The notes under the pieces are model-generated. The model saw only the letters and a program-made list of their open reading frames with translations. It did not search any database and was not told the origin of the DNA. From Nilaparvata lugens (Eukaryota; Arthropoda; Insecta; Hemiptera; Delphacidae), in assembly GCF_014356525.2 (NCBI RefSeq), contig NC_052516.1, positions 27,415,796 through 27,479,795 of the forward strand: a stretch of DNA of 64,000 nucleotides, written 5' to 3'. A program made the translations under genes and the position numbers. Positions 1 to 64,000 of this stretch are shown one piece after another. The number at the start of each line of letters is the position of its first letter. The first letter of the stretch is position 1.

Positions 1-887
1 TGGAATATTTATAGTGTATAAATCAAAACTCGAGGAAGAAACAGTTTTGGGCTGTGCCTGTTAGTCCTTCCCCAATCATTTTGAAGAATTGAGTTCTGTC
101 TATCAATAAATAAATAACGAGCGAAGCTCGGTGCCCCGATATTAAGAACTAATGAGCGAAGCGGAAGACATTCCCATGACGTTTTCATCAATCAACGTTC
201 ATTCATGGTTGAATTTAATATAAATACAATGCAACCGTGCATTAATTTTCTAACACTAACCATAAATTTGACAAGTGGTCTTTTATTCAATTTAGTTGAA
301 CCTTTACAACCGGACATTACATTCTCCAATATTTATATCACATAGATAATGAACATTACATTTCAACTTTGGAATCTCTATTCTTAATCAGAGATAGGAA
401 AAGTCTATCGAATTTCATGATCCATTATGTACTGCTTTGTCACATAAAGTTTCAACACCAAAATGACTAATATAAATTATATTCTACTCAATATTTCATA
501 TTTTCAACACGCAATAATATTAGCCTGAAACTCGTGATTTTTGTGTTAAAATGTGATAGAACCAATTTTATTATCAATTTGGATAAATTCAAAATTAATT
601 GTTTCAAGTGTTTGTGTTTTGTTTCAATGTGGAAATTAGTGAAGAATTGGAAAGTCGCACATAACCTTTATTTGGACAATTTATTTTATGGAATTGGGAT
701 GAAAAGAAGTTTTGATCTGTAGCCTGCTTCTTTGTCCTTAAGTTGATTGTAAATGACGAATAAATAAACCACTTTTGTGTAAATGCCTGTTGGCTCATCT
801 CAAATTTATTCTCATCAATATTAAATACACTAGTTATTATTATCAATAAATGAGTGAATAAATAAAATATTTTTTTTGGTTTTTCAG

Positions 888-16350
<15,463 letters not shown>

Positions 16351-16369
16351 TTGCTGAAATACGGCTAAG

Positions 16370-16680
16370 GCCCGGTTACTAGGATACTTATCAGGTCTAA
16401 CGAACCGTTAAACCTATAGATTTATTAAATTTAATAAGGCAAGGTTTCTTGGATACTTATTAAATCTAATGGACCATTCAACTTGTTGATTTTAAATAAT
16501 GTTCAAATAGATTTTAAAATATGTCTCCAAATCGAACGGACCTTTTAACCTATAGATTTAATGTAGGTTTATTCGACTCAATAAGGCACGGTTTCTAGGA
16601 TACTTATTACATCCAATGGTCTATTAAACTAATATATTTGAAATAACGATCCATTAGATTTAATGAATACGTGTTCTATT
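16370..16680. repeat. degenerate repeats downstream of the ABCC stop
   Basis: GGATACTTAT, TTAACCTATAGATTTA and AATAAGGCA(A/C)GGTTTCT recur three to four times with drift over about 300 bp. This may be 3' untranslated sequence or an old tandem array. Confidence 0.5.
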
Positions 16681-16755
16681 GTCAGTTCCTCGAAAGGAGA
16701 GCTAACCACAGCATAGAGTTTGCGTTTGTGTGTGTATAGAAACGATGACTCATAT

Positions 16756-17499
16756 CATAGCCACCTCTAATACAAGGCCGCGGCCTACGATATTGCAACG
16801 TCGCAGTGTAGGCCTATAGTGAGGTCCACGTTATAATGACAATATTTGATCAACTTTGGTTTTGCTATCCTTGTCTATCATTCGACAAAGCCGGTGGTAC
16901 TATCCTTTTCTAGGTCCACAATGATGCCAATTATGTTTTTGACAGTGTAGAAATATAATTAATTAATGCAGAGAATCGGCATTGCTATTCTCCTATCTTT
17001 ATCCACTGCCATTATAACGTGGACCTCACTATAGAATCTAATACATGATTGGTGTAAAAGATCAGCTGGTATTTTTTTTACGCTGTGGCTACAGTTACGG
17101 TAACCGTAACTCCATTCGCGTTCCGGTAAACATTTGCGCAGGCGCGGCTACCGCTATTTACATGTGCATTGTGGTGTTGATGGTTTTTGGTGACATGGTT
17201 ATGATAAACTATCGTTTCAATGAAGTTAGTTAGAAATGAGTTAGTTAATAATGAAGTTAGTTAGTTACTTAGAAATTATAACCATGTGACCAAAAAACAC
17301 AAGCACCAAAATGCACATGTAAATAGCGGTAGCCGCGCATGCTCAAATGTTTACCGGAACTCGATACGAGCTACGGTTACCGTAACTGTAGCCACAGCGA
17401 TTTTTTTAAATCTTTTTCACCAATCATGTATTAGATTGTAGGCCTACACTGCGACGTTGCAATATCGTAGGCCGCGGCCTTGCATTAGAGGTGGCTATG
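16756..17499. mobile_element. 744-bp long-inverted-repeat element flanked by CTCATAT
   Basis: Termini CATAGCCACCTCTAATAC and complement, with arms that continue through the GGCCGCGGCC region and a second inner pair (TACGGTAACCGTAACT, TAAATAGCGGTAGCCGCG). CTCATAT lies on both sides (16749-16755; 17500-17506). Copy B of the 219-bp family is inserted inside it. Downstream of the ABCC stop. Confidence 0.85.
16815..17033. mobile_element. 219-bp TA-flanked inverted-repeat element, copy B
   Basis: Begins TATAGTGAGGTCCACGTTAT and ends with its reverse complement. Exactly 219 bp, as are the copies at 37141 and 54694. The terminal TA suggests a Tc1/mariner-type duplication, by inference. It lies inside the larger element 16756-17499. 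Confidence 0.88.
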
Positions 17500-17509
17500 C
17501 TCATATCCA

Positions 17510-19560
17510 CTGTGTAATTGCTGGACTTTCAAATACCGGTTCACAATGCTTCTTCTCACCAAAATCACGTACTGTGTTTATTCAGTTCAGTCTGTGACAA
17601 AGATGTTAGTTGGCTATTGTGAATCGGTCTTAATGCTCCAAGATCCACTCACATCATGTGCATGTCTGTTTACATTGGCTCCCTGATCCGACTATAGTAA
17701 TCAGGCCTAAGATTATCAAAAATATTATTAAATATTTATTAATAATATTCAATAATGATATATAAATTATAATATCCATCTGAATATTTTATAAAATATT
17801 TGTTTAATTGATAGAATTGTCTCTCATGACAAATCCTCAATTAAAGGTTCACCTCATCTTTGATGAAAGTTGATCGAAGATCTTTTGTAATGTATCTGAT
17901 GATATTTTAAAAAAATTATTTTTCTAATGAACCCCTATACAAAATTTGAAATAGCTACAAGCCTGGCAGAAATAACTATACATTTATATAGTACGAATTT
18001 TTTATACAGTAATAATTAACTTATGATTCGTGCTATTTCCTTCGTTATTATCTCATAGACAATGTTTCTACAAAATCAGAATCGATATTTTTGATGTACC
18101 TAGATTTTGTATGGTATAAAATAATTGTCAAAGTAAAATGACTAATAATAAAATTTGGCTAAAGGCAATTGAATTACTTTGTATAAAAAGTATATAGCCT
18201 ATATATTTCAAATATATTTTTTTAAAGTCGTCGATTTTTCAAGGATGTAAAAGTCCTTATATATACCTGAACATATTCATATTTTTATAGTGTTTTAAGA
18301 TCTTATGATATAAATTATAAGCTTTTTAACTACTGATTGAATTATCCACAAATTTATATAGTTGATTTCATAGTAAATTTATTTTTAGCACAATAAAGTG
18401 ATTACTTAATATGAAAATAAACTGTATACTTACCTATGAGATTTACACGGTTTAGTAGGTTAGATTTACACGCCTACTTTTACAGACGTTATGTAAGTTT
18501 TTACTTGTTATTGTTACTTATATTTTTGATAACCGCCAATAACTTGATAAGAACTAGATATTAATTGTGAGTATACCTGGTGATTTTAAGCTAGTAGAAA
18601 TATATTTCAAAAAGTTCCTTAATAGAAAATTTACGAAATAAACTTGCCGAGTTACTATAAAAATTTTCTTAATGTGATCAGATTACTTTATTACTTAATA
18701 TAATTATTACATCTTAATAAAATACTTAATTATCTTTGTTTTATCCATGATTGTTTCAATATGAAAGCATTTATAAGTAGTTTATGAAAAAATTATTAAT
18801 TTCTATTTTGATATAGCTTTATAAACAAACCTCTCTACCAAATAATTCTGAAACTATTTGAATGCAAGGCATGACTTGATTGATGTTTACTCATTTTACT
18901 GCGAATGAATATTTCTTTTTTTATCTTATTGTAGAAGTTATACCTTCTTAGTTTGAATTGTTTCTTTCTAAAAGGTAAAAATCCCTACTATATAATTTGT
19001 AATTCATCAATCGCTATTGCTATATTTCTATTTTATGTTCGTATTGAACTTCAGGGAACCAAATTCGTTCAATTTTCGCATTTATTAATTATTAGATATA
19101 GACTGTTACGGTACAGACAAAAAATATTGAGATTATTCAAAAATGATAATCTTAATATTATACAAAGTGGGCCATAAGTACGAGTAAATCTCGTAAACGT
19201 TCTCAATGTTTTATCTGATAATGTTGAACAATTATTTTACTCAAGTTGATACAAAAATTATTATCTGAAATTAATTATAAAATTAATTAATTAATGAATT
19301 ATTAAATTATAAAAATTATTATCTGATAATGTTGAACTATTATTTTACTCAAGTTGAGAAAAAAAATTCAATTATGTAGTTTTTGATGTTAATATTGGCT
19401 ACTTTCAAAAACCTGATTAAGGTACTTATCATTTTACTCAATTTAAAAAATAATGTGATTAAATGAACTGTCTTAATTATTATATAAAAATATTTTACAC
19501 ACACCGATTATTAAATGAAACTTATTACAACATTGTAGTTCGTTTATTTAACTGAACTTT
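17510..19560. other. AT-rich intergenic stretch
   Basis: No gene recognised. The only clear structure is a direct duplication (ATCTGATAATGTTGAACA / ATCTGATAATGTTGAACT) at about 19213 and 19321, 108 bp apart. A poly(A)-signal-like AATAAA lies near 18390. Confidence 0.5.
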
Positions 19561-19809
19561 TTAACCCAAATTATATATTTTTTCTGTTTGTTTTGGTGTA
19601 TGATTACAGATAATGAATGGTTTTTTAAATTACAAAGAAACAATGAACCAGAGTAGCAGAGAAACAAGGTAACAGGGTTACTCTTTATAACTGTGTAACA
19701 AAATGAACAAGGACTGCGCAGTAAGAATGCTGCTCACCTGGTAAGGATTTCTTGCGAAATTTACAGTTGTAAATTTACAAATTTATTTATTTAAGATGAT
19801 TTAAAATTG

Positions 19810-20040
19810 AAAAAAATTGAAATTGATTGATGATGAAATTGTTAAATTTACAGTTATTTCAAATAATCAAACTGCTAAATTTACAATTATTGTAAATTTA
19901 CAGTTATTTCAAATTATTAAACTGCTAAATTTACAATTATTGTAAATTCAGCAGTTATTTTAAATTATAAAACTGCCAAATTTGCTAAATTTACAGTTAT
20001 TGTAAATTTACAAATTGCTACATTTATAGTTATTGTAAAT
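19810..20040. repeat. 50-bp tandem repeat, AAATTTACAGTTATT units
   Basis: ACTGCTAAATTTACAATTAT at 19871 and 19921, with degenerate units on both sides. Extremely AT-rich. Confidence 0.75.
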
Positions 20041-20047
20041 TTGCAGA

Positions 20048-20412
20048 AAATTTCTAAATCCAGTTACACACACAAATCGATTTTTGAGCGTTCTTATAAA
20101 TATTAGAACTTCAAGAACTTCGCCGTTCTTATAAATATTAGATTAAACATTACTTGACTAACACATATGTGTACCTGTAGTCAAGCTCTGTTCAATCCGG
20201 TAGAATATATATATAAGGACGGCAAAAAATCTATGTTTGTAAGTCCAGTTACATACACATCGATTTTTGGACATACGATCTTTCGCAGTCCTTCAATGAG
20301 ATTTAACATAACATGACAAACATATTATGTGTATCACACAGTGTTTACCAAGTAGAATCCAGTAGAATTTCAAAGGACGGCAAAAATCGATGTTTATGTA
20401 ACTGTAGCTCAA
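20048..20412. repeat. inverted-repeat element with CAAAAATCGAT ends
   Basis: CCAGTTACACACACAAATCG at the left and CGATGTTTATGTAACTGTAG at the right as complements, with an extra internal copy of the terminus near 20245. Confidence 0.55.
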
Positions 20413-20699
20413 CACTACTACTATACTATACTACTACTATATTATTACTTTGTAGATGTCTGTATTGAAAAGGGAAATTCAGCATTGCTGAGCACATATT
20501 GCAGAAATAGTTGGGTAAAACAGGGAATTTTGAAAGTCGGCTATTCTAGGGAGGTACAGCATATTCCAGGGTACAGTCATATTATACTAAGATTGTAATC
20601 CTATACTATTAAACGAGCAACTTCTGTTTATCCTATTATATTAAGCGAGCAATTTCTGTATTTATATATCTGGTTATTTTTATATCTGACTATTTTTAT

Positions 20700-21260
20700 A
20701 TCTGGTTATTTATGTTTAACGGATCTCGAAAACGGCTCTAACGATTTTCACGAAATTTGGAACATAGTAGGTTTATGATATAAAGATTCGATTGCACTAG
20801 GTCTCATCCTTGGGAGAACTCGCTGAACGACATTAAAAGGATAATTCATCCTTGGCTGAAACAGCTGTGGATAGTAAAAAAGTGAGTGAGCGAGTGAGTA
20901 TGTGAAAAATCAAAATATCGCATCCCCGAAATTCATAAGATGATGTATAGCCAGCTGTGAAATATAAACACGATCATTTAAGAGAATTGTGTTCTGTTTA
21001 TCAATAAATAAAAATATCTAGCGAAGCTCGGTGCCCCGATATTATGTTTAGATGTTTGTATTTCACCGGATCTCGAAAACGGCTCAAACGATTCTCACGA
21101 AATTCAGAACATAGTAGGTTTATAATATAAAGATTCGATTGCACTAGGTCTCATCCCTGGGAAAACTCGCTGAAGGACATAAAAAAGGATAATTATTATT
21201 CATCCTTGGAAAAACAGCTGATAATAATTATTTCGTCGTCTGTTGGTGATGGAAGTGAGT
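20700..21260. repeat. direct duplication of a ~300-bp dispersed repeat
   Basis: GGATCTCGAAAACGGCTC and ATAAAGATTCGATTGCACTA occur at about 20721 and 21062 with the same order of blocks. Both copies are followed by GTGAGTGAGCGAGT. AGCGAAGCTCGGTGCCCCGA lies between them, at 21605 (shortened) and near 120. Confidence 0.75.
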
Positions 21261-21340
21261 GAGCGAGTTCATGTGTGTGGGATTGTGTCAAAATTATGAC
21301 TCAGCTGTTGAACTTACGTAATCATTCAATCAGGTACTTA

Positions 21341-21482
21341 GTGCCGGTCACAAAAAAGCCGGGTTATTTTCAATCCTGATTAATACCAGTAGATCCATCT
21401 TCTTGAAATGGTCTTCTCTGATTTGGTTCACGTGAAGTTAATCAGGATTAAAATTTAATCGGCTTTTGTGCAACTGGGCCTT
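21341..21482. repeat. hairpin element, GTTGCACAAAAGCC family
   Basis: GGTCACAAAAAAGCCGGGTT at the left and CGGCTTTTGTGCAACTGGGC at the right, with AATCCTGATTAA arms. Related to 11329-11460. Lies just past the 3' end of the receptor gene. Confidence 0.65.
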
Positions 21483-21812
21483 TGTGAGGGAAATTTTTGC
21501 TGGGGAATTAATCTCAATTTACTGTAATAAGATAGATCATTTCTGTATGAATGTTATTATAATTTCGTCTTTCATAATAAATGTTTTATGCTTTTGTACT
21601 CCAGAGCGAAGCTCGGTCCCCGATATTAAACATTAATTTATAAAACAGCCCAAGTTTTGTATCTCAATATCAGTTTCTATTTTATGTAAAATAATTATCG
21701 ATCAAATTTTGAAATAGCGTTTATTCAGAAATAATGATAACATAAAAAGGATTGCTCATTTTCAAGTCTTCTCGTTCAAGATAATGTGATATCTTTCTAT
21801 TAATATGTGCAT

Positions 21813-21818
21813 TTTATT
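21813..21818 (-). promoter_or_regulatory. candidate poly(A) signal of the gustatory receptor
   Basis: AATAAA on the minus strand (TTTATT on plus), about 144 bases past the stop codon. AT-rich DNA makes chance matches common. Confidence 0.4.
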
Positions 21819-21961
21819 CTTCACCATATTCATCTTAACTACAATTAAGTACCGTACTTCATTATTGTACTGTAACAACTTTGCTTGTCTTCATAATTAA
21901 GGTTGTTATTCGTCATTCTTTTTCTCGATTTGTTACATTTCTCTCACTCTTGTTCTCCTTC

Positions 21962-22021
21962 CTATTTTGTGTTTTGTAGCTGAATCAGGACAATTTCATA
22001 GGTGAGAATTGCCCCTGCTAT
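21962..22021 (-). CDS. gustatory receptor terminal exon
   Basis: Acceptor attttcag, 19 codons and stop TAG (complement of 21962-21964). Encodes IAGAILTYEIVLIQLQNTK, containing the TY...Q signature that ends insect gustatory receptors. The last signature residue is Leu rather than the usual Phe. Confidence 0.93.
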   Translation of the reverse strand: MAGAILTYEIVLIQLQNTK

Positions 22022-25000
22022 CTGAAAATTATAAAAAGTACCTTCTTCAGCATCTCTAATACTTTAACTAGACTACAATATTTTTATTGCAAACTATATA
22101 TTTCTCCTGAAAACTTTTTACAACATTATAGCATAATTTATAGAATATTTCACATCTTTGAATATGTTGGAATAATTATTCAATCACATTATTAATTGAA
22201 ACTACCCAATTGAAATTCCCATAATTATTTATGAATTATTTATCGAATCACAGAACTTGAATTGAATGAAAAAGACTGAGAAATTGTCAAAAAAACACTG
22301 ATTTATTGATAATTAGAAAGACCGTTTTCGGTTATTACACCATTGTCAATCTCTGATAAACTCAGTAGAGTCTGATAAAACAGTTTATCAGACTGAGTTT
22401 ATCAGAGATTGACAATGGTGTAATAACCGAAACCGGTCTTTCTAATTATCAATAAATCATTGGTTTTTTTTGACAATTTCTCAGTCTTTTTCATTCAATA
22501 TGAATAATTACCACAATATCAACTTCTCAACTACACAAAAAGTGAATCACAGAACTCTACATAATCAAACATAGCTTGGCGTATGTGACATGTCATAATA
22601 AGTGAACAAAAAGTTGAATAGAGTATTATTATATTATAGAAAAGAAGATCAATCCAGAAACAGAATACAAAGCCAAATCTTTCATCTAAATAACTCGAAA
22701 CACTCCTCCATTTAAAATTTGAGGTACTATACCGTTTACTATACCATTATAAATCTCTAGTCTACTGAAAGCTTTAAGATCGAGAATAGAATAGAATGAC
22801 TGCCTTTATTTTATACCTGGGAGGGCGAAGTTAGGGCGCAGTCGGCCCTCTCTTACACTCAACCCTCCAATACAATACTAAATTATAATTTAACAAGCAA
22901 CCCTCAGTAAAATAAAATAAAACATAACGATATTTTAAATGAAAAAAGTAAAAAAAAAATAATAAGTGGAATAGTTGAATAAACTTAAAAGTAGAGCATT
23001 CTTAAAATGTAAAATAACAAAGATCTGTTGGGGAAATAAATACAACATTTATCACGGAATGATAGGATCGACGAAGCAAAAAAGACCATTATGGCTACAA
23101 ACCTTATAAGCAAGATGAGAAAATAAGGAAATTAATAAAATACTTCTAGCATGAAATTAATTTTGAGAGAGAAAAAGAGTATTTTTTTATATCTGTCTTT
23201 AGAGTTTACTTTTAAAGTTGAACTTGATTTTCTTAAAATTACTCCAAAGAAATTAATTTTGAGAAGGGAAATACTTCTTCGAGAAAACTTTGGCTACACA
23301 TCGAAATGATTCAGTTTATTAGAGATTGATGGAAATGGTGTGGCCACAAACTAATTGTTACAGACTACAGTAGTAACAATAAATTTCAAGTCGTTTTATT
23401 TCATATGAAGATTTACCATAACATCACCTCTACTACAACACAAGAACTGATATTTCTGACTCAAAGTGATTAGGAGACCAACTGAAGGTATTTTGTATGT
23501 TGTATTTTTATCAGTATTGTTTGTTGTATTTATTTGTTTATCAAAATGTTAGAATTCAGGGCTACTTTCTTGTATTTATAAAATAGAATTATAGTACCCT
23601 TTAAATTAATAATTGTATTCTTGTTTTATTAATTTTAAAGGGTTATAATTCTATTTTATAAATTATTTGTTTATTGTTAACTTTGTTGTTATTATTATGG
23701 TATCATGATCTATTGTTGATTATGCTCGCTCAACTCTTTGTACATAGGGCATGGCGCTGATTACAAAAAATGAGTACGGTTCGTACTCTATAATTATAAT
23801 TCGACATCACAAGAGGTTTACTCACTCCAAGAAGAAAATTGCGGGTTATAGAGAACATATTCAGGCCCGTGAGTGAAACATGATCGGATGTCACTTCTTG
23901 CAGGAACCTTTGAACCTGAAAACAAAAATATTAATTACAGTAACTGAAGTAACTATAACTAATTGCAGTTAATATGAAACAGTAACTGGATAAAAACTTG
24001 AGAAGAAATTGAATTTTGAATTTCACGCAGGCGCTATCATGGAGAGTAACATCATCATTGTACGATTTTGTATCCGTAAAGATGCTAACAATATACTTAA
24101 TTATATCATATCGTACCCTTACTGGCAAAACTCTCCAAGTCAAAAACTACAGTTTTGAGTTATAAGCATGAATAGGATTTTCGGAGAGTATTGCCATAGA
24201 GAAACAATAGTGTAAGCCGATTGTTATCTCAAGCATGAGAGATTGTTATCTCAAGCTGATAATCCACGTAGTTCTTTCCGGTGAAGCTGTGTGACGCTCG
24301 TAGTCTCTCATACTGTGCCGTTCATACACTCTCACCCCAACAAAACGGTAAAAAACGACAATAATCGACAGTAATCGGCTTGAGATAACAGTAAAAGTTG
24401 CAACATAAACGCCCTATACCATGGGATATCTACTTACGCTATTGTTTCTCTATGGTAGTACCATAGAGAAACAATAGCGTAAGGTACTACCATGCTACAA
24501 AGAGCAATTGCGTTTAGGTTTCAACACTTACTACATGTAATTATCAAATTTCTTAATCACATTTTTGCTCGATATTCATTTAAAATTAATTGCTCAAAAA
24601 ATTACAATTTCAATAAAAAGTGTAATTCAAAATCAGAATATCACACTTGGTGAGTTTTGCCTGACTACCAAACAGCAAATATTGCTCACCATCTCCTAAT
24701 TAATGACATTACTGTGCATTAATAATAATTTATGTTTGTGGAAAGCAAAACTCACCAAAGATGGTTAGTGAATTATGATTGATGGAGCGCTGTGTTCATG
24801 AGGATCAAAAACTCAGATAGTTAGAGAATAATTTTGCTAGGCCATAATTTGATTCCTTGAAAACTAAAAGACTTTGGTGAGTTCTGCCAGACAAGAAAAA
24901 CGTGTCTAGCAACTTGGTGAGATCTAATAAAGTGGAAAAAGAGAAATAATAATGAAAGATATGACTTGGTGAGTTTTGCCCACTCAAAGAACTACATTTT

Positions 25001-28000
25001 TCAAGCCTATTGAGATGCAATATATACAAGAAACACAACACAGATAGTTTTAAAAACACCTGAAAACTTTCATAATAGGTACAGTATATTTCGTTGACTA
25101 AACCACCTTCCTCAACCAAAGTGTTTCCATAACCTCATTTGTACTTTTTTAATCAAAATTAGGGAGAGAAACAGTTTTGGGTTTATCCTGTTGATTCTCT
25201 CCCAATCATTAATTTGATATTGTGATTGTGGAATGTAATAAATAAAGTGGTTGAGGGAGGTTCTTCCTTCTTCACCATTATCACCTTTAGTCATCTCCCT
25301 CACCAGTTGAGGAAATATACTGTACCTATTAGTCTTTTTAAATTCATCTGTGCCGTGTTTCTATTAAGGTGCGTACAGACTTTCGCTCTGCTCCGCAATC
25401 GAACGTCACTCGAGCAGATCGAATGATGATCGACCGGGGAGCAAGAGTGGAACGCGAGAATAGCTAACATCTCCCGTAACGTTCATGATCGGAGCGAGGG
25501 CGGAGCGTGTTGGAGGCGCGTATATCTGTATGCACCTTAATACAGAGAGATAGAAAAGTCGCGCAAATATGAATGAACCTTCCTGTAAATAGAAGTTTCT
25601 ATGAATAAGTTATTTATTTATTCAGTCATGTACAATTATTACACTTGAGTGAGAAGGTACAACAGGCTTATGCCCAAAACTATAGCTTCTCAAATTTTTA
25701 CGACAGTCCAAATCAAAATTTATGTTAAGCCTACTTATTAAAATAACAATTTACACTTCAAAAAACAAATCTGGTTTCTGATAGCTCAACATGTAGCATC
25801 TACAACAAATCTAGAGATCATTGAACTGGATACTAGCCACCCCCGCCGCAAAGTACACCCACGCCGTGGGATGCTTTGTAAACCATTGCTATAGTAAACG
25901 CAAATTGGAGAGGCGGGTGATGATGGTGGCTCCATCTATGAGTGAAATTGGTAAATAAATAATATCGTGTGACCTGGCTGGCTCAGGTCTAATGTCAGAG
26001 TTTTCAGGTCGCAACTGATCAATTTCAGGGCCTCTGACATGATCTATAACGACTGCTTTTTAGGCAGCCGGGACCGATGGCTTTACGTGTCTATCCAAAA
26101 CACGGGAGAAATACGTGTCCATCTCTGAGTAAAATTGGTAAATTTCAAGCAGTAAGATATGTTCAAACAGTTTGTCTGCTTCGTGTTTGTTTACATTTAA
26201 ATTTGTCATCATAACCTAAATTCTCATTATTATTTTTTTTTAAATCCAGTCATTCATTTTATTCTAACTGAATAATTTGGAATGGACATCAACATTTCAA
26301 GCATCAATTCAAGCCTTCACTGAACTGTTGTAATTGTACAAGTGACAAGTATTTGTTTGTTTTACTCTAAAACATAAATAAAACCTGATTTTTAAATTGT
26401 CATGAATGATTTACACATCTCCAATATTTAGAATAACATATTATGCAATTTAAAGCTTGGAATTTACCAATTTCACTCAGAGATGGTGCCACCATCACCT
26501 GCCTCGCCAATTTGCATTCACTATAGCAATGGTTTACAAAACATCCCACGGCGTGGATCAGTGGGTCTACTTTGCGGCGGACCTAAGTCTGTATAGTGTT
26601 AAGCAGGGAACCCACTATGCCGTCACCGTTGCGTATCGGCAACATTGCTTCGCATTGTTTTAAACGAACGGCAACCCACTTTACCCGTCCGTCACCGGCC
26701 ACGACCGTGTCCGTCAATCACCGTCGGCCACCATTGCTGTTTGGGGCATTCTTGCCGGATAGCCGGTCCGTTTTTTTATCATTCTTCCAGTCGACATTCA
26801 ACTATCAGTGAAGTCACATCGCCAGTGTTTTGTTGTAGTGCGCCTTTGTTCTGTGAACGATGAGTACGGACAAAATGTTGATAGAGGCTATTAGGGAGTA
26901 TCCCTTCCTGAATAATACTAGTGATAATAGTTATCACGACAAACGTAAATGGAATCGCTAAAAAAATCAAATGAAAAAGTAACATGACATTTATAAATTT
27001 ACTTACTTCAGTGTCATGGCCAGCCGCTCCTCAGGACCAATGACTTCACGGAAGTTATTGTGTTTCACTGGGAATTTCAGTAACTCGAGCAATTCGTAGA
27101 ACTTCTTTGGATTCATGCGGAAATATAAAAAGAACTTAGCATCGTCTTTTTTCAAGTCGTCAAACAAATGATGAAATTCACCATATTCGTTTCTTCTTCT
27201 GAAGATTTCGTGCACCCAGTACCTATGCTTCCTCCGTTTCTGTATCTCTTCTTCTTCAGCACATGCTGCGGCTATTACTAACAATTCCTCCTCGTCTGAT
27301 GAACTCTCCATCGCAACTGATGCAATTCTTCTGGTTAGCTCTGGTTTCTGACGGAGCTAACCAGACGGTCAAGTGGGTTATCGCCGGAAAAATGACGGTG
27401 AAGGCGGCGACTGACGGTGACGGTCGGTGCTGGACGGTGCCTGATGGTGACTGCATAGTGGTTTCCCTGCTTAAGCATGTCGTTTTCTCAAGAGCAACGA
27501 GTTTTACCTTAAAAGGAGGTAAATAAGCCCACTTACAGTGGGGTTACCTTAAAGGAAGAGTTTATAAAAACAGGCCAACACACTGCATGAACTGAAGATT
27601 AACATCAGAACAGAAATCAAGAACATCAATGTAAACGTGCTGAAAAAAGTGTCATCAAACATGATAAAACGAGTTCATGCATCCATTACTGAAAAGGCAG
27701 CCATTTTGAGTATTTGTAGTAAAAATGTAAGTATTTTGTGTTTACATGTTCTAATAATAAATAAAGTTTGTAAAATACATTTTATTACTTCCTTATTTGA
27801 TGATGTACGCAACTTTTTGATCACTCTTTATATTGGTGTTATCACTCACCTCAATACAATAGCTTTCGTAAGGACATTTAAAAAGTTCCGGTGTGACTTT
27901 TAGGCTTTCATCGTGCACTGCAGCAGCTTGAATGACCACGGCTGTGGTGCGAGCAACCAGAAACAAGAACGAGTACAAGTAGAATATGCTTGGAATGTAG

Positions 28001-31000
28001 TCTTGTTTTATGGAGCTGAAACATGGACATACTTGAATTTAATTTTTTTTCAATAAAAAAAAATTGAATGATAATTAGCAAAAGGAAATTTTATGAATGA
28101 AACTGCCCAAAAGATTGTTCAATATTTGCTTGAATGAAACTGCCCAAAAATTAATTGTTCAATATTTGCAGCAACAGAAGTCCTTTCTGCTATTTGTAAT
28201 TCTTAGTTCTATAACTTAGTTCTTTAGTTCTGCTGATAATCAGCCAAATGACATTGATCTTCTCAATAATGCAGATAGTAAAAATTTCAGTCTATGTAGC
28301 AGATCTATTCTCATTCAATAGGCATATTCCTAATTTAAACATTAGCCTATTCGACCTATTATTCTCTACCAAAAGAAAAACTCATAAGTTTTTTTAAGGT
28401 AGCCCTAGTTGAAGTTTTTCCAATGATATTGAATTGCTATTGGATTGAAAATATCAATTTATTCTACTACGGTATTAAAAATATAATTGCTATTTCAATA
28501 ATATTCCAAACTTGGGGTCTAATTGAATTGCTGCCTTTATTTAATTCTAGGAGAACGAAGTTAGGGTGCAGTTGACCCTCTCTTACACGTAATAAGCCTC
28601 AACCCCCATTCATGTAAAATTAGAAGATTCATTCGTAGGGCCTATATAGGCCAGGGGCGGATCCAGGACTCTGACCTGATAGGAGGGCGCGATGATTGGG
28701 GTTGTCGTCCGGGGACCAACCCCCTGTTCAACTCCCCCCACCAAAAAAATTGTTGAAGTTTTAAATCAAAAACTTTATTTTTTAATATTGATTAGATTTT
28801 TTATACATTAGCCTATAGACTACTTATTTCTGCACCCTCATCATTTTTTTTCAAACACACCACTTAAAAAAAGTGGGGGGACGATTGCCCCTCCCTGGAT
28901 CCGCGCCTGATAGCCTATTGGCTAGCTCTTGAGACTAAAAGTAGACTATTTTTACAAACTTATAGCAATAAAAAATGTATATAAATAAGTTTTACTCACT
29001 CAATCTCAGTAATAAGCTGAGCACAAATAAAGTATATGTTGTTGGCCACAGATATAGCTATAATTTTATTGATATGATTGTCGACAGTTTTGACAAGATG
29101 TGTCATGTTCGCATACATTTCTCTGTATTCTCTCCATTGACTTTCTGTCAATACCTGAAAAAAATTCATTCAAGTTAACTGTTACTTTTGATAACTTATT
29201 ACGCTACCACACGCTACCTATAATTGCTATAGACGTTGAGAATAGCCTAACGTAGGCTATTTACACAGATTAAGCGCATATTTTTGTATCGTACATTTTT
29301 TATAAACTGCAGTGAATTGAAAATTGATGAAATCTTTCATTTAAATAGACATATTATGTATATAATCTGTTACTAGTTATATCAATGGCACGTAATTTTT
29401 AGAATATTCGTAACCTTTTCGTAAAGAAAAGCACACACGACCTTCCAACTTATTCAGAGTTCAGTCGAGAACATCGTAATAGGAAAAGAAATACATTTGA
29501 TAATATATCATTCCAGACATGAAATACATAGCGTACGAAATTCATAATAAAAAATAATCAATAATTAAAGAACTATTTTTGAAATTCCAACTAAACATAC
29601 AGATTTTATTTTCAATTCAAAATCTGACACGCGCAATCATGCAATCATTGTTTTCTGATTGGTTGACTTTTGATGACATAATTTCAGGTGACTGTCAAAA
29701 AAATGATTGCAAAATTGTTTTAAACAATATTGAATCAAATAAAATATTATTTTTCTTTTTTTAATTTGTGAGACTTTTTAATTTGAGTTTTTTCATAGTT
29801 GGGTAGATGAGATTTTTAATAAGTTGTTGAAGCTTTTTGACATGGATGTTTACTTGATCGTAGTTGCTAAAAAATTTGATTACTCATTACTCATTTTTCC
29901 TCGTTCTTTGTCTTGGGGTTGAACGTGTGTCCGTGTGATCATTAATTTAAAGATTATCGTACAGTTTTTCAGTTTTTGACTAGGGCCCAGCATTAAGATG
30001 CCATGGCCTTTGAAATGGTGGAAACAAAAATCCAGAAGAAGAAAGGAGAGGTACGGTATGTTTTTATAAATTATAGAAGATGTTTTACACTATCATACAG
30101 TAATTATTTTCTTAATTTGAAAGAGGTTAGGTCAAGTTTGCGAAACACTGACGATATAATTATTATTGGCCTACAGGGTTAGTAAAAATTATAAAAACAG
30201 CTTAATATATCTTTTACAGGTATAATTTGACGGTTGAGGATTCTATTTCGATAAAAAAAAACTTTTGATCTAGTAGTCCAGTCAAGGAAGGGTTATAGAG
30301 GAAAAAGTTTGAAGGACAATTTTTGACCCTGCAGCTCTGTTTAGTGTGGTAGGGAGGTAAACATATCAAAAGTCTCTACCCCTCCCCTATTGCTTATATT
30401 GTTTTTGAAGGGACGGATTCAAGGATCCAAAGGTTCAAAGAACCCCACACGTCAACCGAAGCTTATTGTGTTCCCATGTAGTTTGTTAGTTAGGCAAACC
30501 AATACCTATGTCCTTTACAAGAACCAGGAGATTTTCCCTATGCAAAGATTCCATTCATCACCTGCTTGAAATCCTTGTTGCAATCCAGTGTGATATGCTT
30601 GGCAGTCTTTTCAGACTAATTAGTTCCACTCCTGGCCTTCTTTGTAGGTCCTTCCGCTGAGGAAGGGGCGGCCAAGTTTCCTCTAGGGCGCCCGGTCACC
30701 CTTGACTCAGTCCCTTGACCCACATTTGTGCCTGGTTTTTCACCCATCACTGGTCTCCTGGGTTTTGTCTTTTTGTCCCTCCGAAACTTCTCTAGGTCAA
30801 AAGCCTCACCTCACCCAAGAAGTTTTGCCTAGATGGCCGCCCTTCTTTGAGCAGTGGTGAGTTTTGGCTTCTCCATCCACAAACTCGTGACCTACGTGAG
30901 TTCCACTCCTGGCCTTTTTGTAAGCCCTTCCGCTGAAGGGGCGGCCAAACTGCCTCTAGGGCGCCCGGCCACCCTCAACTCAGCCTCTTGACCCACATTT

Positions 31001-34000
31001 GTGCCTGGAGTTTCACCCATCTTTGGTCTCTTGGGTTTTTTTCTTTTTGCCCCTCCGAAACTGCCCTGATGGGGCAGATCCCGTGGGTTTGAGATCCATT
31101 TTAGTCGCCTCCCACGACAAGCATGGATACTGTGGGTGAATTCTGGTTTTCAACACATTCTTGAGTACTATGATCGACTCAAAGCTCTCCCAACCCACAG
31201 GGGGCTCCCCTATGTTAACGGGGTTGCGGTAGTTCGAAAGTACCCAACGTTATTTGGTTTCTCGCATCTTCTTCTTCTTTCCCTATTCCTTGTTGTCTCA
31301 CAGTGTCGGGTGTAGCTCAGACCATCTTCTACATTCTCTCCTGTAGCCAGCCAATCTTCTCATCTCACTCTAATTTTTGCCTCTCTTCAAACCTGCTGCC
31401 ATAACACTGTTAAGATAGGTGTTCATTGGACGATGCAATTTAAAGTTCTTCACCTCTAAAAAAAACACCCGTTTTAAATATTGTGGAATTATAGTAGCAA
31501 TGTTATTGAAAGTAAATCAAAATTTATAGTTGTTTCCTGAAAAATGTTATGATCTATTACCGGTATTCAAAATTTAGTTTATCAGTAATTGCCTACTGTA
31601 TTCTGTGTTCTCTAGATGCATGTTACAAGAGCTCGTGTAGCCTACATGAATCCACTCTAAAACATCAGTGGTGTCCTTATGTGATATACGAAACTACACT
31701 AGGGACTAGGGCACCAGTGGTGTGCGTGTGAAATACTCGACCCTACACTAGGAAACAAGTGGTATTCGTTTTTAAAACATGACTCTACACTAGGACACCA
31801 GTAATGTCCATATGTAAGCCTATAGTGAGGTCCACGTTATAATGGCAGTGTTTAACAATGGATTTGCTATTCTTGTCTATCATTCCACAAAGCGGATAGC
31901 GCTATCTCTTTCTCGCTTTTCTCGGGTTAAAGAAAGGAGACGGGGCCGCGCTACCTGTACACTGGGCTATTGTTCCAAAAAGGTTCATCCTCCAACTCTC
32001 AACTATCACACTCTATTGTCCTCTGATTCTGCTTCATCACCCTCATTAGTAGCCGGAGTGGCCCCATCTGCTTTCTTGAAGGCAGTTTTAGCTGGTAGGA
32101 ACTCATCTATTACTTTCCACCATACCTGTTACTTGTATTCTCACTTTATTATTGAATCTAGATCAGTGTTAAAGTAATTGTTATTCAGTTATTCCTAATG
32201 GTTCTTTTTGATGAAACTCAACTTGCTCACAAGCTGTATACAGACTAACTTGAGTTACATACAATTCGTGGCTACACACCACGTGCGCTATTCATCAGCT
32301 GATGATATGTCTATGTCTCTAGTATCATCATGTAAACTGAATATAATAGGACGTAAGAATAAGTATAAAAGGACGTAATCTTTATTAAAAAATAATACGT
32401 TCTTAGTTTGACTAAATTTGTACTTATAATCGATAGAATGTGTGTGTTTATCCAATCAATGTAGGTTACCACTGGTTTACAGCTGAAAATGCCTTTAAGT
32501 AATCAGACTGGGCCACCAATATATTCCTCGGAGTGGAATCCTTAACAATAGTCCACGAAAATGTCGAAATTCAATAACAATAGGCGACCACTGAAGGGTC
32601 ACTAGAACTTCTACCTGTTCATCCATTGCTCTCGGCGGCCCCGTCTCCTTTCTTTTACCCCTTTTCTCTGTTGCCAGATCGTCTTTTAACAATGTAGAAT
32701 TAATAATTAATCAGCAGAATATTTCATTTTAATTATGAAAATTCATTATGAAATTATTGAAAACTATTATTTATTGCTCAATAAGATATAATTTATTATT
32801 TTAAACTAGAATGAGCAGTTAATTTATGACATCAATAAATCTGACCAATTGACAAGACAGAGGATCGGCAACGTTTTTCCTATCTTTCTCCACTGTCATT
32901 ATAACGTGGACCTCACTATAGTACATGATTTTACACTAGAACACCAGTGGTGTCTGTGTGTAATGCACGACTCCACAGTTGCAGGACATCAGTAGTGACT
33001 CTACACTAGGACTCCAGCGGTGACTGGGTTATTAATGGACTCCAGCGGTGACTGGGTGACTGTGTGTAATACATGACTCCACACGGACACCAGTGGTAAT
33101 ACACGACTCCACACTTATACGACGGTGGTGTCCGTGTATAATACACGACTCTACACAAGGACACCAGTGGTATCCGTGTATAGTGCACGACCCCACACTA
33201 GGACACCAATGCACGACTTCACACTAGGTCACCAATGCAATGACGAATTTCAACTCCTATGTTGAAATTTAGATCATGTTGAGCATAACGATTTTTAGAC
33301 GCTCAATATTTATCGTGCAATAAAGTACCTACTTATAACATTAAGCAGCGGTGTTTATTAAATATGTTTGGCTTGCTGTTAAAAATGGTAGCTTACTTTA
33401 TATTGTACAATAATTTAGGCTCAACTCACACTTACGCGATTTAGGTCGAGAAGAGACTCGACTCTAGTCGAGAGCATATATTTTCAAATAGTGACGTCGC
33501 GGAGACTAGAATCGACTGGTCTGACTGTCACCTTTTGGAAACACATGCTCTCGACTAGAGTCGAGTCTCTTCTCGACCTGAGTCGCTTACGACTGAAACT
33601 CAAACATTTTGACTTGAAATAGTTGAAAACCAATAATCACCCTTCCTCTAATTTTCCTGAGCGTTCTGTTGACAATAGTGAACTGAGCCGCCAACGCCGC
33701 GCTGATTAGCATGATGAATAAATCGATGAAATTCCAGATCAAGGTGGCTGTTAAACTCAGCCATAGAATCAGCAGACCTTTCCATACTCTGTAGTCGCTC
33801 TCCTCCTCAATAAGGTACCAGTGTGAGTTGAGCGAATAGCGTTCCAGAAAAATGTGAAAAGTCTCCTGTGAAAAAAAGTTGAAAATTGAATAAAATAAGT
33901 ACAAAAAAGATTATATTTGTTTTTTTGAAATAATTTTTTTTCAAAACTTGATAATGATGTAGCCAGCATTGAAACTAGTTATTTTTAACCTGAGTTTTTA

Positions 34001-37000
34001 ATTTGTTATTTTATATTACAAAAATCTTTAAAAAGGTACTATGGTGCTATTTTACAAATAAGAAATAAAATTATTATATATCTGAATATATACGTTTCAG
34101 AAAGTACAAATAAATAAGTTAATACTTGAGCCACCAACTGACAAAAATGAAAGGTCTCTTGTAGAAAAATTAGAGATTCAATAACATAAGTTATTGTATA
34201 TATAGAAATAAGTTGATACTTGAGCCGCCAACTGACTAAATATCATCATGATAGGATTTTGTGAAATTCCCACTTTTCTCAAATTTCCTATTCAACCACA
34301 GATTTATATTATAGCCTATTTAAAATTTCATTCTTCATATTTATTATGATATTGCTGGATCGTTTTAGGGTTGAAGAATAGAAAGGGAATTCACCTTTCT
34401 GATAAAATTGAATAAAATATTTTTATTTCAAAGTTTTACTAAGGGTAATGGGATGTAAGTTCATCAATAAGTAGGTAATAGATATTGGTTTATATCACAA
34501 TACCCGGGAAAATGTATTTTATTAGTTTGAGTTTTTCGTCTTTCTCAAACAACTTTAAGGTTTCTTTTAATGATTTAAGTAAATGTCGAGTAATTTGGAC
34601 TAGAAAACATGCTAGGAACTTCTTTTATCTATAAAATATGTGAGTGGTCGAAGAAAGATGTTCAGAAATAATTGGAATTATTTATTTGAATGAAAAAAAT
34701 AATTGGAAGAACATGGTTTGCTCTCTGTATATTATCAAGTGGAACAGAGCGACTGCATGTGTTTTAATGTAATGCAATTAATTTTAACACATTATTGGCA
34801 TGAACCTATCAAAAAGTACTTGCATAGAAACCTGGCTTCCTCGTTCCGTTCAGGACGATTTCTTTTATTGAAGCTTTGACGGCCGCCCTTGTAGTAAGAA
34901 CATCGTGAAACATGTGTTCAACTGGAATCAAAATGATTTAAAATGTTATAGCTTATACTGAAAAAATGTAGACCGTTGTTAATAATAAAAATTGGAACTC
35001 ACTTCTTTATTTGAAACTAATATCTTTATTTGTAAAAGTTCCTCTTAACATGGATAACTGAACCATAAAAAAGAATTAGCGTCTGACAGTAACTATCATA
35101 CAAGATCCATGTTTGTATTTTGTGGATATTCTTTCAAGCAATAGATTTTTTTATGAAACCTTTTTTATTTGTAATCGTTTCCTACTACTCTCAATCAAAT
35201 TACATAATTGATTACGCTATGTTGACTTGACGGCAATAATTTAATGAATCCAAGTATCCAATAACTAACATAGAATTATTTTTAATATTACAGGTGAATG
35301 AAATATAAGTTTTGATATTTCACTACATTAATAGACTACAAACACACAGTTTTTTATTGTTATAGATTAATGGATTAACATTTGTGTTGAATAATAAACA
35401 TTGTACTGTAGATACATTTTATTGAAGTATTCTTTTTGCATATTATCAAAATGAATGTTTTTATCCTCTACAATCATTTTGATAAAATAAAAATAATTCA
35501 TACCATATTTTTTATTAATTATTCTGGTATGCGCCTCATTTAAAAACGTTTTAAAGCACAACAGATTTGCCGCCATTTGCCATTAATGCCTTTTTGATCT
35601 GGTCAGCTTTATTTTGATACTGGAAGTTGGTAACTTCCTACAGCTGATAATCAAGGTTGGAGAACAGTCGACACATCATTCATAACACAGGAAATATACA
35701 TCAGATAAAAGTCTGTCAAACTGCAATGCAATTAATGAAAATAAACGAAACTGATAAGTCTCACTATCTAACAAATAATATTTATTATGAGCAAAATTTC
35801 CTCTGATAGCAGTTTAAACAGGTAAAAACATTTCAATTAAATCAACAACTGTTTGTTTACGTTTTAAAAGAGGTTAGAATATTGTAGTCTATTTATTCAC
35901 GTCATCTTGATATTATTATTATCTATAGAATATTATCCAAATTCTTATCTTTATCTCTCTTTTACAGACTTTTCAAAGAGAATGAAGAACTTAAACGGTA
36001 AGTGTTATCTCTTAGTTGATACATTCCAGTTTTTCTTTTGCCAGTAGTTTTGACTGTTTGCATCACTCGTAATGTCTGTGTCAAGTCTAAAGTTTTACAA
36101 CTCAACTGTATTATATATCAAATAGACAAACAATGAAGTGTTATTGCAAACATTTTATATGGAGAAAAGAGTTGACTACCTTATGTAAGTTAGTTGTACA
36201 TTTTTCCAGATATTTCTAACAACTATAACAATATTATTTTTAAAGGCTACCAGATTACAATTTTATAGTTGCATGCTCCAATATTCTATTTTTAATTTCT
36301 TTATTGATAATCGTATTATTTTTAAATTGAAACTCCTAGTTTATTAGATTTATCCAAAGTATAATAGATATTTCTGTATTTGTAACCTAAGATTTTAAAA
36401 TATATTTCCTAATATTGGCAAGAATGCTTTCAAGATGTAATATTCCAGTTTTTGGGGTTCAAAAACTTACTAAATCCGAGTGACATTAGTGTTCCAGTCA
36501 TGACTACAAATCTTAGCAGAACTTTTGGGGTTCCAAATCTGTACATGGATAGTTCAATATTGTGCCATTCCCTTATAAGATCGGGCCACGAACGCGCAAG
36601 CTTTAAGAATAAGTACACGCCAATACAAGCATTTCCGTAGAATATTGTACCAGAAGTCGCTTTCTTGAAACCACCTAGAAATTGGAAAAAGTAACCATTT
36701 ATTATTCATTGAATCAGAATTACTATAAGTGTATAACATACATGTTTATTATGAATATATACATGATAGCCCTATACATTATATCAGTTCAATACTGCAT
36801 TTTGATTAAGTTAAGTTTTGGTTAGTTTCAAGTTGAGCGAAATATTATCACATAGTCAAATCCATAAGTTTTATAAGGAATATAGTATGTACATCTTTTT
36901 AAACACCTATTGTGTCCATTGTAAACTGGTACGGAAACTTTCAAAGATCATCATATTCTTGTACTATATTTATCTCTAATGTTATCATAATTCTCCAATT

Positions 37001-40000
37001 AGAGATAAGCCTTTGAATAAAATCAACCAACTTGATTATTCTATCCAAATAGTATGAAGCTATGAACACATTTTCAAGACCCACCACAATTTTAGTTACG
37101 GTACTCTTATCAGTAATGTATTATGCAATTTTAGTAGGTCTATAGTGAGGTCCACGTTATAATGACAATATTTGATTAACTTTGATGTTGCTATCCTTGT
37201 CTATCATTCGACAAAGCAGGTAGTACTATCCTTTTCTAGCTCCGCAACGAAGCCAAATCTGTTTTTGACAATGCAGGAATATAATTAATTAGGGCAGAGA
37301 ATCGACAATGCTGTTCTCCTATCTTTATTCACTGTCATTATAACGTGGACCTTACTATATAGTTGAGTACATTCTACAATATTTTATGTTCTAATTTTGA
37401 TAAGATAACTTCTATTTATAGCTGTCAGCTAGACCTAAGCCTGGTATCAAAGCGTCAGAGATGGCTGGAAAATTATATATTTACAATACAGAATAGAGTC
37501 ACAAAATTGAAATTATTGGAGTGAAACTATTCTTGTACTATTATTGTATTCTTGTACTGGTAATTGTATGTTAATAACTATAGTGAGGTCCACGTTAAGG
37601 TGCGTACAGATATACGCGCCGCGAACATGAGCAATTCACTTTTAATCAGCTGATTATATCTGTAGGTATTTTTACAGAAACGGTAAGATACAGATATAAA
37701 AAGCTTAGCATCAGCTGATTGAAAGTGAATTGCTCATGTTCGCGGCGAGGAAATCTGTTCGCACCTTTATAATGGCAGTGGATAGAGATAGGAGAACAGC
37801 GTTGCCTTTTGTCTGCCTTAATTTATTATACTTCTACATTGTTAAAACCGGATTTGGCAAAGTTGCGAAGCTAGAAAAGGATAGTCTGTTTTGCCGAACA
37901 ATAGACAAGGATAGCAACACCTTTGTTGATCAAATACTGCCATTATAACGTAGACCTCACTGTATAAGAATTTCAAGATGTTTCTTCCTATCACATCATC
38001 TTCTCTAAAACACAGGATTTCTCGGATATTTATTAAATTTTATGGGCCATTAGAACTGGATTCCCAAATATCAGTGTCAGTGAATGTCACCGCTACAGTG
38101 ATAGGCCCTATATTATTTTCTCGCTTCGCCGTGCTGAGATTGAATAGTCTTTACTTGGCATATTTTTCATAGTCATCGACAGGGAATAGTCTAATCAGAA
38201 CTTATGGAAATTAGATTCCATTTTGAACCTACAAATTTTATAGTCCATCAGCTTTAATGTGTACTAGTAAACGGGCCTTAGAGAATTGAAACAATTCAAT
38301 ATATTCAGTCCATGACCGCCAGTCGCCAAACAGACCTCGTCAAAGTTTAAAACAATTGGAACACGAATAACATGAGATGGCTGTAGATAGTTCGTTTCAT
38401 GTGGCTCTGCAGATGTACTGCAATTCTAAATTATGAAACAGTCTCAAACTGTTGCACAAGTCCACTGGTTTCATCATCTTTGATATCGAACGTGAACGAT
38501 TAACTAAAGTACAGAAGTCCCATCACGTCTTGGGAACAAAGGTCTACAATAGTTGCCAGAGTCAATAAAAAATTATCCAGTCTCTTTGTTCGGCAAATCG
38601 CTATTTGATCTTCTGCGAACAAACCCCTTCTATTCTTTGGAGGAGTTTTTCACACATTCTTTATAATAAATTAAGTAGGTATCATCAAGTGTTATGAATA
38701 TTTTATTGACGTTGCTGATGACTGTATGGTCCGATCTATCTCTGTGAGTACAGAGGGTAGTTGATGAGTTTCTCACGTACCAGTCTACAAAACTAGATTT
38801 AGAGGTTTAATTCGATTGAAAACTAGGTTCGATTCTAAACAAGGTTTAGATTAGGGTTAGATTTATAGATACATTTATTTTGATTTTTTCCCTTATAAAC
38901 TCTTATCAGTGTAGTACTAAGAATTCCAGCGCACAAACCGAGGTTTTGCTGGCCTTGTCCGATTGAAAACTGGCTATTTTTAGTTCAAGAATTTATGTGT
39001 TGATTGGAATTTTAGTACTATGTATTTTATAAATCATACATTGTATTCATCTATTGAATTGTTATCAATTGGTTAACAATAAATTTGAATTTTGAAAAAA
39101 ATATTTTGCAACCAACCTGCAGCAGCTAAATTGGCCTGGTTGATGTTTCTCATGGAGTACCGGACGGCCAGAATTTCGATGGTTATGAATCCGAAGAGCA
39201 GGAAAAAGGTGTAGGCCGTGGGATAGGAGATCCAATGGAAGGCCAGTCTGTTAGGGTCGGCACTCATCATATTGGTCACTGGAAACGCACCCATGTACGA
39301 GGCCGTTCCCAAAATAAAACGTATATTCTGGTGTATGCCGAAACGTTTGCGTTTTCTGAAATCATTTACTCATTTATTGATAATTTTTTTAGTATCGATT
39401 AAAGTACATTCGTATGTGGTAGGTAGGTGAGAAAGTCCCACCTGGCCTAAATCTATATAAAAGCGAAATGGCACTCACTCACTCGCAGAACTAAAAATCA
39501 ACCAGACCAAAAACGTTCAAATTTGGTAGGTATGTTCAGTTGACCCTTTAGAGGCGCACTAAGAACGGATTTGGAAAAATTTCCAAAGATACGCCCAAAA
39601 TCTGCGTTTTTCCAGCGTTTTTTTGCGCTTTCTCAGCTTTATCGAGAAAAAATGAACAGAAAATGTTCAAATTTACTACAGAAGCTCAGCTGGGGTGTAA
39701 TAATGTTAGAAGGAATTTGAAATAACGCCAAAGATACGCCCAAAATTAGCGGTTTTTTGCGTTTTCTCAGTTCTTTCATCAAGTAATAGACAGAAAATGT
39801 TCAAATTTGGTACAGAGGTTTAGCTAGTCTAAAAATTTTGTGATGAGGTAACTTTAATATTTCATCAAAGATACGCCCAAAATCACCGTTTTTCTCAGCT
39901 TTTCTGCGTTTTCTCAGTACTTTGACTTTCTGATGGAATTAAGCATGCTCAAATGAAAAATGCAGTCGAGCGAAGCGAGCCCGCTGATCTCATTTTTGGA

Positions 40001-40553
40001 CGATCCAGTTGGGGGTCCAGGGGGCGGAGCCACATGGCTTGACGGATATGGCGAGCGAAGCGAACCTTATAAGTATATAATTTAATCCGTGGTCTAGTGG
40101 ATAGTCATAGCCACCTCTAATACAGGTATTAGAGGTGGCTATGATAGAGTGCTTGCTTAGCAGCATAGAGTCCCGGGTTCAAACCCTCTCATTACCAACA
40201 TTTTTTTAAACAGGTCACTCCCATGTTATCGGATGGGCACGTTAACTGTCGGTCCCGGCTGAAGTATGACAGTCGGAAGGCTCATTGACGGCTTAAATTA
40301 TTATATATTCAGGCAAGGTGGGACCTTCCCGCAAGGGACTCCCGACCAACAAAAGCCATACGAATTTACTTTTCATCGTCATCTTCTATATTCGTCAAGT
40401 TGGAAACCGGCTGGAAATTTTTACTTTCCTTGCCCTATTACCATAGGTAAGGAAAGTATCGCTTTCCGAAAAAAATTAAGGTACCCCAATTTCTAAATTT
40501 CTATACGTTTCAAGATCCCCTGAGTCCAAAAAAGTGGTTTTCGGGTATTGGTC

Positions 40554-40595
<42 letters not shown>

Positions 40596-43220
40596 TCTGT
40601 GTACACGAAATCTCATCTCCCAATTAACGGAATGACTTGAAATTTGGAACGTAAGGTCCTTACAACATAAGGATCCGACACGAACAATTTCGATGAAATG
40701 CGGTTCAAGATGGCGACTAAAATGGCGAAAATGTTGTCAAAAATAGGGTTTTTCGCGATTCTCTCGAAAACGGCTCCAACGATTTTGATCAAATTCATAT
40801 CTTAAATAGTCATTGATAAGCTCAATCAACTGCCACTAGTCCCATATCTGTAAAAATTTCAGGAGCTCCGCCCCATCTATACAAAGTTTGATTTTAGATT
40901 CCCAATTATCAGGCTTCAGATACAATGTAAACAAAAAGAAAATCAAGTGGAAAGGATTGAGCATGAAAATTTCTTCAAATAATGTTCAGTAACATTTTCA
41001 CCTAAAATTGAAAATAAGTTCGAAATTCGAGAAAATGTGATTATTCAATTGCAAACTGTTGGCAACTATTGATTCTATTAAATCATTCACTATGAAGAGA
41101 TAGCAGACCTCGTGTGTCTCCAACGTTATTGTCCTGTCACCAGCTGGCTCAGATCTTTAAATAGTAAACGTGAGATGTGCGTGAACACTAGCGTCAGATG
41201 ATCAATTTTTATAACGGCAAGGAAAGTTGTGTGAGTGCGCCACACCAGATTTGTTTTTCTTTACTAAGCCATCAATGGGACTTACTTATGTTATACTTCA
41301 GCCGGGAGTGACTATTAACGTGACTATTAACACGGGAGTGACGTGATGGATTTGATTTGTTTGGACGTGTTTGTGACGGGAGTGATGGGAGAGAAAAAAC
41401 GGGCTTTAGGCCGGTTACAGAGCTCGACCGACCGTCAGTGCGTACGTCAGTCGCGCTTGTCTCTTCCATAGATATTCCATGTATCCGTATAGAGCAGGAC
41501 TGACGGCACTCATGCGTACGGTCAGGACCATGCGTTTTATACTGCGTACGAGGACCATCGGTCGAGCTCGTGCGCATCCGTTCCATCGGTCGACTGACGC
41601 GCTAATGAAACAAATAGAAGCTTTCAGAGCTGTACTGATCAGTAGCCCGATCGCAACATAACCAATGTGCTGACACGTCTGCCTGACAATCAGCTGATAT
41701 TGAATTGAATAGCATAATGAGTGAATTCAATTAGGTATTGTCATATTTGAATTCAGAGTTTTTCTGTACATTTCTTCAATCATTTCTAAATTTTTTACTG
41801 AAAAAATCATATATTATTAATATTATCTACATTTTTTTGATCCGTAGCTTAAAGTGACTGCAAGTATTCCCAATGGTGATACAAGCTCGAAATAACTCAC
41901 CAAAATTTCTGATGGACATTCTGAGGTAGTTGAAAAATGTATCTTCACCCCAAGCAATGATGTATATAATGGTACTAAATTCCCTTTGAAATGCTCTTTG
42001 GGCGACCATCGGGCGAACTTGATATCTACGTCTTTTAATCTTTCGTTTACGAAGATAATAAGCTGCAGTAACAATCTGTAAAGGCATCCATTTTGTGAGT
42101 CAGAAAAACTTATGTATCGTCAGGATGGTGCATACGCACTGACGGTCGGTCGAGCTCTGAATGTGTAAAACTGATTCATCGATGCGTACGGTCAGGATGG
42201 TACATACGCACTGACGGTCGGTCGAGCTCTGTAACCGGCCTTAGTCTTAATCATCTGAAATTTATTTCAGAATTAATAGATTATAATCATCTGGAATAAA
42301 TTTCAGAAGATTATAATCATCTGGAATATATTTCATATCTGGAATACAGATGATTATAATTTTCTGAAATTTATTCCAGATGATTATAATCTCCTGAAAT
42401 TTATTCCAGGTAATTTTCCAGTGCTTGAAAGTATAATTCTATGATTTGTCCAAGCAATAGTAGGATTCGATGTCATTCTTTTTCAGTAATTAATTGTCTT
42501 TACTTTTTCTAAAATGAACAATGCAATAAAATGATTTTACCTTGGCGTGAACAGCAATTCATCTCTGTTCGATTGCACAACTATTGGTTCGATTTTGTTG
42601 TTTTTGAAATTTTTGTCGATATACATTCTGAACTTTTTCCAATTTGTTGTCAGATCACTCCTAATTTGAAATCTCTCCATTGTCGTATTGGCTGCAAATT
42701 CATGAAGTCCATTATGTAAATTGTATTATGATGTGAAAATCATGAATTATGATCGATAATGAGTTTTACCCAACAATTTTCCAGCTCTTCCTTTGAAAGT
42801 AGATTATAATCGTTCAGATTATAAAAAATGTATTTGCTAAAAATTCGTTTAGCCAAAATATCGTTCTGTTGATAAAGAATTCAAATATCTAAAAAAACTA
42901 TTTCTAGCCAAAATGTTTATTCTTTAAATTTCAACAGTATTGTGAGAACATGATTCCTGGATGTTTACAAAAAATGTTTTATGAATTGCATGAAATTTAA
43001 TGAATCGGAGAACTAAATTATTTAAATATTGAAAAATATGTGGGGACATTTAATGGAGATTCCATGAATCTACCTGGTAGATTCAATATACCACGTGAAA
43101 ATTATTACACTAGACCTTATCTTGCCAAGTAATCAATTTTTATTTGTTACCTGATTCATTTTTCAACTCTCACCTGAATTGTTTAGAATCACCCATAATT
43201 GATGCTTTTATAGAAGACAT
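21962..43220 (-). CDS. sugar-type gustatory receptor (insect Gr64/Gr5a-like), nine exons
   Basis: Exons in transcript order: 43220-43174, 39355-39117, 36674-36471, 34921-34824, 33865-33641, 29154-29000, 28015-27850, 23915-23826, 22021-21962. All phases agree and the sum is 1284 nt, that is 427 residues plus stop, close to the family's usual length. Sugar-receptor marks: FLKLARSWPDLIREWHNIE (exon 3), LIWNFIDLFIMLISAALA (exon 5), ISVANNIYFICAQLI (exon 6), FLVARTTAVVIQAAAVHDES (exon 7) and the C-terminal TYEIVLIQL, a version of the gustatory receptor TYhhhhhQF signature. Several hydrophobic stretches fit a seven-helix, ligand-gated channel with inverted topology in the dendritic membrane of taste neurons. 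Known for the family: response to sugars; the ligand here is unknown. The gene interleaves with the F-box gene on the other strand. The N-terminal exon is the weakest part. Confidence 0.9.
22261..22499. repeat. 239-bp long hairpin in the last receptor intron
   Basis: ATTGAATGAAAAAGACTGAG and complement at the ends; the arms run through AATTAGAAAGACCG and GGTTATTACACCATTGTCAA to a short loop near 22375. Almost perfect, so likely young. Confidence 0.85.
22785..22875. repeat. dispersed repeat, TGCCTTTATTTTATACCTGG family
   Basis: ATTCTATTCTATTCTC-type head, then GGGAGGGCGAAGTTAGGGCG and CCCTCTCTTACAC. The same text in reverse is at 47945-48035; weaker copies lie at 28525-28600 and near 44190. 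Confidence 0.75.
23565..23665. repeat. hairpin with TTTATAAAATAGAATTATAG arms
   Basis: TTTATAAAATAGAATTATAG ... CCCTTTAAATTAATAA pairs with its complement ending at 23665. Related arms occur at 45700-46290 and near 12112. Confidence 0.7.
23826..23915 (-). CDS. gustatory receptor exon 8
   Basis: Acceptor ttttcag and donor GTGAGT; exactly 30 codons, frame open at both ends. Encodes VQRFLQEVTSDHVSLTGLNM then FSITRNFLLG, equivalent to the VERLxxQ...VALSGxxFFxxTRxL block just before the last helix. Confidence 0.92.
24194..24455. repeat. 262-bp inverted-repeat element
   Basis: CCATAGAGAAACAATAGTGT and CTTACGCTATTGTTTCTCTATGG termini, with TTATCTCAAGC inside both. Its right terminus is abutted by another copy of the same terminus in opposite orientation, forming a 51-bp palindrome. 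Confidence 0.7.
24433..24483. repeat. 51-bp perfect palindrome, single-base centre
   Basis: Arms of 25 bases beginning CTTACGCTATTGTTTCTCTA around one G at 24458. It arises where two element termini meet head to head. Confidence 0.9.
24640..25000. repeat. recurring CTTGGTGAGTTTTGCC motif
   Basis: CTTGGTGAGTTTTGCC or close variants occur near 24646, 24872, 24912 and 24966, and AACTCACCAAAG at about 24750 in reverse. Spacing is irregular. Lies in receptor intron 7. Confidence 0.5.
25367..25537. mobile_element. hairpin element of the AGGTGCG family
   Basis: Starts AGGTGCGTACAGA and ends TCTGTATGCACC, beside TTA on both sides. Same termini and size as the nested element at 37598, with a different core (GGAGCGAGGGCGGAGCG). 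Confidence 0.75.
25600..25725. repeat. dispersed repeat, ACAACAGGCTTA family
   Basis: TTATTTATTTATTCAG followed by GAAGGTACAACAGGCTTATG and CCCAAAACTA; the counterpart of 15660-15765. Confidence 0.55.
25843..26580. repeat. ~740-bp element with ~120-bp inverted ends
   Basis: CCGCCGCAAAGTA at both outer edges in opposite orientation, followed by CACGCCGTGGGATG and AAACCATTGCTATAGT. The inner arms end ATCTCTGAGTGAAATTGGTA. A partial third copy of the inner arm lies at about 26118-26145. Confidence 0.8.
26860..26961 (+). pseudogene. start of a MADF-domain protein (Harbinger accessory gene remnant)
   Basis: Opens with MSTDKMLIEAIREYPFLNN, then DNSYHDKRKWNR before a stop. LIxxIxxYPxLx...YxDKxK is the beginning of the MADF domain, found in the DNA-binding companion protein of many insect Harbinger elements. 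Only about 33 codons remain, cut by internal deletion. Confidence 0.7.
27007..27311 (-). pseudogene. Harbinger nuclease N-terminal exon remnant
   Basis: Encodes an acidic start (MESSSDEEELL), then HRYWVHEIFRRRNEYGEFHH, FFLYFRMNPKKFYELLELL and IGPEERLAMTL. The RYWVHP-like, FRMxxxxFxxLL and ERLAxTL motifs are those that precede the DDE nuclease of PIF/Harbinger transposases. It ends at a consensus GTAAGT donor; no DDE exon follows in the element. Confidence 0.85.
27850..28015 (-). CDS. gustatory receptor exon 7
   Basis: Acceptor gtttcag and donor GTGAGT. Encodes FYLYSFLFLVARTTAVVIQA followed by AAVHDES and ends ESYCIE, matching the RTxxVxxxAAxIxDES...WCVE block of sugar receptors. Confidence 0.94.
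28080..28165. repeat. short tandem duplication
   Basis: GAATGAAACTGCCCAAAA ... TTGTTCAATATTTGC appears twice in a row, about 40 bp apart, in receptor intron 6, just upstream (in transcript sense) of exon 7. Confidence 0.8.
28652..28916. repeat. 265-bp element with hAT-like CAGGGGCGGATCCAGG ends
   Basis: CAGGGGCGGATCCAGGACTC at the left; CCTGGATCCGCGCCTGATAG at the right. GC-rich arms and an AT-rich centre. The ATATAGGC/ATAGCCTA flanks are not identical, so the target duplication is unproven. Confidence 0.7.
29000..29154 (-). CDS. gustatory receptor exon 6
   Basis: Acceptor tttttcag and donor GTGAGT. Encodes VLTESQWREYREMYANMTHL and then IISKxx-like ISVANNIYFICAQLITEI, matching the SFANNLYFIC block of the family. 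Ends two bases into a codon. Confidence 0.93.
29998..30050 (+). CDS. proposed first coding exon of the F-box gene
   Basis: ATG at 29998 with an in-frame TGA at 29977-29979, 17 codons and two bases, then donor GTACGG. Encodes MPWPLKWWKQKSRRRKE. It lies in receptor intron 5 (between 29154 and 33641, opposite strand). Confidence 0.6.
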
Positions 43221-46200
43221 TTTTGTTCTTTATAATTTGCAATTATCGTACCAAAAGTTTTTGAAACTGTGTGACTTCTTTTTATATTACAACAAACTCT
43301 TGAGGTTTAGTGAATTAGGTACTGTACATCGTTTAAGGCTCAACCGTCATTCCATCAAGTTAAACATTTTTAAACTTTCTTAGTTTGTGTTTTCAACATT
43401 TAATGTTGATTTTAAATGTAACAAATCTCCGATTTTAGTTTCTATCACTCAATAAAGTACTATCAATAAGATTTCAACTTGGAGCTTTAGATACCCTGTC
43501 CTCTAATACTAGATCTTGAATTTCAACTGGCACCTATAAGGTTTTCAACTATTGGTGTTCACGAATTGGTGTTTTCTCTGAAATTATCCAGCAGAAGTAT
43601 AACTCAATGATATTATCATGATTATTTCCCACAAACTGAACAGTTGTGAAAATTCTCACAGTCGATCTGATATTGATATCATAAAAATGAGTTTTATGTA
43701 GGAAAATCCAAAACAGCACATGGGCTCTGTATATGATGAGTGGAACATTCTTGTTCCCAACAAGTGATATATTCTTTGTAATCGATTTCAATTTTAGATA
43801 GAAGGGTTGGTTAGATTGGGTTTTTGGGAATCGATCACAATTTCAATCGTTATCGGTGTAATTCTCATTCTCTTATAAACAGTATACTATTCAAATGGAA
43901 AAAATACGAAAGATATCAATGATTTGTTGGAAGGTTGCAATGCGATTTTTTGAAAATAATTAATTTATCCAGTTTATACCTCAGATGTACAGTGTATTCT
44001 ACGTATAACTACTTTGCATATTCTCATAGACTATCCCATCAATCAAGCGATTGAAATAATTCATGAATTAATGTAGAGAGAAACAGAGAAATTTCTCTCC
44101 AAAACAGTTTACCACCAACATTTGATAAGTCCATTTCAAGGTTGCGTAAAATACACATTATGATTTGTAGTTGAAAAAAATATAGATGGATAGGCTGCCT
44201 TTATTTTAAAACCTGGAGCGCATTAATGTAATGTAATATCTATGTTACTTTTATTGTATATCGGTATTGTGAATTTTATTGTTATGGTGACGACTGTAAA
44301 ACATGTTCAGCTATAAAAACAATATAAAAATTTGTTGAACCTTTTAATTAAAACATTTTAAAATATTTCAACTATTGAAATGTTTTACATTTTTATTTAT
44401 TTAAATGTTTTCATAGAAGGGTACTACAAGTTTCTAAATTGTTGTTTTTATTAATTTGAATAAAGTAGCTCATATAAGTGAATCGATTTCATGCTCAGTT
44501 ATGAACAAGCAGAAATGAAGTTATTAAAATATACACTACATTATCATTTTTGAATTCGGCATGATGATGATGACATTATTATTAATATCAATTTATTTAT
44601 ACAATATGAGAACCAAGAGATTCGTATTAATGAATCACTAAGAAAAGAACTGAGAACTGTTCCTATGAAAATTAATACTTCTTATATCTTAAGTCCATGT
44701 CGATCTATTAATCTCCTGTAATTCCGTGTAATATATAAATCCCCTTGTAATCTATAGAAATAGTTGGATATTATGTACCTTCAATTCTTACAGCAGTCAA
44801 CATTATATCATTCCTTAATCAGCTCGCAGATTATCCATTCATGAAAATTAGTCACATAAAAAAAAAACCAATGGACTATATGAAACTGTGCACCTTGATA
44901 TTAATAACACAACATTGAATATAAACTCCTTAAAAATTAATACCTTTGTAATCTATGGAAACTATAAAAAACTAGACCAGTAAAAAATGTTTAAATTGTG
45001 TACCTCCAATTCTTACAGCAGTCAACATTATATCATTCCTTAATCAGCTCGCAGATTATCCATTCATAAGAATTATTCACATTTTTAAAAAATCCATTGG
45101 ACTATATGAGACTGTGCACCTTTATATTAATAACACAACATTGAATTTAAACTCCACATTCAATAATAAAGATCAAAAATCGATCTTGTAAAGCTCAAAT
45201 ATTCCAGTGTTGGAGAGAAATGTCAACTCCTAGTATCTGTGCCTACAGTACAAGTGCTAGCGATGTTTTGTATGAATCTGAAACGTTTTACTTTCCCTGT
45301 ATGGTTAGGCAATAAAAAGGGAAAATGATAGTTTCCCTCTTTGATTCACCACTTCTTGCATCCCCTTCTATTCCCCTTATTCACACGCTTTTCGCTCTTA
45401 TTATGGACGCTTTCTGTTTTACTTCAAAATCTTTTGTCACTTTTTGCCAATCTCTCATTAAAGTCAACCCGCTTTTGGGTAAACAGTGCTGGCTACTTGA
45501 AACTCAAGTACTTCTCTTCATGTTTTGTTCAAAGTTCTTATTGTTTCCTCCTCTTATTCTATTTTCCACTTCTCTATCCTTTACTATTACTTTTTTCACA
45601 AATTTTCTCCTCCCAAAAAAACTATTATGACTACCATGAATTCCATTAATTATAACATTGAATGGAAGAGTTACAGGTACAGTATTATGACAACCATTTA
45701 TAAAATAGAATTATTGTACCCTTTGAAAATAATAGTATAATAGGTTAATAATATAAATTATAACAAGGGACTATAAATTAAACACTGGACTAAATTATAA
45801 CAAAGAACAAATAGTTCTATCTTTTACTATTACTTTTTACCCAAATTTTCTCCTCCCAAAATACTACTATGACTACCATTAATTCCAATAATTATAACTT
45901 TGAATGGAAGAGTTACAGGTACAGTACTATGACAACCATTTATAAAATAGAATTATTGTACCCTTTGAAAATAATAGAATAATAGGTTATGAATATAAAT
46001 TATAACAATATTAGATTCAGTGTTCACACCATCTTCAGGTTATAAAATAAATTTCAAATAAACTTTTTACTAAAATTAGTACATTTCAAATAAACGTTTT
46101 ACTAAAATTAGTAAAACGTTTATTAGTAATAAATTACTAAAATTAGTGAAACGTTTATTTGAAATGTATTTTATAACCTGAAGATGGTGTGAACACTGAA

Positions 46201-49200
46201 ATTAGTTGTTATAATAATTTATATTCTTAACCTATTATTTTATTATTTTCAAAGGGTACTCTATTTTATAAATGGTGTTCATAATACTGTACCTGTAACT
46301 TTAGTAATGTAATGTAATTCTATTTTATAAATAAATATAAGTAGTCTCTTTTCTGTATAGGGCTACTTGTAATATAAATATAAATAAAAATAAAAATCTC
46401 AGTACCCTTTCTTTGAATTATTTTATCACTAAAAAAATAATTACTGATAATAATAATAATAATATCACTGATAAAATAATTCAAAGAAAGGGTACTGAGA
46501 TTTTTATTTCTATTTATTTAAATATAAGTATCCCAGATTTCATACATTTTAAGAAGATAAGACAACCATATATTCCAATTTCAACTTTGAGCACAATACA
46601 AATATGATGAAATCACATTTTCAACTCTTTCATTGAAAAATTATCTGTCAGAAACATGAACTCCAAGTATAAGTATGACTTGAGCTTGAAACAAAAAATT
46701 AATGATGGCACCCCATACACTCTCTGATCTATAGTATTCGTAGTCTTCATACAAGGGCACCAGTGAGACACTTGAGTCACCAGTGGTGTCCTTGTGTAAT
46801 AGAAGCAACTCTGTTCAATGGACTATAATGATTCTCGGACACCAATGTTGTTCCAGATCTGGTTTCCTTAGTGTATAAGAGTTGAGTGTTAAGAACTAAT
46901 AAACGGCAACTCAATTAGACACTGGGTGTCCTATACTGAGTTTCAGATCAAACTGTCAGCATTTTTCGAATAAGATGCATTGGTGTTATTCGTAAGGACT
47001 CCTGACAACAGTTGAAAGTGAATCTTACTATAGTGTAATTTGAGGTCGGGTGTTGAATTAAAAAAAAATGATACAAGTCCCAATAAGCTATGAATATCTC
47101 TTTTTTTTTAGTTCAACTCACACTGGACGGATGAACTCCTGGACTGGACTGGATGGATTGAAAATTTCCAAATTCGAGTAAGCTATAAATTTATGTTGTT
47201 GAATTTTCAAATTCACCTCACAATAAGACATCCTAAAATTCACGTATTTATTACCTTCTTGGTTGATTTTTTCCAATAATTGAAAGCAAACGTTAAAGCT
47301 TCCACTTTTGGAATAATTTGTTTGACAAAATAAACTTTAGAACACAAAAGAAAAATTGCTTTGTCTGAGACACTTATATTGAATCTCAATTAAAGAGTAA
47401 ATATGTATGATGTGAAGGAAATTTAAACATTAAGATTGAGTGAGAAAAAAGTGGAAAAGAAAGTTTTTTTTTCAGTAGACAAAATTATTTTGAGAGCTAC
47501 GTAATAAGGCACTTTCAAAGAATAGCTCTCATTAATAGAATTGACAGTCGATTTTGTGACATTTCAGATCCTCATTAGTTAGTGTTGACCTCTTGAAAAA
47601 CATCAACTACAAATATTTACAATAAATTTTGCAATACTGAGTGGTAGTGGTACTCTACCCTCTTAGAATCTTCTTCTTCCTCTTCCTCTGCCGCTTCTTC
47701 TTCCATCCACCTTATTCCCTATTTTACAATCCATCATACCATACTTTCTACTTCGAGACACGTTTTATTTCTTCTTTTACCTATCTCATCTAATTCTATC
47801 ACTTATTTTTCATCTTCTTTCTCCTCCTCTACTTCTTCCTTGCTTCTTTTCTCCGTCTGATCCTCTTACTCCATCTCCCCCTTCTACTCCACCAACTCGT
47901 TCTCCCCTCCCTCCTACTCCTCCTCCTCCCACTTCTCCACTTCTTTGCGGGTTAGGTGTAAGAGAGGGCCGACTGCGCCCTAACTTCGCCCTCCCAGGTA
48001 TAAAATAAAGGCAGTCATTCTATTCTATTCTCCAAAACTACTCTTTCTTCTTCATACTCTTAATTATCCTCCTCATTTTCTTCTTCTTCTCTTCTCCGTC
48101 TCCTCCTACTTCTCCTACTCCTTCTCCTTCTTCTTCATCAACTCTTCCTCCTTCTCCACTTTCAAACTTCTCTTTTTCCTTTTTGCTCCTTGTATTTATT
48201 CTATTCATTAGGAGCAACTTTTTTTGTTTCACTCATTCTTCTTCTCCTTTATCCTCTTTCCCTTTTCTTCTCAATTCCTTTACACTAACTCCTCGTCCCT
48301 CTCTTCTCCTCTCCCTTCTCCCTACTTCCTATCCACCTTCTTCTCCTCTCTATCTCCCTTTTTCATTTTTCGACAACTTTCCCCCCCCCCCTCCAACCTC
48401 ATTTGACAGGTAGTAATTATCTCCCCAGCCCAAATCAAACAAATTAAATCGTTAACTTTCCCATAGGCAAAGTTGTAACATGCAGAACATAAGTTTAAGT
48501 ACCAGCCAATTCACGGCACGCTTTCCCAAGTATCGATTTTATTTTATCGACAATGATTCTCTGGAAATATCGATCTGATTTCCACTTGTTTACCAGCATG
48601 TTTCAAGTGCTACTGATTAGTTCTCACTTTGGGGGGCCATAAAACATCTTCGATAAACTTATGAAAAGTATGTTTACTCAATTTATCGCTTTTTATGATA
48701 TCTTTATTATTCATGCTCTATTTATATTATCCCTTTTAGAGTATAGTAAAGAGGGTTCTGGGTTAGGCTTATATTTCCATATCCTTAGTATAGTAAAGAG
48801 GGTTATTCCTAATAGAATACTGTAGTTATAGTAATAGAGAGTAGGAATATAGTAATACAAGCCCTCCTACACACTTTGTATTAACTGATTTTTATATATT
48901 CTTCCTATAAAATTTCAGTATCCCAGGTGAAGTAATACATTCAATACTAAATTATTCTCATGTACAGGATGACACAGAAGAAGGAGAACTTTTAAAACGC
49001 CATAAAACATTAGTGGGTAGGGCAAAATGGTTTTATTCAAACTAATGTAAAGTTCAAGACTTGCCATTTGAGAATTATTAATAACATCTATCACTTTTTG
49101 ATAATTACTTATTTAAGATGGCTTCCTCCTGAACGAATACACTCTTGAAATCTGTGTTGACGATTCCTCATTGATCGCTGCAACATCTGCGTTTCCTGGT

Positions 49201-52200
49201 CCCATGATCTGTCCACCTGCGATTTTCTGTTTGTGGAGCTATCTCAAATAAAACGTTTTCACGTTTGATCAATAACTGTGGTTGGATCATAACAGACAAT
49301 TCAAAATGAAATTAACAATATCCCAACTGAAATGTTGCAGCAATCGTTCAGGAATCTCAACACAGATTTCAAGAGTGTATTCGTTCAGGAGGAAGCCATC
49401 TTAAAGGAGTAATATTGTCAAAAAGTGATAGATGTTATTAATAATTCTCAAATGGCAAGTCTTGAACTTTACATTAGTTTGAATAAAATCATTTTTGCCC
49501 TTCCCACTAATGTTTTAAGGCGTTTTAAAAAGTGTCCGTTATTCTGTGTCACTCAACTATGTGTAATAGTAAGATTCTCTCTGAACACATTAAATTACAT
49601 TGACTTCCTCAGTTCGAATATTTGAGGAACAATTGATTGATTAACCTCTGGATTCAAATTAGATTTTAATTAAAGAATTGAAATTAAATTCTTGTTGGGA
49701 GCACCTATCAAAACCATATTTGATCTTAAATTAGTAACTATAATGAGCTCATTCAAGATAATTCCGTTTCGAATTTTGATGTTTCACTAGAAATAAAGTA
49801 CACCACTATTAAAGGATCACTATTAAAGGAATATTTTGCATTAAAACATAACTTTTCTTTAGAAAATTTGACTCACAGCATTATTCTAAGACAGTTTTAC
49901 AATCATTGAAATGTTGAAAAATATGAAAATATTTTCATTACCACTGATGAAGATGTTTTGACTCATTCGTAATCCTGTCAATATAAATCACGACCAAAAA
50001 TTCGATCCTCTTCAATTTATTGTTATGATTTGTAAAACCTTGTCATTATTGTTTAAGAATAAAACTAGTATAATTTATTACAAATAATGCTATAACTATA
50101 ATAGTTATTTAGAATCCTTCAGAAAATAGAATATTGTATTCTTTTTACTTTTGAAACAAAATCGTTTAATATGTGTTTCAAATAGAATAACATCTTTACA
50201 AATTCAGATCAGTAGTTATCGAAATCAAAAGTTTTTTCGGAAACATGTGTACTATATTGTCATATTTAGACGAAGTCATTGATGATTCATGAGATTTATA
50301 GAGTGAAACCTTGATTTGTTTGCTGTCATGCTCGAAGTAAACAAATCTATTACAAACGTTTTTCGCAGCTTAAAAGCACGCAATATTTTGGAATCGAGTA
50401 AAAAAATAGAAACAATCCAAATAATAATGATCACGTATAGATTAGATTATGGCGTGCTATATGGAAATGATATGAATCATTTTTGTCTCCCTGATAGTCT
50501 GTGATTAGAATATTATTGATTATGTGGTGTTTTCTGATGAACGTTTTTATGACCATTTCCTAGTATGCCTTTGGCCTACACATCACTAACAGAAATTTGG
50601 GATAGACCGAAGAAGATATTTGATATTTATTTAATACATCTTGCATTGCGAGGTCTGATAAGACCTATGGCAAAACCTGGTTATAATAAACAAAATAATA
50701 ACACTTCTATGATGAAAAATCAATTACAATAATAATACATGATAAAGCATATTTGTGAAAATTCATGCTGAAAATGAAAATGATGGTGATATGAATGAAT
50801 TGAATCATTAGAATATAAACGTACATAATATGAAAGGTCATAATAATGGCGGTCAGACAAACTTAATTAAGTTCTCCTGACCGAAAACTACCCAACATAT
50901 CGAAGAATTTGGTAATAGACAGTGTATATCTAGGCATATGAGACTCATGAGCTATATATTTGTCGTGTATCTGCCATACTTTAAATAAAATATGAAAGGT
51001 ACAAATGGGAGGATATTAAGGCTAGGTGAGAGGTAAGGATGTAGAATATGGAGGATTATGGATATAAAGGAACCCGGATTTTCGGTGGGGTTCGAAGAGG
51101 AAGAAGAGAAGGGGAAGAAGACCTAAATGAATTTTTGAAAAGTTTGCATATCACATTCACACTGATTGTTATTGTTTACTAAAAACAATACAATAATTTA
51201 TTATCATAGTAAATCTATCAATCTTCTATATTACAAAGGAAGGAATTAGGTTGTAGGCTTTGTTTAATTTATTAATCAATTTGATTGATTAATAAATATT
51301 GAAATCATCCTATATCCATCCTCTGTAAATTCAGAATATTTGTGTACAATAATTGCAAGTTAATCAGTTCATTGGTGATAATGCATCAATCGTGTATTTC
51401 CTATCTTGTATATGTATAAGCCTATTTCTCCCTTTATAATATAGATTGTTTTTAATTAAATAATTATAACAAATTTATTAAAAAAAAATTGTGATTCGAA
51501 GATTATCATGGCTTGAAATGATTAGTACGAACCATGTATAATCTAATTTCATATACAATGCAAAGTATTTATTAAATGTGGTTAAATCAAATTAAATGAT
51601 CAAGCTCTTTATTTGTCACAATTCAATACTATTTAAAATACACCATTCAAATACTTATAAATGAAATGAATATATTTTCATCGAAGTAACCTTACATGCT
51701 TTGCTAGTATATAAAACCAAAGATGTTAGTTTGGTGAAACGAGCATCAATTTTTAACATTTTCCAACTAAATGTTTTCACTAAACTAGATATACTTTTAT
51801 TTTCTGATTCTAAATCAATTATTTTTGATTGTAATTTTCATTTTTGTCTTTGTAGCAAAATAAACTGGATTGGTGAATCTGTTGTTTGTGCACATATTTA
51901 AGTGATGATTTGTTATTGATTTTAATAGATTGATAAATGTTTTTCTATTTTTGTAGAAGGCCGCAAGCAGCAAGAGACAATGTGGACTTCACCACGATTC
52001 TTCCCGTTGAGATAACCGAAGCTATATTCAAACACCTAACAGGTATTCACGCATATTCTCTATGTTAATTTATTGATAATCCAATAGAAATCTAAGCTTC
52101 AAACTAATCTACAAATCTTCACAAGAATGACTTTTTTTTATTAATTTATACAATAAGTGCATCATCAAAATGATAGGGAGGGAAAAAATAAGGTAACTTT

Positions 52201-55200
52201 GTGCTCTTCCTCTCCCAAATTTACATAAGGTTACACATAGTCCGAAATAGGTTTTATTTATTTATTAGCACATTGTGTACAAATACTTAACATGAGGAAA
52301 GGCACAACAGGCTCATGCCCAAAACTGTCCAAATCAGTTTTATACCATATTTCTACTTCATTCTATACTGTCCAAATCAAAATTTTGGTTATGTCACTTT
52401 CACTTTTCAAAATACAATTTACGCTCTTCAATGCTCAGATAAACGAGCAAATTTTAAATCAAATAGATACTATTAGAGTCTAAAATCAAAAATCTAGAAC
52501 AGTAACTTGATAATTATTCAAAAAGTCTAAATTTTGAATGAAACTAGAAATTTTTGAGCTAAAACCTTTATTTTTATTTTAAATATTTATTTACATACAA
52601 ATGCTCACAGAATAAATCCATGAAGAGCCTTATTGACATCAACTAGCTTGATACATAATATGTTATGAAAAATAAGAATGAAAAAATAAAATAAAATAGT
52701 AAACACAATTTTTGAACGCTAATACGATAAGAAGAGGCGAAATTAGGGCAAATGAAAAAAATAATCAACTAATGATAATAGAAAAAATGAAGAAGAAAGA
52801 AATAAAAATAATAACAAAAATAAAATAACGTTAATAGAGAATAGAGGAAAAATATGACTTTAGAAGAGAAAAAAAAGAAATGAGGGAGTTTAGTATAATT
52901 ATTTATCAATCATGAGTCAGCTATAGAGCGATATATGCTTGTTCACAGGATTTCTTAAAGGTTTGGAAACGGTCAGCAAACGGATCCATCAATGCAGTGG
53001 CTTATTCTATTGTACAAACGTAAAGTTCTGTATATGTAAGAATTGTAATGATGAGTCGTTCTGATTGAATGGCATGCGAAACAGAATATTTGGTCTTGGT
53101 CTATTAAACGGGACATGAAGTTGCAATATATTAAATAGGACAAGTTCAAGTCTTGTCACAAAATTTTAAATCCTTACTTATTTTCACAAAGTAGATTTTA
53201 CGAAAAATATGTTGATGGATAGATAAATATATTTTTTGGTCTATGAGCATTAGACTAGATACATAAGATAACGTCAAAAGATTAAAACACCCACACACAT
53301 AATCAAAGTCAATAAGTTAATTAATGATATGGTTAAGTCAGAAAGTTATTATGCCTATATGGTTTCAGTGGTTGTAGAGAATTGCAGGTATATACTGGAT
53401 TCAGGCAGCTAAAAACCCTCTTCAACATCATAAAAAGGGTTTAAGCAGAGCCACGTATGTAGAGTTTTTTTTGAATTCTCTACTGAATGGAAACCTTAGT
53501 TAGCTGGGTAATTTTCCTGCTTTTATTATATTCAGCACACCCATCATGAAGCCTTTTGTTTTTGTATTAATTTTCATCGATTGTTTATTTGTTTTTTCAA
53601 CAATTCAATGAAAATTAAATTAATTATAACAATTATGTCTTTTGTTTCTTTCTCTGAATAGTTGTGAAGGAGATATTGTGGTAGTTATCCATACTTAATA
53701 AAATACTAGATATTTTCAAATCACAGAAAATAATTTATATTCAGTATGTCATATGTATTTTCTTTGTAATGAATGAATAAATTTATTTATTTGCCAAAAA
53801 CGAAATATAAGAAAGCTTTACAAAAGATACGAATATGCTACTGCACTAAACTTAAGTGATACTGCACTAAAACAAATGACATCAACATTAATTTTGTCCG
53901 TCTGAAAAGGCTGAGGTCCAGTCATCTGATTATGGGTAGACGTTTATTTAATAAATTGTCCCTCAAATTTAGGAACATGTGAACCAAAGAATTAAAAAAA
54001 CTCTACATACGTGGCTCTGCTTAAACCCTTTTTATGATGTTGAAGAGTTTTTTCAGCTGCCTGAATCCAGCATAGACCTGCAATGCTCTACAACCGCTGA
54101 AACCATATGAATGTATAATAACTTATTGACTAAACCATATCAAATCAATTTATTTGCCATTTGAACAAAAACAACTTAGAAATTTTAATAAGGGAAGCTT
54201 ATAACCTAGATTTCAAATCAATCACAAGTAAGATCAGAAATAAAACATAAATAATAATAATAATAATACAAACAATACAAAAACTAAAAACTTGAATATA
54301 CTGTTATTAAGTTCAATGAAATATTTCTCCTTTTAATTATTTACCTAAGGCGGCTACCCAGCAAGGAAGACCTGTCCGCTGGGAGCGAGTATCATTTAAT
54401 TATTCAAATGTATGGACAAATCGTACAAAACCTAGATAAAGATTGAGAAGAAAAATAAAATTTATAGAATACTGTTTATATCAAAGAAAAAGGTCTCAAC
54501 TATCCAATCCTCCATGAGTCCCTTTCTTTCCGGCCTACCCTCAGTTAAATGTTTTAACCTACTGGGGACAAAATTTATTTATTTTGAACTATTATAATGT
54601 AATTGACTTATTTAAATATCATTTACTATTTTATTTACTTGGACTCTATTATGTGTGTGGGTGTTCTAATCTTTTGACGTCATTTTATGCATCTATAGTG
54701 AGGTCCACGTTATAATGACACTATTTGATTAATTTTGATGTTGCTATGCTTGTCTCAAATTCGACAAAGCAGGTAGTACTACCCTTTTCTTGCTCCGCAA
54801 CAATGCCAAATCTGTTTTTGGCAATGTAGAAATATAATTAATTAAGGCAGAGAACAAACAACCCTGTTCTTTTATCTTCATCCACTGCCATTATAACGTG
54901 GACCTCACTATATAAATGCACATGGATCAAGAAAGATCCATCTATATAAATCAAATACATAATTTGGATACATACAGGAACTGCTAATTACTAAAAAATA
55001 ATTAAAATTTGTATTGCAGTTCGCGACTTGCGTTCATGTTCGACCGTGAACGCGCTCTGGCACGAACTAAGCAACAGTCTGCTGTTATGGCGAACGATCG
55101 CCGAGGAAGCGCAAGAGCGACGAACGTGCTTTCGCCGACCGCTCGACAAACACCAGCTCAGCAACCTTGAAAGCAACTTCAACTTCGGACCAAGTCGGTT

Positions 55201-56383
55201 CCAAGCCCCGCCCAGCAGCCCGCGACTTTCCCAAATGAACGACTGGAAAAAGTTGCACTGTCAGCAAAACTTCGTGCTGTATAATTGGGAACGTGGTAAG
55301 ATGGCCGCTCATTTCATCACTTTGCCGGCGCTTCGCCACGATCCCCACTCACTCATCAACCACTCCACTCTCCGCGTCACCTTCCCCTCCAAACTGCCTC
55401 AGGACCGTCTCTACATGCCCGTCCAAAACCGCCAGGTCTCCGTCAGTCCTCTCTACATCCTACGACTGGACGGAAAACCTAAAATCGCCTGCCAACTAAG
55501 TGTAAACCTGGTGAACATCGCGTGTGTCTACAGGGATTGTTTGGTGTTTGTGCACAATCGCAAAGTGGAGACCGCGGAGTTGGGGAAAACTAACAAAATT
55601 AGAACAATCGGAGAGTTGTTCACTGAGTACGATTACAACAACAACGCGGAGGTGGAGAAAGGAGGTAACTACAGTCTCACTATGGACAACGATGTGATTG
55701 TGGCCGGCTTTCGCTACATCTGCATCAAAGTGTGGAGTCGGTCCACACACGAGCTCAAGAGAACGTTCGAAATACATTTGAAAGGCCAGTACTTCAGCTT
55801 CTGCCACTATTACGACAGTACGTTGTACTGGAGCACATGGGGCTCGGGTCTGCCTAGTGAGGAGCTGAGGATCTGGGACATGCGCGAGGATAAGGTGAAG
55901 AAGATTCCGATGACAAAAGAGGTGAAGAAGGTGTGCAGCAACGAGAAATACTTTCTGTTTGTGACGAAGCTGAATGTGAACAGAAACATGATTGAGGTGA
56001 GAGAGAGGGACAACTACAGTCTGACATTTATGTCGGTAGAACAAGACACCAGCGAGAACTGGGGAATAGATGTGCCGGTTGTCTGCCTCTGCGGCGAGCA
56101 TGTCGTCTTCCTCGAATCAATCAGAGTCAAAGTGATGTCGTTACATTTGAAGACAGTGTTCGAGGTGTTCACGGCGCCGTCAGTCATTGAAATTGAACAA
56201 ATCATCGGCACTCTGATTATGGTTCGTTCGAGGAGTTGTGTTGAGGTGTGGGATTGGAAGTTGGGTGTTCGTAGGTTCACACCCATGCTCGAATGTTCCA
56301 CCGATCATCGAGTATATTGTGATGATACCAGAGTGGTGGTAGTAGATCCTAAGAGTGAAGTCAAGGTCATGGGATTCTGGTAA
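29998..56383 (+). CDS. F-box protein with a beta-propeller-like C-terminal part, four exons
   Basis: Exons 29998-30050, 35968-35997, 51957-52042 and 55020-56383 sum to 1533 nt: 510 residues plus stop. Residues 1-35 are basic (MPWPLKWWKQKSRRRKER, then LFKENEELKR). An F-box follows at about 42-85: LPVEITEAIFKHLTVRDLRS, then CSTVNALWHEL with the hallmark LLLW. The remaining roughly 400 residues are rich in short strands with WD-like pieces (VWSRSTHEL, RIWDMREDKV, VWDWKLGVRR), suggesting a degenerate beta-propeller for substrate binding. Family knowledge: F-box proteins bind SKP1 and bring substrates to SCF ubiquitin ligases. I cannot name an orthologue. Exons 3 and 4 are firm; exons 1 and 2 rest on phase, splice sites and an upstream in-frame stop. 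Introns are about 5.9, 16 and 3 kb. The gene overlaps the gustatory receptor antisense. Confidence 0.8.
30600..31240. repeat. GC-rich duplicated segment, possible non-LTR retrotransposon 3' end
   Basis: TTCCACTCCTGGCCTT, GGGGCGGCCAA, CTCTAGGGCGCCCGG and CCCACATTTGTGCCTGG occur twice in order (from about 30626 and 30900). The second copy runs into GTCGCCTCCCACGACAAGCA, wording like the tail of some insect LINEs. The LINE link is inference. In F-box intron 1. Confidence 0.55.
31640..33240. repeat. minisatellite with ACACCAGTGGTGTCCGTGTG units, split by an element
   Basis: Units of about 40-48 bp (GGACACCAGTGGTGTCCGTG, then TAATACACGACTCCACACTA) at 31660-31820 and again 32925-33240, separated by the 1.1-kb element 31821-32920. 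A related unit lies at 46765-46800. Confidence 0.8.
31821..32920. mobile_element. 1.1-kb member of the TATAGTGAGG family (copy C)
   Basis: TATAGTGAGGTCCACGTTAT at 31821 and its complement ending at 32920. The middle holds extra sequence, so this is either a longer parent copy or one carrying insertions. It splits the minisatellite 31640-33240 and lies in F-box intron 1. Confidence 0.75.
33417..33592. repeat. hairpin element at the start of a receptor intron
   Basis: GGTCGAGAAGAGACTCGACT and complement, with CTCGACTAGAGTCGAG repeats in the arms. About 50 bases beyond receptor exon 5. Confidence 0.8.
33641..33865 (-). CDS. gustatory receptor exon 5
   Basis: Acceptor ttcacag and donor GTGATT; exactly 75 codons. 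Encodes ETFHIFLERYSL and LIWNFIDLFIMLISAALA, the WNFxDLFIM block conserved among sugar receptors, ending RKIRGR. A 175-bp hairpin element sits about 50 bases into the following intron. Confidence 0.93.
34128..34245. repeat. short direct duplication in a receptor intron
   Basis: AATAAGTTAATACTTGAGCC / AATAAGTTGATACTTGAGCC at about 34111 and 34206, both followed by (A/G)CCAACTGAC. Nothing else recognised in 33870-34820. Confidence 0.6.
34824..34921 (-). CDS. gustatory receptor exon 4, ending at a probable GC donor
   Basis: Acceptor attccag. Encodes (I)EHMFHDVLTTRAAVKAS, the VEH segment of sugar receptors. The only well-formed end that keeps phase with exon 5 is TAT|GCAAGT, a GC donor; nearby GT sites (GTTTCT, GTACTT) break the frame. 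Confidence 0.75.
35968..35997 (+). CDS. proposed 30-nt microexon of the F-box gene
   Basis: Acceptor ttttacag before 35968 and donor GTAAGT after 35997. In the phase set by exon 1 it reads LFKENEELK between two split Arg codons (AG|A and CG|A). It fits neighbours on both sides and lies in receptor intron 3. Confidence 0.6.
36471..36674 (-). CDS. gustatory receptor exon 3
   Basis: Acceptor tttctag and donor GTAAGT on the minus strand. Encodes GFKKATSGTIFYGNACIGVY, then FLKLARSWPDLIREWHNIE, one of the most recognisable sugar-receptor segments, and ends TLMSLGF. Confidence 0.92.
37141..37359. mobile_element. 219-bp TA-flanked inverted-repeat element, copy D
   Basis: Same ends as the 16815 copy (one mismatch in the right end, CTTACTATA) and the same internal ATTCGACAAAGC and TAATTAATTA blocks. 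Located in receptor intron 2 and F-box intron 2. Confidence 0.88.
37579..37966. mobile_element. TATAGTGAGG-family element (copy E) interrupted by another element
   Basis: Left end TATAGTGAGGTCCACGTTA; right end AACGTAGACCTCACTGTATA. A second element (37598-37766) interrupts the left terminal repeat. Confidence 0.85.
37598..37766. mobile_element. 169-bp hairpin element nested in copy E, TTA duplication
   Basis: Inverted ends AGGTGCG...CGCACCT with long arms (GAACATGAGCAATTCACTTT and complement). TTA occurs at 37595-37597 and 37767-37769; removing the element and one TTA restores the intact CCACGTTATAATGG terminus of the host element. PIF/Harbinger-type by its TTA target. Confidence 0.9.
39117..39355 (-). 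CDS. gustatory receptor exon 2
   Basis: Acceptor tttcag and donor GTTGGT on the minus strand. Encodes KRKRFGIHQNIRFILGTASY and the following MGAFPV, equivalent to the FHxAIGPVL...MPV start of sugar receptors, then two hydrophobic stretches. Confidence 0.88.
39440..40085. repeat. three degenerate ~130-bp units within a dispersed repeat
   Basis: CAAAGATACGCCCAAAATCT-type blocks at about 39586, 39730 and 39867, each followed by GCGTTTTCTCAG and AGAAAATGTTCAAATTT. The right end GGCGAGCGAAGCGAACCTTA resembles the head at 100-140. Immediately precedes the SINE-like sequence. Confidence 0.7.
40086..40198 (+). repeat. tRNA-derived SINE-like sequence, interrupted
   Basis: Box A TGGTCTAGTGG at 40090-40100 and box B GGTTCAAACCC at 40176-40186 resemble a tRNA polymerase III promoter. 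A 38-bp palindrome sits between them; without it the box spacing is near 33 bases, as in tRNAs. It does not fold into a full tRNA, so a SINE head is preferred. Confidence 0.65.
40106..40143. mobile_element. 38-bp perfect palindrome made of two element termini
   Basis: CATAGCCACCTCTAATAC, two bases, then its exact complement. The arms equal the 18-bp termini of the 744-bp element at 16756. ATAG occurs on both sides (40101-40104; 40144-40147). It looks like an ends-only derivative inserted in the SINE. Confidence 0.75.
40420..41250. repeat. dispersed repeat with (GT)n, ends CTTTCCTTGCC
   Basis: Starts ACTTTCCTTGCCCTATTACC and contains a GT run (40557-40588), TTTCTCGAAAACGGCTCCAA-like text and GAGCTCCGCCCCATCTAT; it ends near GGCAAGGAAAGTTGTG. 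A second copy begins at 62403 and runs off the window. Confidence 0.85.
41409..42240. mobile_element. second PIF/Harbinger deletion derivative, TTA target duplication
   Basis: Inverted repeats of about 36 bp start GGCCGGTTACAGAGCTCGAC at each end, flanked by TTA (41406-41408; 42241-42243). It carries one transposase exon remnant on the minus strand and an extra copy of its own right terminus 72 bp inside (42119-42159 versus 42191-42231). It lies between proposed receptor exons 1 and 2. Confidence 0.88.
41901..42087 (-). pseudogene. Harbinger nuclease N-terminal exon remnant (second element)
   Basis: Reads RKRKIKRRRYQVRPMVAQRA and DTFFNYLRMSIRNFGELF; the RRRYxVRP and FxNYxRMSxxxFxEL pattern parallels the exon at 27007-27311 but is diverged. 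A GTGAGT donor falls at the NFG codons. Nothing of the DDE core is present. Confidence 0.7.
42255..42420. repeat. short repeats of GATTATAATCATCTGGAATA, both orientations
   Basis: ATTATAATCATCTGGAATA and its complement alternate five to six times with AAATTTATTCCAG. It could fold into several alternative hairpins. From 42421 to 44740 I see only AT-rich sequence and the proposed receptor exon 1. Confidence 0.75.
43174..43220 (-). CDS. proposed first coding exon of the gustatory receptor
   Basis: Encodes MSSIKASIMGDSKQF plus two bases (AG) before a GTGAGA donor. Those bases complete an Arg codon with the first base of the exon ending at 39355, giving QFRKRKRFGIHQ. An in-frame TAA lies upstream of the ATG, and a second in-frame Met sits at codon 9. 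The match rests on phase and on the short basic N-terminus; no conserved motif falls in it. Confidence 0.5.
44745..45160. repeat. ~225-bp tandem duplication
   Basis: CAGCAGTCAACATTATATCA occurs at about 44791 and 45016, with TCAGCTCGCAGATTATCC, GGACTATATGA and ATTAATAACACAACATTGAA in the same order in both units. Confidence 0.85.
45640..46290. repeat. compound inverted and direct repeat
   Basis: GAATGGAAGAGTTACAGGTA to AAAATAGAATTATTGTACCC appears twice directly (about 45660 and 45903) and once inverted near 46250. The inner arms GTGTTCACACCATCTTCAGG pair across 46020-46200. Confidence 0.75.
46366..46512. repeat. ~145-bp palindromic element
   Basis: AAAAATCTCAGTACCCTTTC and complement, through GAATTATTTTATCA, around a short ATAATAATAAT loop. 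Confidence 0.85.
47669..48410. repeat. long polypyrimidine tract (CTT/CCT rich)
   Basis: About 650 bases almost purely C and T on the plus strand, such as CTTCTTCTTCCTCTTCCTCT and a run of ten C near 48385, interrupted at 47945-48035 by a dispersed repeat. Frames through it are low complexity, not genes. Confidence 0.9.
48965..49560. repeat. ~595-bp element with ~230-bp inverted arms
   Basis: GAACTTTTAAAACGCC ... AACATTAGTGGG pairs with CCCACTAATGTTTTAAGGCG. The arms continue through AAGTTCAAGACTTGCCATTT and AGATGGCTTCCTCCTGAACG. The loop is about 100 bp. From 49561 to 51950 nothing further is recognised. Confidence 0.85.
51957..52042 (+). CDS. F-box gene exon 3 (first half of the F-box)
   Basis: Acceptor ttttgtag and donor GTATTC. 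Encodes RPQAARDNVDFTTILPVEIT and EAIFKHLT; the last split codon (G|TT, Val) joins exon 4 within the F-box. Confidence 0.9.
52250..52345. repeat. dispersed repeat, ACAACAGGCTCA family
   Basis: TTTATTTATTTATTAGCACA, then GGCACAACAGGCTCATGCCC. Third copy of the family at 15660 and 25600. The rest of F-box intron 3 up to 53200 is AT-rich without recognised content. Confidence 0.55.
53240..54690. repeat. interrupted long inverted repeat in F-box intron 3
   Basis: AAACCCTCTTCAACATCATA and GTTTAAGCAGAGCCACGTAT (53410-53470) pair with the complement at 54005-54115. The outer arm AACGTCAAAAGATTAAAACA and CCCACACACATAAT (53270-53300) pairs with 54645-54685, giving nested arms. Confidence 0.75.
54694..54912. 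mobile_element. 219-bp TA-flanked inverted-repeat element, copy F
   Basis: Ends TATAGTGAGGTCCACGTTAT and its complement; 219 bp. It closes 107 bases before F-box exon 4, so it occupies the 3' end of that intron. Confidence 0.88.
55020..56383 (+). CDS. F-box gene exon 4 (rest of F-box and C-terminal domain)
   Basis: Acceptor tattgcag before 55020. Open for 453 codons to TAA at 56381-56383. Starts VRDLRSCSTVNALWHEL (second half of the F-box) and ends VVVVDPKSEVKVMGFW. GC-richer than surrounding DNA. A 219-bp inverted-repeat element ends 107 bases before it. Confidence 0.95.
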
Positions 56384-56481
56384 AACCAACCATTTACTAC
56401 AAGGTATATCATATATAATGATACGAGAAGTACACCCCACAGGATCAAGACATTAGATTCTGATGAAATGCTAGTTTTAAG

Positions 56482-56556
56482 ATGTATTGTGACGACACGA
56501 GAATGTTGATAGTAGACCCTATCAAAGAGATCAAACTTGTAAAATTGGTGTGTTAA
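56482..56556 (+). pseudogene. duplicate of the last codons of the F-box gene
   Basis: Reads MYCDDTRMLIVDP and KEIKL before a TAA, paralleling the true C-terminus (VYCDDTRVVVVDP, SEVKV; 56312-56383), 170 bases downstream. Differences in the YCDDTR part fall in third codon positions. It may be the remnant of a tandem duplication or an alternative last exon (preceded by gttttaag). A more degenerate third copy may start near 56402. Confidence 0.6.
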
Positions 56557-58669
56557 GTTGAGCTTCACAACGCTACAGCTTCAATTTAGTCGCAACACCA
56601 CGAGAAACTCTCTGGATTGCGGGTTATCCACGGACATTCTCGTGGTGTGCCAACTATAGAAGTGGTTTTGATAAAAATTAGAGCTAGAAATTTTAAATAT
56701 TCTAATTTAGGTTTTGGAGCTTTTGATGGTTATAAAGTCAACCATCTCAGATTTTATAAATTTTATTATTATATTATAAATTTGATTAAATGACCAGATT
56801 GTGGTGATTTTTGAGGTTTATTATAAATCATCAGACAAAAAAAACTATTCTCTAGAAATAATAACAATACTGTGAATTTGCTGGTTTCGAATCACTGTCT
56901 GTATGTTATAAATTTATTTAAAAATACTTTGTATGCCATTTAAATGATCAATTTCAATTAACATTACTATGTAAAATTGTGTTTAATTGGAAGTAGATTA
57001 GATAAAATTAAAAATTGAGCTTTAAAGTAGTAGTTGGGAGAATATTATTCTTGATCAATGTTTTTCTACTCTTTCATATTTCAATTTATCAATGGGCTTA
57101 TTTATGGAAATTATCGTTGGTCATTATCATACTGAATACATGACATTGAAGTTTTTCTGTCTCATGCAGCATGTTGGAACGAAAGCTATTAAATAGGCCT
57201 AGATATCATTGGATAATATAAACAATTTTTTCTTTGTGAACAGATTCTCAATCTCAAAATTTCAAAAGTAAACCTCATTCCATTTGCCGACATTTTTTCT
57301 AATTTTGCTTCGTTATTAGTATTTGTATAAAATTTGTATAAAATGTCAATCATTCATTTCATTGAATTGAAATTATCCTCTGTTTTGCCTTTTGAGACAA
57401 ACAATACTAACTGAAAATTTTATTCCACAAAGCAAATTGACAAAATCTCATTTTCAACAAGTTTTTCATTTTTACATTTTTCCTCTCATGTACAGCAATT
57501 CCGTTTGGTCTATAAGAATTTTTAGGTAGTGTGATGTATGTGGAATTATATCTATTGAAATATTATTTATTACAATCATACCATTTTTATAATATATCAT
57601 GTGATTTGACTAACGATAATGTTCGTTCTATTATATGTTGTCCTATCTGAATTCAGAGCTTTAAATCTTTTGGAATTTGTTCAATTCTCGTCAATTATAT
57701 TAACGCAACATCTTCAAGCTTGAACGCTATTTTATGCTTGCAATGCATATTTTACCTATTTGTTAGTTAGTGTTTTTAAAAATATAAGTTTATTAAACTT
57801 CAACATGAATTACTTGACAGATTTATTCAAAATACTGTACTATTCACTAATATTGTGCTCTAACTTGAGATGAACCGTTAAAATACTATAATCTCAAATC
57901 AATTTCTTAGTTAAAACATATCTTTTATTTTTCATGGTAATTTACCATTTATACTTTGACTAGAGATACAAATCAAATTTATTTTATCAAGTTAAAAACA
58001 ATACAATGTATGAATTGTAAATAAGAGATAAGTAAAAAATATACAATAAGATTCCAATCAACACATAGATTCTTGAATTGAAGATAAAACATTTGACTAT
58101 GCCAGCAAACCTAGGTTTGTTCGCTGGATCGTATGCCAGCTGTGGAATTTCTCTGTAACGTGAAATAATTACGTGGAACTGACAATATCGCTTTTATTTC
58201 AACTTAATTTACAATTTTATCACACTTCACCAATACACTGTTATCAACACATTAGCCTCTCATCTGTGATAATAGTGATTTTATAATAAATTTAAGGAGT
58301 AAATATATAATAATTATTATATTAATGCATATTTTTTATAAATAATATACAGTAAATTTCAAATATACAGTAATAAGAATGAATAAATGATCTTATTTGA
58401 TAATGTGTTGAATGTTTATTACTCTTAACAAGATAACCAAAGAGGAGGATTTTGTTGAAACTTGTAACAGTGTATTGGAGAATAGTGGATCACAATAATA
58501 ATTATTAATGATTTATAGTTAATATTATGGTGGTATATCATTTATGTTGGGACTACTGTTTGTTAACCATTTAATTTCAAAAATTTATATATTTCTTTAA
58601 AGGAAAATTACTTTGTTTTAACAATGTATCAAATAAACATTAATTTGACTAATATCAAATAAATAATTA
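56557..58669. other. AT-rich 3' flank of the F-box gene
   Basis: No gene or clear repeat recognised apart from a small hairpin at about 56590-56655 (CACCACGAGAA ... TTCTCGTGGTG). It probably holds the 3' untranslated region and poly(A) site. Confidence 0.5.
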
Positions 58670-58895
58670 TTAACCCAGCAGGAACCACGTGAGTTCCCTG
58701 GACCCAACCACCCACGTTGGGTGGAATCCAACCCAGCATGATATTTCATGATTTTCAAGTTGAATCCTAAGAGTATTTGGTAGGAAAGAAATAAAACGTA
58801 TTTCTGTCAATTGTTGTTTTATTACAAGATAAAAATCATGAAAAAAGGTACATAGTTTCAATCTGAATCATCATTATTCAGGCAGCCATTACAAA

Positions 58896-60338
58896 TTACT
58901 TTTTTATGCTCACCACATAAGCATTCACTCCTGCAAAATCCAGAACTCCATAAAAATATCGCATAGGCCAACGGCTTGTTTTGCGTTTAGTAGTTTTTTC
59001 ATGGCATAGACGATCAAATACATCAACTCCCCCCTTTGTCATGTTGTAGAATTCTATTATCTCTGGCTTTTTTGTTACTTCATTCACGAAGCCATCACCA
59101 TGCATTGATGAAAGAAGTATTACGTTCTTATTTTTCTTTGGAGTGAAGGAAACCATCATCTTTTCAGGGTCGTATAGGAATCGAGATGACATTACTGGAG
59201 CACCCTTTGTTTCCAAAAACTCTGGTGGAATCTCTCTTTTATTCTTTCGCATCGTTCCTACTAGTGTGAGTTTCTTGCTTGTTAGTTTGTCTGCCAACTC
59301 ACAGGACGTGAACCAGTTATCTGTGGTGACGTTCCTATTACTATTCTTCAGAGAATCTACTAGATTCAGGACATAACTTGTGGGTTTCGACACATTTTCA
59401 ATCTCTCTCCTCTCTTTACCAAGATATGGTATACCTCCTAAGAAGTAATACGTTTTTGCATCGCATAGGGAAACTATTTTTAGACCGTACTTGTCCGGTT
59501 TATTCTTCATGTACATCCGGAATATGCATCGTCCCCTGAAACTGAGTAGAGTCTCATCAACTGTTACATATTCTGATGGAGTGTAGTAAGCTCTACAATT
59601 TTTCAAGAATAATTCCCAAAACTCTCTGAAAGCAGCAAATCTATCATTAGCTTTTCTCTCAGCACGACTGTTTTTATCATCAAAGCGAAGAGTTAGAAGA
59701 AGAAACTGAAAACGATTTTTTGACATCCCATAGCGAAAAATTGGTGGTCCATGAATTGGTGAAAACAGGTCTTGTAGGTTCAGTCCAGAATTTTTCAACT
59801 CTCCAGCCATAAACAAAAGTCCTATCAGAGCCTTTATTTCTGGAACATTGGTAGGGTGTGTGTACCTTTCTTTGGCCAACCATTCATGTTTGGAGCATTT
59901 TCTCTCTATTTCTTCGTTTGTATAACGTTCCAAAATGTTCATCATTTCTTCAGTGACAAACAAAGAAAATAGATCAATCTCTTTCTTCAGATCTTTAGCT
60001 ATTCCTTTGGCACCAGGAAAGTGTGTTATTATATTCCTTGCTGGAGTCCGTCCAAATGGTGATTGTAGAGTCTTATTGGTCCATATAGTCTCGCCATCCT
60101 TCCCAATCAAAAATTCTCTATTCTCTGGATCTATCTCCATCTGAGTATCATGTCTTGGTCCTTCAGCATCAAACTCATCGTCCACATCATCATCATTCAT
60201 CAATAATCCATCCTCATCTTCTGAACACGATTCTTCAAACTCATCATCTTCTTGCTGCTGCCTTTCTAGTTCTGCTGTGATCTCTTCAGGCGTACGAAAA
60301 AGTGGAATGGAGCTCATCTTGCTCACCTGAACAAACAA
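58896..60338 (-). CDS. piggyBac transposase lacking the C-terminal cysteine-rich domain
   Basis: A 480-codon open frame. An acidic N-terminal segment (residues 31-60) is followed by the DDE_Tnp_1_7 domain: ERYTNEEI, a GLLFMAGELKNSG block, VTVDETLLSFRGRC, DNWFTS, and MTKGGVDVFDRLCHEKTT. Catalytic Asp are at 261, 340 and 439, close to the 268/346/447 of the reference piggyBac protein. The usual cysteine-rich C-terminal domain (about 100 residues) is missing: the frame stops at VNAYVVSIKK, right where GTGGTGAGC could be a splice donor, and AATAAA (complement of 58818-58823) follows. Translation may start at the second Met (60317), since an acceptor-like tttgttcag lies between the two. Role: cut-and-paste excision and insertion at TTAA in the nucleus. 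Whether it is active without the tail is doubtful. Confidence 0.92.
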   Translation of the reverse strand: MFVQVSKMSSIPLFRTPEEITAELERQQQEDDEFEESCSEDEDGLLMNDDDVDDEFDAEGPRHDTQMEIDPENREFLIGKDGETIWTNKTLQSPFGRTPARNIITHFPGAKGIAKDLKKEIDLFSLFVTEEMMNILERYTNEEIERKCSKHEWLAKERYTHPTNVPEIKALIGLLFMAGELKNSGLNLQDLFSPIHGPPIFRYGMSKNRFQFLLLTLRFDDKNSRAERKANDRFAAFREFWELFLKNCRAYYTPSEYVTVDETLLSFRGRCIFRMYMKNKPDKYGLKIVSLCDAKTYYFLGGIPYLGKERREIENVSKPTSYVLNLVDSLKNSNRNVTTDNWFTSCELADKLTSKKLTLVGTMRKNKREIPPEFLETKGAPVMSSRFLYDPEKMMVSFTPKKNKNVILLSSMHGDGFVNEVTKKPEIIEFYNMTKGGVDVFDRLCHEKTTKRKTSRWPMRYFYGVLDFAGVNAYVVSIKK

Positions 60339-60663
60339 ACAAAAGTCCTTCTATGTAAGTACTTGCCTTGAAATCAAGCAGAAAAAAGTTGTGCAGATAG
60401 GCAAAGAAGAATATGTGAAAGTATGCAATCCAAACAACAATGCACAGAATTAGTTACAAGAGAGGAAAAATTACTCATTCATTTGCCAAATTGAACTGGA
60501 AGTGATTACTGACCAGTTTGAGAGGTATTACATCACCTTGACTGTTTATTTTTGCAAATGAACCTGTTGAAATACTGCATTTCATTGCCTATTTTACCAT
60601 ATTTTGAGAATAAAATTGAAAAGAACTCTCAAACGTACTATAAAGTTTAGAACGTACAAAAAA

Positions 60664-61062
60664 CAATGGGTGGATCTCCTCCCATGGACATGGAAAACCC
60701 ACAATAAGTGGAAACCAACATTTTTGAAAGTGAATCTTGCTGTATACAATCAACATCGACTGTAGATTGTAAATAAAACTAGAAAAATACTCACACTCAC
60801 TTCGTTCTGAAATTGAGAACATACACAACAACGTTGGGTGGTTTGTCACCCAGGAAGATAAACAATGAGATAAACAATGGATCTCCACCCATGGAGATGA
60901 AAAACCCACAATAAAGTGAAAACCAACGTTTTTCTTGCTGTATACATTCAACATTGACTGTAGATTGTAAATAAAACTAGAAAAATACTCACACTTACTT
61001 TGTTCTGAAGTTGAGAACATACACGACAACGTTGGGTGGTTTGTCACCCAGGAAGATAAAAA
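60664..61062 (-). repeat. two-copy ~198-bp tandem repeat in the piggyBac subterminal region
   Basis: The segment with TGGATCTCC(T/A)CCCATGGA, AAAACCCACAATAA, ATACTCACAC and GTTGGGTGGTTTGTCACCCA occurs twice (GTTGGG at 60833 and 61031). The short inverted motif TGGGTGG...CCACCCA also appears near both termini, as expected of transposase-binding subterminal repeats. Confidence 0.8.
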
Positions 61063-61241
61063 TTGAGAAATATAGAAACAGACTATGTAGTTCCACCAAC
61101 AAAGGCTGCAGCTCGACTGATGAGGTAGGCATGGGAGGGTACTGGAATGGAGGAGGGGATAGGAAACGTTGGCGCATGCGCAGCTTGAAAAGAAGAATGC
61201 TTGGGTGGGATTCCACCCATACGTGGTTCTTACTGGGTTAA

Positions 61242-62402
61242 CAAAAATTGATTCAGTTGTCATAACATTTGGAAAATTTCAACATGAGAATGTTTGATTC
61301 TATGTTCTAACAAAGAATGATTCAAATCGTGAATAAGTTGTACAAACTTCATTTTGGACAAAATTCTTGGCTTGTGTTTTAATTGATACTGTATACTGTA
61401 TTTCAAATAACATATTTTTCGGCTTAAATTTGCATGTACCGTACAAGTTTATATTTTTTTATGAATTTCATTGTATTCTATTTTGTCATGCTCTAGTCAA
61501 CAGACAATATCTGTCAGGATCTATTGGCAATATAATTATAGTACAATAAAATTATTTTAGTAGTTCAACTATAGCTACAAACTTGAAAGGATAATGTGAA
61601 TTTATATTTTTTATAATGAAATCATCAACGGTCTTAAGTGGTCAATTAGTAGATTTTTTAATCAAATTCTAGATTTTATCCACAGATGGACAATATTTTA
61701 TGTAATAAGAGTACTTATAATGTAAATTTTACCTATTTGTTAGTTTGACTAATCGTGTTTTAATGTAGCATCATTTAAATAATTGTTGTGATGTTCTATA
61801 TTGATGTAGTTGCAAATTTATTGTATTTTAATAATGTAGCAATGTTATTCATATTTTTGTATGAACGATACGAGAATGTACTGTAGTGTTTGTAATATGA
61901 TGAATCATAATTTAAATCAAACTATAGAATATCATTGAATTGTCAATTAGCACACGTATTTGATGAATTTGATTTTTGAATTTCTTTGTATTGACTTATT
62001 GTTCTATATATTCTTATTCTCTATATATGGTCTTGTTTTTAGATAATCCTATTGATTACTGCTCATTGTTATTTCAATTAAATCGTGCGATTTGTTTGTG
62101 AATAATATTCATTCTCTCTTCGCTTCTCGTTGATTCCTGAAAACATTACAATCTTTTGATCATCGTGAACTAAAATCTGTTATTATATCCCCGGAGTTAT
62201 ATTCACTGATGTTTGTTTTTTCAATTATAATACTAGAATTTTATTTGTACGTTGAATTGTATTATGCACATTGACGTGACGTGTCTGGTGTCTTATTATA
62301 CTGATGTAGCTAAGCTCAGTGTTTATATGATGGAATATAAATATATACAATTTATTTGATGTAACAAAATAAATCATTACCTATGATATTATATTTGATC
62401 AT
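61242..62402. other. AT-rich intergenic stretch
   Basis: No open frame with recognisable content and no clear repeat structure seen between the piggyBac element and the GT-containing repeat. Confidence 0.5.
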
Positions 62403-62534
62403 TTTCACTTTCCTTGCTCTATTACCATAGGTAAGGAAAGTATTGCTTTCCGAAAAAAATTAAGGTACCCCAATTTCCAAATTTCTATACGTTTCAAGGT
62501 CCCCTGAGTCCAAAAAAGTGGTTTTTGGGTATTG

Positions 62535-62611
<77 letters not shown>

Positions 62612-64000
62612 TCTGTGTACACGATATATCATCTCCCAATTAACGGAACTACTTGAAATTTGGAACTTAAGGTCCTTACACTATTGGTCCAGTCACTATA
62701 TACATTGGTGCATACAATTTATATTGTAGTTCTGATTTTTTAATATATTATTTGGATACATAAGAGAAGTCCAGAACCAATTTCTTCATGCAAAATTTCC
62801 TTGTGCTAGATACAGGGTGGCCCAAAAACTTCGTATTTTCGGCTCATTTTCCAGTTTTCAGCTATTTCTGTCAAATCTCGTAATCGGACAGTAAAAATTA
62901 CTCCTGCCTTTTTTCTAGATTATAAAATTCTGGATAAAATGAAATCATTCGGAACTCTCTATCTCCAATGAGTAGTGAGTTATGATTTTTCAAAAATGAG
63001 TGAAATTTGAAGAAAAAATCAATTTTGTTGAATTTTAGTTTTTGATCAACAATATCTTCCGATTGTTACCATTTAGATTTATAATTCGAAATCCCTCTGG
63101 GCGTATTTTTGTACTCTACAATCTGAGATCAGGTGGAGCGCTCTATCTCATATAGATTTCAAGGTACACCGGACAACATTGCTCCTTGTATTGTGAAAAA
63201 CACCTAATTTTCAGCTTGAACCATCATCATCAACTACATTGCCCTCACTTTGAGATTTGGCACAATGATATGAGTTCATGAGATTATTTTGTACGAGAAT
63301 CACCCGTTAGATACACTCCATTTCAGTATTTCGTTGTGGAGAGGCGCGCTTAAGGACAGGAGTAATTTTTACTGTCCGATTACGAGATTTGACAGAAATA
63401 GCTGAAAACTGGGAAATGAGCTGAAAATACGAGGTTTTTGGGCCACCCTGTATCTAGCACAAGGAAATTTTGCATGAAGAAATTGGTTCAGGACTTCTCT
63501 TATGTACCCAAATAATATACTAGAAAATCAGAACTACAATATAAATTGCAAGCACACCCCCTTTTTTATGTCTATATTGACTGGACTATATAAGGATCCG
63601 ACACAAACAATTTCGATCAAATGCAATACATGATGGCGGCTAAAACGGTGAAAAAGTTGTCAAAAACAGGGTTTTTCGTGATTTTCTCGAAAACGGCTCC
63701 AACGATTTTGATCAAATGTATACCTTAAGTTGTCATTGATAAGCGGCTCTATCAACTGCCACAAGTCCCATATCTGTAAAAATTTCAGTAGCTCCGCCCC
63801 ATCTATGCAAAATTTTATTTTAGATTCCCAATTATCAGGCTTCAGATACAATTTAAACAAAAAAATTCAAGTGGAAAAATTAAGCATGAAAATTTCTACA
63901 AGTAATAAATACTCAGTAACATTTTCACCTAAAATTGAAAATAAGTTCGAAATTCGAGAAAATGTGATTATTCAATTATTGCAAACTGTTGGCAATAGTT
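62403..64000. repeat. second copy of the (GT)n dispersed repeat, runs off the window
   Basis: CACTTTCCTTGCTCTATTAC start, then the same order of blocks as 40420-41250, with a longer GT run (62538-62604). It is interrupted by another element at 62682-63590 and resumes at TAAGGATCCGACAC. Confidence 0.88.
62682..63590. mobile_element. ~905-bp element with ~220-bp inverted ends, nested in the GT repeat
   Basis: TGGTCCAGTCACTATATA at the left and the complement of TAGTCCAGTCAATATA at the right, with arms through GTACATAAGAGAAGTCCAGA-like text, CACAGGGTGG and CGATTACGAGATTTGACAGA. Comparison with the empty site at about 40652-40660 shows TATA or TA at the junctions. Same family as 4684-5600. Confidence 0.85.

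Follow-up and report, generated by a model that had tools for sequence, protein, structure and literature searches.

A sugar receptor gene and an F-box gene on opposite strands overlap at their starting ends in Nilaparvata lugens

In Nilaparvata lugens a sugar receptor gene on the minus strand and an unrelated F-box gene on the plus strand overlap at their starting ends, and in gene models that reproduce the public proteins each gene's start lies within introns of its opposite-strand partner. An interleaving of this kind had been proposed in an earlier note made from the sequence alone, and it is borne out here by two exon sets that splice to exact public proteins. On these models we favour (with a probability of roughly 0.8) a reading in which the 5' ends of two ordinary protein-coding genes overlap and this overlap is tolerated without a specific regulatory role. 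The work corrects the gene model of a sugar receptor that is studied in a major rice pest.

Results

The window is a stretch of 64,000 nucleotides of contig NC_052516.1, from 27,415,796 to 27,479,795, and the positions of all features in it are collected in Table 1. The splice product of the minus-strand gene is identical across all 470 aa to P0003, the public N. lugens 'gustatory receptor for sugar taste 64f-like isoform X1' (470 aa), which we located through an initial partial exon join of the receptor. Eight of its nine introns are GT-AG. The exception is intron 5 (33866-34823, minus strand), which is GC-AG in the very model that gives the exact public protein, and at intron 9 an alternative non-GT-AG cut yields an identical protein. 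The Trehalose_recp domain (PF06151, 7.9e-78) covers residues 66-469 of 470, and the sequence match among solved structures is to Gr64a (4.2e-44). In both respects the protein resembles the insect Gr64 group of sugar receptors, and in comparison with that group we noted no unusual feature. Relatives are present in other Hemiptera, and none were found in the viral and prokaryote contig collections. Elsewhere in the genome P0003 matches a partial copy of the last exons on contig C1609 and, weakly, two places on C4. The C1609 copy (7949-10450) is in two pieces with 68% and 87% identity and is either a pseudogene or a haplotype.

Table 1. Positions of the receptor and F-box features in the window
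Feature	Position	Strand	Remark
Overlap of coding spans	35787..44803	both	9,017 nt; 8,645 nt from the public X2 start
Gr64f-like sugar receptor gene	21962..44803	-	public start codon to stop; 10 exons, 470 aa
Receptor exon 1 (MLTAVRIE)	44779..44803	-	inside F-box intron
Receptor exon 2	42541..42691	-	inside F-box intron; contains internal start (MERF...)
Receptor exon 3	39117..39355	-	inside F-box intron
Receptor exon 4	36471..36674	-	inside F-box intron
Receptor intron 4	34922..36470	-	GT-AG, 1549 nt; contains F-box 5' exons
Receptor exon 5	34824..34921	-	
Receptor exon 6	33641..33865	-	
Receptor exon 7	29000..29154	-	
Receptor exon 8	27850..28015	-	
Receptor exon 9	23826..23915	-	
Receptor exon 10 and stop codon	21962..22021	-	
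Presumed receptor exon 1 of the earlier note (MSSIKASIMGDSKQF)	43174..43220	-	ATG at 43220; absent from public protein
F-box exon 1 of the earlier note (MPWPLKWWKQKSRRRKE)	29998..30050	+	receptor intron 6; unsupported
F-box first coding exon candidate (MSKISSDSSLN)	35787..35821	+	not in X2
F-box exon 2 (RLFKENEELKR)	35968..35997	+	proposed in the earlier note; not in X2
F-box alternative first coding exon (MEKRVDYL)	36159..36184	+	public isoform X2
F-box cassette exon	47112..47177	+	66 nt; used in public X2
F-box exon, first half of F-box domain	51957..52042	+	in public X2
F-box last exon, second half of F-box domain and C-terminal region	55020..56383	+	100% to P0001

On the plus strand lies LOC111062213, and four of its exons, from 36159 to 56383, splice to the exact 513-aa isoform X2 (P0001). 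Two of the four, the X2 first exon and the cassette, are additions to the earlier F-box model. The F-box domain scores above the curated cut-offs of two families (PF12937, 40.7 bits against 24.3; PF00646, 24.9 against 20.5) and is split across the exons 51957-52042 and 55020-56383. A pattern scan for the missing half-domain gave no convincing site because the half-domain runs into the intron, and the split half was instead placed by means of the public protein. Pfam searches of the read-through frames that precede the last exon (one in 43001-50998, two in 49002-55500) returned no family. With the last exon as query, a match to F-box/WD repeat protein 1A (1.3e-5) was limited to residues 210-289, and no WD40 Pfam family was reported in the F-box protein. 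A structure model built from two sequences had a pLDDT of 29 and was unusable.

Both genes encode real proteins, as judged by their exact public matches and their relatives in other species. The public models of the receptor and the F-box protein were probably both built on this same assembly, since each lists a contig of 31,814,171 bp, as long as the one that contains the window, and to that extent they would not be independent witnesses against an artefact of assembly or annotation. Such an artefact is nevertheless extremely improbable as the source of the interleaving: the exons interdigitate one by one on opposite strands with their phases correct, a pattern that one misjoin would not create, the best genome match of each protein is this locus, and 470- and 458-aa forms of the receptor NlGr10 have been verified by PCR according to excerpts of PMC6307266.

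The F-box exons at 35787-35821, 35968-35997 and 36159-36184 all lie within receptor intron 4, and receptor exons 1-4 lie within the first long F-box intron. The coding spans thus overlap on opposite strands from 35787, or from 36159 in the public isoform, to 44803. The two genes are not nested, since both reach beyond the overlap. Comparison of the coding exons showed that 0 of 7 F-box exon candidates touch a receptor coding exon; the absence of exon-exon overlap in the earlier note is confirmed for the coding exons, which also lack the complementarity of a natural antisense transcript pair. It is a new example of an already known type of overlap. Within the overlap, 37141-37964 holds an inverted repeat with arms of 79 and 119 nt that are 83-84% complementary, and by eye it looks like a transposable element.

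The earlier note had placed the overlap at about 13.2 kb (29998-43220, 13,223 nt). That the two transcription units overlap on opposite strands follows from the exact gene models, but their overlap extends over about 9.0 kb instead, and both outer boundaries of the interleaving were probably drawn wrongly. The same note had named, as evidence against itself, a different 5' exon right of 43220 ahead of its third F-box exon, and half of this was found. The X2 exon 47112-47177 does lie right of 43220, yet the X2 exon that precedes it, 36159-36184, lies inside the receptor, and therefore the interleaving survives. It is reasonable to infer, as the note did, that neither gene can move independently.

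We then considered the 5' exons of the F-box gene outside X2. Exon 35968-35997 is probably genuine, as had been proposed. Its splice score of 13.95 is the highest among 39 open phase-2/phase-2 mini-exons in the window (24 on the plus and 15 on the minus strand; 12-300 nt, both site scores at least 1), the next being 10.48. Compared with the N-terminus of the Laodelphax F-box relative it is again at the top of the 39, narrowly (25, next 23).

The sequence 35787-35821 has the phase that this exon requires, and its peptide of 11 residues is identical at 5 of 11 positions to the Laodelphax P0002 MSLASSTLCLD, a comparison that depends on this single protein, which is hypothetical and probably itself a gene model. 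Among 56 sites with an ATG, 11 codons and a GT (32 plus, 24 minus) it ranks first with 15 against 7 for the next. A composition-only shuffle of the residues gave p = 0.076, and when the offset was left free two other plus-strand first-exon candidates scored 16 against its 15; because of these two results the support for the exon rests on length, phase and position. Splicing it to exon 2 and then to the final two exons gives an open frame of 504 residues, or 526 with the cassette, which has no counterpart in the Laodelphax protein. Judged from sequence, 35787-35821 is most likely the exon in which the coding sequence of the F-box gene ancestrally began.

The first exon of the earlier note, 29998-30050, would carry the overlap leftwards to 29998. 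It has an open phase-2 frame to exon 35968-35997 and a fair donor, and the region 29900-30110 matches the genome once and is not an evident repeat. The donor (5.1), however, is reached or exceeded by 6 of the 38 candidate first exons on the plus strand, this one counted, the peptide does not resemble the Laodelphax N-terminus, and a closer first exon is available. In the N-terminal alignment to Laodelphax this model scored 176 against 208 for the model starting at 35787; X2 scored 148, or 143 without the cassette. The exon is no better than other plus-strand candidates, and with 35787-35821 fitting better we regard a gene beginning at 29998 as quite unlikely and have dropped this exon from the model.

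On the receptor side, excerpts of PMC6307266 describe alternative first exons for NlGr10, verified by PCR, that encode 470 and 458 aa, although the survey's table gives the longer form as 471 aa; the 458-aa form is NlGr10b. P0003 has 470 aa, and translation from its second methionine (residue 13, in exon 2) would leave 458 aa. On account of these two lengths we take the receptor gene to be NlGr10, and its 470-aa form is probably NlGr10a.

The start at 43220 in the earlier note does not apply to the public protein, which begins at 44803 and joins 44803-44779 to 42691-42541, and 43220 was set aside as the main receptor start. The donor of 43174-43220 (7.48) is the best of 34 minus-strand first-exon candidates, and splicing to receptor exon 3 gives an open frame of 427 aa. 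This exon may be a further alternative first exon of the receptor. Another possible one is 45004-45028 (minus strand), a tandem copy of receptor exon 1 that reads MLTAVRIG instead of MLTAVRIE and has its donor intact and in the same phase; the copy sits in a repeat with a spacing of about 225 bp and 87-89% identity. A minus-strand frame at 41823-42119 was rejected as a receptor exon. It has no Pfam match and by eye is presumably a transposon remnant.

The Laodelphax relative P0002 is 56% identical to the F-box protein across 81% of the query. When 5.8 billion proteins were searched with the F-box protein, by sequence and by profile, only the two planthopper proteins were returned. These searches miss distant relatives, because diverged paralogs in the same genome went unreturned: in the 1.085-Gb assembly P0001 has 28 matches, 3 of them its own exons, and thus hits at least 25 other places, with up to 38% identity (these counts are lower bounds). 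N. lugens thus holds an expanded and diverged F-box family, and our literature search found no report of a planthopper F-box expansion.

At least 18 of those 25 places cover the position at which the domain of LOC111062213 is split (residues 59/60), each as a single match, and the other 7 fall short of it; an internal stop occurs in 2 of the 18. Five aligned paralog frames, read from stop to stop so that their true starts may differ, each carry a methionine 6-9 residues ahead of the F-box. LOC111062213 and P0002 lack a methionine at this point and continue into upstream exons. Given the unbroken matches over the split position and the methionines ahead of the F-box, the paralogs look unspliced around the domain whereas LOC111062213 is spliced, and the split of the domain looks peculiar to this gene. 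Two histories would account for this difference: gain of the 5' exons of LOC111062213 inside the receptor, or loss of introns from the paralogs by retroposition. Upstream exons sought at 7 paralog loci gave nothing significant (best E 0.26).

Discussion

Our models are consistent with an F-box gene on the plus strand that would start in receptor intron 4, while the start and exons 1-4 of the receptor would be contained in a long F-box intron. The spliced coding mRNAs of the two genes would share no complementarity. The unspliced F-box transcript would carry the antisense of receptor exons 1-4 in its intron, and the unspliced receptor transcript would carry, in intron 4, sequence antisense to the F-box 5' exons. 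The arrangement is likely to go back to an F-box gene that stood head-to-head with the receptor and gained or retained a promoter and short 5' exons in the receptor intron. Tolerance of the overlap probably reflects activity of the two genes mostly in separate cells or at separate times, or alternative first exons that alter its extent. Such exons are found on the F-box side in our models and on the receptor side in excerpts of PMC6307266.

Overlap of this kind has precedents in insects. Excerpts of a survey of Aedes and Anopheles (PMC3689595) put overlapping genes at 8-10% of genes, predominantly in opposite orientation and species-specific. We favour a tolerated overlap in N. lugens because overlapping genes are common in mosquitoes and because, in the same excerpts, opposite pairs show no significant correlation in expression.

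The alternative, raised in the earlier note as transcriptional interference or antisense control, is a functional overlap, in which F-box transcription through receptor exons 1-4 would repress or switch the receptor promoters, or receptor transcription across the F-box promoter in intron 4 would do so to the F-box promoters, for instance with feeding state. In the models each start does sit in the other gene's predicted transcribed unit, and the two first-exon forms of NlGr10 respond to different sugars according to unpublished data mentioned by the authors in excerpts of PMC6307266. Furthermore, a planthopper Gr64f, which may not be this gene, responds to starvation and sulfakinin (excerpts of PMC8366971), and the excerpts of PMC3689595 allow that antisense transcripts of opposite mosquito pairs may be regulatory. 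The lack of significant expression correlation in those same mosquito pairs argues the other way, as do human 5'-overlapping pairs, which in excerpts of PMC8076222 show no down-regulation from the overlap. On balance we consider a functional overlap unlikely. A literature search by the locus number LOC111062213 found no expression data for the F-box gene.

The human pairs resemble the planthopper pair in having overlapping starts on opposite strands, and in excerpts of that study the choice of start site or promoter decides whether the genes overlap at all (PMC8076222). They differ in two respects as far as these excerpts go: the human set is defined by transcription start data and the planthopper pair by gene models only, and in the planthopper several exons of one gene lie within an intron of the other.

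A promoter within an intron of an opposite-strand gene is also found in ceh-10/polq-1 of C. elegans (excerpts of PMC12274878) and in 2mit/tim2 of Drosophila (excerpts of PMC3786989). In both of these pairs one gene lies wholly within its host, whereas the planthopper genes each extend past the other. Excerpts of PMC12274878 report that opposite nested pairs have an average co-expression below that of neighbouring non-nested genes, for which interference is suggested, and that regulatory DNA shared between a nested gene and its host in C. elegans lets the nested gene induce the host, an effect that the authors prefer to see as a by-product. Literature searches for receptor genes that overlap with other genes, or are nested with them, returned nothing beyond one listed honey-bee paper.

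A more elaborate version of regulation can be imagined, in which an F-box gene of the expanded family recruited a promoter and 5' exons from the receptor intron and the two genes now switch each other's first exons, with feeding state selecting the receptor isoform. We think this very unlikely.

Deleting parts of receptor introns 1-4, or manipulating promoters there, would hit the F-box gene as well, the start exons of which are in receptor intron 4. Were the overlap regulatory, it would lend itself well to study, because the models give each gene alternative first exons; were it not, this would be an ordinary overlapping pair.

Two further features flank the genes. Downstream of the F-box gene, 58899-60347 on the minus strand is an open frame of 483 aa with the transposase domain DDE_Tnp_1_7, which we take to be of the piggyBac type. 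Past the 3' end of the receptor, and on the strand opposite to it, two plus-strand frames (10699-11193 and 12223-12579) contain pieces of an ABC transporter domain.
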